From positions 62,001 through 126,000 of the forward strand of contig NZ_BFCB01000002.1 in NCBI RefSeq assembly GCF_003569045.1: 64,000 nt of DNA, given 5' to 3'. The notes beneath the pieces were generated by a model that saw nothing but the letters and a program-made list of their open reading frames with translations, ran no database searches and was not told the DNA's origin. How positions within the stretch are numbered: the stretch's first letter is position 1; each line of letters opens with the position of its first letter. Shown here piece after piece: positions 1 through 64,000 of this stretch. Made by a program: the position numbers and the translations under genes. The stretch comes from Aggregatilinea lenta (GTDB lineage: Bacteria; Chloroflexota; Anaerolineae; Aggregatilineales; Aggregatilineaceae).

Positions 1-2
1 TC

Positions 3-764
3 CGGTGTGTCGTAGTACCCGATGGCCGCAGCGAGCTACCGGCCATGGAAATCGCGGCAGTGTTTCCGCCTGAATACCGGGACGAGATCCTGGCATCACA
101 GCCAGCGCGGGAGTTCGATCTGAACTGCCTTTTGGTCGAGAGTGAGGACCAGTTGATCCTGTTTGATACCGGTAAGGGCACGCTCGATCCCGATCATTCA
201 CCTCAACTGCTCACCAACCTGAGCGAGGCAGGTGTGACGCCAGCGGATATCGACATCGTAGTACTCACGCATGGGCACGGCGATCATATTGGCGGCGTGG
301 TCGACGACGCGGGGCGGCTGGCGTTCCCACAAGCGCGCCACCTGATGACGCGCCTGGATTGGGACTACTGGGTCGGCCCGGCGCTGCGCCCCAGCTCTGA
401 GCGCTGCCTGTTCCCATTGCGCGATAGCATCACCTTCATCCAGCCGGATGATCTCATCGCGCCAGGGGTGCGCGCATTAGCAGCCCCAGGGCACACACCG
501 GGACACATCGGCGCAGCGATCGAATCGCAAGGCGAGATGCTGATCCACGTCGTGGACGCCATCCACCATTCAGTTCAGATGGCGCACCCCGGCTGGTCGC
601 CGCGTTTTGATGTCGATCCGGTCGTTTCTGCCCAAACGCGCCGTGCGCTGTTGGAGCGGGCCGCCACAGAACGCTGCACCCTGATGGCGTATCACTTCGG
701 GTTTCCAGGGCTGGGAACCGTCCGCGCACAGGGGGAGGGCTTCGTGTTTGCGCCCGTAGCTTAA
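3..764 (+). CDS. MBL-fold metallo-hydrolase (5' end outside window)
   Basis: Metallo-beta-lactamase-fold hydrolase. The zinc-binding motif THGHGDHIGG is clear, about 75 residues after the internal ATG at 45. Later metal-ligand regions follow: a GHTPGH stretch, an aspartate in VVDAIHH and a C-terminal YHFGFPG histidine. The frame stays open from 45 back to the window edge and reads plausible coding residues (VPDGRSELPAM), so the true start probably lies upstream and the ATG at 45 is internal. Substrate cannot be told; relatives include lactonases and glyoxalase-II-like hydrolases. No signal peptide is seen in the visible part. Confidence 0.85.
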   Translation, partial: RCVVVPDGRSELPAMEIAAVFPPEYRDEILASQPAREFDLNCLLVESEDQLILFDTGKGTLDPDHSPQLLTNLSEAGVTPADIDIVVLTHGHGDHIGGVVDDAGRLAFPQARHLMTRLDWDYWVGPALRPSSERCLFPLRDSITFIQPDDLIAPGVRALAAPGHTPGHIGAAIESQGEMLIHVVDAIHHSVQMAHPGWSPRFDVDPVVSAQTRRALLERAATERCTLMAYHFGFPGLGTVRAQGEGFVFAPVA

Positions 765-856
765 CGTCCTGATGGCTGCGTTAACGCATTCCAGGAGTTC
801 ACGTCAGTTTTTTGGAAGACGCGCAGGCGACGAAGTGCCGTCCGCGCTAAGGACGC

Positions 857-1888
857 CTAGTCCTCGGGTTCCGCCGGGTCCACGGCGAGCAGCGTGCCTT
901 CGAACATCGCCTGCACGACGTCATCCGCCGTAATGCTACCCAGGAACAGAGACAGATCCAGCAGCTTCAGCGCCGCGAGCACATCCGCAGGGTGATACTT
1001 GACGCCGATCAGATTGGAAACCAGGCCGTCCAACGACACCAGCCCCATGAAATCGCCGGAGATCACGCACTCCGCGATCGTGCCGCCTTTCACGTCCAGG
1101 CAGATGTCCAGCTTGCCGCCGGGGAAGCGCTTGCTGTTCACGTACTCGAAGGCGGGCGCGCTGGCTGTGCTCCAGTCCCAGGTGCGGTACTTCGTCTGCT
1201 GCAGGTGCTTAATCTGTTCCAGATCCTGCTCGGAAAGCGTGTGACGGACGATCTCTTGTTCCTCGGCAAATGCCGCCAGCAGCGCCTGCCAGAACGCATA
1301 GATATCCGCGCTGCTGTCCGGCGGCAGGTACGGCTTGATGTTCGTCACGCGACTTTTGACCGACGCGATGCCCTTGGACGCGATCTTCGTGGCGTCCACG
1401 TTGAGCACGGATTGCAGCACACTCAGATCGGAATCGAATAGCAGCGTGCCGTGATGCAGCAGCCTGCCGCGCGTGAAGCGTTGCGCCGTGCCGGAGATCT
1501 TTTTGCCATCCACCACGATGTCGTTCCGGCCCTGAATCTCAGCCGGAACGCCCAACCGCCGCAGCGCATTCACTACCGGCTTGGCGACGACGGACAGATC
1601 GGCACTTTTGGGGTCATCAACCGACAGGATGAAGGAGTAGTTGAGGTTGCCCAGGTCATGATACACAGTGCCGCCGCCGGTACTGCGCCGCACGACCCTG
1701 GTACCGAGCGCCTGCGCCGCCTCAACGTTGACTTCCTTCTCTGCGTTTTGATATCGGCCTACAATGATGGCGTTCTCGTTCTGCCACAAGAGCATGATTT
1801 CGGGATACTGAGTCAGCTCGGTGAGGCAGTATTCTTCAAAGGCCAGATTCCACGTGGGATCCAGCGACTTGGTTTCCATGTAGATCAT
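857..1888 (-). CDS. lplA: lipoate-protein ligase A
   Basis: LplA-type ligase that adenylates lipoate and transfers it to lipoyl domains of 2-oxoacid dehydrogenases or GcvH in the cytoplasm. The 343-residue protein has the N-terminal BPL/LplA catalytic domain with the diagnostic RRSTGGGTVYHD motif (about residues 67-78), the GNLNYSF strand and a GRNDIVVDGKKISG segment carrying the conserved lysine. The last ~90 residues match the C-terminal accessory lipoate-ligase domain, so this is a full-length LplA rather than the short archaeal form. It stands alone between the MBL gene and a 0.4-kb gap. No lipA or lipB is nearby. Confidence 0.93.
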   Translation of the reverse strand: MIYMETKSLDPTWNLAFEEYCLTELTQYPEIMLLWQNENAIIVGRYQNAEKEVNVEAAQALGTRVVRRSTGGGTVYHDLGNLNYSFILSVDDPKSADLSVVAKPVVNALRRLGVPAEIQGRNDIVVDGKKISGTAQRFTRGRLLHHGTLLFDSDLSVLQSVLNVDATKIASKGIASVKSRVTNIKPYLPPDSSADIYAFWQALLAAFAEEQEIVRHTLSEQDLEQIKHLQQTKYRTWDWSTASAPAFEYVNSKRFPGGKLDICLDVKGGTIAECVISGDFMGLVSLDGLVSNLIGVKYHPADVLAALKLLDLSLFLGSITADDVVQAMFEGTLLAVDPAEPED

Positions 1889-2312
1889 CGGACGGTCTCT
1901 TTAATGTGGTGCACACAGGTGCGCAATAACACGGGTTGAATGGGCAAGATTCCGGCTCAACCCTCGCCGGAAATTGTGCCGGACTATGATAGCGCAGAAT
2001 CCTGAGATCGTTAACGACTCGGTAAATCTCCCAGATTGCGGCCTTACCGCGTAGAACGTACAGCACGTAGCTCACAAGGAACACGGCCCGTCTAGAGACT
2101 GGAATGAACTTCTGGACCGAACCGCCTCCCCACTCGCTAACGCTCGTTTCTCCTCTCCATCTTGCCTGGCGATAGGTTTGGGGTGAGGTGCTTTCGACAC
2201 AGCGTCATCTGGCTGTTTATGGCCGAGAATACCTAAACGCCGTTGGCGCGCGATTTGTTAGAACGCGCCGGGTGGATACCGAATATACTTATACCAAAAG
2301 GGAGGATTTGAC
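1889..2312. other. intergenic region without a supported gene
   Basis: This divergent gap holds the promoters of lplA (leftward) and of the GH105 gene (rightward). A pyrimidine-rich stretch around 2120-2185 (CCTCCCC, TCTCCTCTCC, then GGGGTGAGGTG) looks like low-complexity intergenic repeat; a similar sequence occurs near 41475-41515. The GH105 ribosome binding site (GGGAGG) sits at 2300-2305. I see no convincing open frame. Confidence 0.4.
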
Positions 2313-3428
2313 ATGATGAGCACAGACATCGATCCCGGCCAGTGGGCGGTTCGGATGTCCGACTCGGTCATCGCACGTCACCCGGCGGACCAGACGCCCG
2401 CCTGGGTATATGAATGGGGGCTGGCGCTGAAGGGCATCCTTGATGTCTGGCGACAGACGGGGGATCGCGCCTACCTGGCCTACGTGCGCGCCAGCATCGA
2501 TCACTTTGTCCAGCCGGACGGCACGATCCGCACCTACCCCGTCGAGCAGTACAATGTCGACTTCGTCAATCCCGGCAAGAACCTGTTCCCGCTGTACGAG
2601 TTGACCGGCGACGAACGGTATGCACAGGCGGCGCGCTGCCTGCGCGACCAGATGCGCCTGCACCCGCGCACGCAGTCAGGTGGGTTCTGGCACAAGCTGA
2701 TTTACCCCAACCAGATGTGGCTGGACGGGATCTACATGGCGTCGCCGTTCCTGGCAGCCTACGCGGCAATGTTCGACGAACCGGCGCTGTTCGACGACGT
2801 GGTGCACCAGATTGCCCTGGTCGAACGCCACACGCGCGATGCGAAGACGGGCCTGCTCTATCACGCCTGGGACGAAAGCAAACAGCAGCGATGGGCCGAT
2901 CCTGACACGGGCTGTTCGCCACACTTTTGGGGCCGCGCAGTCGGCTGGTTCGCGATGGCGCTGCCGGACGTGCTCGACTTCCTCCCTGCGGATCATCCGC
3001 GCCGGGGCGAAATTCTGGATATCCTCGCGCGGCTGGTCGACGCGATCGCCGGGGTACAGGACCCCGCATCCGGCGTCTGGTATCAGATACTCGACCTGCC
3101 TGAGCGCGAGGGGAACTACCTCGAAGCATCGGCCTCGTGCATGTTCGTCTATGCGATCGCGAAGAGCGTGCGCGGTGGCTATATCCCTCAGCAGTGGGCC
3201 GCCGTTGCGCAGCACGCTTACCGGGGCGTCCTGGAGCAGTTCATCTCCGTGGACGAGGCCGGGCTGGTGTCCCTGAACCGGATCTGTGAGGTCGCCGGGC
3301 TGGGCGGCACGCCCTACCGCGACGGATCCTTCGAGTACTACGTCAAAGAACCTGTCGTCAGTAACGATCTCAAAGGCGTGGGGCCGTTCATTCTGGCCAG
3401 CGCCGCCATGCAGCGCCTTGAAGCGTGA
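2313..3428 (+). CDS. GH105/GH88-type unsaturated glucuronyl (rhamnogalacturonyl) hydrolase
   Basis: Glycoside hydrolase of the YteR/GH105 type. These enzymes remove the unsaturated uronic acid left at the non-reducing end of oligosaccharides after polysaccharide-lyase cleavage, typically of rhamnogalacturonan. The 371-residue protein has the (alpha/alpha)6-barrel pattern, the catalytic-aspartate motif MWLDGIYM (D138, equivalent to D143 of Bacillus YteR) and the GRAVGWFAMAL segment (207-217). There is no signal peptide, consistent with a cytoplasmic enzyme acting on imported oligosaccharides. The start is fixed by AAAGGGAGG seven bases upstream. The gene is monocistronic and ends before a strong terminator. 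The GH78 rhamnosidase at 26-29 kb would act in the same pathway. Exact uronide specificity is not predictable. Confidence 0.85.
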   Translation: MMSTDIDPGQWAVRMSDSVIARHPADQTPAWVYEWGLALKGILDVWRQTGDRAYLAYVRASIDHFVQPDGTIRTYPVEQYNVDFVNPGKNLFPLYELTGDERYAQAARCLRDQMRLHPRTQSGGFWHKLIYPNQMWLDGIYMASPFLAAYAAMFDEPALFDDVVHQIALVERHTRDAKTGLLYHAWDESKQQRWADPDTGCSPHFWGRAVGWFAMALPDVLDFLPADHPRRGEILDILARLVDAIAGVQDPASGVWYQILDLPEREGNYLEASASCMFVYAIAKSVRGGYIPQQWAAVAQHAYRGVLEQFISVDEAGLVSLNRICEVAGLGGTPYRDGSFEYYVKEPVVSNDLKGVGPFILASAAMQRLEA

Positions 3429-3461
3429 TTGCGCGCCCGTTCCAATTCACTTGCGTTAAAC

Positions 3462-3497
3462 GCCGCTCCCGCAGGCTTCTGGCCTGTGGCGGCTTTT
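3462..3497 (+). terminator. Rho-independent terminator of the GH105 gene
   Basis: A GC-rich hairpin pairs CGCAGGC with GCCTGTG and GCCGC with GCGGC (three-base bulge on the left arm, loop TTCTG). TTTT follows directly. It starts 34 bases after the GH105 stop codon. Confidence 0.75.
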
Positions 3498-3855
3498 GTA
3501 TAATGAGCAGATCCTGCAGATCACCGGGTCGGAAACGCTGCCGGTGTGGACAATGACAGACAGCGAATCGCTGATGTTTTGCGTCTACAACCGCTTTCGG
3601 AGGCTCCCGCCGTGGCTTAGGGGTCCATTGAAACGACATTTGGCACCGGTTGGCCAACCCGGAGGCCATCGAGGCTGTGCTGAAACCCTTCACGATCGGC
3701 CAGACTGCAAACGCCATTTCCTGCACAACGATCCAATGATCGACGCCAGATGCCACACGGCGTGCAACCTGTTATATTCGACATAGCGATTCGTATGCCA
3801 GGACGGCAGGTGAGGTACTTTACGATATCGAAGGTATGGTAACGAGGCTCGCCGT
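3498..3855. other. intergenic region upstream of the AraC-type gene
   Basis: The short frames here have no recognisable protein features and no ribosome binding site. The segment probably contains the promoter of the AraC-type gene that starts at 3856. I see no RNA gene. Confidence 0.3.
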
Positions 3856-4692
3856 GTGACTCATATTCGCTACGTTCCCTCCCCCCCACTCACGTTCTAT
3901 ATCGACTATCTCTACTACCTTGACGGTCGCATGCCGTACGTGCATGAGACCATCTTGCCCTTGCCCGTGCTTGATCTGAAGATCAATCTAGGCGGCGCTT
4001 TCAAGGTCTATGAGAACGGCCATGCCGACACCTTCACGGAAGGCTGGTGCGTCGGGCTGTGGAAAGTGCCCCATATGCTCGACTGGCCGCACGATCTGCG
4101 ACTTTTTGGCGTGCGTTTCAAGCCGGACGGCGCGTACCCCTTCTTGCAGGTTTCTCTGTCGGAGCTGCGCAACCGTGTGGTCACGCTGGACGCGATGTGG
4201 GGTCGCGCCGCGGGCGAGCTTCGCGAGCGTCTGTACGCTGCGCCCACCATCCAGGCAGGCTTCCGGCTATTGGAGCAATTCTTGCAGGATCACCTTAGCG
4301 AAGCGCCGCCAGGATTGAACGTCGTGCGTTATGGCACGACGCAGGTCGAGCAATGCCACGGCGTGTTGTCGATCCGAGACCTCAGCGACCAGATCGGCAT
4401 CAGCCAGAATCAGCTTGGCAGGCAGTTCCAGCGATTCGTCGGCGTCTCCGTGAAGGAGCTGGCCCGGCTCTACCGGTTCGAAACGATTCTCAACATGCTC
4501 GATCCCACCCAGCCTGTCGAGTGGACGCGGATCGCGCACCAGACGGGCTACTACGATCAATCACACCTCAACAAAGACTTCCTGGCATTCACCGGGCATA
4601 ACCCAACAGACTACCTGCAGTTCCGGCGGCGCACGTACCTGGAAAACCCGGAACACGCGCGCACCCACCTCCGCCAACTGGCAATTGATTGA
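3856..4692 (+). CDS. AraC-family transcriptional regulator
   Basis: Transcription regulator of 278 residues. The C-terminal ~100 residues carry the double helix-turn-helix of AraC/XylS proteins: ISQNQLGRQFQRF as the first recognition segment, then IAHQTGYYDQSHLNKDF and the FTGHNPTDYLQFRR signature. The N-terminal ~150 residues begin RYVPSPPLTFYIDYLYY and resemble the DUF6597-type sensor domain common in AraC proteins that control detoxification or stress genes. The start is GTG at 3856. The stop codon lies inside a tandem 17-bp duplication. The next gene on the same strand, a PPOX-fold protein, begins 204 bases later and is a possible target. The ligand is unknown. Confidence 0.85.
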   Translation: MTHIRYVPSPPLTFYIDYLYYLDGRMPYVHETILPLPVLDLKINLGGAFKVYENGHADTFTEGWCVGLWKVPHMLDWPHDLRLFGVRFKPDGAYPFLQVSLSELRNRVVTLDAMWGRAAGELRERLYAAPTIQAGFRLLEQFLQDHLSEAPPGLNVVRYGTTQVEQCHGVLSIRDLSDQIGISQNQLGRQFQRFVGVSVKELARLYRFETILNMLDPTQPVEWTRIAHQTGYYDQSHLNKDFLAFTGHNPTDYLQFRRRTYLENPEHARTHLRQLAID

Positions 4693-4717
4693 ATTTTTAC
4701 ATTGATTGAATTTTTAC
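4684..4717 (+). repeat. perfect 17-bp tandem duplication across a stop codon
   Basis: The unit ATTGATTGAATTTTTAC occurs twice without a gap (4684-4700 and 4701-4717). The first copy contains the TGA stop of the AraC-type gene, so the duplication is neutral for the protein. It adds AT-rich sequence to the leader of the following gene. Confidence 0.9.
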
Positions 4718-4896
4718 AAGGCATTGCACCTGCGTTTACCTACAATCGGTGACGTCTAGTCTCGATTAACGTCAGAACGTAGGCAAGAGATGTCCGGCGT
4801 AGATGTCTCTTCCATCGATCCACTTTTCCGACCACCAATAGGTAATGAGTTTCTGCCCTAATGACAAGCAGTAAGCTGCATCGGGAGGAGAGAACG

Positions 4897-5436
4897 ATGG
4901 TTCAACAAGAACCCGTGACGGTGAAGAATATCGATGGGTACGGAGCGCCCACCATTCCCTGGGATCGCGTCCGCCAACGCCTCAACGAAGGCATTAATCA
5001 GAGTCCGGAATCGGGCGGACCGGACCGCCATACGCACTGGCTGGCAACGGTGAATCCTGACGGCAGGCCACACGTGATGCCGTTGGGAGCCTTGTGGGTA
5101 GACGGCGCTTTCTATTTCACCGCCGGACCCGGCACGCGCAAAGCGAAGAACCTCGCCCGCGACCCACGCTGCACCATCACGGTCGCAACGCACGACTTCG
5201 ATCTGGTCATCGAGGGTGAGGCGGTCAAGGTGACCGACGACGCCAGGCTCCAGCGCATTGCAGACGCGTACGCGGCGGGCGGTTGGCATCCAACCGTGCG
5301 CGATGGCGCATTTTATGCCGAATACAGTGCGCCCAGTGCCGGGCCGCCCCCGTGGGATGTCTACGAAGTGATGCCCGTAACGATCTTTGCCCTGGGCACG
5401 GCGGAGCCATTCGGCGCAACCCGCTGGAACTTCTGA
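4897..5436 (+). CDS. pyridoxamine 5'-phosphate oxidase-fold (PPOX) family protein
   Basis: Flavin-binding split-barrel protein of the PPOX family (179 residues). The central region reads like the FMN or F420-binding sheet of this family: HTHWLATVNPDGRPHVMPLG, then AFYFTAGPGTRKAKNLARDP. An in-frame ATG also lies at 4861, but GGGAGGAG placed just before the ATG at 4897 decides for the downstream start. Members include FMN reductases, F420-dependent oxidoreductases and haem-binding proteins; the substrate cannot be told. It is followed after 22 bases by a RibD-like reductase with its own strong ribosome binding site, so the two are probably cotranscribed. Confidence 0.82.
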   Translation: MVQQEPVTVKNIDGYGAPTIPWDRVRQRLNEGINQSPESGGPDRHTHWLATVNPDGRPHVMPLGALWVDGAFYFTAGPGTRKAKNLARDPRCTITVATHDFDLVIEGEAVKVTDDARLQRIADAYAAGGWHPTVRDGAFYAEYSAPSAGPPPWDVYEVMPVTIFALGTAEPFGATRWNF

Positions 5437-5458
5437 CCCTGACACGCAGGAGGAAAAA

Positions 5459-6064
5459 ATGAGCAAAGTCATCTGTGGCATAACGATGTCGGTCGACGGA
5501 TTCGTCGCTGGACCAAACCAATCAGAACAAAATCCCTTTGGTGATGTACCTGACACCGAAGGCTTGTTGCATAGTTGGATGTTTGACGAACCCGAACGGC
5601 ACGCGGCTGAACTGGCTGAACTCAGCTCAGTTGCGGGCGCCTACATCATGGGTCGCAACATGTACGGTCCAGCCGGAGAAAAGTATGACCACTCCTGGAA
5701 AGGCTGGTGGGGCGACGATCCGCCTTTTCATGCCCCAGTTTTTGTGCTGACTCACAAATCACGCGACCCGATCCTGATGGAAGGGGGGACCACCTTTACT
5801 TTCGTACCGGACGGTATCCGGGCGGCACTCAAGCAAGCGGAGAAAGCTGCCGGGGGCAAACCAGTCGCGATTGCCGGAGGTGCTAACGTCGTGAATCAAT
5901 ATTTGGCGGCAAATGCAATCGATGAACTCTGGCTCCACATTGCTCCAGGAACGATCGGTCAAGGCGCGAGATTGTTCGACCAGATTCCAAACCTCCGCAT
6001 GGAACCAATAAGTCTAAGTGGGACGAGCCTGATAACTCATATCAAGTACCGCATTATCAAGTGA
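5459..6064 (+). CDS. dihydrofolate reductase/RibD C-terminal-like family protein
   Basis: Stand-alone reductase domain of the RibD C-terminal/DHFR-like family, 201 residues. The family start SKVICGITMSVDGFVAGPNQ is present, as are the AYIMGRNMYG loop and the late GGANVVNQYLA segment that forms the NADPH site in this fold. AGGAGG six bases before the ATG at 5459 fixes the start; the open frame continues upstream but without a start signal. The family is widespread and biochemically poorly defined: it is neither true RibD (no deaminase domain) nor confirmed dihydrofolate reductase. It is probably cotranscribed with the preceding PPOX-fold gene. Confidence 0.85.
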   Translation: MSKVICGITMSVDGFVAGPNQSEQNPFGDVPDTEGLLHSWMFDEPERHAAELAELSSVAGAYIMGRNMYGPAGEKYDHSWKGWWGDDPPFHAPVFVLTHKSRDPILMEGGTTFTFVPDGIRAALKQAEKAAGGKPVAIAGGANVVNQYLAANAIDELWLHIAPGTIGQGARLFDQIPNLRMEPISLSGTSLITHIKYRIIK

Positions 6065-6192
6065 TGAAGAAGTTATAAGGCACACACAAATCCCAGTTGA
6101 ACGCTCCATACACACCAGCGGACAGATTGCGACACGGTCGTTGGCGAAACAGCAGCTCGCTCAACCACAAAACTTATCATGAGGAACATGGT

Positions 6193-7641
6193 ATGTCACC
6201 TGAAAATCAGCATCCCGCAAGGAACCGAAACGACGCAGCAGACCGCGACCTGGCTGCGCACTCCTCCACCCAGACCGACGTCTCGATTTCGCGGCTGCGC
6301 GCCATGTTTGAAGGCCAGGTGATCGGGCCGGATGATGCCGGATACGATGCCGCGCGCACCGTCTTCTACGGCGGGATCGACCGGCATCCGGCGGCCATTG
6401 TCCGCGCGGCGAACGCCGCCGACGTGTCGCGCGTCGTCCTACTGGCGCGGGAAACCGGCCAGGAGCTTGCCATTCGCAGTGGCGGCCACAGTGTAGCCGG
6501 TCACAGCGTCTCCGAGGGAGGCATCGTGCTCGACCTGTCGACCATGAAGGCGCTTGAGATTGACGTCGAACATCGTACCGCGTGGGCCGAAACGGGCCTG
6601 ACTGCGGGGGAATACGCGACGGCAGCCGGGGCGCATGGCCTCGCAACCGGCTTCGGTGACAGCGGGCTGGTCGGCATCGGCGGGATCACGCTCGGCGGCG
6701 GGATGGGGTATCTCGTCCGCAAGTACGGCCTCACCATTGATGACCTGCTCGCGGCGGAACTCGTAACAGCAAACGGGCAACTGCTCCACGTAGACGCCGA
6801 CACGTACCCGGATCTGTTCTGGGCGATCCGGGGTGGCGGGGGCAACTTTGGCGTGGTGACGCGCTTCAAGTACCGGTTGCACGAAGTCGATTCGGTGATT
6901 GGCGGCATGCTGATCCTGCCAGCGACGCCCGACGTGCTCCGCTCTTTCGTTGCGGAGGCAGAAGCTGCCCCGGAAGAACTGTCGACGATGGTCAATGTCA
7001 TGACCGCGCCGCCGCTGCCGTTCATTCCTGCCGAGTATCACGGCCAGTTGATCACGATGGGGATGATGTGCTATGCGGGCGAGATTGATGCGGGCGAACG
7101 CGCCATCGCGCCGTTTCGGGCGCTCGCCACGCCGCTCGCCGACATGCTCCGCCCCATGCCATATCCAGAAATCTTCCCGCCTGACGACGGGAACTTTCAC
7201 CCGGTCCTCGTCGATCGTTCGATGTTCCTTGACGCCATCGATGACGAGGCGGTGGACGTGATATTCAAGTATCTTAAAGCGTCAACGGCGCAAACGGCTG
7301 CCGCTCACATCCGCGTGCTCGGTGGCGCAATGGCCCGCGTGCCCGTTGACGCCACGGCGTTCCCACATCGCAAACGGCATGTCCTGGTGAACGTCGCCGC
7401 ACTCTACGAAGATCCGGGCGAGAAAGAAGCGCACGCGGCGTGGGTCGCGGACTTCGCGGCAGATCTGCGTCAGGACAGCACAGGGGTTTACGTGAATTTT
7501 CTGGGTGACGAGGGAGAAGCGCGGGTCCACGAAGCCTATCCCGGCCCAACCTGGGACCGGCTGGCAGCCATCAAGGCGCGTTACGATCCGACCAATGTTT
7601 TCCGGCTCAACCACAACATTCCACCGGCCAGAGATACCTGA
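6193..7641 (+). CDS. FAD-binding (BBE-type) oxidoreductase
   Basis: Flavoprotein oxidase or dehydrogenase of the PCMH/berberine-bridge-enzyme family, 482 residues. The N-terminal FAD domain contains IRSGGHSVAGHS, whose histidine (H99) is the usual 8-alpha covalent FAD attachment site. The second covalent residue, a cysteine before VGIGG in bicovalent members, is serine here (GDSGLVGIGG), so single attachment is expected. The C-terminal berberine domain ends with NVFRLNHNI. The chosen ATG follows GAGGAAC; an upstream TTG at 6097 is in frame but has no ribosome binding site and adds unrelated sequence. No secretion signal is apparent. Substrates in the family are carbohydrates, alkaloids and antibiotics. 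Confidence 0.88.
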   Translation: MSPENQHPARNRNDAADRDLAAHSSTQTDVSISRLRAMFEGQVIGPDDAGYDAARTVFYGGIDRHPAAIVRAANAADVSRVVLLARETGQELAIRSGGHSVAGHSVSEGGIVLDLSTMKALEIDVEHRTAWAETGLTAGEYATAAGAHGLATGFGDSGLVGIGGITLGGGMGYLVRKYGLTIDDLLAAELVTANGQLLHVDADTYPDLFWAIRGGGGNFGVVTRFKYRLHEVDSVIGGMLILPATPDVLRSFVAEAEAAPEELSTMVNVMTAPPLPFIPAEYHGQLITMGMMCYAGEIDAGERAIAPFRALATPLADMLRPMPYPEIFPPDDGNFHPVLVDRSMFLDAIDDEAVDVIFKYLKASTAQTAAAHIRVLGGAMARVPVDATAFPHRKRHVLVNVAALYEDPGEKEAHAAWVADFAADLRQDSTGVYVNFLGDEGEARVHEAYPGPTWDRLAAIKARYDPTNVFRLNHNIPPARDT

Positions 7642-7677
7642 TCGGATCGAGCCAGCCGATTCCCCTGCGTGCCCAGA

Positions 7678-8511
7678 TTACCCTTTTTCCGCCCCTGCGG
7701 TTAGCCCGGCGGTGAGGTACTTCTGCGCGAAGAGGCCGATCAGGAACACGGGCACGATCGTGATGATCGCGATGGCCGACAGACCGCCCCAGTTTACGCC
7801 ATATTCCCCGTAGGCGATCTCGGAAATCGCCACCGGCAGCGTCTTGGACTCGATCGACTTGGTGAAGACGAGCGGAATGAGGAACGAGTTCCAGATTGTC
7901 AGGAAGGTGATCGTCACGGTGCTGGCGATGGCGGGCCAGGAAATCGGCAGGATCACGCGCACCAGCACCCCCATCGAGGAACAGCCGTCAATGGTCGCCG
8001 CCTCCGTAATCGACACGGGCACGTCGTCAAAGAACGTCTTCAGCAGCCAGGTCGCCAACGGGAAGGCCATCGCGGCCAGCATCAAGATCAGCCCTGTTTT
8101 TGAATCGTACAGGTCGTACGTCTGCATGAGGAAATACAGGGGGATGATTACCGCGATTTCAGGCACCATGCGCGCGATAATGATGAAGATCATCATCGCG
8201 TTTTTGGCTTTATAGGCGAAGAACTTGGAATAGGAATAGCCCGATGCAACAGACAGGAGCATGACCAGCGCCGTCCCGGCCACGCCGACGATCAGGCTGT
8301 TGCGGGCATAATACCGGTAGTCTGTCTCGAACATCCTGGCATAGTTATCAAATGTGACGTGGTCAGGGAAGATACGCGGGGGGAAACTGACGATCTCGCT
8401 CTCAGTTTTCAGCGAGGTGAGCAGAACCCAGAGTATCGGCAGCAGGGTATACAGGGCGAGCAGCGTCGCCGCGGAATAGATCAGGACCAGGCGCAGTGTT
8501 TTTTTAGACAT
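7678..8511 (-). CDS. sugar ABC transporter permease, MalG type
   Basis: Inner-membrane permease of the CUT1 sugar-transporter family (277 residues, six predicted helices beginning LVLIYSAATLLALYTLLPIL). The cytoplasmic EAA loop EAATIDGCSSMGVLVRVILP, which contacts the ATPase, is intact. It is the last gene of an operon read leftward: aldolase, binding protein, MalF-type and MalG-type permeases. Its ATG directly follows the TAA of the MalF-type gene. No ATPase gene is present in this operon. The transported sugar or sugar acid is unknown. Confidence 0.92.
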   Translation of the reverse strand: MSKKTLRLVLIYSAATLLALYTLLPILWVLLTSLKTESEIVSFPPRIFPDHVTFDNYARMFETDYRYYARNSLIVGVAGTALVMLLSVASGYSYSKFFAYKAKNAMMIFIIIARMVPEIAVIIPLYFLMQTYDLYDSKTGLILMLAAMAFPLATWLLKTFFDDVPVSITEAATIDGCSSMGVLVRVILPISWPAIASTVTITFLTIWNSFLIPLVFTKSIESKTLPVAISEIAYGEYGVNWGGLSAIAIITIVPVFLIGLFAQKYLTAGLTAGAEKG

Positions 8512-9381
8512 TTACGCCTCCCGCCGCAGAATGAGGCGGATGTAGCCGATGCTCATTACAAACGCGAGCAGGAAGATAACGGTCGTCGCGGCGGAACCAA
8601 AGCCCATGCGAAATCCCAACATCGATTTCTTGTACGCGTAGGTGGCAAGCACTTCCGTCGAGCTGGCGGGACCGCCGCGCGTGATGATCCAGACCGCGTC
8701 GAAGAAGCGCAGGGCGATCATGGTGCGCATCAGCAGCGCGACCGCAGCGGATGGTTTTAGCAGCGGCAGCGTGATATGCCAGAAGCTCCGCACCGCACCG
8801 GCCCCGTCGATGCGCGCCGCCTCGTACAGCGATTCCGGGATGTTTTGCAGACCGGCCAGCAGCACCAGCATCACGAAGGGCGTGGACTGCCACACGTCCA
8901 CAAAGATCAGGGTCGGCAGTGCCAGATTGGTCGACGTGAACCACGCAATCGGTTTGGAGACCAGATTCGCCTCCATCATGGCGTAGTTCACGATGCCATA
9001 CGTCCCGTTCAGCAGCCAGGACCAGACAAACGCCGTCACGACCGGGGCCATCATCCAGGGCAGCAGTGAGACGCCGCGCAGCAGATTGCGCCCCTTGAAA
9101 TCGAGCTGGAGCAGCAGCGCGATCATCAAGCCGAGCGCAAATTCGAGCGCGATGGAGACGACCACAAACGCGATCGTGTGCTGGAAAGCATCGATAAACA
9201 GAGGATCGGCAACGAGTTTCTCGTAGTTTTCCAAGCCGATCAGCCGCGGTGGCTCGAACGTGGACAGGTTGTATTTGTAAAAGCTCAGGTAGAATCCGCG
9301 CCCGATGGGATAGCCGAGGATGACCAGTAACAGCAGTAAGCCTGGAAATGCGTACACGTAAGGAGCAAAGCGACGTAACAT
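8512..9381 (-). CDS. sugar ABC transporter permease, MalF type
   Basis: CUT1-family permease of 289 residues with six membrane segments and the EAA loop EAARIDGAGAVRSFWHITLP. The N terminus (YVYAFPGLLLLLVILGYPI) is the first transmembrane helix; the extra periplasmic domain of E. coli MalF is absent, as in most CUT1 systems. It follows the binding-protein gene after 104 bases that contain a strong hairpin, and abuts the MalG-type gene. It pairs with that protein to form the membrane channel. Confidence 0.92.
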   Translation of the reverse strand: MLRRFAPYVYAFPGLLLLLVILGYPIGRGFYLSFYKYNLSTFEPPRLIGLENYEKLVADPLFIDAFQHTIAFVVVSIALEFALGLMIALLLQLDFKGRNLLRGVSLLPWMMAPVVTAFVWSWLLNGTYGIVNYAMMEANLVSKPIAWFTSTNLALPTLIFVDVWQSTPFVMLVLLAGLQNIPESLYEAARIDGAGAVRSFWHITLPLLKPSAAVALLMRTMIALRFFDAVWIITRGGPASSTEVLATYAYKKSMLGFRMGFGSAATTVIFLLAFVMSIGYIRLILRREA

Positions 9382-9428
9382 ATTAATGTACCAATCCCAA
9401 GCCGGGTGGCTTTGTCAAGTATATTGTG

Positions 9429-9453
9429 GGAGAGGAGCACAACGCCCCTCTCC
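9429..9453 (-). terminator. intercistronic hairpin between binding protein and permease
   Basis: Read on the minus strand, GGAGAGGGGC pairs with GCTCCTCTCC around the loop GTTGT: a 10-bp stem with one G-U pair. There is no T-run after it, so it looks like a partial terminator or mRNA-stabilising hairpin that would raise binding-protein over permease expression. Confidence 0.55.
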
Positions 9454-9485
9454 GCACGACCACATCATTCTGTTCCGCAGTGACG

Positions 9486-10808
9486 CTATTCTGCGAGCAG
9501 TTCCGCAATCGAGTTCGCTGCCGTATTCAGCGCATCTTCGGGGGACATCGACCCGGCCATTGCCTGGTCGATGTATTCACCCAGAATCTGAGAGGTCTCG
9601 CCGCCGCGCGGCAGGATGACGGTTTCGGCGTACGATTCCGCCACGTTGAACACGAACTCGGAGAACTCGCGGTGACGCTCAGGCACGAGGTCCGCCAGCT
9701 CCGGCGACTCGTAGACAGAGGTACGCACCGGCCAGTCCAGCATCTGGCTGTATTCGAAAATACCCGATTCTGTGCTGGTCAGGTACTGGATGAGGTCCCA
9801 GGCCGTCTCTTTGTTTTCCGACATAGAAGGAATGCCGAAGCCCCAACGGTTGAAGGTCGTCATTGATGAGCCGCCCTCGGGCGCAGGCTCCAGCGCGTAG
9901 CCGACCACGTCTTCAAGGTCCGTGCCTGCCGTCATGCCGTACAGATACGGCCAGTGGTTCGTCATGGCGAACTTCCCGGCCAGGAAGCCTTCGTGCACCT
10001 CGTTGTTATCGTACGAGATCACGTCGGGCGGCATCACTTCGTACAGATTCTTCAGATCGACCATGTATTGCAGCGCTTCGACGCCTTCAGGGCTGTTGAA
10101 GACCGGGTTGCCGTCTTCGTCAAAGATCTGGCCGCCCTTTTGGAAGAGGAAGTCGAAGAAGGTGTAGGTGTTGAACACCTGCCCCGCGAGGCCCAGCGAC
10201 ACGAAGCCCCACTGATCGATGTTACCGTCACCATCCAGGTCCTTGGTGAGCGCCTGCGCAACTTCTACCAGCTCATCCCAGGTCTGCGGCGGCTCGGTGT
10301 ATCCCGCTTCTTCCAGCAGGTCGGTGCGGTAGTAGAGCAAGCGCACGTCCAGCCCGTACGGCATGATGTAGGGATGGCCGTTGTAATCCGTCAGGGCGAT
10401 GTCGATGAAGTCCGCGCGATCTTCGTCGGAAATCGCGACCGCCGGGTCAGCGCTGCCGTCCAGCGGCGTCAGCATCGGCGCGAGCTGGTCGAGATAGAAA
10501 TCCCAGAACATGATCATGTCCAACTTGGGGCTTTGGGTGTTGGCGGCCAGAATATAGTCGGCCACGTAGGTTTGCGTGTTTTCCTCGATGATTTCGACTT
10601 CGACGCCCGTTTCCTCCGCCCACTGCTGCACGAGCGGTTCGACGGTCTTGTAGTCGCTGGTATTCAAAACCAAAGCGATGGTGATTTTATCGGCCTGCTG
10701 AGCCTTCGCGGTCGAGAGTGAAGCCGTGGGCTGAATCGCCAATGCCAGGGTGATGAGCAGCACAAGACCGAGTGTGAGTCGTTTTGTCAAGCCAAACGGT
10801 GTTCTCAT
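9486..10808 (-). CDS. extracellular sugar-binding protein of an ABC transporter
   Basis: Solute-binding protein family 1 (440 residues). It begins with a classic signal peptide (charged MRTPFGLTKR, hydrophobic core LTLGLVLLITLALAI, cleavage region STAKAQ). The mature part has family features such as KITIALVLNTSDYKTVEPLV and YRTDLLEEAGYTEPPQTWDELVE. There is no lipobox cysteine. GGGAG upstream of the ATG at 10806-10808 sets the start; the open frame reaches 68 codons further but that part is not protein-like. The aldolase gene lies 190 bases upstream on the same strand, the permeases downstream. Regulation by the divergent GntR gene is likely. Confidence 0.92.
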   Translation of the reverse strand: MRTPFGLTKRLTLGLVLLITLALAIQPTASLSTAKAQQADKITIALVLNTSDYKTVEPLVQQWAEETGVEVEIIEENTQTYVADYILAANTQSPKLDMIMFWDFYLDQLAPMLTPLDGSADPAVAISDEDRADFIDIALTDYNGHPYIMPYGLDVRLLYYRTDLLEEAGYTEPPQTWDELVEVAQALTKDLDGDGNIDQWGFVSLGLAGQVFNTYTFFDFLFQKGGQIFDEDGNPVFNSPEGVEALQYMVDLKNLYEVMPPDVISYDNNEVHEGFLAGKFAMTNHWPYLYGMTAGTDLEDVVGYALEPAPEGGSSMTTFNRWGFGIPSMSENKETAWDLIQYLTSTESGIFEYSQMLDWPVRTSVYESPELADLVPERHREFSEFVFNVAESYAETVILPRGGETSQILGEYIDQAMAGSMSPEDALNTAANSIAELLAE

Positions 10809-10998
10809 TTTTTTTCTCCCATTCCGGCCTGTCGAGCAGCCGGTTAATCCTAAAGATTCCTTACGTGCGGAACAACCACTATCCAGTACCGGGTAAGAAG
10901 ATGTGCGACACGATCTCCATCGACTCTCTGTTCGAAGCGCCTCCTTTGGGCCTGCCATACCATGCGGCGACACCGCGACTCCGCCGCAGCCACCGCGC

Positions 10999-11922
10999 CT
11001 AGTCCGCAGCAACCTGTTCGGGATAGACCATCGCCACGTACTTGCGGAGCACCGCCCGCTCGTCAGGCGTCATTTCCACCGCGGGCAAACGCGGCATGCC
11101 GATGTCCTCGCCCAACAGCCGGAGCATTTCCTTGAACACGGTCAGCCAGTGGGGTGCCGCATTCGGGCCGGTGCGCTCGTACATGAAGTAGTAACCAAGC
11201 GGCGCGATACGCGCCCAAATGCTCTGGGCGAGCGTCAGATCGGCTTTGTTGTGCACCGCATCGAACAGCTCAACGGCCAGATCCGGCACGACGTTGGGGA
11301 AGCCGGACAGCCAGCCATCGCCGCCCGCTGCAAACGCCTCCAGCGGCGCATAGTCGTGCCCGTAAAGCGCCGTGATCTTGTCGCCGCAGAGGTATTTGAG
11401 GTAATTGACGCGCATCGGGTCGCCGTGGGCGGCCTTGATCGAGTTCACGACGCCCTCATCGACCAGGGTACGCACCTGCTCCGGGGACAACTCGAACCCG
11501 GCGAACCACGGGTTGTTATAGACCATGATCGGCTGCCCGATCGCGTGGGACACCGCGCGCAGGTGATCCATCGCCGACGGGATGGTCGGGCCGTAGTAGA
11601 ACGGCAAGAGCACCATCACGCCATCCGCGCCCGCATCCATCGCGGAAGTCGCCAACTTGATGGCGAGCTTGGTCGAATAGTGAATGATACCGGCATACAC
11701 CGGCACGCGGCCCGCCGCTTGCTCGATCGTCGCCTTGATCACGACCAAGCGCTCGTCGTCGGTCATAGCCGCGCCCTCACCCGTGCTGCCCGTAGGCGAC
11801 AGGCCATGAACGCCCTTACCGATCAGCCATTCCGCAAACGCTTTTGTCGCATCCACGTCGACGTCGCCGTCCGCGGTATAGGCGGTAAGCATTGCTGGGA
11901 TGATGCCTCTTGGAAAACTCAT
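10999..11922 (-). CDS. dihydrodipicolinate synthase/N-acetylneuraminate lyase-family aldolase
   Basis: Class I pyruvate-dependent aldolase of the DapA/NanA superfamily (307 residues, TIM barrel). The Schiff-base lysine is K163 in GVVNSIKAAHGD, the catalytic tyrosine Y135 in IMVYNNPW, and the carboxylate-binding loop is GSTGEG (45-50). DapA itself is usually biosynthetic; here the gene heads a sugar-transport operon controlled by a GntR regulator, so a catabolic role, cleaving or dehydrating a 2-keto-3-deoxy sugar acid, is more likely. The ATG at 11922 follows GAGGGC; earlier in-frame starts lack a ribosome binding site. The downstream neighbour is the binding protein. Confidence 0.88.
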   Translation of the reverse strand: MSFPRGIIPAMLTAYTADGDVDVDATKAFAEWLIGKGVHGLSPTGSTGEGAAMTDDERLVVIKATIEQAAGRVPVYAGIIHYSTKLAIKLATSAMDAGADGVMVLLPFYYGPTIPSAMDHLRAVSHAIGQPIMVYNNPWFAGFELSPEQVRTLVDEGVVNSIKAAHGDPMRVNYLKYLCGDKITALYGHDYAPLEAFAAGGDGWLSGFPNVVPDLAVELFDAVHNKADLTLAQSIWARIAPLGYYFMYERTGPNAAPHWLTVFKEMLRLLGEDIGMPRLPAVEMTPDERAVLRKYVAMVYPEQVAAD

Positions 11923-12013
11923 TTTGCCCTCGTCGTAAGTGATAGATACTCGGAAAAAGGTCGGCAGGGACACTCACTCTACATGTACCCACCTTAATGC
12001 GAAGTTTCACAGG

Positions 12014-12038
12014 CAATGCATTGCATCCAACATGTTGG
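12014..12038. promoter_or_regulatory. palindromic sites between the aldolase operon and gntR
   Basis: Two perfect palindromes lie side by side: CAATGCATTG (12014-12023) and CCAACATGTTGG (12027-12038). They sit about 95-115 bases upstream of the aldolase start. They share the TGCAT and AACAT elements with the sites near the paralogous gntR gene at 15.5 kb, which suggests GntR operators controlling the leftward operon. Confidence 0.5.
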
Positions 12039-12136
12039 TTACATTAAAGCACGAAAGCGGACGCGAGTCAACGTGTTCATTTTGCATCCTCAACCGTGCC
12101 GGAGAGCGAATCTTAATCGATCAAATCTGTCCTAAA

Positions 12137-12174
12137 TGCAATATATTGAATGTTGCACAGAACCAGATTATAAT
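12137..12174 (+). promoter_or_regulatory. promoter of the first gntR gene with overlapping inverted repeat
   Basis: TTGAAT (12146-12151) and TATAAT (12169-12174) are separated by 17 bases, an almost ideal sigma-70 type promoter. The inverted repeat TGCAA-N11-TTGCA (12137-12157) covers the -35 element, as expected for an autoregulated GntR gene. Transcription would begin near 12181, which favours the ATG at 12236 over the one at 12185. Confidence 0.65.
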
Positions 12175-12235
12175 GTTGTAGGAGATGCAAGCAAGACTAA
12201 TATACTATCCGCTCAACTGCACTGGAAAAACTACT

Positions 12236-12901
12236 ATGCCTACATCCCACGGGAAAATCACCTACGTTTCACTGGCCGACGAATGCTATAACCGGATCCG
12301 GTCGGATATTCTGAACAATATCATTCCCTGGGGAGAGCAGCTTGACGTCGCGCAGCTCGCAGAAGACTTTGGCGTCAGCCGGTCGCCGGTCAATAAGGCC
12401 ATCGAACGCCTGGCGCACGAAGGGCTGGTCGAGATCCAGCCGAACAAAGGCAGCTATATCCGCACCCCGACCATCCGCGACATCGACGAGGTGACCGAGA
12501 TCCGCTCGGCCATCGAGAAGCTGGCATGCGAGCTGGCCTACACCAAGAACCGCGACCAGTTGATCGCCGCGCTGGAAAAGAACGAACAGACACTGGCCCC
12601 CTACCAGGACAACCAACAGGACGTCCCGTTCGATGTCTTCCGCGAGTACGACCGCGAATTCCATACGACCTTTGCGCGACTGGCCGACAACAGCCGTCTG
12701 ATGGAAATCTTCGGCATGATCCGCAATCAGGTCGAGCTGTTCCGTACGAAAACTTACCTGGCGGACAAAACGCAAAAAGCGGTCGATCGTCACCACGAAG
12801 TGCTGGACCGCCTGAAAGATGACCGGCTGGACGACGCAATCAGCGCTCTGATCCAGCACGTCGAAGAAGTGCGCCTCGACACGATCTCGTCGCTGTCGTA
12901 G
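12236..12901 (+). CDS. GntR-family regulator, FadR/FCD subfamily
   Basis: One-domain-plus-sensor repressor of 221 residues. The N-terminal winged helix contains LDVAQLAEDFGVSRSPVNKAIERLAHEGLVEI, and the remaining ~140 residues form the all-helical FCD ligand-binding domain, with histidines (YDREFHTTF, RHHEVLDRL) at the usual metal positions. The start is chosen because the paralog at 14.8-15.5 kb aligns from this point (GKITYVS...DECY.RI.SDIL) and because the mapped promoter leaves no leader for the ATG at 12185. It is divergent from the aldolase-transporter operon, its probable target; FCD ligands are often sugar acids. Convergent dhaL lies downstream. Confidence 0.92.
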   Translation: MPTSHGKITYVSLADECYNRIRSDILNNIIPWGEQLDVAQLAEDFGVSRSPVNKAIERLAHEGLVEIQPNKGSYIRTPTIRDIDEVTEIRSAIEKLACELAYTKNRDQLIAALEKNEQTLAPYQDNQQDVPFDVFREYDREFHTTFARLADNSRLMEIFGMIRNQVELFRTKTYLADKTQKAVDRHHEVLDRLKDDRLDDAISALIQHVEEVRLDTISSLS

Positions 12902-12931
12902 AACGAACTCTGCCTCATCCAGACGCCACAG

Positions 12932-12970
12932 CCCCACTGCCGCCCTGGCATCCATCGGGCAGCAGTGGGG
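12932..12970. terminator. hairpin between convergent gntR and dhaL
   Basis: CCCCACTGC pairs with GCAGTGGGG, extended by GCCC/GGGC after one mismatch, around an 11-base loop. It lies in the gap between two convergent genes. The only T-run is on the wrong side for either strand, so it may block read-through without acting as a classic terminator. Confidence 0.45.
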
Positions 12971-13049
12971 AAAAATGCCAGCTCAGACCGATCAGCGCGA
13001 CAAGGGAATCCCCCGGCTGACATGGGCGCACAGCCAGCCCACGACGCCC

Positions 13050-13709
13050 CTACTCCAATGTCGAACCCGGCTCGCTCGGCTCGACTTCGAGCGCCGCTTC
13101 GACCATCTGAACCAACAGAACCGCGCCAGGATCGGGCTGGTTTTCGGTGCGCTCGCCCACCCACGCGGCCCGGCCAATCTTGCTTCGACTTGCGATCACC
13201 GCATCGCGCCCCTGCCGCGCCGCCTCCAGCATCTGCGCGGCGGCGGTAGTCAGGGACTCGCCCCTGTCGATCGCAGCATTGAAAGCCTCGGCTGCCGGAT
13301 GCAGCGCGTCCACAATCGTCTTGTCGCCCGGCTTCGCCTTGCCCCGCTCCTGAACGCCCACATCGGCGGCGAGCAGCATCCGGGCGAGCGCCGGCTCGTC
13401 CAGACTGGCCGCGCCCTGGACCTCTTTACCGGCCCGCATCAGGGCGGTTGCGATGAGCGTTCCCAAACTGCTCGACGCCGCCCGGTTCACCGCGATGCCC
13501 ATCTTGATAAGGTAGTTTCCCAGGTCATCCCCCGGCTCAGCGCTCACCTGGTACGCTTTGATCCCCGCCGCGCACTTGGCGACGGTGATGCCCGTATCCC
13601 CATCGCCGAGCGCGGCATCGAGGCGGTTCAGGACGTCGCGCAGCTCGATCATGCGATCCGCAGCGCGATCGATTGCAGCGACAATCTCCGGTGTTTCAAG
13701 GGCGGCCAT
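13050..13709 (-). CDS. dhaL: dihydroxyacetone kinase subunit DhaL (nucleotide-binding)
   Basis: DhaL subunit or domain of dihydroxyacetone-type kinases (219 residues, all-helical barrel). The Mg-nucleotide signature LDAALGDGDTGITVAKC supplies the three conserved aspartates, and SLGTLIATALMRAG is the second nucleotide-contact region. Together with DhaK it phosphorylates dihydroxyacetone or a related triose or tetrose. The phosphate donor is not settled: no dhaM or other PTS gene is visible, which favours ATP use. The gene starts three bases after dhaK, so the two are translated as a pair. The C terminus is somewhat longer than in PTS-type DhaL. Confidence 0.88.
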   Translation of the reverse strand: MAALETPEIVAAIDRAADRMIELRDVLNRLDAALGDGDTGITVAKCAAGIKAYQVSAEPGDDLGNYLIKMGIAVNRAASSSLGTLIATALMRAGKEVQGAASLDEPALARMLLAADVGVQERGKAKPGDKTIVDALHPAAEAFNAAIDRGESLTTAAAQMLEAARQGRDAVIASRSKIGRAAWVGERTENQPDPGAVLLVQMVEAALEVEPSEPGSTLE

Positions 13710-13712
13710 CCC

Positions 13713-14723
13713 CTACCCTCCCGCAACCTGCACGAAGAACGGCGACTGCGCCGGAAGATCGAGCAGCTCGGCCAGCTCGTCGTCGAGCCGGAACAGCGTC
13801 AGCGACGCGCCTGCCATTTCCATGCTCGTCGCGTATTCCCCAACATACGCCCGGTGAATCGCGACTCCGCGCTCGACCAACATGTCGTGCGTCTTCCGGT
13901 ACAGGATATAGAGTTCTTCGGGCGGCGTGGCCCCCAGCCCATTGACCATGACGGCCACGCGCTCCCCGGCGATCAGCGGCATATCGTCCAGAATGGCGGT
14001 CGTCATGCGCTCCGCAATCTGGTTCGCGGTCTGGAGCTTTTCCCGCTTCATGCCAGGCTCACCGTGAATCCCCATGCCGATTTCCATCTCGTCGTCGCCC
14101 AGCGTAAAGGTCGGACGCCCGGCGGCAGGCACGGTACACGGCGACAGCGCCACGCCAATCGTGCGAATGTTGTCCAACGCTTTGCGCGTAACGGCTTCGA
14201 CCTCATCCAGCGATCCGCCCGCCTGGGCCTTCGCCCCACCGATCTTGAACGCAAACACCATGCCTGCCACGCCCCGGCGGCGATCCGCTTCGGCGGGCGG
14301 CGCAGACGCGACGTCGTCCTTGACCAGCACCGTACGGACCTCAATCCCGTCCAGGTCGGCCAATTCGGATGCCATGTCAAAGTTCATGACGTCGCCGCCG
14401 TAATTGCCGTAGATAAAGAGGACGCCCTTGCCGCCGTGTATCCGCTTCACCACTTCCAGCATCTGGTCGGAGCTGGGCGATGCGAAGACGTCCCCGACGG
14501 CGCACCCATCCAGCAACCCCTTGCCCACATAGCCCAGGAACACCGGGAGGTGACCCGATCCGCCGCCGGTCGCCAGCGCCACTTTACCCTCGACCGGCGC
14601 GTCCGCACGCACGATACAGTGCGGATCGTCGCCCGCGTACCCCAGCATATCGGGATGCGCTTTGAGCAGGCCGTCGAGCATTTCTGGCACGAATAAATCA
14701 GGGTCGTTAAGTATCTTCTTCAC
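13713..14723 (-). CDS. dhaK: dihydroxyacetone kinase subunit DhaK
   Basis: Substrate-binding subunit of a dihydroxyacetone-type kinase, 336 residues, the normal DhaK length. Active-site elements are all present: GGGSGH with H58, NYGGDVMNF with D111, and GIHGEPG with H220, the histidine that forms the covalent hemiaminal with the carbonyl substrate. The cytoplasmic reaction makes dihydroxyacetone phosphate or, in known variants, erythrulose phosphate. It lies 48 bases downstream of a same-strand GntR gene whose promoter carries palindromic operators, so gntR-dhaK-dhaL is probably one operon. Substrate identity is open; a triose or tetrose from sugar-acid breakdown would fit the context. Confidence 0.93.
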   Translation of the reverse strand: MKKILNDPDLFVPEMLDGLLKAHPDMLGYAGDDPHCIVRADAPVEGKVALATGGGSGHLPVFLGYVGKGLLDGCAVGDVFASPSSDQMLEVVKRIHGGKGVLFIYGNYGGDVMNFDMASELADLDGIEVRTVLVKDDVASAPPAEADRRRGVAGMVFAFKIGGAKAQAGGSLDEVEAVTRKALDNIRTIGVALSPCTVPAAGRPTFTLGDDEMEIGMGIHGEPGMKREKLQTANQIAERMTTAILDDMPLIAGERVAVMVNGLGATPPEELYILYRKTHDMLVERGVAIHRAYVGEYATSMEMAGASLTLFRLDDELAELLDLPAQSPFFVQVAGG

Positions 14724-14771
14724 GCGCGTGTCTCTTTCTCTAGAGGCTGAACCGTATAAGTGACGACTAAA

Positions 14772-15455
14772 TCAATAGGCCTCGGTGACCACCGTTTCGA
14801 TGGCAAACTCACCTACTTCGTAAATATGCTGCCGCAGCACTCGAACGGCTTCGACCAGTTGATCCTGCTGTAAACATTGGACAATCGCCCGGTGCCGTGC
14901 GATCGACTGTTTGGCTTTGTCCCGCGAATAGGTGCGAATTCGGAATAACTCCACCTGATTCCGGTTCACGTCGATAATATTGAGCAGGCGTGAATTGCCC
15001 GCAGCCACCGCAAAGGTCCAGTGGAACTCCCGGTCGTAGGCCAGAAACACCTCTTCAGGGATCTGCTCGCCCCGCTCTTCGAAGACGGCAATGGTGCGGT
15101 CCTGCTCTGCCAACTGTTCCAGCAGCGCCTCTTTTCGTTTTTTATACGCCAGTTCCACGTTGAGCGCCTCGACCGCAAAGCGGATCTCGGTTACCTCAAT
15201 GATATCCTTCTTCGTCGGTGTGCGAACGTAGCTCCCTTTATTGGGCACAATCTCGACCAGCCCTTCATGCGCCAGCCGCTCGATCGCTTTCACGACCGGC
15301 GAACGGCTGACGCCATAGGCCTCCGCCAGCGTTGAGACGTCGAGGCGCTCTCCCCAGCGGATTTTGCCGTCGAGGATGTCGGATTGAATGCGCGCGTAGC
15401 ACTCGTCGGTGAACGATACATATGTGATTTTGCCGTTATTCTGAGACAGAGACAT
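14772..15455 (-). CDS. GntR-family regulator, FadR/FCD subfamily (paralog)
   Basis: Regulator of 227 residues, clearly a paralog of the GntR protein at 12.2-12.9 kb: both begin GKITYVS, share DECY-RI-SDIL and the LAHEGLVEI wing, and have the same FCD domain layout. The helix-turn-helix is LDVSTLAEAYGVSRSPVVKAIERL. FCD histidines appear in YDREFHWTF and ARHRAIVQ. It lies directly upstream of dhaK on the same strand. Its promoter region contains a perfect 16-bp palindrome, so negative autoregulation together with dhaKL is likely. The closeness of the two paralogs suggests local duplication, with ligands from one pathway. Confidence 0.92.
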   Translation of the reverse strand: MSLSQNNGKITYVSFTDECYARIQSDILDGKIRWGERLDVSTLAEAYGVSRSPVVKAIERLAHEGLVEIVPNKGSYVRTPTKKDIIEVTEIRFAVEALNVELAYKKRKEALLEQLAEQDRTIAVFEERGEQIPEEVFLAYDREFHWTFAVAAGNSRLLNIIDVNRNQVELFRIRTYSRDKAKQSIARHRAIVQCLQQDQLVEAVRVLRQHIYEVGEFAIETVVTEAY

Positions 15456-15534
15456 GAAACCGCCCGCAATAACTGAACCAACCTGATCGGTGATGATGTT
15501 GTTCGAGCGCTCTGGACTGATTGCCGCGAGCTAT

Positions 15535-15573
15535 GAATGCATTCTACTACAACCGATATGTTGCATGCAACAT
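15535..15573 (-). promoter_or_regulatory. palindromic operator and promoter of gntR-dhaKL
   Basis: ATGTTGCATGCAACAT (15558-15573) is a perfect 16-bp palindrome, and GAATGCATTC (15535-15544) a second, 10-bp one. On the minus strand TTGCAT (15565-15570) and TAGAAT (15541-15546) are 18 bases apart and could be the -35 and -10 elements. Each palindrome therefore overlaps one promoter box, a typical repressor layout. Confidence 0.6.
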
Positions 15574-15599
15574 GAGGAGGAAGGTCTTTGACAAGACGC

Positions 15600-15636
15600 G
15601 GCCAGCGGTTATGGTCCCCCACTGAGCTACAGGTCC
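15600..15636 (-). ncRNA. possible 5' fragment of a tRNA gene
   Basis: On the minus strand the sequence begins GGACCTGTAGCTCAGTGGG, which has the form of a tRNA acceptor strand (seven bases), the TA linker and the D-arm start GCTCAGTGG. The rest does not continue as a tRNA: no anticodon or T arm with matching acceptor partner is seen. It is either a truncated tRNA remnant or chance similarity. Confidence 0.25.
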
Positions 15637-15965
15637 GGTTTTACATCCAAGTAAGAGGGAGGGAACCCGTGGAACCGGTGACGCTCGATATTGAGGTCCT
15701 GGGAGTGGAGTGCGAGTGCTTCAGGGTGGCAAGCGCCCGACGGTACGGTTAGCATGCGAGAATGGGACGCGTGCTGCCCTGTAACTTCAATCAGCTGGCC
15801 GGGCACGGTGGAAACACCGGTCAACCCGCACACGATTTGCGATCTATCGCCGTGCGCCACTCTTTCCAGGGCTTAAGCAGAACAACGGCCCGTTGCCTAT
15901 GACTATTTACGCAGAATGAGCTGACAAGTGTCACTTCAGTCGCGTGAAACACTGTGGCATTCTGT
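15637..15965. other. intergenic region without a supported gene
   Basis: This divergent gap precedes the TetR gene. A GTG-initiated frame of 27 codons (15669-15752) follows a purine-rich GGGAGGG, but it is too short to support. The part nearest 15966 should hold the TetR promoter. No other structure is clear. Confidence 0.3.
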
Positions 15966-15983
15966 TTTTGAACATGTTCAAAA
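15966..15983 (+). promoter_or_regulatory. 18-bp palindrome, likely TetR operator
   Basis: TTTTGAACATGTTCAAAA is a perfect 18-bp palindrome ending 33 bases before the TetR start codon. A second partial copy (ACATGTTC, 15983-15990) overlaps its right edge. The position and symmetry fit autoregulation by the downstream TetR protein. Confidence 0.65.
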
Positions 15984-16016
15984 CATGTTCAGATTCTATC
16001 AGATAAGGATAACGAT

Positions 16017-16592
16017 ATGCCTGACCGAGATGTAAAAAGGCGCATCCTCGCCGCCACGGTTTCAATCCTGCGCGAGACTGACGAGCCATCACAGATCACC
16101 GTCCGGCAGATCGCCGAGCGAGCCAGCGTCAGTATCGGCTCGATCAACTACAACTTCGGCAGCAAAGACGCCCTGGTCGCGGAAGCGGTGTGGCAGATGA
16201 TCGGCATTTCTGCCGCCGATTGGTACACGCCCGATACGAACCCCGATATCGAGCCGGTAACGCGCTTGCGAACCATGTTCAAAGAGGGGATACGGTTGGG
16301 ACTGACCTACGAAAAAAACATGCGCATCGGCCTGCTCCACGTCTTCGAAACGGGCAATATGCAGGCCAAAACCCTGATCTTGCCGCTACTGCGCGAGATC
16401 GTAGGCGCGGAGAGGCGTGATATCGAACTGCGGATGCTGGCGTTCCAGCTCGTCGCCAGCGTAGAGCTTGCGTTCCTGAACTTTGCCCAGCTCAGTGAGT
16501 TTCTCGGTGTTGACCCGTCGAGCGAAGGAACCATCGACACCATCGTCGACATCGCCGTCGATAACCTCGTTCGCGATTATCTCAAGGAGTAA
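16017..16592 (+). CDS. TetR/AcrR-family transcriptional regulator
   Basis: Repressor of 191 residues. The N-terminal TetR helix-turn-helix is plain: ITVRQIAERASVSIGSINYNFGSKDALVAEAV (about residues 27-58 in the protein). The C-terminal helical half, the ligand pocket, has no close match that I recognise. AAGGAT precedes the ATG. A perfect 18-bp palindrome just upstream is the probable operator. An alpha/beta hydrolase gene begins five bases after its stop, so the two are almost surely one operon, and the hydrolase substrate or product is a candidate ligand. Confidence 0.9.
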   Translation: MPDRDVKRRILAATVSILRETDEPSQITVRQIAERASVSIGSINYNFGSKDALVAEAVWQMIGISAADWYTPDTNPDIEPVTRLRTMFKEGIRLGLTYEKNMRIGLLHVFETGNMQAKTLILPLLREIVGAERRDIELRMLAFQLVASVELAFLNFAQLSEFLGVDPSSEGTIDTIVDIAVDNLVRDYLKE

Positions 16593-16597
16593 GCAGC

Positions 16598-17560
16598 ATG
16601 CCAGTCCGTAAGCATCGTCTCGTGCGGTATTTCTCGCGAGCCGGGACCGTCGTGCCTGTCGTCGCGCTCGGCGCAAGCGTTTACGTGTATATCTGGTTCC
16701 GGCGTGATATTCGTAAGGCCGAAGCGCGCATTGCGCAGGGCAGCCTGACGGCCAAAACGGCCTGCGGACCGATCGAGTACGCCGACAGCGGCACCGGCAT
16801 CCCGGTGTTGTCCATTCACGGGTCGGGCGGCGGCTATGACCAGGGTCTGGCGATCGGGGGACCGCTGGGGGACGGGTTCCGCATCATCGCGCCGTCCCGC
16901 TTCGGCTACCTGAACTCGCCCTACCCTGAAAAGCATTCTCTCGTCGATCAGGCCAACGCGTATGCCTGCCTGCTCGACTACCTCGGCCTGGATCGCGTGT
17001 CGGTCGTAGCGTTTTCCGCCGGGGGGACATCGGCGCTGCAGTTCGCCCAGCTTTACCCCGACCGGGTGACGTCCCTGGTCATGGTGTCGGCGATCAGCAA
17101 CGTGCGCCCCGTGCGTGAAGCAAATGAAGGCGCGCAGTCGGCGCTGCTGACCAACTTCGTCTTCTGGGCCGCATCGACCTTTGCAACCGACCCCGTGCTG
17201 GAGTTCTTCGGCCTGTCAGCCGAGGCGCAGGCGGCCCTGTCGGGCGAAGAAATGGACCGTGCCCGGTCAGTGGTGCGCATGATGAACCCGCTCGACCTTC
17301 GTAGAGCGGGCCTGGATCACGATTCGACCGAGGATAACCTGTTCGACGGCGCGATTTTTGAGCTGGAGCGCATCACTGCCCCAACCCTGGTTGTTCACGC
17401 CACAGACGACACGTTCATTCCGATTGCGCACGGAGAATACACCGCCGCACACATCCCGGATGCGCGACTGGTCCGCTTCGACAGCGGCGGTCACTTCGTA
17501 GGGCTGCGCGATCAGGCTGCCACGGTGATATCCGAATTCATTCGCAAGCACTACTCGTAG
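16598..17560 (+). CDS. alpha/beta-fold hydrolase, membrane-anchored
   Basis: Alpha/beta hydrolase of 320 residues. After a basic N terminus, one hydrophobic segment (about residues 16-34) may anchor it in the membrane. The hydrolase core contains the oxyanion stretch SIHGSGGG (72-79) and nucleophile S140 in AFSAGG (the elbow starts with alanine instead of the common glycine). The acid is D270 or D271 in HATDDTF and the base H299 in GGHF. It is cotranscribed with the TetR gene. Ester, lactone or epoxide substrates are all possible; the context does not decide. Confidence 0.87.
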   Translation: MPVRKHRLVRYFSRAGTVVPVVALGASVYVYIWFRRDIRKAEARIAQGSLTAKTACGPIEYADSGTGIPVLSIHGSGGGYDQGLAIGGPLGDGFRIIAPSRFGYLNSPYPEKHSLVDQANAYACLLDYLGLDRVSVVAFSAGGTSALQFAQLYPDRVTSLVMVSAISNVRPVREANEGAQSALLTNFVFWAASTFATDPVLEFFGLSAEAQAALSGEEMDRARSVVRMMNPLDLRRAGLDHDSTEDNLFDGAIFELERITAPTLVVHATDDTFIPIAHGEYTAAHIPDARLVRFDSGGHFVGLRDQAATVISEFIRKHYS

Positions 17561-17710
17561 GCACTGTCAGAGAGAAAGTCATGGCGGTTAGCCGGAAAAC
17601 ACAATGCTAACCTCCCGCTCACCGTCAGTATCCAACCGTCAGATAAGCGAATCGCCATCAACCGATTTCAATGCAACGCCCTGCCTCGCCAGGGTGAGAG
17701 GAGACATCAA

Positions 17711-18154
17711 ATGTCAGGCATGCGGAGAATGTGGATTGTGCCGCTCGCCCTGCTCCTGCTGGGGGCACACCTGAACCTGAGCGGACTTGTTCCCCTTCAG
17801 GCCGGGGAAGCTCCTCCGCCCTGGTGGGTTGGCGGAAGACTGATCTGGCCGTTCGCGGAGGAAACGAACACGCTCGTATCGCACGAAACGCTGAACGCGT
17901 TCACGCCCATGCTCTCGATTGCGTCAGCCCTGTGCTTCCTTCTGGCGGCAGCGGCGCTCCTCCGGTGGCGCGTACCGGAGAAGTGGTTCACGTGGCTCAT
18001 CGTTGCCGGATCGGCCCTCTCAATCGTGCTACAGGTTGGCTGGTTCTCGGTCTGGGCCATTCTCCCGCTCCTCGTGGACGCCGCGCTGCTGTGGGCGGTC
18101 GTCCGGCGGAACGTCAGCGTTACCCGCCTCCGATCCGGTGACGGTCTGAGCTAG
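17711..18154 (+). CDS. small integral membrane protein of unknown function
   Basis: A 147-residue hydrophobic protein with about four predicted membrane helices: WIVPLALLLLGAHLNLSG near the start, MLSIASALCFLLAAAALL in the middle, and WFTWLIVAGSALSIVLQV followed by WFSVWAILPLLVDAALLWAV. AGAGGAG lies before the ATG. I do not recognise a family. It resembles the many small uncharacterised membrane proteins of Gram-positive bacteria and Chloroflexota. It is followed by a good terminator and is probably monocistronic or the last gene after the hydrolase. Confidence 0.75.
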   Translation: MSGMRRMWIVPLALLLLGAHLNLSGLVPLQAGEAPPPWWVGGRLIWPFAEETNTLVSHETLNAFTPMLSIASALCFLLAAAALLRWRVPEKWFTWLIVAGSALSIVLQVGWFSVWAILPLLVDAALLWAVVRRNVSVTRLRSGDGLS

Positions 18155-18178
18155 AGTCACAGCCCTGATCATCAAGAA

Positions 18179-18216
18179 GGAGCGCAGCGGTTCATCCGTT
18201 GCGCTCCCTTTCTTTA
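18179..18216 (+). terminator. Rho-independent terminator
   Basis: GGAGCGCAGCGG pairs with CCGTTGCGCTCC (12-bp stem, one G-T pair, loop TTCAT) and is followed by CTTTCTTT. It lies 25 bases after the membrane-protein gene. Confidence 0.8.
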
Positions 18217-18241
18217 ACGCCGTACGTCATCTTAATAGCGA

Positions 18242-18682
18242 TCATGCCGGGGAGTGCCAACGCCGGGTTTGCGAAGCGCCGTCCACATAGGTGTTCATGA
18301 AGGCAAACTCAACCGTAAACACGAACATGATATAGTGATCTTGCGGAACATACGGCGATGCCTGCACCGCCTGCGCTCGCACGAACGGATCGCTGTTCAG
18401 GGACGCACGTCCCCTCACGTAGAACTCGCCATACCCGCCGCTCGAATCCTCAACCGAACAATGCAGCGTATAACGAGGATCGCGCTGCAGGTCTTTGCCT
18501 TTGGGCGACGTGGGTTCCATGAACAGAAACAACTGCTCGCCCACAATCGGCGTCACCGGGTGCACGCGCGGGCTTCCGTCCGCGCGCAGCGTGCCCAGAT
18601 AGGCGACGCCACTCTGAAAGCGGGTTTTACCAAAGGCCGCAAAGTCGGGGGCCTGTTGTGCGAAGTCCTGCCAGCTTGTCAT
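18242..18682 (-). CDS. PPOX-fold (pyridoxamine 5'-phosphate oxidase-like) protein
   Basis: Split-barrel flavin-binding-type protein, 146 residues. Typical elements are VAYLGTLRADGSPRVHPVTP (strand pair forming the cofactor site), LFLFMEPTSPKGKDLQRDPR and YTLHCSVED. The ATG at 18682 follows GGAAAGG; the frame is open further upstream into the sigma-factor remnant, but those codons are shadow sequence. It is not closely similar to the PPOX-fold protein at 4.9 kb. The substrate is unknown; relatives are general stress proteins and F420- or FMN-dependent reductases. Confidence 0.85.
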   Translation of the reverse strand: MTSWQDFAQQAPDFAAFGKTRFQSGVAYLGTLRADGSPRVHPVTPIVGEQLFLFMEPTSPKGKDLQRDPRYTLHCSVEDSSGGYGEFYVRGRASLNSDPFVRAQAVQASPYVPQDHYIMFVFTVEFAFMNTYVDGASQTRRWHSPA

Positions 18683-18710
18683 GACCTTTCCTTCGATTAG
18701 TGAGAGCATT

Positions 18711-18995
18711 CTAGAGAGTGACCAGCTCGGCGAGCCGTCGCTGCAAAAAAGCACGTTCGGCGCTATTGCCGCACAGCGCGAGTGCTCGCTCGAACGCATC
18801 GGCGGCAGCCTCGCGCTAATTCGTGCGCCAAAGTAGAACGGCACGGACGACATGATAGGGATAATACGCTTCTATCCCCTCAATCCGGTGCAGCAGCGCC
18901 AACCCGGCGGTTGAACCTTTCGCTATCGCGACTGCGCCCGCCCGGTTGACCTCGATCACAGGCGAGGGCATCCGTTTGATAGATTGTAAGCGGTT
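18711..18995 (-). pseudogene. C-terminal remnant of an ECF RNA polymerase sigma factor
   Basis: The minus strand translates to a stretch with the C-terminal signature of SigJ/DUF6596-type ECF sigma factors: SPVIEVNRAGAVAIAKG, then GLALLHRIEG, YYPYHVVRAVLLWR, and finally FERALALCGNSAERAFLQRR ending LAELVTL. An in-frame TAG interrupts it after WRTN, and another stop lies just upstream of the remnant. The N-terminal sigma2 and sigma4 domains are missing. About 95 codons survive, so it is a decayed gene. ECF factors of this type often neighbour PPOX-fold or DGPF genes, as here. Confidence 0.75.
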
Positions 18996-19396
18996 ATTGC
19001 TGTCTTTCTATAAAAACGTCGGATAAGGAAGCGTCAAAATGACAGGGCGACGGGGTTCTCATCGTTTCCTCATGTTTGGACCATGCGCAGGTCACATGGC
19101 CGTGTGCCTTAATACGTCGCGGCGAGAATCGACGCCTGCACCCTCACCCAGAATAGCACGTTGGCGCACATTCCCAGAGGCGGCCCAGGGAAACCAAGCG
19201 ATCCCGGCAGGCAGTAGACTCCCAAGGACAGCATCCCATCCCCAACGCCTGCCTGGGGCAAAAACAGCCTCAGCCAACCAGGCTCGTGCCGCGCGAGGAC
19301 CACGCACCACCCGCTACTAAAGCGTCGCCTGAGCGGAAGATTACCTATGGATCGACTTTGGACTCCACACCGTGGATATTCCGAGTCACCTTCCGG
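18996..19396. other. gene-poor region with possible further gene remnant
   Basis: No intact gene is supported. On the minus strand, 19336 to 19109 reads a hydrophobic, protein-like tail (MLSLGVYCLPG, LGMCANVLFWVRVQASILAA) ending in TAA, which may be the C terminus of a lost membrane protein. With the adjacent sigma-factor remnant it suggests a decaying locus. Confidence 0.3.
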
Positions 19397-21115
19397 TCAT
19401 TCCATTTCGCCGCAATAGTCGTGCGCCAGGATCAGGAACACGCTGGACGTCCACGAATACGCACGATCGCGCAGGCCGTCCCCGGTGAACGCGTCGAAGT
19501 TTTCGGCCATGCCGCTCCGTGCGACCATCGCAGAAAACCGGCGGCTCAGGTCCCGTGCAAGCTCGACTTCGCCCACTGCGTTCAACCCATCGACGATCAG
19601 CATGGTAGATGGCGCCCAGATCGGCCCGCGCCAGTACCCATCCGCCTGGTAATAGGGGCTGCTGGGAACTTCAGTCGCAACGCCGTGCCCGGTCAGGAAA
19701 CGGCCTTCCTGCGTCAGCCCCGCCACCAGATGCCGGATCACGTCCTCAGGCAGCCGCCGCCCCAGCACAATAGGCATGAAAGGCAGCAAGCTCTCGGACT
19801 GAATGTCTTGATGCGTATGAGCATGCCGCGTCACAAAATGATCGCCGCGCCAGAAGGCGGACAGCATCAACGCCAGCAGATCGTCGGCGCGCCGATGCCA
19901 TTCATCCGCCTCGGCAGGTTTGCCAAGCTGCTGCGCGACATCGGCCAGGACGTCCATCTGGTATACGAGGAATGCCGCCAGATCCGGCGCCTCAATCGGG
20001 ACGCCATGCGCGAAGACCGTTGCATTATCCCAGCCCGAATCGTTGCCGTGGTTGTATTCTGGCAGGCCGTCACCATCCATATCACGGTAGCTCGTCAACC
20101 AGTTCGTCCAGCGGCTGAGCGGGCCGTAGGCTTCGGCGAGCTGTTCGTTCGTGATCGCGTCGCTTCGTTCCAGCATGCGGCGCAGTGTCCAGCCATGAAT
20201 CGGCGGCTTGAAAAAGTTCCAGACGATTTCGAGGTCGTTGATATAGTCAGGCAGTGCGCCAAACTCATCCTGGGTATCGAACATAACCATAAACTGGTCC
20301 CAGGCCAGATCGGGGTTCTTGTATACGAGTGCCAGCGCGTTGAAGCAGTGGTCCCAGCTCCAAACGTTATCCATCCAATTCTTGGACATATACATCGTCG
20401 GGCGCTGCAAGCGGCCTTCGGGGGCGACTACGCACGACCAGTTGACGTAGGCAGCCATACGCCGTGCCTCGGACAGCGACACCGGGATGTCTACCTGCGC
20501 CGCTTCCCATTCCGCGAACTCCGCCTCGACGGCACGCACGCAGGTGTCGAACGAGTCAGTTGTGTCGTGCGCCTGCCAGCTCGAACGGTATTCCTCGACT
20601 GCGCACTCGAACGCGCCGTCCGGCCCCGGCTGGAAGTCGATCTGAATGTGGTCGCAGTACATGGCATTCCACGGCGCATCGACCGTGATGTCGCCATGCA
20701 GCGCTGTGACCATGTACTGTCGCAGCGCGGCGCGCACGTTCACCGACCAGCGGCAGTCCGAATTGCGCGTGACGGTGTCATAGACCCATCCCTCACGTGT
20801 GGGCAGCGGATGGCGGCTGAGTCGCAGGCCGACTTTGCTGCCCCGGATGCGGATCATGCCCTGTTCGGGCATGCAGATCTCGATGTCGCCCTGAGCGGCT
20901 GCAAGGCGCAGCAGTGTAGGGGAAGCTTGCTCGACAAACGGGATCGGGGTGCCATCGTCGATCACTTCAAGGCGGAACAAAACCTGATGGGCGACACCTC
21001 CATGAACCGAGCGAAGGTAGAGGCCATCCTCGACGCCCGGCTTGCCAGCCAAACGCGAAAAAGCCATGTAGGAGCCAAAACGGCTGAATGGAACATGCCG
21101 GAGGTCGAAAGTCAT
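19397..21115 (-). CDS. GH63-like (alpha/alpha)6-barrel glycoside hydrolase
   Basis: Cytoplasmic glycosidase of 572 residues, related to the GH63/trehalase-like and amylo-1,6-glucosidase clan. The C-terminal barrel has MYMSKNWMDNVWSWDHCFN, EYNHGNDSGWDNATVF (an acidic loop typical of the catalytic acid region) and YWRGPIWAPSTMLIVDGL, which is characteristic of this clan. The N-terminal ~200 residues are beta-rich. GAAGGGG before the ATG at 21115 sets the start. It is the last gene of the LacI-MalF-MalG-binding-protein operon, so it likely acts on the imported sugar. Possible substrates are alpha-glucosides or mannosylglycerate; this cannot be decided from sequence. Confidence 0.82.
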   Translation of the reverse strand: MTFDLRHVPFSRFGSYMAFSRLAGKPGVEDGLYLRSVHGGVAHQVLFRLEVIDDGTPIPFVEQASPTLLRLAAAQGDIEICMPEQGMIRIRGSKVGLRLSRHPLPTREGWVYDTVTRNSDCRWSVNVRAALRQYMVTALHGDITVDAPWNAMYCDHIQIDFQPGPDGAFECAVEEYRSSWQAHDTTDSFDTCVRAVEAEFAEWEAAQVDIPVSLSEARRMAAYVNWSCVVAPEGRLQRPTMYMSKNWMDNVWSWDHCFNALALVYKNPDLAWDQFMVMFDTQDEFGALPDYINDLEIVWNFFKPPIHGWTLRRMLERSDAITNEQLAEAYGPLSRWTNWLTSYRDMDGDGLPEYNHGNDSGWDNATVFAHGVPIEAPDLAAFLVYQMDVLADVAQQLGKPAEADEWHRRADDLLALMLSAFWRGDHFVTRHAHTHQDIQSESLLPFMPIVLGRRLPEDVIRHLVAGLTQEGRFLTGHGVATEVPSSPYYQADGYWRGPIWAPSTMLIVDGLNAVGEVELARDLSRRFSAMVARSGMAENFDAFTGDGLRDRAYSWTSSVFLILAHDYCGEME

Positions 21116-21214
21116 GCCATCCCCTTCATATGATCGCGCTGTTATGCGCGGACTTTGAGCAGGTTCAGATTGTTTGTTAAGATTGATGGAACCGTCGAAA
21201 GCGGTGGAGGCTGC

Positions 21215-21272
21215 TCCCAGGAGACACCCGTCTGGTCCGACTCTATCGGCCCGGCGCAGCAATCTCCTGGGA
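21215..21272 (-). repeat. 10-bp inverted repeat between binding protein and GH63-like gene
   Basis: TCCCAGGAGA (21215-21224) and TCTCCTGGGA (21263-21272) are exact inverted copies 38 bases apart. It may fold in the mRNA between these two genes of the operon, but the long loop makes a terminator unlikely. Confidence 0.35.
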
Positions 21273-21367
21273 AGCGGTCACATCACTTTCGCTGGAGGGG
21301 GATAGAATGGGTTAGCAGGCGCGACTCTGACGAACCCTTCTGTCCCCCGCACTTCGCTATCGCAGGG

Positions 21368-22627
21368 TTACCCTTCCAGCATCGGGGCGATCTGGCTCGC
21401 TGCATTGGTGACGGCGTCATCCACAGAAACCTGGCCGGTCAGCGCTTCCTGCAGCATGAGCTGGATCACTTCGGAGATTTCGGGCCAGTTCGGCAGCGGA
21501 CCGCGGGCGCGGGCGTACTGGATCTGGTCCATGAAGACCGACATGTACGGATCGCTCGACCAGGATTCGGTCATTTCCTCGGGCAGCGCGCGCGAGGGCA
21601 GGAAGCCCAGGCCGTTGTACCAATCGACGATATTCTCGTCGCTCTGTGTGAAGGTGATGAAGTCCCAGGCGCAGTCCTGGACCTCGCTGGACGCGAAGAT
21701 CGAGAAGTCCTCACCGCCCAGGCCGTTGGCAGGCGTGCCGCCCTCAACCACCGACAGCGGCGCGACCGTAAAGTCGAGATCCGGCGTGTTGGTGAGGTCA
21801 ACGAGCACCCACGGGCCATTGATCATCATCGCAGCGTTGCCCGCCATGAACTGGCCGGGGACGTCGCCGAAGCCGTAGTTCACCACCTCAGGCGAGGTAT
21901 AGCCGTTTTCGACCAGATCCACCCAGAGCTGCAGCGCGGCACGACCGCCCTCGCTGTCGAGCGAGTTCACGTCTTCACCGGTCTGCTGCAGGAACGGCAG
22001 CCACATGAACGTGGCGGTTTCGTTGCGCTCGGCCACCAGAGTGATACCGTACTGGTTGGCGGCGGGGTCGGTCATCGCGGCGGCCCAGTCCATCAGGTCG
22101 GCCCAGGTCTGCGGCGGATTGCTGACGTCCAGCCCGGCGGCCTCGGCCAGCGCGTTATTGATGTACAGCGCCAGCGTATTGCTGCCCACCGGCACACCGT
22201 AGTTGTGGCCATCCCACACGGTCGAAGACCACGGGCCGTCGTAGTACTGGTCGGCCTGACCCCATTCCGCGACCTTGTCGTCCAGCTCCGCCAGCACGCC
22301 TTGATCAGCGAACATGGCAAAGTCGGGGTTGTCGATAATGGCGATATCGGGCGTGTTGCCGGACAGGATCGCCGTAGACAGCTCGCGCTTGAAGTCGGCG
22401 GTCGGGATCGAGCGGAGATTCAGCGAGCACTCATCCTGGCTGGCTTCCCAGAGGGTCTTGAAGTGATCGATCGTCTCGGCGTTCGTGCCGGTGTCGCCCC
22501 AGTAGTGCCAGAGCGTGACTTCTTTACGGCCATCGTCCTGAGCATTGGCGATCGAGGAGGAGAAGCTGCCCATCGCCACGACCAGCAGGGCGGCGATGAC
22601 ACACAGGGTTACAAGTTTCGATTTCAT
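21368..22627 (-). CDS. extracellular sugar-binding protein of an ABC transporter
   Basis: Solute-binding protein family 1, 419 residues. The signal peptide has the charged start MKSK, hydrophobic core LVTLCVIAALLVVAMG and cleavage region SIANAQD. The mature sequence opens with EVTLWHYWGDTGTNAETIDH, a common start for oligosaccharide-binding proteins. No lipobox is present: the single cysteine is inside the hydrophobic core without the consensus. Unlike the other operons, the binding-protein gene here follows the permeases, with a 104-base gap. The GH63-like hydrolase is downstream. Confidence 0.92.
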   Translation of the reverse strand: MKSKLVTLCVIAALLVVAMGSFSSSIANAQDDGRKEVTLWHYWGDTGTNAETIDHFKTLWEASQDECSLNLRSIPTADFKRELSTAILSGNTPDIAIIDNPDFAMFADQGVLAELDDKVAEWGQADQYYDGPWSSTVWDGHNYGVPVGSNTLALYINNALAEAAGLDVSNPPQTWADLMDWAAAMTDPAANQYGITLVAERNETATFMWLPFLQQTGEDVNSLDSEGGRAALQLWVDLVENGYTSPEVVNYGFGDVPGQFMAGNAAMMINGPWVLVDLTNTPDLDFTVAPLSVVEGGTPANGLGGEDFSIFASSEVQDCAWDFITFTQSDENIVDWYNGLGFLPSRALPEEMTESWSSDPYMSVFMDQIQYARARGPLPNWPEISEVIQLMLQEALTGQVSVDDAVTNAASQIAPMLEG

Positions 22628-22731
22628 GATGAGTATCCTTTTTTAAGCTAGGGACTGTTTTCAGACGCCAAGTTCATTCCGGTCACAAAGAGATTTTTGA
22701 GCCGCGCCCATCTCCTTTCTCCAGATCGGCA

Positions 22732-23625
22732 CTACTTCACGGATCCGGCGGTGAGGCCGGTTACAAAGTAGCGCTGTAACGCAAGAATGATGACGATGAC
22801 CGGTAACGCAATGATGGTTGAGAAGGCCATAACACCTTCCCAACGGATGCGGTAATAGCCGATAAAGTTATAGATGCCGAGCGCCAGGGGATGCAGCTCC
22901 TGATTTTGCAGGAACGACAGCGAAAACACGAAGTCGCCCCAGCCGACCAGGAATGCGAACAGCATGACGGCGACCAGATTGGGGCGCACCAGCGGCACGA
23001 TGACGCGGCGCAGGGCACCCAGGCGCGTCGTGCCGTCGATGAGCGCCGCCTCTTCCAGGTCGCGCGGGACCTGCAAGAAACCGGTGCGCAGGATTAGAAT
23101 GCAGAAGGGCAGGGTCAGCGCTGCGTCGGCGATGATCACCGAAATATAACTGTCGGTGAAGTGCAGGGATCGGAAGAACACGAACAACGGAATGACCAGC
23201 AGCACTTCGGGCAGCATCTGCGTGACGAGCAGCATCATCACGAACAAGCCCGATCCCCGCAGCCGGAAGCGTGCCAGACCATACGCGGCGGGAATGGCAA
23301 ACAGCATGGTGAGCGCCATTGTACCCGCGCCAAGGATCAGCGAGTTCTTCATGTAGCGCACGCCATCGACCGGGACCTGCGCGCCTTCCGGTGGGTTGCC
23401 GAACAATTCCTCGTATATGCCAGTATTCAGGCTCCGCGGCACGATCAACGGCGGGTCGCGCATGATGTCGGCGGGAGCCTTCAACGATGTCGAGAGCATC
23501 CAGAACAACGGGAAGATGTAGATGACCGTCGCCACGAGCGCAACGGTGAACAACACGCCCTTGGTCAGGCGCTTGCGGAGATGTTGCGCGCCGAGGATCG
23601 GAGTCATCGCGTGTTGGAATGCCAT
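22732..23625 (-). CDS. sugar ABC transporter permease, MalG type
   Basis: CUT1 permease of 297 residues with six membrane segments and the EAA loop EEAALIDGTTRLGALRRVIVP. Start and stop overlap with the upstream MalF-type gene as TGATG, so the two are translationally coupled; this decides for the ATG at 23625 over an in-frame start 20 codons earlier. The N terminus is slightly longer than usual before the first helix (VLFTVALVATVIYIFPLFWML). It partners the MalF-type protein encoded just upstream. Confidence 0.92.
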   Translation of the reverse strand: MAFQHAMTPILGAQHLRKRLTKGVLFTVALVATVIYIFPLFWMLSTSLKAPADIMRDPPLIVPRSLNTGIYEELFGNPPEGAQVPVDGVRYMKNSLILGAGTMALTMLFAIPAAYGLARFRLRGSGLFVMMLLVTQMLPEVLLVIPLFVFFRSLHFTDSYISVIIADAALTLPFCILILRTGFLQVPRDLEEAALIDGTTRLGALRRVIVPLVRPNLVAVMLFAFLVGWGDFVFSLSFLQNQELHPLALGIYNFIGYYRIRWEGVMAFSTIIALPVIVIILALQRYFVTGLTAGSVK

Positions 23626-24569
23626 CACATCACCTCGTCGTTGGTAGTCCGTACGTAAAACAGGGCTACGACACACAGCATGCACAGCATGATCACGCTG
23701 ATCGCCGCGCCCTCACCGAAGTTGAAGCGGTTGAAGGAGTCGCGGTAGGCCAGCGTAGGCAGCACTTCGGTCGCATTGACCGGGCCGCCGCCGGTCATGA
23801 CCCAGATCACGTCAAACACGCGTAGGGTGTAGATGAAGCCCAACATCAGGGTCGCCAGAATGGTCGGCTTCATCAAGGGCAGGGTCATAAAACGCAGCTT
23901 CTGGAAGTGGTTCGCACCGTCAACCGTAGCCGCCTCGTAGATATCTTCCGGCAGGCCAGTCAGACCGCTGGCGAGCAAAATGATGTTAAATGGGATACCT
24001 AACCAGATATTGGTGATGATGACTGTCGCCAGTGCATAATGCTGGTCCAACAGCCAGCGCACCGGCTCGCTGGTCAGCCCCGTTTTCATCAGGAAGAAGT
24101 TGACGAAGCCGAAGTCGTAGTTGAACAGCCACAGAAAGACCGTACCGCTGACGATGGGCGGGATGCGCCAGCCAGACAGCAGCAGCCCACGAAAAATGTG
24201 CCGCAGCGGAAAAACCTCATTGAGGACAAGCGCGAGCGCCATTCCAATCAGAAACTGGAAAAACACCGACGCGGTGGTGAAAATGAGCGAGTTTTGCAGC
24301 GCCGTGAAAAACGCCGGATCATCGAACACGTTACGGAAGTTTTCCAGGCCGATGAACGGGCGCTCGCCGCGTGCCAGTGTGCCCAGCGTCACCTCCTGGA
24401 AGGCCATTCTCACAGTATCAAACAGGGGATAGCCGATGATGACTAGCAGGAAAATGACAGTCGGGAGCAGAAACAAGTACCCTGCACGTTCGCCTTGAAA
24501 GAGCTTTTTGGGTAATTCGCGTGCCGACACCAAAAACGAAGGTGCTGAAGACCGCTCGGCGAATTGCAT
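23625..24569 (-). CDS. sugar ABC transporter permease, MalF type
   Basis: CUT1 permease of 314 residues. Six helices are seen, beginning with [21 protein letters not shown]. The EAA loop is [25 protein letters not shown] eight bases before the ATG provides the ribosome binding site. The gene begins three bases after the stop codon of the lacI-type gene, so regulator and transporter share an mRNA. No ATPase is encoded in the operon. Confidence 0.92.
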
Positions 24570-24572
24570 TTT

Positions 24573-25628
24573 TCAGACTCCAATAAGATTTTGGGGCGGG
24601 CGACAAGTGGTCTCCCGAATCACCAGCTCAAACGGCAGGTACACCTGCTCTGGAACGAAATCATCAGATAGCAGCGAATCAAGAAGTATTTTTGCTGCGC
24701 GATAGCCGCGCTCGAAGTTTTGCGAATCGAAGCCAGTCAGTGCCGGAATCATCATACCGGCGTTGGCCTCCCCCACGATACCTACAATAGACAGATCGTC
24801 TGGAATCCTGCGCCCATGATCGAACGCCGCCCGGTAGGCGCCTCCCAGCGTTGCGGAATAGGATGTGACCAACCCCGTTACCTGGGGCATCTCCTCCAGG
24901 ATTTGGGCACAGCCCTGGTACATTCCCTCAACGGAAAGAGGGACTTCGCGCACGACCGTGGCGATATCGAATGCGGCTTTTGCCTGTGTGTACGCACGCA
25001 TGCACTGCACGGGGGCCGTGTTACCGTCCTGTCGCCAGCGCGCGGGGAAAGTCAGAAGGCCAATATTCCGGTGGCCGAGTTCGACGAGGTATTGAAACGC
25101 ATCAAAGATAGCCTTGTCGTATTCGATATCGACGAAGCTCAGGTCAGAGTTATCTTCACAGGTCCCGATAATGACGAACGGGTAGTTATTTTCGCGCAGC
25201 AAATCCACCCGCCAGTCGTGAAGCTGGATTTGCATCAGGATCACGCCATCTGTCTGCCGCCCACGATAGAGGTTGAGCAGGCTTTCTTCGGTCATGGGAG
25301 CCGTGATCAGGTTAAAGAAGAAGTCTTCTTCGGTTGCGGCGCGGGCCGCGCCCGTCAGGAACTCCAGCTCGATGTGCGTGCACGTTTCGTCCCAGGGATA
25401 AAGCATCGTAATCGTGCGCGTCTTGCCGGAGCGCAGGCGCTGTGCCTGCATGTGGGGCGTATATCCCAGCGACTCCGCTGCCTCCCAGATCCGCTGCCGC
25501 GTCTCGTCCGGGATAGAGACTTTGGTATTGTTACTCAGCACGTAGGATACGGTCGTGCGCGACACGCCCGCGAGCCGGGCAACATCGGACTGTGTAGGAA
25601 GCGGGGATCGGTTTAATTTGTCGTGCAT
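24573..25628 (-). CDS. LacI-family transcriptional regulator
   Basis: Repressor of 351 residues: N-terminal LacI helix-turn-helix (SDVARLAGVSRTTVSYVLSN), hinge helix region, and a periplasmic-binding-protein-like sugar sensor ending with TTCRPPQNLIGV. It is the first gene of an operon with MalF, MalG, a binding protein and a GH63-like hydrolase. A promoter with a palindromic operator lies just upstream, so it probably represses its own operon until the imported sugar or a derivative binds. The sugar is not known. Confidence 0.93.
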   Translation of the reverse strand: MHDKLNRSPLPTQSDVARLAGVSRTTVSYVLSNNTKVSIPDETRQRIWEAAESLGYTPHMQAQRLRSGKTRTITMLYPWDETCTHIELEFLTGAARAATEEDFFFNLITAPMTEESLLNLYRGRQTDGVILMQIQLHDWRVDLLRENNYPFVIIGTCEDNSDLSFVDIEYDKAIFDAFQYLVELGHRNIGLLTFPARWRQDGNTAPVQCMRAYTQAKAAFDIATVVREVPLSVEGMYQGCAQILEEMPQVTGLVTSYSATLGGAYRAAFDHGRRIPDDLSIVGIVGEANAGMMIPALTGFDSQNFERGYRAAKILLDSLLSDDFVPEQVYLPFELVIRETTCRPPQNLIGV

Positions 25629-25656
25629 AATCTTGGTTTCCTAATGTTTATTGACT

Positions 25657-25707
25657 CGTGTCACTGACACGTATCAACAGATTATCACGGACGACTTGAA
25701 CAGTCAA
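25657..25707 (-). promoter_or_regulatory. promoter and LacI-type operator
   Basis: On the minus strand TTGACT (25702-25707) and TAATCT (25679-25684) are 17 bases apart. Directly downstream, CGTGTCACTGACACG (25657-25671) is a perfect 15-bp palindrome with a single central base. A repressor bound there would block the start of the lacI-malFG operon. Confidence 0.6.
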
Positions 25708-26150
25708 GACGGCAGACCGAAAGTGCTGTCCGTATCGTTCAGAAATTGAGCTGGGCAAGGAATTGGCGTTGAGATATGAACCCAAAAAACCGGGAACGCT
25801 GAGGGCGCAGAAGACCGTTTCACGAAGGTCAATCGACGGGGAGTGTCAGACAGTCAGGGTTTGGTTAACCACGTTTCACATCCTCGAAATGCTCTACGAT
25901 ACGCCCTTCCCCATCGAGCCTCGATACAAACTAGCGTCCGAAAAACCCTATATAACCCGGAACCTAGCGAGCGCTATAGTCGTGGCAAGACGATTCGAGA
26001 ACTAGCGGATGTTTTCGGCATTTCTGCCCAATGTGTCTCGCAGATTGTGGATCGCGATCAAGAGATCAAAATCTTATCGGGTTGATCTGTGTTTCAATTC
26101 CTCGCCGCTGTCGGGTCTCTCGCATCATCCAGCGCTTTTCACAACACGGC
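25708..26150. other. gap with a possible helix-turn-helix remnant
   Basis: No intact gene is supported. On the plus strand, 25951-26085 translates to a basic stretch with a helix-turn-helix look (GKTIRELADVFGISAQCVSQ) ending in a stop at 26083-26085. It could be the end of a lost resolvase- or transposase-like protein. The frame extends upstream to an ATG at 25843, but that part is not protein-like. Confidence 0.35.
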
Positions 26151-28790
26151 CTAAGCCCGAACAGCCTTGTCCCGAATAAAATACTCAAACGTGTAATTAC
26201 CTGTGGCCAGAGTCAATTCCACGCTGTCACCGATCTGCTCGCCGTCGTGCATCGGGTGGCCGTTGATGGATATCTCACCCACGCGTGCGCCGGGGAGTAC
26301 GACCGCAGCCGATGCATTGAAGGGGATAGCGATTTTGATGGTGAGATGTCCTGCCTCGTCGATATGCCAGCCGCTTTCGTAAAATCCGGCTGCCGAACGA
26401 TAGCGTGCCCTGACCCATTGGAGCGATTTATCCGGTTTGGGTGCGATCCTGGCAGCACGGAAGCCGGTAAGCGCGTCCGCACCTGAAGACGGGTTTAGCC
26501 CACACATGTCGCGGACCATCCATTCGACGATGGAGCCATACGCGTAGTGGTTGAGCGAGTTCATCCCCGTTGAGCTGATCGAACCGTCGGGGTTGAGGGA
26601 ATTCCACCGCTCCCAGATGGTCGTCGCGCCCAGGTTGACAGCATACAACCACGACGGATAATCCTCGTTGAGCAGCAGTGTGTAAGCCAGGTCATTGGCT
26701 CCGATATTCGAAAGTACCCGGCAGAGATAGGGTGTGCCAACAAAACCGGTCTGTAGATGTGCGTTGTCCTTTCTAAGTCTTGCGATGAAATCGTCTTTCA
26801 CCTGCTCGCGGAAAGCATCTGGCACCAAATCCATAAACAGCGCCAGCACATAGCCGGTCTGCGTGGGCACGGCCAACCGTCCGGTTGCGGTAAAGTATTC
26901 GGTTTGAATCGCCGCCTTGACTTCTGCGGACAGCTGCGCGTAGGCTTCAGCATGTTCCGCTTTGCCGAGCAAGCGGGCGGCCTTTGCTACCAGTTCCGCC
27001 GAATAGCAGTAAAATGCCGAGGCAATAAAATCGTGGGGCGTTCCGCCCCGGCGCGGATCAGGGTGGACAGGGATATCCAGGGAGAGCCAATCGCCAAAGT
27101 GCAGCCCTTCCGTCCACAACCGTTTGCCACCGGATGACTCATCGATGGTTTTGATGTAATCCACCCAGGCGCGCATGCTCTCAAACTGTTGGTCCAGAAT
27201 ATCGACGTCACCATAGAACTCATACAGGGTCCACGGCAGAATCGTCGCCACATCTCCCCAGGCCGTCGAACCGCCTTTGTTCAGGTTAACCATCGGCACG
27301 ATGTGCGGGACCATCCCGCCCGTCTTGGTTTGCTCTTTCCCCAAGTCATACGCGAATTTGGCAAGGAATGCCGCAGCATCCATATTGAAGCAAGCCGTAC
27401 CGGAAAAGACCTGTATGTCGCCGGTCCACCCCAGCCGCTCATCGCGCTGCGGGCAGTCGGTTGGGATGTCGAGGAAGTTCCCCTTCTGGCTCCACAGCGC
27501 ATTCTTGATAAGCTGGTTCACCTTCGCGTTCGACGTCTCGATCTCGCCGGTGAGGTCCATCTTCGAATAAATCACGCAGCCGGTGAAGTCGTCCAGGTTG
27601 AGATCGCCCGTCCAGCCCGAAATCTTGACGTACCGGAAGCCGAAAAAGGTGAAGTACGGCTCAACCACCGCGTCGGTGCCATCAGCGATATAGGTGTATT
27701 CCGCTTTCGCTGTGCGCAGGTTATCGCGGAAGAAATTACCCCCTTGCAGCACCTCACCGAACTGGAGATGAATGCGTGTGCCTGACGGAGCGCTCGTTCT
27801 GAAGCGAAGCCAGCCTGTCATGTTCTGCCCCATATCCAGCACGGTTTCACCAGCCGGGGTATGGATCACCGCCACAGGCTCGATCTCTTCGTTGATACAT
27901 ACCGGGAGGGACCGTCGGGCCTCCAACCGGGTCTTGTCGAGATCGATCGGTTTTACGCCAAAGGAGTGATCTGCCGATGGGGTCTTTTTGATTCGGGCAT
28001 CAACCATTTCGCCGTCGAATATGTCGCTCTCGATGACCGGGGAGGGCTGGACTTTCCAGGCGGGATCGGTAGTGACAATCAGGTCGTCCCCGTTTTCCAG
28101 TGTGATATGTAACTCGCAGATCAGGGCAAACCGATCCCCGTAAAATCCCACGACGCCCTTATCTGCACCGTAACGTCCCTTGTACCAGCCGTTGCCCAGC
28201 ATGACGGAAATCAGATTCGAACCGACCGCTAGCTGGCTGGTGATATCAAATGTTTGATACTGAATCCACTGGTCATAGGCGTTGCAGTAAGGCGTGAAGA
28301 CTTCGTCGCCGACCTTCTCGCCATTCAACTCAAAGTGATACAGCCCTAACCCACAGATATACGCCCGCGCGTTGACCGCTCGTGAAGGAAGATCGAACTG
28401 CCGGTACAGAATCGGATGGAGCGTGTTGTCTTCGCAATCGGGGGTGATCCATTCCGCCTGCCAGCCCTCGCCCATCTTCGAGGTCTCGAACCAGGCCGCG
28501 TCGCTTTCGGCGCTTTCGGTTTCGCCCCAGAGCCTGGCCTTCCAGAAGTAGCGAGTCCGGGATTCAAGCGCGACCGGCGGTCGGTACGCCAGACTGTCGA
28601 TGCCAGACCCATCGACCTTGCCGCTGTCAAATATGACCTGATCGAAGGCTCCGTCACGGCTGACCAGGACCTGCGCGGCAGTCTGAAACGTATCGGCGGT
28701 ATCCTCGACGATCCAGGAAAAGGTGGGTTTGTCGATGGCGAAACCTAGAGGATTTACAATCTGATTTGTCTTAAGCTGGGTTATTTTCAC
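26151..28790 (-). CDS. alpha-L-rhamnosidase, GH78
   Basis: Glycoside hydrolase of 879 residues that removes terminal alpha-L-rhamnose. The layout is typical: N-terminal carbohydrate-binding-like beta domains (a Bac_rhamnosid_N-type module around 110-290), the (alpha/alpha)6 catalytic barrel and a C-terminal beta domain. The catalytic acidic cluster is DCPQRDERLGWTGD (445-458), followed later by the family region WERWNSLNPDG and GMNSLNHYAYGS. There is no signal peptide, so it works on imported rhamnosides. It lies downstream of a Gfo/Idh/MocA gene on the same strand, 127 bases apart, in a LacI-controlled group. Confidence 0.95.
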   Translation of the reverse strand: MKITQLKTNQIVNPLGFAIDKPTFSWIVEDTADTFQTAAQVLVSRDGAFDQVIFDSGKVDGSGIDSLAYRPPVALESRTRYFWKARLWGETESAESDAAWFETSKMGEGWQAEWITPDCEDNTLHPILYRQFDLPSRAVNARAYICGLGLYHFELNGEKVGDEVFTPYCNAYDQWIQYQTFDITSQLAVGSNLISVMLGNGWYKGRYGADKGVVGFYGDRFALICELHITLENGDDLIVTTDPAWKVQPSPVIESDIFDGEMVDARIKKTPSADHSFGVKPIDLDKTRLEARRSLPVCINEEIEPVAVIHTPAGETVLDMGQNMTGWLRFRTSAPSGTRIHLQFGEVLQGGNFFRDNLRTAKAEYTYIADGTDAVVEPYFTFFGFRYVKISGWTGDLNLDDFTGCVIYSKMDLTGEIETSNAKVNQLIKNALWSQKGNFLDIPTDCPQRDERLGWTGDIQVFSGTACFNMDAAAFLAKFAYDLGKEQTKTGGMVPHIVPMVNLNKGGSTAWGDVATILPWTLYEFYGDVDILDQQFESMRAWVDYIKTIDESSGGKRLWTEGLHFGDWLSLDIPVHPDPRRGGTPHDFIASAFYCYSAELVAKAARLLGKAEHAEAYAQLSAEVKAAIQTEYFTATGRLAVPTQTGYVLALFMDLVPDAFREQVKDDFIARLRKDNAHLQTGFVGTPYLCRVLSNIGANDLAYTLLLNEDYPSWLYAVNLGATTIWERWNSLNPDGSISSTGMNSLNHYAYGSIVEWMVRDMCGLNPSSGADALTGFRAARIAPKPDKSLQWVRARYRSAAGFYESGWHIDEAGHLTIKIAIPFNASAAVVLPGARVGEISINGHPMHDGEQIGDSVELTLATGNYTFEYFIRDKAVRA

Positions 28791-28917
28791 GACCTACCTC
28801 ATGCGATTCCGCACTGTCGATGGGCAGCATTCGTTAACGCTCCATCGACCTAACCAGACTCCTGATGAGCGTCCGCAGTTTGTCCCTTTGCGGGAAACGT
28901 ATCATCGATGGGGCTGC

Positions 28918-30267
28918 CTACGGTGAGACGACCTTAACACCGGCGTCAGCCTTCTTGGGCAGGTAAAAGAGATCGTCAATCCGTACCGGCTGGTTGATCT
29001 CCATCGCACGATTCGCGGCGATGCCCAACATGATCGACGCGGCTCCATCGACGTGCGAGGCGGCTCGATTAAACGGATCGGGCGGCGGCTCAGGCGAAAA
29101 CAACTGCTCCAGTAGAATCGGGTCCGCGCCGCCGTGACCGCCCCCATTCGCGGACGAAAACGGGACGTCGTAACCCTCGCCAAACATCGGGAACACGCGA
29201 ATCCCCGCCTGTTTGAACGGCCCCTTGCTGGCCTGGAGATCGCGCGATTCCCCCTGGCCGGAGACGAGGTTGACGTTTTCGACCACGTTCAGTTCGACAC
29301 GCCCTTTCGTCCCTGTGATGGCGACCTTCAACCCTTCCCACGGACTATAAGCGACGAGGCAGTAGGACAGGATCACGCCGTTGCGGTAGCGGGCGGTGAC
29401 CGCCATCGTGTCTTCAATCGTGATCGGTTCGCCAAATACGTTACGATCCCGGATGTAGCCGTTATCCGTTTCTGCTTCGAGATACAGGCCTTGCAGCGCG
29501 GCATCCTGGTCAAGGAACAATGCGAACGGGTCTTCGCTCGCCGCCGGTACGCCCGTATAGCGGTCGTAGGCATACGTTTCGTCGCGTGCGGCAGCGTTCT
29601 GCTTGCCGTAAAACAACAGGTCACCGAACGCAAATACCTCGTCGGGATAGGAATCGATCCACCAGTTGACGAGATCGAAATGGTGTGTGGCCTTGTGGAC
29701 CAGCAACCCGCCGGAATTTTGCTTTTCACGATGCCAGCGCCGGAAATAGTCCGCGCCATGATAGGTGTCGAGCAGCCAGGAAAAATCCACGCTCAGGGGA
29801 CGCCCCACGACGCCTTGCATCAGCAGCTCGCGAAGTTTGGTGAAGGCTGGAGCATAACGGTAATTGAAGGTGACGGTGAGCTTTTTCCCCGTGCGGTCAA
29901 TCGTATCAAAGATGGAGCGGGCTTTTTCCGCGTCGGTCGTCATCGGTTTTTCGGTGATGACGTCACACCCCAGTTCCATCGCTCGATTGATATACCGGTG
30001 GTGGGTTGCGTCGATCGTAACAACGATCACCGTATCAGGGCGCGTGTCGCCGATCATCCGGTCAAATTGATCGGCATGATAAGTCGGCACAGGCGCAGCA
30101 CCCCATCGCGTCTGGATCTGCTGATTGTGCCAGTTCATCCGCGTTTGACTCAAATCACAGAGTGCAACCAGCTCGCACGACGCGCGATATGTGTCCGTGA
30201 TCGCCTGGATAAACATACCCGCGCGACCCCCCGTACCAACCACTGCAAAGCGTTTTGTGTCGCTCAC
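28918..30267 (-). CDS. Gfo/Idh/MocA-family oxidoreductase
   Basis: NAD(P)-dependent sugar dehydrogenase or glycosidase-like oxidoreductase of 449 residues. The Rossmann fold starts with [16 protein letters not shown] and the family motif [11 protein letters not shown] follows near residue 103. The second domain contains the [13 protein letters not shown] histidine region expected at the active site. It is longer than simple inositol dehydrogenase-type members (about 340), with an extended C-terminal part. It follows the LacI gene after 30 bases and precedes the GH78 rhamnosidase. Rhamnose or a rhamnoside-derived sugar is a plausible substrate, by context only. Confidence 0.88.
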
Positions 30268-30297
30268 AAATACTCCTTTGGGCTTGATGGAACTGTT

Positions 30298-31314
30298 TTA
30301 CCTGGGCGGCTGGACACTCTTGCGTACGATCAGATCGGGTATCAACACGTGTTGATGATGTCTGTAGCTCGGGTCGTTAATCTGTTCAAGCAGAAACTGA
30401 GACGCCAGCTTGTTTTGTATATCGAAGTCGAAGCGAACCGTCGTCAGGGGCGGGATCAGGTACGATGCAATCGGGTCATCATCGAAACTGACAATGGATA
30501 CATCGTCAGGAACCCGCAATCCATGTTCGTGCAAAGCAAATAGCGCCCCCATTGCGGCATGGTCGTTCACGACCGTAATCGCCGTAAACGCTTCTCCCCG
30601 TTCCAGAAATTCACAAACAGCCTCATGGCCCGTCTTCATGGCTTTGGAGAACGTGGAATAGTCCCCGGCGTAACTTGGTCCAGGTTCTAAGCCTTGCGAC
30701 GACACGATGCTGAGCCACGTATCATGGCGCAAACGAGGATTGATAAACTCCAACGATCCGGTAATCTCCGCGATCCGCTGGTGTCCCTGATCGATCAGGT
30801 GTTGGACTGCCAAACGCGTGGCGTGCTGCTGGCTATACCCTACCCATGTCAGCTTCGAATCGAGCACATAGTCACGCCGCACGATAGGAATGCCATGACT
30901 CATCGCCAGGAGGTCTGCATCGGATATCTTTAATTTGGGGGCGTACAGAATGATGCCATCGACGAGCCGCGCCGCCGCCTTGTCCAGGGTCAGGGCAAAA
31001 TCTGCCAGGGTACATTCCGAGTAGAGGGTGGAATAGCCGGCTTCATTGACGAACTGTCCCATTCGTGGCAATTCGATCCCGAAATGGACATCTACCACGA
31101 TGATTTCAATGATATTTGACTGGTGGGTCGTGAGCATTTGCGCGCCGAGGTTGCGCTGATAGCCCATCTTTTTGATTACCCGCTGCACGCGCGCGCGCGT
31201 CTCAGCCGCAACCTCCGGGTGGCTATTGATCACGCGAGATACGGTGCCGTACGATACGCCGGATTCGCGGGCAACATCCTGGATCGTGGGTCGCCTGCCT
31301 TTCTTCGTGGACAT
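30298..31314 (-). CDS. LacI-family transcriptional regulator
   Basis: Repressor of 338 residues with the N-terminal helix-turn-helix TIQDVARESGVSYGTVSRVINS, hinge segment and C-terminal sugar-binding domain. It heads an operon with the Gfo/Idh/MocA and GH78 genes and is divergent from a MalFG-type transporter (31.6-34.9 kb). Several YCACGRA elements occur in the shared 331-base upstream region and may include its operators. It is likely to control both directions. Confidence 0.93.
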   Translation of the reverse strand: MSTKKGRRPTIQDVARESGVSYGTVSRVINSHPEVAAETRARVQRVIKKMGYQRNLGAQMLTTHQSNIIEIIVVDVHFGIELPRMGQFVNEAGYSTLYSECTLADFALTLDKAAARLVDGIILYAPKLKISDADLLAMSHGIPIVRRDYVLDSKLTWVGYSQQHATRLAVQHLIDQGHQRIAEITGSLEFINPRLRHDTWLSIVSSQGLEPGPSYAGDYSTFSKAMKTGHEAVCEFLERGEAFTAITVVNDHAAMGALFALHEHGLRVPDDVSIVSFDDDPIASYLIPPLTTVRFDFDIQNKLASQFLLEQINDPSYRHHQHVLIPDLIVRKSVQPPR

Positions 31315-31645
31315 CAGTTCACTCCATCCGTATCGTCGCCCATATCACGGTCGAAGCACCGTAATCAGTCACGAAAACTTCACGAACACTATAGCAATTA
31401 TTTGACGATTTGTCGATACATCTCGCCCTATTTTGCTTGACAGTGAGGAAAACCTCCCATAATATGGAGTTGTAAACAGTCACGGAAATTAGAATAACCG
31501 TCCACGGAAGTTCACGGACGCGGTGCGCGCCGTTACTCTTTTCAGGCGCGTCGCGGCACCGTTCTTGAGCAGATACAGGCAGCCGGGGCGCAGCCCATCC
31601 GACGGCCTTTGATGCCTACGCAACTAGAGTTAAGGAAGCCTCTTT
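31315..31645. promoter_or_regulatory. divergent control region with repeated YCACGRA elements
   Basis: No gene lies here. The element TCACGAA occurs at 31369-31375 and 31380-31386, and TCACGGA or CCACGGA at 31480-31486, 31502-31508 and 31512-31518; TCACGGT is at 31345-31351. The two TCACGAA copies are 11 bases apart, about one helical turn. These flank the transporter promoter and could be operator half-sites for the LacI protein. Confidence 0.4.
31437..31465 (+). promoter_or_regulatory. strong sigma-70-type promoter of the transporter operon
   Basis: TTGACA (31437-31442) and TAATAT (31460-31465) are separated by exactly 17 bases. The leader to the GTG at 31646 is about 175 bases long. Confidence 0.7.
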
Positions 31646-32614
31646 GTGCGCAACACGTCCGGTATAATCGAGTTTGGCAAGCGCAACGCTGTCGCCTATA
31701 TGTTCCTCACGCCATGGCTGCTGGGGTTCCTCGTATTGACGCTTTACCCCATGCTGTACTCGCTAGGACTCAGTCTCACGGACTATGACTTCACACAGCC
31801 CGATTCCACGCATTGGATCGGGTTTGCCAACTATCAGAAAATGTTCGGGTCGGCGTTCGGGCAGTCCGAGTTCACCGCGTCCACGGGCGAGACAGTTCGC
31901 GTGGACCCATACTACATGAAATCGCTGTCCGTGACGTTTACCTATGTGTTCGTGTCCGTGCCGCTGAAGCTGATCGTCGCGCTCGGCGTGGCGGTGCTGA
32001 TGAACCAGAAACTCCGGGGAGTGTCGTTTTATCGCGCCGTGTACTACATCCCCACGCTGCTCGGCGGCTCAGTCGCAATCGCGGTCCTGTGGAGGAAGCT
32101 GTTCGAGAAAGACGGCCTGGTGAACGGCATACTGGGGACGATCGGCTTCAGCGATCTGCCCGGCTGGATCACCAACCCGCAGTACTCTCTCTGGACGCTT
32201 ATTCTGCTGACGGTGTGGCAGTTCGGCTCGTCGATGATCATCTTCCTGGCCGGGCTGAAGCAAATCCCGCAGGAGTATTACGAAGCGGCAAGTGTGGACG
32301 GGGCGAGCAAGGTACGGCAGTTTTTCGCCATTACCATTCCCCTGCTCTCGCCGGTAATTCTCTTTAACCTCGTCATGCAGATGATATATGCGTTCCAGGC
32401 GTTCACCCAGGCCTATATCATCGGCGGCGGCAGGGGCGGCGTACTCAACTCCACACTGTTCTACACCCTCCACCTGTACATTCAAGGCTGGACCTACCAC
32501 GAGATGGGCTACGCGTCCGCGATGGCGTGGGTGCTGCTGCTCATCATCGGAGGCATCACGGCGGTGATCTTCCTGTCGTCGAAGTGGTGGGTGTCATATG
32601 GGACCGGGGAATAG
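31646..32614 (+). CDS. sugar ABC transporter permease, MalF type
   Basis: CUT1 permease of 322 residues, first gene of a three-gene transporter operon. Six helices start with AYMFLTPWLLGFLVLTLYPM. A periplasmic insert of ~35 residues follows the first helix (FGSAFGQSEFTASTGETVRV). The EAA loop is YEAASVDGASKVRQFFAITIP. The start codon is GTG with AAGGAAG upstream. It is divergent from the LacI-Gfo-GH78 operon, so rhamnosides or rhamnogalacturonan fragments are likely cargo, by context. Confidence 0.92.
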   Translation: MRNTSGIIEFGKRNAVAYMFLTPWLLGFLVLTLYPMLYSLGLSLTDYDFTQPDSTHWIGFANYQKMFGSAFGQSEFTASTGETVRVDPYYMKSLSVTFTYVFVSVPLKLIVALGVAVLMNQKLRGVSFYRAVYYIPTLLGGSVAIAVLWRKLFEKDGLVNGILGTIGFSDLPGWITNPQYSLWTLILLTVWQFGSSMIIFLAGLKQIPQEYYEAASVDGASKVRQFFAITIPLLSPVILFNLVMQMIYAFQAFTQAYIIGGGRGGVLNSTLFYTLHLYIQGWTYHEMGYASAMAWVLLLIIGGITAVIFLSSKWWVSYGTGE

Positions 32615-32615
32615 C

Positions 32616-33461
32616 ATGAAAACCAGCACGATTCTGAGGCATTCTTTGACACACCTGTTCATCATCGCCCTGGGCGTGCTGATGATCTATCCCATCGTCT
32701 GGATGATCATTAGCTCGTTCAAGCCCAACAACATGATTTTCAGCGACACGGGACTTATCCCCAAAGCCGTAACCATTGACAACTACGTCTCCGGGTGGAA
32801 GGGCTACGCGGGCACGACCTTCGGGAAGTTCTTCGCTAACTCGCTCTTCATTTGCAGCGTGGCCATCGTCGGGAATGTCATCTCCTGCGCGATGGCGGCG
32901 TACGCGTTCGCGCGGCTCAAATTCGCGGGCAAGCGCTTCTGGTTCGTGGTAATGATGGCCACGCTGATGCTGCCAGGGCACGTCACGCTCGTGCCGCGCT
33001 ACATCCTGTTCAACACCTTCGGATGGGTGGGCACGTACCTCCCGATCCTCGTGCCGAAATTCCTGGCGACGGACGCGTTCTTCGTGTTTCTACTCGTGCA
33101 GTTCATACGCGGCCTGCCGAAAGAGATCGAGGAGGCGGCGATCATCGATGGGTGCGGAAAAGTCGGGGTCTTCCTGCGTATCATCGTGCCGCTCGCAGCC
33201 CCCGCCCTGGTGACAACCGCGCTGTTCACGTTCCTGTGGACGTGGGACGACTTTTTTAACCACCTGCTGTACCTCACGAGGCCGGATACGTTTACCGTCT
33301 CGCGGGCGCTGCGCACGTTCGTCGGCGACGCGGGCGCGGTATCCAACTGGGGCGGCGCGCTGGCGATGTCCACGCTGTCGATCATTCCCGCCTTTATCTT
33401 GTTCTTCTCTCTGCAGCGGTATTTCGTGCAAGGGATCACGACCACGGGCCTGAAGGGTTAG
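32616..33461 (+). CDS. sugar ABC transporter permease, MalG type
   Basis: CUT1 permease of 281 residues with six helices (first: LTHLFIIALGVLMIYPIVWMI) and the EAA loop IEEAAIIDGCGKVGVFLRIIVP. The ATG at 32616 lies one base after the TAG of the MalF-type gene and follows GGGGAA; an ATG at 32598 inside that gene is in frame but less well placed. It forms the channel with the upstream protein. Confidence 0.92.
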   Translation: MKTSTILRHSLTHLFIIALGVLMIYPIVWMIISSFKPNNMIFSDTGLIPKAVTIDNYVSGWKGYAGTTFGKFFANSLFICSVAIVGNVISCAMAAYAFARLKFAGKRFWFVVMMATLMLPGHVTLVPRYILFNTFGWVGTYLPILVPKFLATDAFFVFLLVQFIRGLPKEIEEAAIIDGCGKVGVFLRIIVPLAAPALVTTALFTFLWTWDDFFNHLLYLTRPDTFTVSRALRTFVGDAGAVSNWGGALAMSTLSIIPAFILFFSLQRYFVQGITTTGLKG

Positions 33462-33557
33462 GCCAATCACAGGAGACAACGCATATGAAATGACGGTAGG
33501 GGACGCATTTCGGATTTACCCACTGAAACTATTAGGTAGAAACAGGAGAGTTCAAAG

Positions 33558-34871
33558 ATGCGGAAATTTTATACCATCACGATCGTAGCCCTGCTCGCGG
33601 CAATGCTCTTGGCGACCATCCCGCCGACCGTGGCGCAGACCGACTCCGACGGACTCCCCGCTTACACGGGCGGTCCTGCCGAACTCCGCTTTAGTTGGTG
33701 GGGCAACGACGACCGCGCCGAAAGAACCATGCAGGTTATCGATCTGTTCGAGGCTGCGTATCCCGATATCACCGTCGTAGGTGAGCCTAATGGCGGCGCG
33801 GGCGACCATTTCCAGATTCTCGACACACAGCTCGCGGCCAGCGATGCCCCGGACGTGATCCAGTTCGGCGGCAACTGGCCCGATTACGTGCAGTACCTCG
33901 AACCGCTGAACGACTATCTCGGCGCGCAGCTCCTGATCGACACCCCGGAGACGTTTGACCAGGCGGCGCTCGTCCCCGCGACGGACGCCGACGGCAATCT
34001 GTATGCGATCAGCCTGGGCACGAACACGCTCGTCCTGGCCTACAATAAGACGATGATCGAGGCGGCAGGCGTCGACCTGCCTGCGGATAATATGTCCTGG
34101 GAAGAACTTGTCGCCTACGGCGCGGAACTTAAGGCGGCTCTCCCCGATGGCGTCGCGCCCTTCGTGGACAACAGCATGAACCAGGCGAACTACCTCAGCT
34201 ATTTCTACACACAGCAAGGCACGCCGATCTGGACTCTGGACGACGGCGGTACCTCCTATGCGACGGTTGAGTCCGCCCAGGCATGGCTCCAGATGTGGGC
34301 CGATATGCGCGACGAGGGTCTGATCCCCGACGCGGACACCACCTACACCTACACCGAAGACGGGCCAGACAGCTCGGCATTCGTGGCGGGCAAAGCGGCT
34401 ATCAATTTAATCTGGAGCAACCAGGCGGCGGCCTATCAGGCGGCCATGACTGACGAACTGGGCATGACCACGCTCCCCACCGGCGGCGAACCTGCGTACG
34501 CCATCCAGATGAGCCAGTACCTGGCCATCAATGCGAACGGCGAGAACAAGGAAGCAGCGGCCCTATTCATCAACTTCTTCGTGACCAGCCCCGAAGCGGG
34601 CGCGATCCTCGAAACCAATCGTGGTGTGCCGTCCTCGCCGGTAGTGCGCCAGTCTATCACAGACCAGGCCACGGATATCGACGCAGCAGTTTACCGGATC
34701 TACGATTCAGTATCCGATCGCACGGTCCCGCAAGGCCCGAACCTCCCGAACGACCAGGAGTTCGTGAACGAGCTGGAACTGATCGGTCAGCAGGTCGCGT
34801 ACGGGCAGTCCTCGGTTGAGCAGGCCGCTGAGGACTTGCAGGCACTGATCGAGCGTCTGGCGGTCAAGTAA
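33558..34871 (+). CDS. extracellular sugar-binding protein of an ABC transporter
   Basis: Solute-binding protein family 1, 437 residues. The signal peptide is MRKF followed by YTITIVALLAAMLLATI and the cleavage region PTVAQTD, without lipobox. The mature part has AELRFSWWGNDDRAERTMQV and YNKTMIEAAGVDLPADNMSWEEL, standard for the family. It is the last gene of the operon, 96 bases after the MalG-type gene, with AGGAGAG upstream, and is followed by a perfect terminator. Confidence 0.92.
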   Translation: MRKFYTITIVALLAAMLLATIPPTVAQTDSDGLPAYTGGPAELRFSWWGNDDRAERTMQVIDLFEAAYPDITVVGEPNGGAGDHFQILDTQLAASDAPDVIQFGGNWPDYVQYLEPLNDYLGAQLLIDTPETFDQAALVPATDADGNLYAISLGTNTLVLAYNKTMIEAAGVDLPADNMSWEELVAYGAELKAALPDGVAPFVDNSMNQANYLSYFYTQQGTPIWTLDDGGTSYATVESAQAWLQMWADMRDEGLIPDADTTYTYTEDGPDSSAFVAGKAAINLIWSNQAAAYQAAMTDELGMTTLPTGGEPAYAIQMSQYLAINANGENKEAAALFINFFVTSPEAGAILETNRGVPSSPVVRQSITDQATDIDAAVYRIYDSVSDRTVPQGPNLPNDQEFVNELELIGQQVAYGQSSVEQAAEDLQALIERLAVK

Positions 34872-34901
34872 CTTCCAGTAAATGTAGCGGAACACCAGCG
34901 G

Positions 34902-34932
34902 GGCGCGGGATCGTACGATCCCGCGCCTTTTT
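34902..34932 (+). terminator. Rho-independent terminator
   Basis: A perfect palindrome of 26 bases (34902-34927; arms GGCGCGGGATC and GATCCCGCGCC) is followed directly by TTTTT. It lies 30 bases after the binding-protein stop codon. Confidence 0.92.
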
Positions 34933-35254
34933 CATTCCCGTAAGGTACAAAGTTGAGGCCGCGCAAAGAATCCACGTTCTCTACGCCCGAAAAGTCTTCG
35001 TAGACTCCAATGCCAAGCACAAGCACGCAGAAACTACGGATAGAATAGACGGATTTGAAGCGGAAGGAGGCAGAGATCGTGGTTATTCCCGATGTTGCCC
35101 AAGTGCCAATGCGTATGCTTAAGGGTGGGGTCGGACAGTCTTCCCCCACTCATCACGCGCAATGAGCGCCGCCTGCGCAGGACTTTGAGCGTGTGTAGCA
35201 CACGCTCATATAAGAGCCTCTACCAGCGTTACCTTTTGCGAAACACTTCATGGA
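34933..35254. other. gap between convergent operons
   Basis: A perfect 10-bp hairpin (TGAGCGTGTG and CACACGCTCA around TAG, 35186-35208) may terminate the leftward sucrose-phosphorylase operon, although no T-run follows. A 28-codon GTG frame (35079-35165) has AAGGAGG nine bases upstream on the plus strand, but its product is unrecognisable, so I do not call it a gene. Confidence 0.4.
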
Positions 35255-36772
35255 TCAGGTTGGGAATTCCTTACCATTTGATGCTCGTGGGTCCATGATG
35301 GTGCTCGAATCCAACACGCTGTTTTCACCCGCTTCCGAATAGGTGATACGGAATGTCCGCGCCTGAAAATCAACGTCCAGTTCCGCCCATTTCGCTTCTG
35401 CCGACCAACGAATGCGTAAGGCCGAATCGGAGCGGGAATCCAGGATGCGGAATTCGCCCTTAAACGCCGGGTGAGAATTCCGAAACCGGATCAGGCGGCA
35501 TAGCCCTTTCACCACGGGCAACTGCATTTGCCGGAGAACTTCCGCCTCGGAGAATGCGTGCCGGTTGATATCACGCCCCACCCCGGTCTTCTCCAACAGA
35601 GCAACGTCGTTGTGTCCCGCCAGCATGCCGACGTAGTACACTTGTGGTATCCCTGGCGCAAAGAATTGCAGCGCGCGCGCCAACAAATAGTCGCCGTCAC
35701 TTCCCCCCAGCGCGTCATAAAAGGTGCAGTTGACCTGATACAGATCCAGGTTGCTGGCTGACGCGCCTGTCGCCTTCAGGCTCTCACCGTGGCTTCGCTG
35801 GTGAATGGTTTCCACCAGTTCGTGGATTTCGCTCTCAGGGAGGATTCCATCGACGTAGACGCCGTCCACGATCTCCGGGCCGACATCAATCACGCCGATG
35901 CCGTCATGGGTGTCCAGGACCGTTACGGCGTTTCGCGGGCTGACTTCGAGCCAACGCTTTAAATACTGGGATGTGCCCCGATATATGGCGTGCAATATCA
36001 AGGGCGGCAGAGCGAAATCATAGACACGGTCCACCTGCTTTGCGATGGCAATCTGGCTCTGGTAGTGCGAGTGAATTTCCACCAACACTTCCATGCCTCT
36101 TGATCTCGCCTCGCGGGAAAGCTTCTGGATAAACTCGTACGTCTCCGGGATCATGAAGCAACTGGTGCCCTGCTTTTTGCGGGCATACCCGACCGCATCC
36201 AATCGCACCGTCCGCACGCCATGTTTCGCAAAGACGTCCATGATCGATTGCAGATATTTCCAACCCGCCCCGGAATTGACATTGATGTCCACCTGCTCGC
36301 CGGTAAATGTAGTCCACAACAAGCGTGGCGTTCCTTCGACCAGGAGTTTGGTGAACGGTAATCCGGGGCGTGGCCGGTAGATTTTGGCAAGTTCCTGTTC
36401 CGTCGCGCCCTGCGGGAACACGTCGTGGTACGTCAAGAATATCTCCCCATACGGAGAGGCGTCTCCCCGTTGAAGAAAATCCTCAAACTGCGGGGATTCG
36501 GCGGAGATGTGGTTTACGATGAGATCGGCAGTGATATCGATCCGTTTTCCCAGCGCCTGAATATCCTGCCATGTCCCCACCTGCGGATCGACCGTCCGGT
36601 GATCGATGGGATCGAATCCTGCATCCGCCCCATCGACGGGCAGGAAAAAAGGCAGAATATGCACCCCGGCAAACAACCCCTCGAAGGGTCCTGCCAGGAC
36701 CTTGCCGAGATCTTCCAACGCAGAACCGCCCAGGCGATTCGGGTATGCGATCAAATGCACTTGGTTTTTCAT
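35255..36772 (-). CDS. sucrose phosphorylase, GH13_18
   Basis: Cytoplasmic enzyme that splits sucrose with phosphate into glucose-1-phosphate and fructose. The 505-residue protein matches the bifidobacterial enzyme in length and in all key regions: TADLIVNHIS, nucleophile D192 in VRLDAVGY, acid/base E232 in VLVEIHSHY, transition-state stabiliser D290 in LDTHDGIGVID, and the GTSCFM and DLYQVNCTFYDALGG segments. The catalytic numbers coincide with those of Bifidobacterium adolescentis sucrose phosphorylase. Related phosphorylases acting on sucrose-6-phosphate or glucosylglycerate are less likely given this match. It is the last gene of a LacI-controlled transporter operon, which makes sucrose the probable cargo. 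Confidence 0.93.
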   Translation of the reverse strand: MKNQVHLIAYPNRLGGSALEDLGKVLAGPFEGLFAGVHILPFFLPVDGADAGFDPIDHRTVDPQVGTWQDIQALGKRIDITADLIVNHISAESPQFEDFLQRGDASPYGEIFLTYHDVFPQGATEQELAKIYRPRPGLPFTKLLVEGTPRLLWTTFTGEQVDINVNSGAGWKYLQSIMDVFAKHGVRTVRLDAVGYARKKQGTSCFMIPETYEFIQKLSREARSRGMEVLVEIHSHYQSQIAIAKQVDRVYDFALPPLILHAIYRGTSQYLKRWLEVSPRNAVTVLDTHDGIGVIDVGPEIVDGVYVDGILPESEIHELVETIHQRSHGESLKATGASASNLDLYQVNCTFYDALGGSDGDYLLARALQFFAPGIPQVYYVGMLAGHNDVALLEKTGVGRDINRHAFSEAEVLRQMQLPVVKGLCRLIRFRNSHPAFKGEFRILDSRSDSALRIRWSAEAKWAELDVDFQARTFRITYSEAGENSVLDSSTIMDPRASNGKEFPT

Positions 36773-36858
36773 AGTATCCCGCCAGAAAGGGTTATCGCTT
36801 CTCGCCTAGAGGTCTCCATAAGATTCCGCACCGCAGGAGCGCCCGCAATCGCCGCTGT

Positions 36859-37683
36859 TTATCCCTTGACGGAGCCTTGGAGCAGCGCCGAGATCATCTG
36901 GCGCTGGAACAGGATAAAGAGCACGAGAGTGGGCAGCACAATCAGGATTGTACCAGCACACAGCAGGGGAACATCCGTCGCATAGTGGCCCTGGAACGCG
37001 CCCAGCGCACCGGCCATCGTTCGCTGCGTTGGGTCCTCGACGAGCACGAGCGCGATAAGGAACTGGTTCCACGTCCAGACCGCCATGAGAATTCCAAGCG
37101 ACAACATGGGCGCCCGCGCAAGCGGGAGGTGGATACGCCAGAACAGGCCCCAGGTGGTCGCGCCATCGACGCGGGCCGCCTCCGAGATCTCGGTTGGCAT
37201 GTTGACGAAATGCGCGCGCATCCAGAACACAGCGAACGGCATGTACAAGCCGATCAGCGGCAGCACGATCGCGAGCCGGGTGTTGTAGATGCCCATGTCA
37301 CGCTCGAGATAGTAGAGCGGGACGATGATCCCTCCGAAGGGCAGCGTCAGCCCGAACACGAACAGAAACAGGAGCATGCGCGAACCAGGAATGCGCAGGT
37401 GGCCGATGGCAAAGCCAGCCATCGTCGAGATGGCAAGGGATATAGGCACGACGGCGAGGACGATAAACGTGCTCGACGCGAGCAGCGCGGGCATCTCCGC
37501 GACTTTGAACGCTTCCACGAAGTTGCCCCACTGCGGGTCCGAGGGCCAGTCAAGCCCGCCGGGCACCGTCCCCGACGGATGCAGCGCGGTCATGAAGATG
37601 CTGATGAAGGGCAGAATCGTGATCGTCATCAGCCCAATGAGCAGCGCCCGGCCTCCCCAAAGCTCACTACGAGCAATCGTCAT
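36859..37683 (-). CDS. sugar ABC transporter permease, MalG type (sucrose operon)
   Basis: CUT1 permease of 274 residues. Six helices are predicted (first: ALLIGLMTITILPFISIFM) and the EAA loop is SEAARVDGATTWGLFWRIHLP. The ATG overlaps the stop of the MalF-type gene (TGA and ATG share two bases), which indicates translational coupling and rules out the longer frame. The sucrose phosphorylase gene follows after 86 bases. Confidence 0.92.
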   Translation of the reverse strand: MTIARSELWGGRALLIGLMTITILPFISIFMTALHPSGTVPGGLDWPSDPQWGNFVEAFKVAEMPALLASSTFIVLAVVPISLAISTMAGFAIGHLRIPGSRMLLFLFVFGLTLPFGGIIVPLYYLERDMGIYNTRLAIVLPLIGLYMPFAVFWMRAHFVNMPTEISEAARVDGATTWGLFWRIHLPLARAPMLSLGILMAVWTWNQFLIALVLVEDPTQRTMAGALGAFQGHYATDVPLLCAGTILIVLPTLVLFILFQRQMISALLQGSVKG

Positions 37684-38615
37684 TGCGCAGTCTCCCGGCT
37701 CAAGCGCTGGATGGGGAGCACGACAACCAGGACCATCACCATCAGCATGACCGCCAGGGCAGACGCCAACCCAATCCGCTGCTGGGTGAACGCCAGGATG
37801 TAGATCTGGATTCCGGGGACCGCCGTCGAGTTGCCGGGGCCGCCCGCCGTCGAAACGTAGACGATATCGAATGCGGCAAGCGCGGCGATCACAGTAACGG
37901 TGACGCACACCCCGATTTCGTGCTTGAGAAGTGGCACAGTGATCTTGATGAACTCCGTGAACCAGCTAGCGCCGTCGATCCGTGCGGACTCATACAGGGC
38001 CGGGTCGAGCCTCGTCATGCCAGTCCACAGCAGGACGGTGCAGAAGCCCAACAGGACCCAGATGCCGATGAGGCCGACTGCCGGGAGCGCCCAGTCGAAA
38101 TCCCCCAGCCAGGCGCGCGTGTATGATTCGAAGCCGACAAGTTTGAGAATCTGGTTGATCAATCCTGGGAGGGCCAGCAGCCAGCCCCAAATGATCCCGG
38201 CTGCAACAAGCGGGATGACCTGGGGTAGAAACAGAACGGTCCGAGCTGTGGCTCCCAGCCGCCCTGGTGCCACGCGCTGCATGACACTCGCGACGACAAG
38301 CCCCAGCGTCACGGGGATGAAGCTGAAGTATACGACCAGCCGAAAGGCATTGGAGATGGTCCCCAGCAAGCTGGGCACCTCAAGGATGGTCCTGTAGTTG
38401 TCAATCCCTGCCCAGGTCATATCACCGATGCCGTTCCAGCGATAGAACGAGTACCGGATGCTCAGCACAAAAGGCAGCAGTACGAAGACCGCGTACATCA
38501 GCAGCGCGGGTAAGGCAAACAGCCAGCCGATGACGATCTCCCGGTGGGCCGCCTTGCTGCGGGAGACCCACCGGGAGATCGCTAGAGACGCGGGACGTTT
38601 GTTTGATGTAATCAT
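37680..38615 (-). CDS. sugar ABC transporter permease, MalF type (sucrose operon)
   Basis: CUT1 permease of 311 residues with an N-terminal cytoplasmic stretch of ~30 residues, six helices (first: IGWLFALPALLMYAVFVLLP) and the EAA-type loop YESARIDGASWFTEFIKITVP, in which the first residues are ESA rather than EAA. It is separated from the binding-protein gene by 53 bases that consist largely of a strong hairpin. Confidence 0.9.
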   Translation of the reverse strand: MITSNKRPASLAISRWVSRSKAAHREIVIGWLFALPALLMYAVFVLLPFVLSIRYSFYRWNGIGDMTWAGIDNYRTILEVPSLLGTISNAFRLVVYFSFIPVTLGLVVASVMQRVAPGRLGATARTVLFLPQVIPLVAAGIIWGWLLALPGLINQILKLVGFESYTRAWLGDFDWALPAVGLIGIWVLLGFCTVLLWTGMTRLDPALYESARIDGASWFTEFIKITVPLLKHEIGVCVTVTVIAALAAFDIVYVSTAGGPGNSTAVPGIQIYILAFTQQRIGLASALAVMLMVMVLVVVLPIQRLSRETAQ

Positions 38616-38631
38616 CTATCACCGTCGATCT

Positions 38632-38661
38632 GACGGGCGCAGGAATCATCCTGCGCCCGTC
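38632..38661 (-). terminator. intercistronic hairpin in the sucrose operon
   Basis: A 13-bp perfect stem (GACGGGCGCAGGA with its complement, four-base loop) fills most of the gap between binding-protein and MalF-type genes. No T-run follows on the minus strand, so partial termination or 3'-end protection of the binding-protein message is likely. Confidence 0.65.
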
Positions 38662-38668
38662 ACTGTTG

Positions 38669-40009
38669 TTATTCAGCGAGTTCCAGTTCGTATTCCGCCT
38701 GGACAGCCTCAAGAAGACCAGCAGCATCTTGCCTGCCGCCGACCATCTTCTGAAGCTCAGGCGTCCAGCCCTGGGCGAAGATGGCGCTTGTCGCGTTGGC
38801 GATGAAGTCCATCGACGTTCCGGCCTCGCCGACGACTACACCGGCGGCCAGCGTCTCGTTAATGACCGAGCCTTCAGTCACGGCTGGCATCTCAAGCCCC
38901 GACGGACCGCCCGGGTTGGAGCCACCGATCGTGACGTTGATCTCGCGTGCCACGTCGTTGCTGGCGACCCAGTTAAAGAAGAACGCAGCGCAGTCCGGGT
39001 TCTCGGCATTGGCGGCGATGCCGTAGGTCAGCGGAGCGGACATGGCCGCAGGCGATCCACCGGCCTCAGCGGGCGGCATCAGGAAGAACCCGACGTTGCC
39101 AGGCATGTCCGTATCGTAGCTAGCATTCTGCCAGTCACCATTGAACATGAATACCCCTTCGCCCTGGCCGAAGCGAGCGTTGGCATCGGTATACTCGATG
39201 GCGTTGATGTCGGGCGGGAAGTAGCCGTTCTCGATCCACTGCTGCAGATGTTCAGCAGCAACCAGATTCGATTCGGTGTCGATGGTCGCGTCAGCCTTCT
39301 GGAAGATCCAGTCGTTGATCGGATCGACCGGGCCAACGGATGCCATGAGCGCCTGCAGCGGGAAGGCGAGTCCCATACCACTCTTGGCGCTGCCCCACTG
39401 CATGATCGGGAGCAGATCGGCGTCCTTCGCTGCCGCGAGCAGGTCTTCGAACTCGGCGAGCGTCGCGGGCGGTTCGGTCATGCCAATCTGGGCGGCCTGC
39501 TCTTTGTTGTAGTAGATACCGGTCAGGCTGTAGTTGAGACCCATCGCATAAAGTGAGCCTGAGCCACGGGTGCCGTCTTCTCCGACGCGGTTCTGGTTGA
39601 GCTGAGGCACGGGCCACTCGTCCCAACCGAACGCAGCGGCGTAATCGTCAAGGTTCATGAGCAGTCCCTGCTCGGCAAACGAAACCATGGTAGGCAGCCG
39701 AATGAGATCCGGCGGGTTGTCGCCAGAGAGCAGCCGAGGCGTCGAGTTGATGAGATTCGCGAACTGGTCCTGCTTGATGTCCCAGGTCACGTTCGGGTAC
39801 TGGTTAGTGAACTCGTCGGCAAGTTCGAAGGGGATGTCGAACCCAGTCTCGAAATAGGCGTTGAGCGTTACCGGCTCGGTCCCGCAGCTAGGCTGCTCGG
39901 ACTGGGCCATGACGGCTGGCGCCTGCACCGCCACGAAGGGCATCTGCGCGGCAATCAAGAGAACCGCCAGCATGGTGGCCGTGGAAATGAGCTTGCGTTT
40001 CTTAAACAT
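38669..40009 (-). CDS. extracellular sugar-binding protein of an ABC transporter (sucrose operon)
   Basis: Solute-binding protein family 1, 446 residues. Signal peptide: MFKKRK, hydrophobic core STATMLAVLLIAAQ, cleavage region PAVMAQS. A cysteine at about position 41 lies after the cleavage site (SEQPSCGTEP) and is not in lipobox context. The mature part has family marks YYNKEQAAQIGMTEPPATLA and FMFNGDWQNASYD. GGAGG before the ATG at 40009 sets the start. It is the first structural gene after the lacI-type gene, 349 bases downstream of it. Confidence 0.92.
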   Translation of the reverse strand: MFKKRKLISTATMLAVLLIAAQMPFVAVQAPAVMAQSEQPSCGTEPVTLNAYFETGFDIPFELADEFTNQYPNVTWDIKQDQFANLINSTPRLLSGDNPPDLIRLPTMVSFAEQGLLMNLDDYAAAFGWDEWPVPQLNQNRVGEDGTRGSGSLYAMGLNYSLTGIYYNKEQAAQIGMTEPPATLAEFEDLLAAAKDADLLPIMQWGSAKSGMGLAFPLQALMASVGPVDPINDWIFQKADATIDTESNLVAAEHLQQWIENGYFPPDINAIEYTDANARFGQGEGVFMFNGDWQNASYDTDMPGNVGFFLMPPAEAGGSPAAMSAPLTYGIAANAENPDCAAFFFNWVASNDVAREINVTIGGSNPGGPSGLEMPAVTEGSVINETLAAGVVVGEAGTSMDFIANATSAIFAQGWTPELQKMVGGRQDAAGLLEAVQAEYELELAE

Positions 40010-40358
40010 TATCATCCTCCATAGGAAGGGAATCATAAGGATTGGCTGGAAACAGAGTTTCTACGCCTGCCAAAAAGAAACGATAATGCCGGGGAAAGGG
40101 GTAAAGCCTATCTGGAGCACCTTTTTCGGTATAATAGGCCCAGATAGTTGCCTGTTGGGATGTTTCGGCACTATTGCAGGGGTAGTCATGCTGGCAGGCA
40201 TGATTGCCCCCTTCCTTTTTGGCTATTCATTCATATCGCCTCCTTTTACACCTCATCCTCTCATCAAAATTCCGCAACACAAACGGGTTGGAAAGCATCA
40301 TTTGTGGGAACGTTCTTTTTTCTCCGGTGGTTTGGGAACTCTGCGATGCCGTTTCCGC
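40010..40358. other. gap between the lacI-type gene and the binding-protein gene
   Basis: This region should contain a separate promoter for the sucrose operon, with AT-rich CTATTATACC on the minus strand as a possible -10 element near 40127-40136. I find no full copy of the TTGCCAnCGnTGGCAA operator here. Plus-strand frames crossing it are antisense to lacI and not credible. Confidence 0.35.
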
Positions 40359-41366
40359 TTACACGGACTGCCGTGCGATAAGTGGACACTCGATCATATG
40401 TTGGACAGGCTGTCCGTCCTGCGTGATATCCACCTCCCCCAACAACATTTGAATGGCGAGCTGCCCCATCTCGAAGTTGGGGAGTTCGATGGTTGTGAGC
40501 GGCGGATGGATTTGGGCAGCAAGAATTTCAACGTTGTCGAAACCGACAATTGCGACGTCTTCCGGGATCCGCAGACCAGACTTGCGAACGGCGTCGTAAG
40601 CGCCCAGCGCCATCATGTCGTTGAAACAGAAGATTCCAGTGGGCGGATTGCTCATCTGCAGCAGGGAGAGTACGCATTCGTACGTGCTGGTAGCGAGACC
40701 CTCAAATGGTTCTTCGATAAAACGCACGAGCGCTTCATCGAAAGGAATGCCGTAATTGGACAGGGCTTGCCGGTAGCCCTCTAACCGACCGAGTGGTGCG
40801 GGTTCTCTGGCAGCAACGTTCACAAACCCTACGCGCCGGTGACCGTGCTCCAGCAGCGTTTCGGTAGCCAGCCGCCCACCCCTGATTTCATCCGGCACAA
40901 TCGATGGCAGAGAACGATCGTCCGCAAAGCAGTTGACTAGAATTGCTGGTATATCTTCTGGGAATTGGGAGCGTTTGATCTCGCGATGGTACATCGTCGC
41001 GTAGATGATGCCCTCCACCTGATGATCGCGCATGATGTTGATTGCTTGCGTCTCAACGTGCGGATCATTACCTGTATTAAGAAGGAACAGGAGCTTTTCG
41101 TGCTCCCAGGCGGCTTGCTGCGCACCAATAATCAAGTCATAGCTGAAAACATTCTGTGCAACTTCATCTGTGAGGAACCCGATCAGTTGTGATTGGCCGG
41201 TGCGCATGTAGCGGGCAGCCGCATTTGGCCGAAAATCGAATTCCTCAATGACACGTAGCACTCGTTCCCGTGTTGCAGTAGCAACGTGAGGGCTATCGTT
41301 GAGCACTCGAGAAACTGTCCGTATTGAAACCCCGGCGTGCTTAGCGACTTCTTTAATGGTTGCCAT
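40359..41366 (-). CDS. LacI-family transcriptional regulator (sucrose operon)
   Basis: Repressor of 335 residues with helix-turn-helix ATIKEVAKHAGVSIRTVSRVLND at the very N terminus, hinge (RVLRVIEEFDFRPNAAARYMR) and a C-terminal sugar-binding domain. Upstream, two operators flank its own promoter, so it is autoregulated. It is oriented with the sucrose transporter and sucrose phosphorylase genes, which makes sucrose or a product such as fructose or glucose-1-phosphate a candidate effector. Confidence 0.93.
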   Translation of the reverse strand: MATIKEVAKHAGVSIRTVSRVLNDSPHVATATRERVLRVIEEFDFRPNAAARYMRTGQSQLIGFLTDEVAQNVFSYDLIIGAQQAAWEHEKLLFLLNTGNDPHVETQAINIMRDHQVEGIIYATMYHREIKRSQFPEDIPAILVNCFADDRSLPSIVPDEIRGGRLATETLLEHGHRRVGFVNVAAREPAPLGRLEGYRQALSNYGIPFDEALVRFIEEPFEGLATSTYECVLSLLQMSNPPTGIFCFNDMMALGAYDAVRKSGLRIPEDVAIVGFDNVEILAAQIHPPLTTIELPNFEMGQLAIQMLLGEVDITQDGQPVQHMIECPLIARQSV

Positions 41367-41393
41367 AGGCTAAAAGTAATTGAGAAACGATGT

Positions 41394-41442
41394 TTGCCAT
41401 CGTTAGCAATTACATGATAACAAGCTTTGCCATCGTTGGCAA
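41394..41442 (-). promoter_or_regulatory. lacI promoter with two LacI-type operators
   Basis: TTGCCATCGTTGGCAA (41427-41442) and TTGCCATCGTTAGCAA (41394-41409) are near-perfect palindromes with the central CG of LacI-family operators, 33 bases apart, about three helical turns. On the minus strand TTGCCA (41437-41442) and TATCAT (41414-41419) are 17 bases apart and form the promoter, so one operator covers the -35 box and the other lies downstream of the -10 box. Confidence 0.75.
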
Positions 41443-41798
41443 GAGTATCGATTGATTGAGAATGCGTACGGAAACCCTCATCCCCGGCCCCTTCTCCCTG
41501 AGAGAGAAGAGGAGCAGAACAGCGGAAAGTGCTTGCCATGAGTAACGAGACGGGAAGTAAAACCGCATTCCGTACACGCTCTGAGGCATATGGCCCCACA
41601 AACGCGCCAGGCTGATACACGTTTAGCGGAAAATACGCAGGCAACCAATGCCAGCTACACAACAACCGGAAGCCAGCTCTTCATTTTTTCAGGATTTAGA
41701 CTAAGCGACTAAAGCGGCTGGCACAGTTGCCTCCACCCGTTCAGCCCAGGCCAGGAACCACACGAATCCATAAAAAGCCGTCGCCCATCGACAGAGTC
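41443..41798. other. intergenic region without a supported gene
   Basis: The gap upstream of lacI and downstream of the patatin-like gene contains a pyrimidine-rich low-complexity stretch (41475-41515: CCCTCATCCCCGGCCCCTTC, then TCCCTGAGAGAGAAGAGGAG), similar to one at 2120-2185. Nothing else is clear. Confidence 0.3.
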
Positions 41799-42677
41799 TC
41801 ACAGCGATGTTTCAGCACTCCACTTCGCCAGAAATTCATTGCCTTTCTGAATACCATGTTCGAAGGCCGCAATCAGCCCGCCTGGCGTGCAACTGGTGTA
41901 CTCCACTCCAATATCGTTGAGATTCATGTCAGGGCGAATGATGTCTACGGGCACGCCTTTCACCATAGACGGCACCTCTTGATCCGTAAAAATGTCGCGG
42001 TAGAGCGGACCCAGATCGGTCGCGATAGCGATCACGTGGGTATAACCATAATCGACCATCTCGTTGACCGGGCATGCGCAGGTGTAGGAGGCATCGACAT
42101 ATGCTTTGCCATTGATCCAGGCGGGTACTTTCCAATGAATCATGCGTGTTGACGCAAACGATACATCGCCCAGGTTATCGGGTGTCAGGCGCAGAGAGGT
42201 ATTTTCAGATCGGGTATCGAACAGTTGAAGCTGCAGGTTATCATCGACCCATTTACGATATCTGCGCGCAGCCTGAACCAGCAGTTGACGTCCCAACCGG
42301 CGGGCATCCTGGCTCTGAGTCTGAGTTGCCGCCTTTACATTGCGCACAAAATTGGCGGGAATGAATAAGCGGGCTGCCCCTGACACGAACAGATTCTGAC
42401 TGAATAGTTTCTCTTCGCTGAACCATTCTCGCGTGACCTGGCGCATGACCCAACTCAAGTCGCTGTCGGGCTGATCGAGTAAATCGAGCACGCGCTGCCA
42501 ATAATGCACGCCTACAAAACCGCACAACTTCGCTGCCGCGCTAACGACTGGCAACGCCGACGCCGACGATCCCGCGTATGCATCCGCTACCAGGCCGCCG
42601 CGCTCAAACGCATTGAGCACACCTTGCACAAAGATGCCTTTCATTCCACCGGAGCTTCCGGCAATTGCAAGTGACAT
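41799..42677 (-). CDS. patatin-like phospholipase family protein
   Basis: Patatin-fold lipid acyl hydrolase-like protein of 292 residues. The oxyanion motif GSSGGMKGIFVQG is at the N terminus. The nucleophile elbow, usually GxSxG, is GSSAS (around residues 37-41), with serine replacing the last glycine. The catalytic aspartate region reads YVDASYTCACPV rather than the common DGG, so the dyad can be formed but the motif is unusual. The ATG at 42677 is preferred to GTG at 42686 because AAGGAG is correctly spaced only for the ATG. It is transcribed in the same direction as the nagZ-like gene, 311 bases downstream of it. A functional link with the cell-wall module is uncertain. Confidence 0.8.
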   Translation of the reverse strand: MSLAIAGSSGGMKGIFVQGVLNAFERGGLVADAYAGSSASALPVVSAAAKLCGFVGVHYWQRVLDLLDQPDSDLSWVMRQVTREWFSEEKLFSQNLFVSGAARLFIPANFVRNVKAATQTQSQDARRLGRQLLVQAARRYRKWVDDNLQLQLFDTRSENTSLRLTPDNLGDVSFASTRMIHWKVPAWINGKAYVDASYTCACPVNEMVDYGYTHVIAIATDLGPLYRDIFTDQEVPSMVKGVPVDIIRPDMNLNDIGVEYTSCTPGGLIAAFEHGIQKGNEFLAKWSAETSL

Positions 42678-42988
42678 CGCAGTCACTCCTTGTATCCTGA
42701 TTGACCGATTGAGGCTATCGGAACGCCGCCAGTATCTTCGGCTGAATTTCGTGGCTGCAACGATTGATGAGTGATAGAACGGTGCCGCCTTCGCTATGGC
42801 TGAAATGCGCCAGACTAGCCGGTAGCCCTACCGGAGTCGCCGTTAGTTGACCACTGGCGGTTCCGCGAGAGCACGGCCTGCCCCGATCTGGTAATACTCC
42901 TGCTCCAGGCAGGTCGATCTATTGCGGAATACCTGGAGAAATTGCGCGGGCTTGACTGGGACACGGATCACGATCAATTGCCAGCACT
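42678..42988. other. intergenic region without a supported gene
   Basis: A stop-free stretch on the minus strand (roughly 42870 to 42716) reads Ser/Thr/Pro-rich sequence, but it has no start, no ribosome binding site and no family match that I recognise. No terminator for the nagZ-like gene is obvious. Confidence 0.25.
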
Positions 42989-44530
42989 TTACACCATCAA
43001 AGATACCGGCAGCTTTCCGGTGGGAACAAACCGGCCCTGCAATGCATCCACCGCCGCCTGCAGCGACGGCGCGCTATCGCCACAGGTAAGCAGGATTGTC
43101 CCGGCCCCTTCCAGCACGCCCGCATCATAGGGGTTGCGCAAACATACCAGGATCGTGCGCTGGCCTGTTGCGATCAACGTCTGGGCGACAGCACGCTGCG
43201 CCGGATTCAAATGAGCGTTCCGCGTGGCGATGACTAGCACGCCGGTTTGTGAGGCGAGCGTCTGCGCCTTCGCTGAGGCGCTTTCTGCCGGATTCGCCGC
43301 ATCCAGAGAGACACTCTGTACGCCCGGCACAACGCTCGCCAATAACGATACAAACCCGGTGCGCCCTCCCGATTCCAATACCAGGGATTCGAGGGCAGAC
43401 GCAAACTCGACGACGCCAACCGCCCCGTTCAGGGGTAGATTGTGCTGGTCATCATGCACCAGGACTATTCCCGCGCGCGCGGCCTCCTCCATTACGGCCA
43501 GATGGTCCGAACAGCGAATGACATCCATTGAGGGCCGGTTATCGGTAACTGCAAAGCGAGCTTTCATGGCCTGAATCTTGCTCAGAGAAAAGTCAATTTT
43601 CTCCTCCGGCAAACGACCTGAGCGGGCGGCTTCCAACAGCGCATCATGGGCCGCTTCCTGATACTCGCGCGTGTGCGAGAACAGGATGATGTTCGCCCCG
43701 GCAAGGGCCGCCAGGACCGCCGACTCACCCGGACCATACGCGTTGGTCACCGCCTTCATTTCCATGCAGTCCGTGACCACCAAGCCCTCAAAGCCCATAT
43801 CCCGCCGCAGCAGGCCTTCGATGATCTTGGGAGACAGGGTTGAAGGCTGAGCGTCGATCGACTTGAACTGAGCATGCGTAATCAACATGGAGGCGATCCC
43901 GGCCTGACTCACTGCCCGAAATGGGACCAGATCCGTATCCCACATTGTATCCAGCTCGCCTTCGATCACAGGCAGGCTGACGTGTGGATCAACCGGCGTA
44001 TCTGCTTTACCGGGAAAGTGCTTGGCCGTTGCCGCCACGCCCGCGTGCTGAAAACCGCGCACCTGTGCCGCACCCAGGCGGGCGATACGCTCCGGATCGA
44101 TGCCGAGGGAGCGTGTCCCGACGGACGGGTTGTGAATGTTATGGGTGATATCGAGAGCCGGAGCCAGGTTCCAGTTGATACCCAGTGCGCGCATTTCGGT
44201 GGCCAGCACGGACGACACGTTCTCGGCGAGCGTTTCCAAATCCGCCGCGCCAAGTGCCATCGCCCCCGGACTCTCGGTAAATCCGTCTCGCAAGCGAGCC
44301 ACAACGCCCCCTTCCTGGTCAATCGCCACCAGGCAGGGTTGCGACGCGGCATCATGACACGTCTGAACCAGTTGTGCCAACTGGACAGGAGTGGCAACGT
44401 TGCGGGCGAACAGGATCACCCCGCCGATGCGCCCCTTCGCCAACCAATCCGGAATGTAACCAGGGGGTTCCAAGCCTTGAAAACCAACAACAAGCATCTG
44501 GCCGATTTTTTCTTCGAGAGTGGAGGGCAT
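42989..44530 (-). CDS. nagZ: NagZ-like beta-N-acetylhexosaminidase, GH3
   Basis: GH3 enzyme of 513 residues that would release non-reducing GlcNAc from muropeptides. The N-terminal barrel contains the catalytic nucleophile D254 in VVTDCMEMKA and the Asp-His pair D181/H183 (VDPHVSLP) that serves as acid/base in NagZ, instead of a separate acid residue. The usual KHFPGHGD motif is KHFPGKAD here (170-177). The C-terminal ~170-residue domain resembles that of Bacillus NagZ. No signal peptide is seen, so it is cytoplasmic, unlike the Bacillus protein. The ATG at 44530 is preferred over a TTG two codons upstream. It is divergent from a muropeptide-type transporter operon. Confidence 0.85.
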   Translation of the reverse strand: MPSTLEEKIGQMLVVGFQGLEPPGYIPDWLAKGRIGGVILFARNVATPVQLAQLVQTCHDAASQPCLVAIDQEGGVVARLRDGFTESPGAMALGAADLETLAENVSSVLATEMRALGINWNLAPALDITHNIHNPSVGTRSLGIDPERIARLGAAQVRGFQHAGVAATAKHFPGKADTPVDPHVSLPVIEGELDTMWDTDLVPFRAVSQAGIASMLITHAQFKSIDAQPSTLSPKIIEGLLRRDMGFEGLVVTDCMEMKAVTNAYGPGESAVLAALAGANIILFSHTREYQEAAHDALLEAARSGRLPEEKIDFSLSKIQAMKARFAVTDNRPSMDVIRCSDHLAVMEEAARAGIVLVHDDQHNLPLNGAVGVVEFASALESLVLESGGRTGFVSLLASVVPGVQSVSLDAANPAESASAKAQTLASQTGVLVIATRNAHLNPAQRAVAQTLIATGQRTILVCLRNPYDAGVLEGAGTILLTCGDSAPSLQAAVDALQGRFVPTGKLPVSLMV

Positions 44531-44740
44531 GGGCAATGACCTACTTAGGTGACCGCAGATTCCTGCGGAATTCGCTCAAATGGATTATGCACTAAACTGT
44601 ATCGCATCGGAAACAAAACCAGTCAATCACGGCACCGCACAGCGTTGACTTTGGATACTTTTATATTATATACTCAAACTATATAGCTTATTTCACTCTA
44701 TCCTATCGTATGCCACATGCAATAATCATCTTCTAAAAAT
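44531..44740. promoter_or_regulatory. divergent AT-rich control region of the cell-wall salvage module
   Basis: The gap between the nagZ-like gene and the transporter operon is unusually AT-rich at 44655-44700. On the plus strand TTGACT (44645-44650) and ATATAC (44668-44673), 17 bases apart, are a candidate promoter of the transporter operon. No regulator gene lies next to it. Confidence 0.45.
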
Positions 44741-44769
44741 TGACGTCGCCCGCTGTGGCGTCAGTTTTT
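44741..44769 (+). terminator. terminator-like hairpin in the operon leader (possible attenuator)
   Basis: TGACG...CC pairs with GGCGTCA around CGCTGT, then GTTTTTG follows. It has the form of a small intrinsic terminator, but it lies between the candidate promoter and the binding-protein start codon at 44898, so it may be a leader attenuator. Confidence 0.5.
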
Positions 44770-44897
44770 GCTTGCATCGCTTTGTTGCGCGGGTTTATCC
44801 ACCAAAAAGGGGGAAGCATACAACTTCAGTTTCACAACCCATCGCTTCACGTCCCAATCGTCCGAGTAAACAGTTTTGCGGAGACATGGAGAAAAAA

Positions 44898-46670
44898 ATG
44901 AAGCGCTCCTTGCACCTCATCATGATCATAACCCTGGCCTTCGGGTTTGTCGGGGCTACAAGCTTACACTCCCCCACGGTCCAGGCACAGGATGCCCCCA
45001 GCGGCATCTGGTACGGCACATGGCCCTACGTCTTACCCCCCGAACACAGCTTAAATGGCTTTGTCACGAACGGCGGCGTGGAGACTAACCTGGGCGTGAT
45101 GTTCCGCAGCTACGTCGAAATGCCCATGACCTTCTATATGTGGTCCACCGGCGAATACCTCCCACTGCTGGCGGATTCGTGGGGCTTTTCGGACGACAAT
45201 TCGTATTATTGGACCAAGATCCGCGAAGACGCTAATTGGAGCAACGACGAGCCGGTGACGGCGGACGACGTTGTGGCGACTTACGCGATCGGTCGCATCA
45301 TGGGATGGTCGGACTTCGCCTACATCGACAGGGTTGAGAAAGTAGACGAAAAAACGGTCAACTACTACTTCCTGGAAGGCCAGCAGTCACTGCTTGCCGA
45401 GCGCTTCATCCTGAAGAACTACATCGTGAGCGCGGCGACCTATGGCGACCTCGCCACGAAGGCCCAGGAACTATATGACAGCGGTGCGACCAGCGACAGC
45501 GAGGAATGGTCGGCCCTCATCGATGAGATCAACGCCTTCCGGCCCGAAGAGCTGATCGCTTCCGGCCCCTACACCTACACGCTCGACGACGTAGGCGATA
45601 CATATATGACGCTCCACTGGCAGCCGAACAGCATCTTCTCCGACAGCGTGAACTTCGGTGAAATCCGTATCTGGGCCGGAGAGACGGAAGCCACAACCCC
45701 GCTGGTCATGAACGGCGAAATCGCCCACGCGACGAACGTCTATCCCCCTTCGACGCTGGATGCCTTCGATGCCGCAGGGATCAAAACGGTCTCGATTCCG
45801 CGCGGATATGGCCCTGCCCTGCTGTTCCAGTTCGACGTCTATCCCTGGAACGTGAAGGAAGTCCGGCAGGCCACAGCCCTGGTGATCGACCGCGAAGAAA
45901 ACGCCTTCCTGACCAACGGCCTCGGCGCTACGGCAACCGTGTATATGAGCGGCCTGTCCGATTCGATGGTCCCGACGTGGCTCAGCCAGGACGTAATCGA
46001 TCAGCTTGACCACTACGAGTTCGATCCGGATCGCGCCGGCGAGTTGCTGCGCAGCGTGGGCTTTGAGCTGAACGATGACGGTAAGTGGGCAGACGCGGAC
46101 GGCAACCTCATCAAAGCCGAGTTCAAGTTCCCGGCGGAGTTCAACGACTTCTCCGGCATGGCGCTCAACGCAACCGAGCAGATGAACGAATTTGGCTTTG
46201 ACGTCACAGCTCGCGCGATCCCCTGGCAGCAGTGCGCGGAAGACATCCGCAACGGCGACTTTGAGCTGTCGGTCTGGAGCTGGTCGAGCGCATCGCCCTT
46301 CCCGGCCCGCCAGTTCTACGGCCCGATCCAGCGCTTCAACTATGTCGGGCTGACCCAGGAACAGAAGGGGATGAACTTCCCGATGGAATTTGAGTGGAAC
46401 GGCGAGCAGATCGATCTCGACCAGATGATCAACGACACCAGCGCCGGACTCGACATCGAGAAGCAGAAGGAAGTCACCGAGGAAGTAGCGCTCATCATCA
46501 ACAATCTGATGCCCTACGTCCCATTGAACATGCTTGTCAGCGTCGAACCGTTCAACACGGATCTGATTGACGGCGCGCCTGCACCGGACGATCCGATCAT
46601 GCAGAACCCAAGCGGCATCGATCATTTCGTGATCTACACCCTGCTGACGGGCGTACTGGCTCCGAAATAG
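44898..46670 (+). CDS. peptide/muropeptide-binding protein of an ABC transporter (family 5)
   Basis: Extracytoplasmic solute-binding protein family 5 (OppA/DppA type), 590 residues. The signal peptide is MKRS followed by LHLIMIITLAFGFVGA and the cleavage region TVQAQDA, without lipobox cysteine. The mature part shows family 5 features: EMPMTFYMWSTGEYLPLLAD, the ANWSNDEPVTADDVVATY motif and WNVKEVRQATALVIDRE. GGAG six bases before the ATG at 44898 decides the start; an ATG at 44886 has its GGAG too close. It is the first gene of a nine-gene operon whose later genes degrade muropeptides, so cell-wall peptides or muropeptides are the expected ligand. Confidence 0.9.
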   Translation: MKRSLHLIMIITLAFGFVGATSLHSPTVQAQDAPSGIWYGTWPYVLPPEHSLNGFVTNGGVETNLGVMFRSYVEMPMTFYMWSTGEYLPLLADSWGFSDDNSYYWTKIREDANWSNDEPVTADDVVATYAIGRIMGWSDFAYIDRVEKVDEKTVNYYFLEGQQSLLAERFILKNYIVSAATYGDLATKAQELYDSGATSDSEEWSALIDEINAFRPEELIASGPYTYTLDDVGDTYMTLHWQPNSIFSDSVNFGEIRIWAGETEATTPLVMNGEIAHATNVYPPSTLDAFDAAGIKTVSIPRGYGPALLFQFDVYPWNVKEVRQATALVIDREENAFLTNGLGATATVYMSGLSDSMVPTWLSQDVIDQLDHYEFDPDRAGELLRSVGFELNDDGKWADADGNLIKAEFKFPAEFNDFSGMALNATEQMNEFGFDVTARAIPWQQCAEDIRNGDFELSVWSWSSASPFPARQFYGPIQRFNYVGLTQEQKGMNFPMEFEWNGEQIDLDQMINDTSAGLDIEKQKEVTEEVALIINNLMPYVPLNMLVSVEPFNTDLIDGAPAPDDPIMQNPSGIDHFVIYTLLTGVLAPK

Positions 46671-46689
46671 AGTTTCGGGTAACAATCTC

Positions 46690-46717
46690 ATGGGCGGGAG
46701 AGTTTTCTCCCGCCCAT
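46690..46717 (+). terminator. intercistronic hairpin after the binding-protein gene
   Basis: A perfect 12-bp stem (ATGGGCGGGAGA and TCTCCCGCCCAT, loop GTTT) begins 20 bases after the stop codon and is followed by TCTATTC, a weak T-rich tail. Partial termination or RNA stabilisation is likely, as in the other transporter operons here. Confidence 0.65.
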
Positions 46718-46777
46718 TCTATTCACGCTAACCAGACGCGGTAGAAATGGTATTTTTCAGCTAGACAGGACAATGGT

Positions 46778-47872
46778 ATGGAAACAGCAGCGCCCCAGGT
46801 TTCTCCCGCCCACCCTCCCCAGGTCGAGCAGCACGGCATCTTCGGTTTATTCAGGCGCATGGCAGGCAACTACACGTTTCGGGTGGTGCTCCAGGGTGTA
46901 CTGACCTTATGGGCGGTCACAACATTTACCTTCATCCTGATCCGTCAAATGCCGGGCAATCCGGTCCAGATCAAAATCGACCAGTTGATGGACCAGCGCC
47001 AAATGTCCCTTGACGAGGCGCGCCGCAGTGCTGCCGGATTGTTCGACTTCGATCCTGACGAGCCGCTCATCCAGCAGTATGTGCGCTATCTGGGGAAATT
47101 AGTCCAAGGCGATCTAGGCTCGTCGATCCTGTCTGCGGGAACGCCGGTAACCGCCCAGATCAAGCGCTACCTGCCGTGGACCCTGTTCAGCGTGGGATCG
47201 GGACTGCTCATCAGCTTCACGCTGGGCGTACTGCTTGGCATGGCGATGGCTTACTGGCGCGGCGGCATATTGGATAACGTGATGACCGCGCTGGCATCGA
47301 TCATGTACGGCGTCCCAGACTTCGTGATCGCCCTGCTCCTGCTCCTGGTCGCAGGCGTGCAGCTCAAGTGGTTTGAAATTGGCGACGTTCTCGGGGGTGT
47401 CAGCCAGGACGTTGACGCGGGTTTCAACTTGTCCTACATCGCCAACCTGATCCAGCACGCGGCGCTGCCCGTGCTCACCTACGTCTGGACGACCGTCGGC
47501 GGCTGGATCCTGACCATGAAAAGCAGCACCATCTCGACGCTTGGGGAAGACTACATCACCGTCGCGAAAGCGCGCGGCCTGCCCGAACGGCGCATTCTGA
47601 CCGCTTACGTGGGGCGCAACGCGATGCTGCCGCTGGTCACACGGCTGGCAATCAGCATCGGATTTGTCGTGGGCGGCAGTGTCATCATCGAAACGATCTT
47701 CCAATATCCGGGTCTGGGGCGGCTCCTCTATACGTCGATTAGCTCACGTGACTACACCACGATGCAGGGCGTCTTCTTAGTCATTGCCGCGGCGGTGGTG
47801 TTCTCGAATATTCTGGCCGACCTGTTGTTTGGCGTGCTGGATCCCCGCGTCCGTATCGGAGGCCAGAAATAA
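46778..47872 (+). CDS. ABC transporter permease, DppB/OppB type
   Basis: Inner-membrane permease of 364 residues from the BPD-transporter family. After a ~40-residue cytoplasmic N terminus the first helix is VLQGVLTLWAVTTFTFILIR, followed by the DppB-type RQMPGNPVQ motif. The ATPase-contact loop is EDYITVAKARGLPERRILTAYVGRNAMLP. About six helices are seen. Its TAA overlaps the ATG of the next permease by one base. It forms the channel with the DppC-type protein. Confidence 0.93.
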   Translation: METAAPQVSPAHPPQVEQHGIFGLFRRMAGNYTFRVVLQGVLTLWAVTTFTFILIRQMPGNPVQIKIDQLMDQRQMSLDEARRSAAGLFDFDPDEPLIQQYVRYLGKLVQGDLGSSILSAGTPVTAQIKRYLPWTLFSVGSGLLISFTLGVLLGMAMAYWRGGILDNVMTALASIMYGVPDFVIALLLLLVAGVQLKWFEIGDVLGGVSQDVDAGFNLSYIANLIQHAALPVLTYVWTTVGGWILTMKSSTISTLGEDYITVAKARGLPERRILTAYVGRNAMLPLVTRLAISIGFVVGGSVIIETIFQYPGLGRLLYTSISSRDYTTMQGVFLVIAAAVVFSNILADLLFGVLDPRVRIGGQK

Positions 47873-49074
47873 TGGGCATCGACCATGCAATCGGCTTCGG
47901 AGCGGCGGCGTCCCTGACCGGATTGCTCATCGGTATCGTATGCGGTTTGGTCCCGCTGGTCCTCGGACTGCGTCACCAGTTCGTGCGCCCTGCCCTGCTC
48001 GGATTTGTGGTGTGCGTCTTTGGCGGGTTCGCAGCGGGCATTTGGGGCGGCCTCATGATGATCGTGCTCTCGACTGCGGTCGTCATGTCGTACGCTTACG
48101 TGGATCGCAAGGATCCCTTCACCTCGCGCGCATCGATCGATCAGGTGAGCTTCGAGGAATCGAACTTCGACTTCTTCATCCGCCAGATGGCGGCGCTGGG
48201 CCGCAGCACGCGCGCTGCCAGTCACGCTCTGGTACGCAACAAGGCGGGCTTCATCGGCTTCCTGGGCCTGTTATTCTTCTTTGTCATGACGGTCTTTGGC
48301 CCGCTGGTCATCGACTATGACGGCAGTACCCACCTCGAACGGCGGCGACCCAATGCATCGTCGCTGTACCAGGAGCCATCGCGCGAATATCCGCTGGGGC
48401 TGGACTGGCAGGGGCGCGATGTACTCTCGCACATCGTCTACGGCGGGAAGAACCTGATTCTCGTGTCCGTCGAGGCCGGTTTGCTCACCACCGCTGTTGC
48501 GGTGATCCTCGGCTCGGTGGCCGGGTTGTTAGGTGGGGTTGTGGATCAGGCGCTCTCCGCGCTCTCCAACTTCATCCTGACGATCCCATCCTTCCCGCTG
48601 CTGTTAGTGCTGGCCAGCATCATCACATTCGACAACCTCACCTACCTCGCCCTGTTGTTTGCCGCGCTGTACTGGCCCACGCTGATGCGTGCCGTGCGCG
48701 CCCAGGTGTTCAGCCTGCGCGAGCGTGACTACGTTCAGGCAGCAATTGCGCTTGATCTGGGATTGCCGCACATCATTTTCCGTGAAGTGCTGCCGAACAT
48801 GATCAGCTATATCGTCGTCAACATGATTTTCACGATCCGCAGCGCCATGTACAATCTGGTCGGGTTGATCTTCCTGGGCATGGTCCCGATTCAAGAACCC
48901 GATTGGGGCGTCATGATCTACTTTGGGCGAACTAAAGGCGCGATCTTCAACGCGGACGCAGCCAGCATGCTCATCTCGCCGATCGTCGCCATCGCCCTGT
49001 TCCAGTTGTTTCTGGTGCTGTTCACGCGCTCACTCGAAGAAATCTTTAACCCACGCCTCCGGTCCGGGTTGTAA
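47872..49074 (+). CDS. ABC transporter permease, DppC/OppC type, with extra N-terminal membrane domain
   Basis: Permease of 400 residues. The C-terminal ~280 residues are a normal DppC: first helix AGFIGFLGLLFFFVMTVFGP, the EYPLGLDWQGRDVLSHIVYG motif and the loop RERDYVQAAIALDLGLPHIIFREVLPNMI. Before it lies an extension of ~115 residues with about three hydrophobic helices (ASLTGLLIGIVCGLVPLVLG, LLGFVVCVFGGFAAGIWGG, LMMIVLSTAVVMSYAYV) that ordinary DppC proteins lack. It overlaps the dppB-type gene by one base and precedes the ATPase genes. Confidence 0.9.
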   Translation: MGIDHAIGFGAAASLTGLLIGIVCGLVPLVLGLRHQFVRPALLGFVVCVFGGFAAGIWGGLMMIVLSTAVVMSYAYVDRKDPFTSRASIDQVSFEESNFDFFIRQMAALGRSTRAASHALVRNKAGFIGFLGLLFFFVMTVFGPLVIDYDGSTHLERRRPNASSLYQEPSREYPLGLDWQGRDVLSHIVYGGKNLILVSVEAGLLTTAVAVILGSVAGLLGGVVDQALSALSNFILTIPSFPLLLVLASIITFDNLTYLALLFAALYWPTLMRAVRAQVFSLRERDYVQAAIALDLGLPHIIFREVLPNMISYIVVNMIFTIRSAMYNLVGLIFLGMVPIQEPDWGVMIYFGRTKGAIFNADAASMLISPIVAIALFQLFLVLFTRSLEEIFNPRLRSGL

Positions 49075-49086
49075 GGAAAACACGTC

Positions 49087-50106
49087 ATGCCAGGCAACGA
49101 CGTCGTCCTCAGCGTCCAAGATCTTTCAGTCAACTATCTCACGCCGCGCGGCCAGCTTCAGGCGGTCAACCATGTCTCGTTCGATCTCCACAAACGCGAG
49201 ACGCTCGCCATCATGGGCGAGAGCGGCTGCGGCAAATCGACCCTAAATCTCGCGCTGATCCGGCTGCTCGCCAGCAACGCGACCATCCCAAACGGCAAGA
49301 TCATCTACAGTTCCCGCGACGGCTCCAAAATCGATGTGCTCAAGCTGAGCCAAAACGGGCTGCGGCGGTTCCGTTGGAGCGAATGCTCGATGGTGTTTCA
49401 GGGCGCGCTGAACGCACTGAACCCGGTCATCCGCATCCGCGACATGTTTTACGACACCGCCCGCGCGCACGGGGAGCGCAACCAGCGCCGGGTGCGCGCC
49501 CATGCGCTTGAGTTGTTCCGCAAAGTACGGCTGGATCCTCAGCGGGTGTTCGACGCCTACCCGCACGAACTCAGCGGCGGCATGCGCCAGCGCGTGCTGA
49601 TCGCGCTCGGTCTGCTGCTCGATCCGCAGGTCGTCATTCTGGACGAGCCGACGACCGCAGTGGACATCCTCACCCAGCGGACCATCATCGACGTGCTGAA
49701 AGCGCTCCGCGACGAGCTTGGCTTCAGCATTCTGTTCATCAGCCACGACCTGTCGGTCGCGGCGGAAATGGCGGACACGGTCGCCACCATGTACGCGGGC
49801 GAAATCGTCGAGATCGGCCCCGTGGGCCAGATGTTCTACCGCCCACGCCACGCCTATACGCTGGGGCTGCTTGAGGCGATCCCGCGTCTGAGCGCCGGGG
49901 CGGAAGAGTTGATGAGCATTCCCGGCAGCCCGCCCGACCTCATCGAGCCGCCTTCGGGATGCAAGTTTCACATCCGCTGCCCGTTCGCCACAGAGCAGTG
50001 TGCCGCGTCGGTGCCGCCCACGGAACAGGTCGGCGCAAATCATCTCGCCGCGTGTTTTGAAGCCGAAAAAGTACTCGCCAGGGCATCGGAGACTGTCGGA
50101 GTATGA
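49087..50106 (+). CDS. ABC transporter ATP-binding protein, DppD/OppD type
   Basis: ATPase of 339 residues that powers the peptide-type transporter. Walker A is GESGCGKST (44-52), the signature LSGGMRQR, Walker B VVILDEPTTAVD, and the switch histidine is in FISHDLS. The C-terminal oligopeptide-transporter extension with cysteines (CKFHIRCPF and EQCAASVP) matches the iron-sulfur-type motif of DppD proteins. It overlaps the next ATPase gene by four bases. Confidence 0.95.
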   Translation: MPGNDVVLSVQDLSVNYLTPRGQLQAVNHVSFDLHKRETLAIMGESGCGKSTLNLALIRLLASNATIPNGKIIYSSRDGSKIDVLKLSQNGLRRFRWSECSMVFQGALNALNPVIRIRDMFYDTARAHGERNQRRVRAHALELFRKVRLDPQRVFDAYPHELSGGMRQRVLIALGLLLDPQVVILDEPTTAVDILTQRTIIDVLKALRDELGFSILFISHDLSVAAEMADTVATMYAGEIVEIGPVGQMFYRPRHAYTLGLLEAIPRLSAGAEELMSIPGSPPDLIEPPSGCKFHIRCPFATEQCAASVPPTEQVGANHLAACFEAEKVLARASETVGV

Positions 50107-51152
50107 GCCAGCCACTTGTTGAGTTGCGCCATGTCGATCGCACGTTCAAGCAGGGCCGCAGCACAATTCCAGTTCTGCAAGACGTCAATCTCGCCGTTCA
50201 CCCAAATGAGATCGTGTGTCTGGTCGGTGAAAGCGGCTGCGGGAAAACCACCACGGGCAAGATCATGGTTGGTCTGTTGTCGGCTTCGTCCGGCGAAATC
50301 CTGCTGCAAGGCCGCCCCCTGGACGCCTACCACGGCGAGGAACGCGCGGTCTTCCGCCGCTCGCTGCAAATCGTCCATCAGGACCCATTCGCGTCATTGA
50401 ACCCGTCCCATACCATCGGCCAGATCCTCAGCTTCCCGCTCAAACGGCACAAGATGGTCAGCGGGCGCGCGGAGCTGCGGCATCGGATCTGGGAGCTGCT
50501 AACCCTGGTGGACCTGACGCCGCCGGGTGACATCGTGAACAAGTTCCCCCACCAATTGAGCGGCGGCCAACGCCAGCGCGTCAGCATCGCTCGTGCCCTG
50601 ACTGTTGAACCCAAGCTGATCGTCGCCGACGAAGCCGTCAGCATGGTGGATGTGAGCATCCGGGTCGGGCTGCTGAAGATGCTACACAACCTGCGTGACA
50701 AGCTGAATGTCGCCATCGTCTTCATCACGCACGATCTGGCGCTCGCCAAGTATTTCGCGTGGGAGGGGCGCATTGCGGTAATGTACCTGGGGCGGATCGT
50801 CGAGATTGGCCCTACGCGGGAGATCATCTCGAACCCGGCACACCCGTATACGAAGGCGCTCATCTCCGCGATTCCTGAAGCAGATCCGGAGCTAACCAGG
50901 AATAAGCAGCGTATGCACCTGCGCAGCGAAGATATCCCCAGCCTGACTGAGATTCCACCGGGCTGTGCGTTTCATCCGCGCTGTCCGTTCTTCGTGCCGG
51001 GCCTGTGCGACGCGCAGGTTCCGCCACTGGCCAACGCACCGGGATACATTCAGCAGGTCGCGTGCCTGCCGCTTACCGAGGGACAGGCTTTGCGCGAGCA
51101 CGGGAGTGCGCTTTCCTCCATCGAACTGCCGGGCAATGGATCCGAAACTTGA
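50103..51152 (+). CDS. ABC transporter ATP-binding protein, DppF/OppF type
   Basis: Second ATPase of the transporter, 349 residues. Walker A GESGCGKTT (42-50), signature LSGGQRQR, Walker B LIVADEAVSMVD (DEA instead of the more common DEP), switch region FITHDLA, and the C-terminal cysteine motif CAFHPRCPFFVPGLC. ATGA overlap with the dppD-type gene suggests translational coupling. Its last 17 bases overlap the start of a small membrane-protein gene. Confidence 0.95.
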   Translation: MSQPLVELRHVDRTFKQGRSTIPVLQDVNLAVHPNEIVCLVGESGCGKTTTGKIMVGLLSASSGEILLQGRPLDAYHGEERAVFRRSLQIVHQDPFASLNPSHTIGQILSFPLKRHKMVSGRAELRHRIWELLTLVDLTPPGDIVNKFPHQLSGGQRQRVSIARALTVEPKLIVADEAVSMVDVSIRVGLLKMLHNLRDKLNVAIVFITHDLALAKYFAWEGRIAVMYLGRIVEIGPTREIISNPAHPYTKALISAIPEADPELTRNKQRMHLRSEDIPSLTEIPPGCAFHPRCPFFVPGLCDAQVPPLANAPGYIQQVACLPLTEGQALREHGSALSSIELPGNGSET

Positions 51153-51321
51153 CGTGCTCCGGGCGTTTTTCAGGATCGGCGCGTTCATCGGCGTGTGTGG
51201 ACTGCTGCTGGTGCTTGTCGAGCCGCGTGATAGCCCGGAATTTGTGCTGAGTGTGTGCAGTGCGCTCATTGGCGGCTTGCTGATGCTGGGCGTCGTCATC
51301 GTGACGCGCGCATCGCGTTAG
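51136..51321 (+). CDS. 61-residue membrane protein in the muropeptide operon
   Basis: Small protein (61 residues) beginning MDPKLDVLRAFF, with two hydrophobic helices (FRIGAFIGVCGLLLVLVE and FVLSVCSALIGGLLMLGVVIV) joined by a short polar turn (PRDSPE) and a basic tail TRASR. The start overlaps the end of the dppF-type gene by 17 bases, and the NlpC/P60 gene begins 36 bases after its stop. GGG seven bases upstream is a weak ribosome binding site. I do not recognise a family. The position within a tight operon supports it being a real gene. Confidence 0.6.
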   Translation: MDPKLDVLRAFFRIGAFIGVCGLLLVLVEPRDSPEFVLSVCSALIGGLLMLGVVIVTRASR

Positions 51322-51357
51322 GGAACGGTCCCCCAGAGAAACAAGGAACGATATCGC

Positions 51358-52599
51358 GTGACTACCTATGCGTTGGTCCCCGTGCCACCCAATATCACCT
51401 GCGACATGCTGGAAGCACAGTTCTGGCTGGACCGTATCGAGCGACCCGCGAGGGCTTTCCTTTCTGCGGAAGGAATCGATCGATTCAACGCGCATGTGCG
51501 GGCTGTGATGGGTATTCCCGACGTTCTCGATCTCCCCGATACGCTCAACGCAGCCGACGTTCGGGCGCAAATCGCACAGTACCGACCTCCTTCGACATGC
51601 TATGACAGCGCGGGCCAGCCGCTTGAGGCCGCCTACTTTGAAACGCTGCTCGATCAGACTCTGCCCGCGCTGCCCGACCGAATTCCGGTCACGTTTGGGC
51701 TGGCCGTGCAGCGAACGACTCTGCGCAGCTTCCCCACCGACGAGATCATCACCTCGCAGCCTTTCCAGTTTGAGTTCGACCGCCTTCAGGAAACCACGGT
51801 GGACGTGGGGTGGCCGATCGCCATGTTGGTCACCAGCCGCGATGGACACTGGTGTTTCTGTCTGACGCCGATGTACTGGGGCTGGATCCGCATACGAGAC
51901 GTCGCCGTTGGAAGCCGCGAGCAGATCGCACGCTTCGTCACGGCGGAAGCCGTCGTAGTCACTACCGCCCCGCGCGGCGGCATTGGCCTGGAATCCGGCG
52001 GCAGCCTCACGCCGCAGATGGGCACGACGCTGCCTTTGGTCGAGGAAACACACGAGGCGTACCGCGTCAGCGTGCCGGAGCGCGACGAGAACGGCGAGCT
52101 GCGGATCTCGACCGGGATCGCGGCCATAGCGAACGGGCACTTTTCCGTGGGCCACCTGCCCTGCACCCAGGCAACGCTCATCACGCAGGCATTCAAGCTG
52201 CTTGGCGAACCCTATGCCTGGGGGGGATTGCGGCTGGGGATCTTCGGGCGCGATTGTTCGCGCCTGATCCGCGATGTCTTCGCCGTCACCGGTGTCCTGC
52301 TGCCTCGCAACACCGGTCAGCAGGAACGGGTTGGCATGGCGGTCGCTCGCTTTCCGGCAGGGCTGCCGGACGATGAGCGCAAGACACTTATTGTGGAACA
52401 GGTGCCGCCCGGCGCAGTCCTGGCGCTGCCAGGGCACGTAATGTTGTATCTTGGCCATACGGACGGCACACCTTACGCCATTCACGCCACCAATTCAAAC
52501 GGATTCTCACACGTGATCGTGTCGGACCTTCACTTCGGTGCGCAGTCAGCATCGGGTTCGCTGTTGCAGCGGCTCACATCCGCTGTGACGTTAGGATAG
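51358..52599 (+). CDS. NlpC/P60-family cell-wall peptidase (YkfC-like)
   Basis: Cysteine peptidase of 413 residues that would cut gamma-D-glutamyl-diamino acid bonds in murein peptides. The C-terminal NlpC/P60 domain contains EPYAWGG, catalytic C300 in GRDCSRLIRDVF, H360 in ALPGHVMLY and a third polar residue near H376 (AIHATN). The first ~270 residues resemble the stabilising and SH3b domains that precede the catalytic domain in YkfC-type enzymes (WGWIRIRDVAVGS). No signal peptide is seen, so a cytoplasmic role on imported peptides is likely. The GTG at 51358 follows AAGGA. The NamZ gene begins five bases after its stop. Confidence 0.88.
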   Translation: MTTYALVPVPPNITCDMLEAQFWLDRIERPARAFLSAEGIDRFNAHVRAVMGIPDVLDLPDTLNAADVRAQIAQYRPPSTCYDSAGQPLEAAYFETLLDQTLPALPDRIPVTFGLAVQRTTLRSFPTDEIITSQPFQFEFDRLQETTVDVGWPIAMLVTSRDGHWCFCLTPMYWGWIRIRDVAVGSREQIARFVTAEAVVVTTAPRGGIGLESGGSLTPQMGTTLPLVEETHEAYRVSVPERDENGELRISTGIAAIANGHFSVGHLPCTQATLITQAFKLLGEPYAWGGLRLGIFGRDCSRLIRDVFAVTGVLLPRNTGQQERVGMAVARFPAGLPDDERKTLIVEQVPPGAVLALPGHVMLYLGHTDGTPYAIHATNSNGFSHVIVSDLHFGAQSASGSLLQRLTSAVTLG

Positions 52600-52603
52600 C
52601 GCC

Positions 52604-53809
52604 ATGTCCACGCCTGTATACACCGGGCTTGAGGTTTTGCAGCAAGACGGTTTCCGTCGCCTGGCAGGGTTGCGCGTGGGCTTGATGACAAACCCCAGCG
52701 CCGTCGACCGCCACCTCAACAGCACTTACAGACTCCTGTCGAGCACGCCGGAAGTCCAACTCGTGGCGCTGTTCAGCCCTGAACATGGCTTTTTAGGCGC
52801 AGCGCCCGACGCCGAACAAATCGCGTCCGCCACAGATTCGCGTACCGGGCTGCCGGTCTACAGCCTGTACGGGGCAACCTTCGGTCCTACGGCGGCAATG
52901 CTTGAAGGCATTGACGTGCTGGTGTGTGACATTCAAGATATCGGCGTGCGGTTCTATACCTACGCCTGGACGGTATCCCATATTCTGGAGGCCGCGGGGG
53001 CGCAGGGTGTCGGCGTCATGATTCTGGACCGTCCGAATCCGCTTGGCGGGATGGTCGTCGATGGTCCACCGCTCAACCCCGACCTGTCATCCCTGGTTGG
53101 GCGCTTCCCCGTGCCGGTGCGGCACGGCCTGACCTTAAGCGAACTGGCGCATCTGATCAATACTCGCTGGAACGCTGCGCCCGCCGACCTTACCACTGTG
53201 CGCTGCGCAAACTGGACCCGCTCGATGACCTGGGATGCAACGGGCCTGCCCTGGGTTCCGCCCTCCCCCGGTATGCCTCATATGAGCGCGCTGTGGCACT
53301 ACCCAGGTGCCTGCCTGATTGAAGGCACAGAACTCTCCGAGGGGCGCGGAACGGCGCTGCCGTTTGAGATCGTCGGCGCGCCCTGGGTTGACGCCCTTGA
53401 CTTGGCCGAGAAGCTCAACGCCGAGGACTGGGCCGCAGCGCTGGGAGCGCGCTTCCGCCCGCACACATTCCTGCCGACCCAGAGCAAGTGGGCTGGCGAT
53501 TACTGCGGTGGCGTTCAAGTCTACATCACGGATCCGGAGCGTTGGCGGCCCATCCACGTCTGGCTGGGCGCCATCATCACGATCTATGCCCAATATCCCG
53601 AACACTTTCATTGGCTGGCCGCAGAATCCGACACAGGCATGCAGCATTTCGACCGGTTGATCGGGTCGGCTCGCGTGCGCCATGATATCGATGCAGGCAT
53701 TCAGGCAGGCAGATCCACGGGCGACATTCTATCGTTAATCACTGCTGAGTGGGACGCACACTGTCACGCCTTCGCACTGGAACGCAGCCCCTTTCTGTTG
53801 TACGACTGA
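52604..53809 (+). CDS. namZ: exo-beta-N-acetylmuramidase NamZ (DUF1343, GH171)
   Basis: DUF1343 protein of 401 residues. The characterised Bacillus member NamZ releases MurNAc from the non-reducing end of peptidoglycan fragments. Diagnostic blocks are all present: VGLMTNPSAVD near the start, FSPEHGF (58-64), DIQDIGVRFYTY (109-120), DRPNPLGG (142-149), then the SEGRGTALPFE motif and QSKWAGDYCGGVQV. Unlike Bacillus NamZ, no signal peptide is seen, so it should act in the cytoplasm. It starts five bases after the NlpC/P60 gene. Confidence 0.92.
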   Translation: MSTPVYTGLEVLQQDGFRRLAGLRVGLMTNPSAVDRHLNSTYRLLSSTPEVQLVALFSPEHGFLGAAPDAEQIASATDSRTGLPVYSLYGATFGPTAAMLEGIDVLVCDIQDIGVRFYTYAWTVSHILEAAGAQGVGVMILDRPNPLGGMVVDGPPLNPDLSSLVGRFPVPVRHGLTLSELAHLINTRWNAAPADLTTVRCANWTRSMTWDATGLPWVPPSPGMPHMSALWHYPGACLIEGTELSEGRGTALPFEIVGAPWVDALDLAEKLNAEDWAAALGARFRPHTFLPTQSKWAGDYCGGVQVYITDPERWRPIHVWLGAIITIYAQYPEHFHWLAAESDTGMQHFDRLIGSARVRHDIDAGIQAGRSTGDILSLITAEWDAHCHAFALERSPFLLYD

Positions 53810-53862
53810 GCGTCACGCAGGGCTGCTCACACCGCAGCTCAATCCAGAATGGACATAGAACG

Positions 53863-54780
53863 ATGACATCTTACCAACCGTACGTCATGGGGATCGATGG
53901 CGGGGGCAGTGGAATCCGGGTTGTCATCGTAACCCCTGATCTATCCATCCACGGCTGGAGTGAGGGGCCGACCGCCAATCCAAGCGTCGTTGGCGCGGAC
54001 GCGGCGGCGCAAATCGTCCAGACGGCCATGAAGGAAGCGCTCGCGGCTGCAGGGCTGTCATCCAGTCAGATTGCAGCCGTCGGAATCGGCATTGCGGGTG
54101 CAGCAGCCCGCCACTCGGGGGACTGGCTGCGCGCCGTCGTGGCCGAGGCGGCACCTGATGCGATCTGCGTGCCCAGCGCCGACTATGAGATCGCCCTGAC
54201 CGGCGCGCGTGGCGAACGGTGCGGGGTACTTGTGTTAGCTGGAACCGGAAGCCTCGCTTATGGAGTGAACGCGTCGGGCGCATCGGCCCTCGTGGGTGGA
54301 TGGGGCTTCCTACTCGACGATAAAGGCAGCGGCTATTGGATCGGATTACAGGGATTGAAGGCGGTCGTTCAGGCTGCGGATGGTCGCGCGCCCGAAACCG
54401 CATTGTCCCACACACTGCTCGGCGCGTTGGAGTTGCGCGCGCCGCTTGAACTGATTCCCTGGTTGTACCGCACTGAAAAAGTGCGTACTCGCGACATCGC
54501 TCAACTGGCACCGCTGGTACTGGCACAAGCAAAGCAAGGCGACGAAGCAGCTATCGCGATTGTCAAGCGGGCGGCAAGTGAACTCATGCTGGCCACGCAG
54601 ACCGTGATCCGCAGGTTGGATCTCACGACGCCTGAGTTCGCCTTCGCCGGAGGCTTACTCAGCACGCCCAATCCTCTCAGTGAGGCGCTTTGCCAGTCAC
54701 TGGGCCTGAAAGCTATTCCTGCAGCACATCATCCCCCGGTTATTGGTGCAGCGCTGCTGGCTCTCCTATCACTCAGGTAA
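53863..54780 (+). CDS. BadF/BadG-family amino-sugar kinase (GlcNAc/MurNAc kinase-like)
   Basis: ASKHA-fold kinase of 305 residues. The phosphate-1 motif is MGIDGGGSGIR (9-19) and the second phosphate loop VLAGTGSLAYG. The acidic substrate residue is in SADYEIALTGA, and FAFAGGLL is the adenosine loop. The family holds GlcNAc kinases and the clostridial MurK, which phosphorylates both MurNAc and GlcNAc. Placed as the last gene of a muropeptide operon right after namZ, a MurK-like role fits; the exact sugar is inferred from context. No murQ etherase is visible in the window. Confidence 0.87.
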   Translation: MTSYQPYVMGIDGGGSGIRVVIVTPDLSIHGWSEGPTANPSVVGADAAAQIVQTAMKEALAAAGLSSSQIAAVGIGIAGAAARHSGDWLRAVVAEAAPDAICVPSADYEIALTGARGERCGVLVLAGTGSLAYGVNASGASALVGGWGFLLDDKGSGYWIGLQGLKAVVQAADGRAPETALSHTLLGALELRAPLELIPWLYRTEKVRTRDIAQLAPLVLAQAKQGDEAAIAIVKRAASELMLATQTVIRRLDLTTPEFAFAGGLLSTPNPLSEALCQSLGLKAIPAAHHPPVIGAALLALLSLR

Positions 54781-54822
54781 TCGTTCCTTGAGTTCAAGAA
54801 TCGATCCCCGCACCACGCGCAA

Positions 54823-54856
54823 ACAGGCGTCCATGCTTTACGAGCACGACGCCTGT
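54823..54856. terminator. hairpin between convergent operons
   Basis: ACAGGCGT and ACGCCTGT (extended inward by weaker pairs) form a stem with a loop of 18 bases or fewer between the convergent kinase and alpha-glucosidase genes. No T-run is present, so bidirectional termination is only possible. Confidence 0.4.
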
Positions 54857-54895
54857 GCAGTTGGGAACGTAATCGATGGGTGGGAAACGGATCTC

Positions 54896-56497
54896 TCAGA
54901 TCATGATGATCACGCCCTCGTTTGCGCCCAGGTTGATCGCAGCCAGAGTCACATCATGCGGCGACTCCAGGTTTGTCGTCAGGAGTACCTGACCCGTTTC
55001 TCCCAGATCGCTCGCGCCGATCGTTTGTGCCTCACCTGAGAAATTGAGCGCGACGAGATAGCGCTGGCCCTCAGCTTCGCGGAGATACACGAAACTGTGC
55101 TCCAACTCGGTCAAGATCGGCGTATAACTGCCTCCGTTAAGCGCGGGTGTGCGGCGGCGCAGCGCGATAAGCTGCCGGTACAGGTTCAGAACGGAGCGCG
55201 AGTCCTGGTTCTGCGCTTCTGCGTTCACCGCTTCGTGCCCGTCCGCAACTGGCAGCCACGGCTCGACGCGGGAGAAGCCGGCATAGGGCGCGGCGGACCA
55301 TTGGAACGGGGTGCGATAGGGATCGCGGCTTTTGTCCGGGCCGATGTTCAACCCCTGCGGATCTTGCATCCGGTCGGGCGGAACGTCCCCATTCGCCATG
55401 CCCAATTCTTCGCCGTTATAGAGCGTGGGCGTGCCGCGCAGCGTCAGCAGCAGCATCGCAGCGAGCCGTACCGCCTGCGGCCCGAAGCGAGACGCGAGAC
55501 GGGGCTTGTCGTGGCTGCCCAACACGTAGTTAGGCCACGCGCCGGGGGGAATCGAGGCTTCGAGTTCCGCCACCGACGCGCGGATGGCCGACGCCTGCCA
55601 GGGCTGCGACATCAGCGCGAAGTTGAACGGCAGATTCAGTTCGCTGAGATCCTGCCCATAATAGTCGGCCCAGCGCGAACGAGGCTCCGCCCAGATTTCC
55701 CCAATAACCACGCGGTCAGGATACGAGTCGATCAACTGCCGGAACGTGCGGATCATGTCGTGCGCTTCGGGTTGGTCGATGTCGTGGCGGTGTTCCTGCT
55801 GCGCCCACCGGTCGAGGCTCTGAAGATCCGCGCCGGGCAGGTACGGGTTATCTCGCATCTGTTCGTCCTTCATGATGAAGCCCACCACGTCCATGCGAAA
55901 TCCGTCTACGCCGCGATCCAGCCAGAAGCGCAGCACCTCGAGCATAGCCGACTGCACGGCGGGATTGCGCCAATTGAGGTCGGGCTGCTCTTTGAGGAAC
56001 AGGTGCAGGTAGTACTGCCCGGTGGCCTCGTCCCAGGTCCAGGCCGGGCCGCCAAACATACTCACCCAGTTATTCGGCGCGCTGCCGTCCGGTTTGGCAT
56101 CACGCCAGATGTACCAGTCGCGCCGGGCGCTGTCCCGCGAGGCGCGCGATTCCTGGAACCAGGGATGCCGGTCGGAAGTATGGTTCGGCACAAAGTCCAG
56201 GATCACGCGGATGCCACGGTGATGCGCCTCCGCCAACAGGCAATCGAAGGTCGCGAGGTCGCCAAAAATGGGGTGGATGTCGCAGTAGTCCGCGACATCG
56301 TAGCCAAAGTCCGCCATCGGAGAAGGGTAAATCGGGCTGATCCAGATCGCGTCAACACCCAGCGTTACGAGGTAATCCAGCCTGTCGATAATGCCTTGAA
56401 GGTCGCCGATGCCATCGCCGTTGGCGTCGTAGAAGCTGCGCGGGTAGATCTGGTAGATGACGCCGGTTTGCCACCAGGCAAAAGAGGGTGAGGTCAT
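54896..56497 (-). CDS. alpha-glucosidase, GH13 (probable oligo-1,6-glucosidase)
   Basis: Cytoplasmic GH13 enzyme of 533 residues. The start WWQTGVIYQIYPRSFYD and all four GH13 regions are present: DFVPNHTS, nucleophile D203 in GFRMDVVGF, acid/base E267 in VIGEIW, and D330 in LGSHDKPRL. Valine directly after the nucleophile is the residue linked to alpha-1,6 preference in oligo-1,6-glucosidases and dextran glucosidases; maltases usually have alanine or threonine. It is the last gene of an operon with a GH66 dextranase-like enzyme, which supports isomaltooligosaccharides as the substrate. It starts four bases after that gene. Confidence 0.93.
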   Translation of the reverse strand: MTSPSFAWWQTGVIYQIYPRSFYDANGDGIGDLQGIIDRLDYLVTLGVDAIWISPIYPSPMADFGYDVADYCDIHPIFGDLATFDCLLAEAHHRGIRVILDFVPNHTSDRHPWFQESRASRDSARRDWYIWRDAKPDGSAPNNWVSMFGGPAWTWDEATGQYYLHLFLKEQPDLNWRNPAVQSAMLEVLRFWLDRGVDGFRMDVVGFIMKDEQMRDNPYLPGADLQSLDRWAQQEHRHDIDQPEAHDMIRTFRQLIDSYPDRVVIGEIWAEPRSRWADYYGQDLSELNLPFNFALMSQPWQASAIRASVAELEASIPPGAWPNYVLGSHDKPRLASRFGPQAVRLAAMLLLTLRGTPTLYNGEELGMANGDVPPDRMQDPQGLNIGPDKSRDPYRTPFQWSAAPYAGFSRVEPWLPVADGHEAVNAEAQNQDSRSVLNLYRQLIALRRRTPALNGGSYTPILTELEHSFVYLREAEGQRYLVALNFSGEAQTIGASDLGETGQVLLTTNLESPHDVTLAAINLGANEGVIIMI

Positions 56498-56501
56498 TGG
56501 G

Positions 56502-57983
56502 CTAGGCTTCTTTCAGTTCGATGCAGACAAGGGTCCAGAAGTCTACAACAGGGACGGCGCAGCGCAGGTATCCATCCGACTGCGTGAAGTCGAGCGGTTG
56601 CGGCAGGCTATCCGTGTCCGGCGACACCCACCAGATCCGCGCCACATCGCCGGAAAGCGTTAGCTCAATGCTGATGTCTGTCTGAGGCTGCGGGACCGGG
56701 TTGGCGTCGTTCCACGACTGCGCGGGCTGCGCGTTTAGCACGTTGAGCGCGATCCGCCCCGGCGCGCGGCGCGCGATCACCCACAGGCCGCCTTCCGCTG
56801 TCACGCCCAGCGACGCCGGGTCCGCGAACGAGAGCAGTTCCTCGTACGCCACGCCGAAATCGGCCAGCCGCTGAAGGTCCGCGTCGAGTGCCGCCGAAGG
56901 ACGCTTTGCCAGCGGGAAATAGGGATCGGAGAGGTACAGACCGTCCTCGCCGTAGATGAGGTGATAGCCGCCGCTCGCCAGGATGACGCTGGCGGCCAGC
57001 CGCACCGTGACCTCGTGCACCGGGTCAATGTACGCGGCGATGACCGGCGTGCGTCCGCCTGATTTTTGGCGGTTCAGCGCGGCGACCTCGGCCAGATGGC
57101 CCAGGGTGGTCATGGGCGGCCACAGCTCGCAGTATAAAAAGTCGAGCGGGGCGGTGTTGATCGCATCCAGCGGCCAGTTGTGCACCATGTTGAACAGCAG
57201 GTGTTTTTCCGGCGGGATAGCCTCGCGGATGGCTTGCAGCGTGCCCACAAACGCGGCGGGCAGATCGACCGGCGCACCGCCTGCGTCAAAGCCCGTGAAC
57301 GGCTCGCCGTATTGATCGACATGGATGCCGTCGAAGGGTACCGCATCGAGCACGGCGACACAGTCGTGGGCGAAGTGCTCGCGCCAGGGTGACGCCGGAT
57401 TGACCAGCTTCAGGAAGCCATCCGCGAAGTCATACAGCACGCCGTTTTCATCGTACAGACCCCAGTCGAGATGCTCGGCGGCGAACGCGGGCGACGCGCC
57501 GTAGATCGCCGTGTAGGGCATGGCGACGATGCCGCGCGCGTGGGCTGCGTCGATCAGCTTGCGCACCGTCGCCAACGACATCGGGCGATCCAGCGGATCG
57601 ACGTATTCATCTGCTGGAGGCAGCAGGTCGTCGTGCCGGTACTGCCAGTCATAAAACTGGATGCCGTTGACGTGGTGCGCCAGCAGCCAGTCCAGGTCGA
57701 AGCTGGCGCGATCCGGCTTGAAATCGAACAGGTAGCCGTAGCGCGGCGCGTCGGTCCAGCGCGCGAGCACGTCATACGCGGTCCAGTACGTGCCGCTCCC
57801 GGCCTGGATGCGAACGCGGTAGCCGCGCTTCGGTTCGACCGGCGGCTGCCAGCGCAGCGCATCTTCACCCTGTATCGTGGCGAGGCGATCTCCTAAATGC
57901 CAGATTTCGGCCTGGAATGGTTCGCCAACCGGAATCACCACCTGCTCACCGGGGCGGAAGAATGCGTGTGTGGGTGCGATCAT
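56502..57983 (-). CDS. GH66 family dextranase-like hydrolase, cytoplasmic
   Basis: GH66-type enzyme of 493 residues, shorter than secreted dextranases. An N-terminal beta domain (residues 1-75) precedes the barrel (YGYLFDFKPD onward). The likely nucleophile is D223 in FDGIHVDQYGEP and the acid/base E286 in FLYCELWPPM, followed by a C-terminal beta domain. There is no signal peptide, whereas most known GH66 enzymes are secreted; this one would cut imported isomaltooligosaccharides. Start and stop overlap with the MalG-type gene (ATGA), AGGAA precedes, and the longer frame is thereby excluded. A cycloisomaltooligosaccharide-forming activity cannot be excluded. Confidence 0.85.
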   Translation of the reverse strand: MIAPTHAFFRPGEQVVIPVGEPFQAEIWHLGDRLATIQGEDALRWQPPVEPKRGYRVRIQAGSGTYWTAYDVLARWTDAPRYGYLFDFKPDRASFDLDWLLAHHVNGIQFYDWQYRHDDLLPPADEYVDPLDRPMSLATVRKLIDAAHARGIVAMPYTAIYGASPAFAAEHLDWGLYDENGVLYDFADGFLKLVNPASPWREHFAHDCVAVLDAVPFDGIHVDQYGEPFTGFDAGGAPVDLPAAFVGTLQAIREAIPPEKHLLFNMVHNWPLDAINTAPLDFLYCELWPPMTTLGHLAEVAALNRQKSGGRTPVIAAYIDPVHEVTVRLAASVILASGGYHLIYGEDGLYLSDPYFPLAKRPSAALDADLQRLADFGVAYEELLSFADPASLGVTAEGGLWVIARRAPGRIALNVLNAQPAQSWNDANPVPQPQTDISIELTLSGDVARIWWVSPDTDSLPQPLDFTQSDGYLRCAVPVVDFWTLVCIELKEA

Positions 57984-58810
57984 GATTTGATTCCTGTGGT
58001 AGCAATCCCGGCGACAAAGTAACGCTGGAAAATGACGTACACGACGATGACGGGGATCAGCGCGACGATGGACGCCGCGAAAACCTGTCCCCACTGCGTC
58101 AGGTGCTGCGTCTGGAACAAGGCGATCCCAATGGGCAGGGTACGCTGGCTGCTTTCCTTGATAGCAACGTGTGCCCAGGGGAATTCATCCCAACTGTACA
58201 GGAAGGTGAAAATGATCGTGACGGCCAATCCCGGACGGCTGAGGGGTAGGATGATGCGCCAGAAGATCGTCCACTGGTTGGCTCCGTCGATCAGCGCCGC
58301 TTCGGTCAGCTCTTTGGGAATCGACTTGAAGAAGCCGGTTAGCAGATAGGTCTGCATCGAGAGACTCATCGCCACATAAACCGGGATCAGCCCGTGCAGG
58401 TTCAACAGCTTCAGGTCCCGCGCGACGAGATACTGCGGGATGATGAGCATCACGGAGGGGATCATCATGCCCAGCAACAGCACGGCGAACAGCACGCGCT
58501 TGCCGAAGAACTCCATACGCCCGAAGGCATAGGCCATCATCGACGAAATGAACACCGTGGCCGCCGTCGTGGAAACCGCGACGAGCAGGCTGTTGAGGAA
58601 GTACCGGTCGAAGCTGTCGGTACGCAGCGATGTGCGGTAGTTGTCAAGCGTCGCCGGAGTGGGAATGAACCTTGGCGGCAGCTCAAAAACCAACGTCTGC
58701 GGCTTGAACGAGACAGAAGCCATGTACAGGAACGGCACGAGCACGATCCCCATGCCGAGAATCAAGAGCGTATAGCTGATTGCTGCGTTAACTCTGCGTG
58801 CCCGCGTCAT
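57980..58810 (-). CDS. sugar ABC transporter permease, MalG type (isomaltooligosaccharide operon)
   Basis: CUT1 permease of 276 residues with six helices (first: ISYTLLILGMGIVLVPFLYM) and the EAA loop TEAALIDGANQWTIFWRIILP. It overlaps the MalF-type gene upstream and the GH66 gene downstream by four bases each, so the three are translationally coupled. Confidence 0.93.
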   Translation of the reverse strand: MTRARRVNAAISYTLLILGMGIVLVPFLYMASVSFKPQTLVFELPPRFIPTPATLDNYRTSLRTDSFDRYFLNSLLVAVSTTAATVFISSMMAYAFGRMEFFGKRVLFAVLLLGMMIPSVMLIIPQYLVARDLKLLNLHGLIPVYVAMSLSMQTYLLTGFFKSIPKELTEAALIDGANQWTIFWRIILPLSRPGLAVTIIFTFLYSWDEFPWAHVAIKESSQRTLPIGIALFQTQHLTQWGQVFAASIVALIPVIVVYVIFQRYFVAGIATTGIKS

Positions 58811-59697
58811 GCGTAGTCCACCTCACGCTGCAACAGCCGGATCTGTATGAGGCTGATGACGAAGATCAGCGAGGTCAGCAGGTAGCTAATCGCCGCACCG
58901 CGCCCGAAATCCAGGTTGTCGAAGGTTTCCTGGTACATCAGGGTCAGGACAAAATGCGTGCGATCCAGCGGATCGCCGCCGTTGGTGATCAGCAGGCCGG
59001 AAATGTAGACGTTGAGCGCGCCAATCGTCAGCACGACCACCAGGAAGACCAGTGTCGAGCGCATCAGCGGCAGCGTCACGTTCCTGAAGCGCCGCAGGGC
59101 GTTCGCACCGTCTACGGCGGCAGCCTCGTAGAGTTCTGCCGGGATGCCCTGCAACCCGGCCAGCATCACGACCGCCGTCCATCCGACGCCCTTCCAGATG
59201 CCCAGCAGGTGAATCGGAACCATGACCAGATTTTCGTCCGCCAGCCAGCGTATGGGTTTTGCGATCAACCCCACCTGCTGCAAGCCGTAGTTGATGAGGC
59301 CCGCCTGGCTGTTAAACAGGTATTCGAACAACAGGGCGACCACCACCCACGAGGTGATCACGGGCAGGTAATACACGGTGCGGAAAAAGGTCTGGCCGGG
59401 CAGCTTCTGGTTGAGCAGGAGTGCCACGCTGAGGCCCAGAATCATCTGGCCGGGCACTGTCACCAGCGCATACAACAGTGTGTTTTTGACGGCGCGCTGA
59501 AAAATAGGGTCCTGAAGGGTGTCCTGGTAATTTTGCAGGCCCAGAAATTCGCTGCGCGTGGGGTTGATAATGTTCCAGTCGTACAGGCTCACACGCAGCG
59601 AGTACGCCATCGGATACAGGATGAACAGCGTGAACAGCGCGAATCCGGGCAGGATAAACAGGTAGGGCATGAGCTTGCGTAAGGCAGCCTGTTGCAT
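58807..59697 (-). CDS. sugar ABC transporter permease, MalF type (isomaltooligosaccharide operon)
   Basis: CUT1 permease of 296 residues with six helices (first: LFILPGFALFTLFILYPMAY) and the EAA loop YEAAAVDGANALRRFRNVTLP. GGGAG upstream of the ATG at 59697 sets the start; an in-frame ATG 13 codons earlier lies in the intercistronic hairpin region. It is preceded by that hairpin and the binding-protein gene. Confidence 0.92.
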   Translation of the reverse strand: MQQAALRKLMPYLFILPGFALFTLFILYPMAYSLRVSLYDWNIINPTRSEFLGLQNYQDTLQDPIFQRAVKNTLLYALVTVPGQMILGLSVALLLNQKLPGQTFFRTVYYLPVITSWVVVALLFEYLFNSQAGLINYGLQQVGLIAKPIRWLADENLVMVPIHLLGIWKGVGWTAVVMLAGLQGIPAELYEAAAVDGANALRRFRNVTLPLMRSTLVFLVVVLTIGALNVYISGLLITNGGDPLDRTHFVLTLMYQETFDNLDFGRGAAISYLLTSLIFVISLIQIRLLQREVDYA

Positions 59698-59718
59698 GAT
59701 ATGCTCCCGAGCGTGACA

Positions 59719-59752
59719 GTGATGGAGAGGCTTCAATGGACCTCCCCATCAC
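59719..59752 (-). terminator. intercistronic hairpin in the isomaltooligosaccharide operon
   Basis: On the minus strand GTGATGGGGAGG pairs with CCTCTCCATCAC (12-bp stem, one G-U pair, loop of ten). It lies between binding-protein and MalF-type genes with no T-run. Confidence 0.6.
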
Positions 59753-59773
59753 TTCAATGCCTGACGCTACTTT

Positions 59774-61012
59774 TTAGCCTTCGCTCAACAGCGCGTCGAT
59801 TTCGGCTGCCGCATCGTCGAGGGCTTCCTGGGGGGTCTTCTCGCCGCGCAGCATGTACTGGTAGGCGTTGTTGATCGCGTTGTCCATCTCGTTCCAGTGC
59901 GGGCTGGGCGTGCGGAGGTTCGCCGTCTCAAGCTGCTCCATGAAGATTTGGAAGTACGCGGGCAGAGCTTCGTTGCCGGTCAGTCCGCTTAGCGTCGGGA
60001 TCACGCCCGCGTCGGCCATGACGATCTGGGCCTCCTCGCTCGCCAGGAACTGCATCCACTTCAGCGCTTCTTCCTGGTGCTTGGAGCCGTCCATCAGCAC
60101 GGCGTCTTCGCCGCCGACCACACTGCTCGTGCCGGTTTCGCCAGCAGGAACCAGCGCGAAGTTGACCTCGAAGTCAGGATAGTTAGCCTCGTAAATCGAC
60201 ACCATCCACGGGCCATCGATGATCATGCTGTACAGGCCCGTTGCATGGCCCGCGTCGGTGGCGATGCCGCCGCCCAACAGGTTCGGGGACATGCAGCCAT
60301 CATTATACAGGTTGACGAGCGTCTCGAACGCCGCGACGCTGGCCTCGCTGTTCAGATACCCTTCCGCCGTGGTCACTTCGGGGTCGGTGATGCTGCCACC
60401 CTGGGCAAAGAACAGCGGCGCGGGAGCCCAGAAGTAGGTCCCGCCCATTGCGAAGCCGTAGCGCTCTTCGCCGTTGCTGAGCGCGCAGGCGGCATCCACG
60501 AATTCGCCGATGGTCGTGGGCACTTCCAGCCCAGCTTCTTCGAACTGGGCGCGGTTATAGAGCAGTACCTGTGTATTCGTGCTGATCGGCAGTCCATAGT
60601 AATGACCGCTGAAGTAATTTGTTTGGAGCGGAGCGGAGAAGAATTGTTCCTGGTAGGTCTCGAAGTCGGGGATAATCTCGTCCACTGCAACCAGCGCGCC
60701 GAGATCGGCAAATTCGGACACCCACGCGATGTCCATGCGGATCACGTCCGGCGGATCGCCAGAGGCGAGTGCGGTCATGATGACCTGGCGGAACTCGTTC
60801 GCGTTTTGGGCGTAACGCGATGCTTCGATCTCGATGCCGGGATTGGCTTCTTCAAACATAGCGATCAGTTCGTCGAGCTTTTCAGTTTCGGAATCGCTCA
60901 GGGTGTGCCAGTACTTGATCGTCACGGTGTCCTGGGCAGCGGCAGGCAGCGCGGGAACCAGCCCGACCATTAGCGCCAGGGCGGTTATCAGCAGTGCAAA
61001 ACGGCGTAACAT
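59774..61012 (-). CDS. extracellular sugar-binding protein of an ABC transporter (isomaltooligosaccharide operon)
   Basis: Solute-binding protein family 1, 412 residues. The signal peptide is MLRR, core FALLITALALMVGLVPAL, cleavage AAAQDT, without lipobox. The mature protein begins VTIKYWHTLSDSETEKLDEL, typical of oligosaccharide-binding proteins, and contains YNRAQFEEAGLEVPTTIGEF. AAGGAG lies upstream. The operon context (GH66, GH13 alpha-1,6-glucosidase) suggests isomaltooligosaccharides as the ligand. A palindromic operator for the upstream LacI protein lies 88 bases before the start codon. Confidence 0.93.
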   Translation of the reverse strand: MLRRFALLITALALMVGLVPALPAAAQDTVTIKYWHTLSDSETEKLDELIAMFEEANPGIEIEASRYAQNANEFRQVIMTALASGDPPDVIRMDIAWVSEFADLGALVAVDEIIPDFETYQEQFFSAPLQTNYFSGHYYGLPISTNTQVLLYNRAQFEEAGLEVPTTIGEFVDAACALSNGEERYGFAMGGTYFWAPAPLFFAQGGSITDPEVTTAEGYLNSEASVAAFETLVNLYNDGCMSPNLLGGGIATDAGHATGLYSMIIDGPWMVSIYEANYPDFEVNFALVPAGETGTSSVVGGEDAVLMDGSKHQEEALKWMQFLASEEAQIVMADAGVIPTLSGLTGNEALPAYFQIFMEQLETANLRTPSPHWNEMDNAINNAYQYMLRGEKTPQEALDDAAAEIDALLSEG

Positions 61013-61099
61013 GTTTATGCTCCTTCATTCAAAAAGCGGCCAGCAGATGCATTTTGAGACTGATTTCCGGTTGTAAGAGTGACTCCTTTCGCGCCTAAA

Positions 61100-61111
61100 T
61101 GAACCGGTTCA
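61100..61111 (-). promoter_or_regulatory. LacI operator of the isomaltooligosaccharide operon
   Basis: TGAACCGGTTCA is a perfect 12-bp palindrome with a central CG, located between the lacI-type gene and the binding-protein gene. The same core occurs upstream of lacI itself (62172-62185). Confidence 0.75.
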
Positions 61112-61129
61112 ATTCGTGCTAAAAAGAGA

Positions 61130-62158
61130 CTAGACGGGTTTGCCTGTCGAGCTGCGAACGTGCAGCTCCGGTTTGATCAACTGCCGGGTTTCTGTTTCGG
61201 CATCCTCACCGGCGATCACGGACTGAAGCAGACCGAACAACAGCGCACCGATTTCGCGCGTGGGCTGGGAGATGGTCGTCAGCGGCGGATGCCAGTAGCG
61301 CGACAGCGGAATATCATCGAAGCCCACCACGGACACGTCGCGCCCTACCTTCAGCCCGCGTGCCTGCGCCGCTCGCATCGCGCCAAATGCCATGCGGTCG
61401 TTGTTGCAGATGATGGCGGTTGGCGGTTGGCTGTAATCCAGCAGGTAGTGCATACCCAACTGGCCGGAATGCTCGGTGAAATCGCCCTCCAGGGTGAGCG
61501 CGGGATCAATTTGCAGGCCGACTTCTGCCATCGCGGCTTCAAAACCCTGCCAACGGAGATGGGCCAGATGCTGTTCGCGCGGAGGAGACAGGTAAGCGAT
61601 GCGTGTATGGCCGAGATCGGCCAGGTGGTTGACGGCCAGCGTGATACCGTGCGCGCCGTCCACGTCGATCCAGTGGATAGTATCGTCACGCTCGTAGCGG
61701 CCAAAGACCACGAATGGGAAACGCTGCGTCTTCAAAAACTCGATGCGCGGATCGTTGTCGCGCACGGCGAAGAGGATCAGCCCGTCCACCTGCCGCCCCA
61801 GGACCAGCCGCTCGTAGAGGTCGATCTCCTGAGTGCCTACCGGGATCGTCCAGAAGGTCAGTCCGATACCGGTCCCGATCGCTGCCGTGCTGACACCGTC
61901 GATCAGGTCGAGGATGAACGGGTCAGATTCGCTCTGTAGAGTACTGGGGCGCAGCTCCGTCCGCACCATGCCAATGGTATAGGTCAGTTGGGTGTTGAGG
62001 CTGCGCGCGGCTGCAGTGGGGTGGTAATTCAGGGAATCGATGGCGGCCAGCACGCGCTCGCGCGTTTCGGAGCGGACGAGCGGGCTGCTGTTCAGGACGT
62101 TGGAGACCGTACCGACAGAAACCCTGGCGAGCTTGGCGACATCACGAATAGTTGTCAT
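61130..62158 (-). CDS. LacI-family transcriptional regulator (isomaltooligosaccharide operon)
   Basis: Repressor of 342 residues: helix-turn-helix [22 protein letters not shown] at the N terminus, hinge [21 protein letters not shown], and sugar-binding domain ([18 protein letters not shown] near the end). GAGGAT before the ATG at 62158 is decisive; a longer frame passes through the operator. The same palindrome TGAACCGGTTCA lies upstream of this gene and of the downstream transporter operon, so it should repress both. Confidence 0.94.
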
Positions 62159-62171
62159 GTAATCCTCTAAT

Positions 62172-62213
62172 TTGAACCGGTTCAATTACACCATAAAATT
62201 GCTTGTTTGTCAA
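62172..62213 (-). promoter_or_regulatory. lacI promoter with overlapping operator
   Basis: On the minus strand TTGACA (62208-62213) and TGTAAT (62185-62190) are 17 bases apart. The palindrome TTGAACCGGTTCAA (62172-62185) begins at the last base of the -10 element, so a bound repressor would block initiation. A half-site (TTGGTTC) lies at 62214-62220. Confidence 0.8.
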
Positions 62214-62291
62214 TTGGTTCAGGCTATTTGTAGTCAGGACCAGATCCTTCCGCCAATACTCATGGTGACCTCACCCTCTTGAGATACGGCG

Positions 62292-64000
62292 CTATTCTTC
62301 GGCACCGAGTCCTTTTTCCTTAGTTGAATTCTTAACGGATCCTGGCCTCATTTCCACAGAAACTCGATGTTCCTTTCCATCATCCAGCAGAGGCACCCGG
62401 TTTGTAGGGAGCGCCTGTCCATCCACGATGACTTGTTCAACACCATGGCTCCCCCCTGCCGGATTCTTGACCGTGACAGTATAGAGTGCGGTTCGATACC
62501 GGTACGTCACTTCAAAACCCGGCCAATGAGGCGGAATGGAGGGATCGACGTGCAGCGTGTCACCTTCCCGGCGGAATCCGAGAATCGCTTCCACTCCGAG
62601 GCGATACATCCAACCTGAGGAGCCTGTATACCATGTCCATCCACCTCGCCCGATGTGCGGAGAAACACTATAAACATCGGCGGCAATAACATACGGCTCA
62701 ACCCGGTATCGTTGTGCCTTTTCGGGCGAATCACTATGGGTAATAGGATTGAGCAAGTTAAATAACTCCATTGCCCGCTCTCCCTGCCCCATCTGTGCAA
62801 ACGCCCAGGCCGTCCAAATAGCGGCGTGTGTGTACTGGCCCCCGTTTTCACGAATGCCGGGTGGATAGCCCTTGATATACCCCGGATCATACGGGGTCCG
62901 ATCGAACGGCGGCGTGAAGAGCCGGATCAGTGCATCTTCGTCATCAACGAGGTGCTGATCGACTGCTTGCATTGCCTGGAGGGCGCGATCCGGGTTTGCC
63001 GCCTGCGATAGAATGCCCCACGATTGAGCGATGGAGTCGATCCGGCATTCCGCATTCTCCGATGATCCCAGCGGCATCCCATCGTCGTAAAAGGCCCGCA
63101 GATACCATTGGCCATCCCAGGCGTTGCGTTCGAGCGCTTGTTTCAGTTCGTTGATACGGCCCTCCAACAGGCGCGCAAAACCGTCGTCGCCCAGATCACC
63201 ACAAAGCGGGATAAACTGAGACATCGTCGCACAGAGGAACCAAGCGACCCAGACGCTTTCGCCTCGCCCCCCCACGCCGATACGGTTCATGCCGTCATTC
63301 CAATCTCCCGCTCCTATCAAGGGAAGGCCATGCGGGCCGGAAGTGAACCCTTTATCCAGCGCACGGCGACAGTGTTCGTATAGGGTGAATGTCTCCGTAG
63401 TCGATTCGTAGAAACCGTAGCGTTCCTCTTCTTCCGGCTTCAGCGGCTCACCCTTGAGGAAGGGTAGATACTCCTGCAAAACCGCACGATCTCCGGTGGC
63501 AGCCACATATTGCGCGACGACAAACGGCAACCATAGCAAATCGTCGGAAAAGCGGGTGCGGATGCCTCTCCCTGAGGGGGGGTGCCACCAGTGCAGTACA
63601 TCGCCCGCCTCGAACTGGGAGTGCGCCGCACGCAGGATATGTTCGCGCGCCAGTTCAGGTCGGGCGTGGAGCAACGCCAGCACGTCCTGCAACTGGTCAC
63701 GAAAACCAAAGGCGCCACCGGATTGATAAAGCGCGGAGCGGCCCCAGATACGGCAGGACAGAGTTTGGTAGAGCAACCACCGCAGGACCAGATTCATGCT
63801 CGGCTCTGGGGTGTGAACCGTTACTGAAGTGAGCAGGTCTTCCCAGAAGGCTGTGACCTGATCCCACGCCCGGTCAACCTGCTCCGCATCCCGATATTTC
63901 CGTGCAAGCTGCAGTGCCGCTTCGCGGCTTCCACCCTGGCCGATCAGGAAATAGACGTCTTCACTGGCACCGGGCGGCAGGTCAATATGGAGTTGAATAA
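62292..64000 (-). CDS. GH94 glycoside phosphorylase-type protein (5' end outside window)
   Basis: C-terminal ~569 residues of a GH94 protein whose frame runs off the window edge; the coding sequence upstream of the first internal ATG continues with family-like residues (LPPGASEDVYFLIGQGG). The (alpha/alpha)6 barrel contains the catalytic-acid motif GAGDWNDGMN, and YPPGIRENGGQYTHAA plus WTWYTGSSGWMYR match the GH94 part of cyclic beta-1,2-glucan synthase and of 1,2-beta-oligoglucan phosphorylase. Whether this is a stand-alone phosphorylase or the end of a large synthase cannot be decided because the N terminus is missing. It lies upstream, on the same strand, of the lacI-type gene. Confidence 0.88.
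   Translation of the reverse strand, partial: IQLHIDLPPGASEDVYFLIGQGGSREAALQLARKYRDAEQVDRAWDQVTAFWEDLLTSVTVHTPEPSMNLVLRWLLYQTLSCRIWGRSALYQSGGAFGFRDQLQDVLALLHARPELAREHILRAAHSQFEAGDVLHWWHPPSGRGIRTRFSDDLLWLPFVVAQYVAATGDRAVLQEYLPFLKGEPLKPEEEERYGFYESTTETFTLYEHCRRALDKGFTSGPHGLPLIGAGDWNDGMNRIGVGGRGESVWVAWFLCATMSQFIPLCGDLGDDGFARLLEGRINELKQALERNAWDGQWYLRAFYDDGMPLGSSENAECRIDSIAQSWGILSQAANPDRALQAMQAVDQHLVDDEDALIRLFTPPFDRTPYDPGYIKGYPPGIRENGGQYTHAAIWTAWAFAQMGQGERAMELFNLLNPITHSDSPEKAQRYRVEPYVIAADVYSVSPHIGRGGWTWYTGSSGWMYRLGVEAILGFRREGDTLHVDPSIPPHWPGFEVTYRYRTALYTVTVKNPAGGSHGVEQVIVDGQALPTNRVPLLDDGKEHRVSVEMRPGSVKNSTKEKGLGAEE

Follow-up and report, generated by a model that had tools for sequence, protein, structure and literature searches.

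A putative muropeptide import and cytoplasmic breakdown locus in Aggregatilinea lenta

Introduction

How cell wall fragments enter bacteria without AmpG and MurP is an open question, and a mycobacterial preprint still calls the MurNAc transporter unknown (PMC13041923). A locus of A. lenta in which ABC importer genes lie among genes for wall-degrading enzymes bears on this question. The window is the whole stretch of DNA that was analyzed, 64,000 nucleotides in length.

Results and discussion

Importer and breakdown genes form one cluster, which a second locus would complement in function. Ten genes lie where the first-pass annotation had placed them, nagZ diverging from nine genes on the plus strand, and, apart from that of the 61-aa protein, their families were assigned by models:

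42989..44530, minus strand: NagZ-like GH3 beta-N-acetylhexosaminidase, 513-515 aa, no signal peptide
44531..44885, no strand: intergenic region between the divergent nagZ and ABC genes, presumed promoter region
44886..46670, plus strand: family-5 solute-binding protein (SBP5), Sec-like signal peptide, without a lipobox Cys by eye
46778..47872, plus strand: OppB/DppB-type permease (PermB), by family models
47872..49074, plus strand: OppC/DppC-type permease (PermC), by family models
49087..50106, plus strand: OppD-type ATPase, by family models
50103..51152, plus strand: OppF-type ATPase, by family models
51136..51321, plus strand: 61-aa protein TM61 with two predicted transmembrane helices, overlapping the end of oppF
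51358..52599, plus strand: predicted DvLysin-like NlpC/P60 gamma-D-Glu-diamino acid endopeptidase with SH3 domain, no signal peptide
52604..53809, plus strand: predicted NamZ exo-beta-N-acetylmuramidase, no signal peptide
53863..54780, plus strand: putative BadF/MurK-type amino-sugar kinase, 305 aa

From the first to the ninth plus-strand gene, the gaps are 107 (SBP5 to PermB), -1, 12, -4, -17, 36, 4, and 53 bases, and about 355-364 bases separate the divergent nagZ and SBP5 genes. Refined starts are 44530 (ATG) or 44536 (TTG) for nagZ and 44886 or 44898 for SBP5, and that of the kinase was set at 53863 because a longer open reading frame from 53749 runs into namZ. By eye, the window also contains five CUT1-like sugar ABC importer sets.

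The cluster had been described as a complete module, which does not hold, as AnmK, MurQ, an AmiE/PBP4B-like hydrolase and an epimerase are encoded elsewhere in the genome. The genes for AnmK and MurQ (C3:842136-844197) adjoin those for the hydrolase and the epimerase-like protein. The hydrolase matches PF00144, with PBP4B as its nearest NCBIfam model (97 bits, cut-off 385), and the SxxK motif is retained in all 21 aligned AmiE-like proteins; it is a putative MurNAc-L-Ala amidase. Beside the AmiE-AnmK-MurQ-epimerase genes, A. lenta and two other genomes, G016 and G005 (loci L071, L078, and L080), encode a binding protein of the Dpp type together with two permeases; G005 has this set with neither NamZ nor the Opp unit. 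The Dpp-type set could bring in part of the cargo.

The sugar enzymes retain the motifs of their families. NagZ passes the NCBIfam nagZ model NF003740 (213.8 bits, cut-off 207), it matches PDB 6k5j (2.7e-95), and the Asp-x-His pair and nucleophile Asp, which we take to be the catalytic motifs, are present in 20/20 aligned sequences. NamZ, the sole match to this family in the genome, scores above the cut-off for each of the two NamZ domains of Pfam (258.0 bits, cut-off 26.9, and 143.2 bits, cut-off 25). The nearest solved relative of the kinase is the MurNAc/GlcNAc kinase 8zo3 (1.2e-37), and MurK-type phosphorylation of MurNAc is its putative activity. Its motif reads DDKGSG, and GDEG is found in 16/19 aligned kinases; for Tannerella MurK, a specificity rule of S133-P134-L135 has been described (PMC10465942). 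Chitin feeding was ranked lower as a function, given the peptide enzymes and the fact that the genome yielded a single GH18 match, which was partial and marginal (31.1 bits, cut-off 29.6).

At one defining residue, the peptidase differs from enzymes that act on free peptides. The best solved relative of the NlpC/P60 protein is DvLysin (3m1u, 3.9e-25), which acts on muropeptides (PMC7860986), and the C/H/H catalytic residues are kept in 7/7 aligned sequences. The YkfC subfamily is described as marked by an acidic residue at Asp256 of BcYkfC, which reads the free L-Ala, and by Tyr118 of the SH3b domain (PMC2954226). At the Asp256 position, the window enzyme and the five others scorable by pattern have Asn (2/8 were unscored), thus the acidic residue is absent from the window enzyme. 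The Tyr of its YWGW motif aligns with a Tyr of DPP VI (3npf), the reference in this case being 3npf and not Tyr118 of YkfC. Judged by its best solved relative and the Asp256 position, the enzyme is DvLysin-like rather than YkfC-like.

The binding protein groups with oligosaccharide binders. In a profile search of the PDB with SBP5, the best 14 of 86 sequences (60 listed) were family-5 proteins from Thermotoga or of the Vibrio type, and Dpp, Opp and Nik ranked below them; 13 of these 14 were taken as oligosaccharide binders, and 8i5j bears a generic name only. For the family-5 oligosaccharide-binding cluster C-VI, the ligand residues compared were Asp365, Trp363 and Trp513 of VhCBP, which binds chitobiose, (GlcNAc)2 (PMC8449061). 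The Asp365 equivalent is retained in 12/12 aligned SBP5 sequences and that of Trp363 is aromatic (Phe in 10/12, Trp in 2/12), while Trp513 falls outside the alignment. By profile rank and the Asp365 equivalent, the A. lenta protein is placed among oligosaccharide-binding family-5 proteins. An AlphaFold2 model of SBP5 from a single sequence had a mean pLDDT of 36.7 and was discarded.

Two kinds of known muropeptide or MurNAc importer were searched for in the A. lenta genome, and neither AmpG (TIGR00901) nor a PTS EIIC was matched. With the Opp-type genes present, this agrees with the earlier proposal that uptake is by an ABC system and not by a PTS.

Related neighborhoods recur well beyond close relatives. 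Of 34 genomes of the order that have NamZ and were examined, the window's own among them, 20 encode it near the transporter genes; these span four families, so the linkage is not due to chance. A search for the neighborhood in relatives, which the first-pass annotation had proposed as a check, recovered related ones across families and classes and in a second phylum, and not in close relatives only. Related gene sets thus occur in two phyla, in one of which the unnamed small membrane protein accompanies them. AmiE, AnmK, MurQ, the kinase, NagZ and NamZ are encoded together with the transporter in 11/20 Opp-type clusters of the order, three of which continue with LysA and an epimerase (L047, L048, and L054), and GntR regulators are found in many related clusters.

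Genes for peptide-acting enzymes often accompany the Opp-type importer. In the phylum of the window, AmiE or NlpC is encoded near NamZ at 16/23 Opp-type loci versus 0/15 CUT1-type loci, a contrast that is confounded with lineage because 12/15 CUT1 loci lie outside the order, that uses transporter types assigned by our own score thresholds, and whose Fisher values, like those of our other locus contrasts, ignore shared ancestry. Neither gene is nearby in 8/24 Opp loci of the phylum, where L039 is classed differently than in the count of 23. The cluster in the window has NlpC but not AmiE.

Wall-degrading enzymes linked to the importer mostly lack signal peptides. Signal peptides were called by our own hydropathy rule, with one version for the order of the window and another for the counts in actinomycete loci. 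The NamZ of L038, which is not Opp-linked, is flagged by the first version (2.12) but not by the second (0.01), and the second overlooks the Tat-like NagZ of L140; by eye, NagZ has a Tat-like N-terminus in L140 and L145. Neighborhoods were read with a gene finder trained on a gene set from this analysis. A hydrophobic N-terminus is absent from NagZ, NlpC/P60, NamZ, and the kinase and present in SBP5, and by the same rule it was found in 0/20 NagZ of the order; the earlier statement that the three degradative enzymes have no signal peptide thus stands. A search of genome contigs with a single NamZ protein returned four loci, one of them in Actinomyces minihominis. Among 28 NamZ loci in the order of this species, signal peptides were called in 0/6 Opp-linked NamZ versus 20/22 others. 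The corresponding values are 0/5 versus 8/8 for AmiE and 0/3 versus 17/18 for NagZ. Both NamZ forms occur together in three genomes (G505, G522, and G605), where the Opp-linked one always has no signal peptide and the other always has one. At four actinomycete loci AmiE also lies beside CUT1 genes, and in these it carries a signal peptide. These patterns suggest that linkage of an Opp-type importer to NamZ goes with wall-degrading enzymes, often including peptide-acting ones, that remain in the cytoplasm, whereas most of those encoded elsewhere in the actinomycete order are secreted.

Import of whole muropeptides is the favored reading. Together, gene content, the grouping of the binding protein, the type of NlpC/P60, and the Opp/CUT1 and signal peptide contrasts support this reading well by comparison, though it is unproven, and we consider it likely that the Opp-type importer takes up small muropeptides, consisting of a GlcNAc/MurNAc disaccharide and its stem peptide, to be dismantled in the cytoplasm. 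The imported fragments probably include 1,6-anhydro forms. That the cargo keeps its peptide, as first proposed, is supported by three of these comparisons (Opp versus CUT1 loci, the actinomycete signal peptides, and the DvLysin-like peptidase). Gene content, the conserved gene order, the retained catalytic motifs, N-termini unlike signal peptides and the lack of AmpG and PTS EIIC matches in the genome are observed, whereas the ligand, the real substrate of each enzyme and what the small protein does are inferred. The proposed route would run as follows. The family-5 protein would hold the disaccharide, and the fragment would enter through PermB, PermC, OppD, and OppF, a complex to which the 61-aa hairpin protein would be accessory. 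In the cytoplasm, gamma-D-Glu-diamino acid bonds would be cut by NlpC/P60, NagZ and NamZ would remove non-reducing GlcNAc and MurNAc, respectively, and MurNAc would lose its peptide to the AmiE/PBP4B-like hydrolase encoded at the second locus. MurNAc-6-P (and GlcNAc-6-P) would come from AnmK and the MurK-type kinase, MurQ would remove the lactate, and the epimerase would convert L-Ala-D-Glu.

The same machinery might serve to feed on foreign wall debris and not to recycle the wall of the cell itself, a role compatible with whole-muropeptide import that we hold tentatively, at somewhat less than even chances. Sugar ABC importers abound in the window (the five CUT1-like sets seen by eye) and many related clusters carry the GntR regulators, which would fit such a role; nothing decisive speaks against it, and sequence cannot separate the two roles.

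An unlikely alternative is that the importer carries peptide-free disaccharides, either GlcNAc-MurNAc or chitobiose, and that the peptide enzymes serve fragments entering otherwise, for example by the Dpp-type set of the second locus, whose binding protein and two permeases adjoin the AmiE-AnmK-MurQ-epimerase genes. The resemblance of SBP5 to the (GlcNAc)2 binder VhCBP (PMC8449061) is consistent with such a cargo, as are the GH20-like gene beside the transporter in G018 and the CUT1-type loci of the phylum, which handle the same sugars with neither AmiE nor NlpC nearby. However, AmiE or NlpC goes with the Opp loci and not with the CUT1 loci in the counts above, nlpC follows the transporter's small-protein gene after 36 bases and precedes namZ by 4, and GH18 is represented by only the one marginal partial match (31.1 versus 29.6 bits). 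Import of free stem peptides or ordinary oligopeptides, with the sugar enzymes as a separate function in the cluster, is very improbable: it would suit the Opp/Dpp family of the permeases and ATPases and the position of B. subtilis ykfA-D beside dppB-E (PMC2954226), but SBP5 sides with oligosaccharide binders over Dpp, Opp, and Nik among the best 60 of 86 PDB matches, the peptidase does not have the acidic residue by which YkfC enzymes specific for free L-Ala are partly defined, and the two importer kinds searched for, AmpG and PTS EIIC, were not found in the genome.

The newest element of the system is the small hairpin protein, so far an unnamed family tied to ABC importers. TM61 has no Pfam or NCBIfam match at E 0.001, and its gene usually lies directly behind the second ATPase gene. 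In family f50 (f1, f62, f50, and f63 are internal family labels), the permease-ATPase-TM61-SBP5 unit occurs with no peptidoglycan genes seen alongside (L174, L175, and L177), and in G018 (L153) this unit adjoins, by eye, a GH20-like gene and ROK proteins, thus the ligands of the importer may vary. In family f63, the transporter unit occurs with NagA and MurQ (L181) or with NagA, AmiE, and AnmK (L193). TM61 is not exclusive to the Opp-type importer described here, since an orphan copy is found in G005 (L151) and TM61-like proteins are encoded behind ferric-type transporters. It is conceivable, though a little short of an even bet, that TM61 is a true sixth component of this importer subfamily, encoded behind the second ATPase gene phylum-wide and adapting an oligopeptide importer with an oligosaccharide-type binding protein to sugar-peptides. 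If so, this importer would define a third layout of murein salvage, besides one in which enzymes are secreted and monosaccharides taken up and one in which peptide-free disaccharides enter by CUT1 importers. The findings point to one transporter subfamily in two phyla and to a small membrane protein family linked to ABC importers.

Comparison with known systems

The first-pass annotation knew of no described system with this composition, which holds only in part. ABC import of muropeptides as such is not new, since YejBEF-YepA of Agrobacterium is described as an importer of this kind, found in bacteria mostly without AmpG (PMC9790009). Its permeases and ATPase are likewise of the broad Opp/Dpp kind, but the A. 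lenta importer genes sit among breakdown genes, and YepA is described as exclusive to the Alphaproteobacteria (PMC9790009). The YejA-type model is marginal on A. lenta SBP5 (about 22 bits), and YejB on the permease (122.3, cut-off 445) and YejF are both far under their cut-offs, thus the importer has neither a YejA/YepA-type binding protein nor a YejB permease by these models.

Individual components also have known relatives. The VhCBP and Thermotoga oligosaccharide binders are the nearest solved relatives of SBP5 and share its ligand Asp, although they are distant (about 70-105 bits by profile). The DvLysin/PnpA/EcgA group combines NlpC/P60 and SH3b domains, and the window enzyme has the catalytic residues of DvLysin; PnpA is secreted, whereas the window enzyme has no signal peptide (PMC7860986). 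In the Bacillus dpp-ykf region, Opp/Dpp-type ABC genes similarly adjoin an NlpC/P60 peptidase and an epimerase, but YkfC needs a free N-terminal L-Ala, and A. lenta has a DvLysin-like enzyme with sugar enzymes added (PMC2954226).

The ybbC gene of the Bacillus mur operon is presumably namZ. Much of the enzyme set is described in this B. subtilis operon, murQRP-amiE-nagZ-ybbC, which shares nagZ, namZ, an amiE-like gene and murQ with A. lenta, but there uptake is by the PTS MurP, and AmiE and NagZ degrade extracellularly (PMC5061867). Neither PTS MurP in the A. lenta genome nor a secreted NagZ in its order was found; A. lenta instead combines an ABC importer, no PTS EIIC match, AnmK with a MurK-type kinase, and enzymes without signal peptides.

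The window encodes an Opp-type ABC importer that probably brings in whole muropeptides, which would then be dismantled in the cytoplasm. The genes were assigned by family scans and from the gene list of the window, and these confirmed, with their coordinates, the gene set reported in the first-pass annotation; the intergenic gaps of the array also match its description.

Features of the cluster and of a second locus in the same genome
42989-44530, minus strand: GH3 gene (Glyco_hydro_3/nagZ)
44886-54780, plus strand: nine-gene array
Plus strand, array: SBP_bac_5 solute-binding protein (SBP5), first of the nine genes
Plus strand, array: two BPD_transp_1 permeases (PermB, PermC)
Plus strand, array: two ABC ATPases with oligo_HPY ends (OppD, OppF)
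Plus strand, array: 61-amino-acid protein without a family match (TM61)
Plus strand, array: SH3_6 and NLPC_P60 protein (NlpC)
Plus strand, array: NamZ_N and NamZ_C protein (NamZ)
Plus strand, array: BcrAD_BadFG kinase, most likely starting at 53863
Contig C3, ~840.9-845.4 kb: PF00144 hydrolase, AnmK and MurQ, with an L-Ala-D/L-Glu epimerase-like protein on the opposite strand

The G+C content of the cluster is 60.2%, that of the window 59.0%. Five sets resembling CUT1 importers, each a sugar-binding protein with two permeases, were identified by eye in the window's gene list (7678-10763, 21368-24530, 31646-34871, 36859-40009 and 57980-61012).

Part of the gene set lies at a second locus
The 6.2-Mb genome (5 contigs) has a single NamZ match. 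The module had been called complete, and it is in this respect that an otherwise largely correct reading fails, as AnmK, MurQ, the PF00144 hydrolase and the epimerase-like protein sit at the second locus. AnmK (443.9 bits against 387) and MurQ (382 against 302) exceed their curated cut-offs, whereas the hydrolase, of the fold that we take to be that of AmiE, falls below the PBP4B model cut-off (97 against 385), as the epimerase-like protein does below its own. Directly ahead of the locus (C3 ~836.7-840.1 kb, or 10673-14098 of stretch L071), two permeases accompany a binding protein of Dpp/Nik type, but no ATPases do. Because such a set also precedes AmiE-AnmK-MurQ-epimerase in two other genomes (G016 and G005; L078 and L080), a second importer may be involved, and it may borrow ATPases from another system. 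In the portions of PMC5061867 consulted, B. subtilis amiE (formerly ybbE) belongs to murQRP-amiE-nagZ-ybbC and the E. coli murQ operon contains a PBP4B gene.

Conservation within the order
NamZ is present in 35 of 61 genomes of the order, the window's own included. Neighbourhoods were taken from 33 of the other 34 (G029 left out; two stretches for G056), and at least two of the four permease and ATPase genes lay near NamZ in 20 of the 34 examined genomes, window included. Among the other 14, no fewer than four have contigs ending close to NamZ (L041, L042, L043, L051). The 20 span families f1, f2, f7 and f8; NagZ is also present in 17, and NagZ, NamZ, AmiE, AnmK, kinase and MurQ occur together in 11. 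The fullest clusters (L047, L048, L054) read SBP5-PermB-PermC-OppD-OppF-TM61-NlpC-GntR-NamZ-AmiE-AnmK-kinase-MurQ, then LysA and epimerase, with NagZ either opening the cluster or directly preceding NamZ. Over the 61 genomes, and ignoring ancestry, NamZ co-occurs with TM61 (both 29, NamZ only 6, TM61 only 2, neither 24; Fisher 2.5e-9) and with AnmK (both 34, AnmK only 7, NamZ only 1, neither 19); its association with MurQ is weaker (both 28, MurQ only 5, NamZ only 7, neither 21; Fisher 2.6e-6). A conserved GNAT-like protein of ~158 amino acids (named by eye; start MPDMLVKLY or MTDMLVKLY) was seen behind MurQ, NagA or AnmK in Opp-type and CUT1-type clusters alike (in NamZ orientation, L044 18006-18485, L058 17938-18414, L061 18108-18662, L129 18213-18686).

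Small membrane protein TM61
The TM61 gene shares 17 bases with the end of oppF. Both genes were located in 20 loci of the order; there they lie on one strand, and the first possible TM61 start lies before, or at most 8 bases from, the end of oppF. Among the order's 61 genomes a TM61 profile matched 31, in single copy each, and in the phylum it matched 26 of 400, the weakest three being doubtful; 12 of these 26 are among the 32 phylum genomes with NamZ (Fisher 3.7e-8). Twenty loci from 20 of the 26 placed TM61 beside the Opp-type transporter genes in 16 cases and behind a different ATPase in four (L178, L183, L184, L185). In L178 (9437-9631) and L184 a TM61-like protein of 60-64 amino acids follows the ATPase gene of a ferric-type importer (by eye), and the TM61 family is thus wider than the Opp-type transporter. 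Units of family f63 occur with NagA and MurQ (L181) or with NagA, AmiE and AnmK (L193), and the f50 units examined (L174, L175, L177) had no adjoining peptidoglycan gene. In four genomes of genus g23, TM61 directly precedes SBP5, the other genes being absent from the stretch (L157, L158, L159, L161). G005, which has no NamZ match, carries TM61 without such a transporter gene beside it (L151 11828-12040), possibly a remnant.

A single-sequence model (mean pLDDT 81) shows a hairpin of two helices, residues 3-28 and 34-60, joined by the charged turn EPRDSPEF. By the positive-inside rule the modelled turn would lie on the outer side, facing the binding protein.

Transporter and binding protein
In a PermB-like tree (n=51), a single group of 39 (support 97/94) unites the permeases of TM61-linked units and of NamZ-linked Opp units, that of Actinomyces included. 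Outside it lie 12 further permeases of Dpp type, which come from these stretches and from the second locus; the tree is midpoint-rooted, its Actinomyces branch is long and its rows were picked by likeness to the window protein. A single-sequence search with SBP5 gave weak best PDB matches. A profile built from 12 of 16 orthologues matched 86 distinct PDB sequences, 60 of them listed; the top 14 comprised 1vr5/4pft, 2o7i/4jsd, 4pfu (mannoside), 8i5j, which carries a generic name only, and Vibrio chitin-oligosaccharide binders, with Dpp, Opp and Nik ranking lower. We take 1vr5/4pft and 2o7i/4jsd to be oligosaccharide binders, their printed names giving oligopeptide or nothing. The position of Asp365 in the Vibrio protein VhCBP is kept in 12 of 12 SBP5 sequences, the numbering offset of two being read from the alignment; that of Trp363 is Phe in ten and Trp in two, and Trp513 could not be aligned. 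Loss of Asp365 costs VhCBP the most binding, according to an excerpt of PMC8449061. In G018 (L153 1-13166), a TM61-type transporter adjoins a GH20-like gene, an oxidoreductase and two ROK proteins (by eye).

Enzymes
Catalytic residues are kept in NagZ (Asp-x-His pair and nucleophile Asp, 20/20), NlpC (Cys, His, His, 7/7) and AmiE (SxxK, 21/21). The kinase is closest to a MurNAc/GlcNAc kinase (8zo3, 1.2e-37). The Glu of its GDEGSG motif, kept in 16 of 19 kinases, is lost in the window protein, which has DDKGSG (54295-54345), and in two relatives (G001 and G007 differ). NlpC is closest to DvLysin (3m1u, 3.9e-25), followed by PnpA (6sqx). YkfC enzymes require a free N-terminal L-Ala and bear Asp256 and Tyr118 (PMC2954226, consulted in part). 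The Asp256 position is Asn in the window NlpC and in all five other scorable proteins (two of eight were not scored by the pattern), and DvLysin likewise has Asn. As DvLysin is reported to be more active on tetra-muropeptides (part of PMC7860986), this likeness suggests that the window NlpC may act ahead of sugar removal.

Importer type and peptide enzymes across the phylum
A search of 400 genomes from the phylum found NamZ in 32. The 30 neighbourhoods fetched from outside the order comprised three in which NamZ, NagZ and the kinase accompany an Opp-type importer (L139, L140, L145; the first two also carry AmiE), 12 with a CUT1-type importer and 15 with neither. Over all 65 NamZ stretches (window + 34 + 30), 16 of 23 Opp loci have AmiE or NlpC in the vicinity of NamZ, versus 0 of 15 CUT1 loci (Fisher 2.0e-5) and 6 of 27 others; a slightly different classing rule gave 16 of 24 and 0 of 14. 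Profiles from 29 AmiE and 7 NlpC proteins likewise matched none of the 15 CUT1 loci. Because 12 of these 15 come from outside the order, the comparison of importer types is partly confounded with lineage. By a hydropathy rule, 64 of the 65 NamZ proteins have no signal peptide, and the contrast in this phylum therefore rests on the peptide enzymes. A NagZ with a Tat-like N-terminus adjoins the Opp genes in L140 (13858-15033) and L145 (738-1847; both in NamZ orientation); L145 holds a second NagZ, without such an N-terminus, adjoining NamZ.

Predicted enzyme location in another phylum
A contig scan recovered Actinomyces minihominis, in which MurQ lies opposite NagZ-NamZ-SBP5-PermB-PermC-OppD-OppF-RpiR-kinase (RpiR named by eye). 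No TM61 gene was seen in this locus, L140 or L145. NamZ occurs in 25 of 149 genomes of the A. minihominis order (28 matches, with the stretches around all 28 annotated), and six of these loci are Opp-linked (L034, L239, L240, L241, L247, L248). By the hydropathy rule, signal peptides were predicted on none of the six Opp-linked NamZ proteins versus 20 of 22 at other loci (Fisher 7.4e-5), on 0 of 3 versus 17 of 18 NagZ proteins, and on 0 of 5 versus 8 of 8 AmiE proteins. Three genomes have two NamZ each, and in all three the rule assigns a signal peptide to the non-Opp copy but not to the Opp-linked one (G522, L224 and L240; G505, L228 and L247; G605, L227 and L248). This is the strongest single result: the enzymes are predicted to be inside the cell where the Opp importer is present and mostly secreted elsewhere.

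Comparison with known systems
Muropeptide salvage of this kind appears to be a new variant. No Opp-type importer with NamZ and NagZ appeared in the titles and abstract starts among the matches listed, most subscription literature lying outside the search. A mycobacterial preprint mentions an unknown transporter for MurNAc (PMC13041923, in part). The Bacillus set combines a PTS with extracellular degradation (PMC5061867, in part). The muropeptide importer of Agrobacterium is YejBEF-YepA, and the portion of PMC9790009 consulted describes YepA as confined to Alphaproteobacteria.
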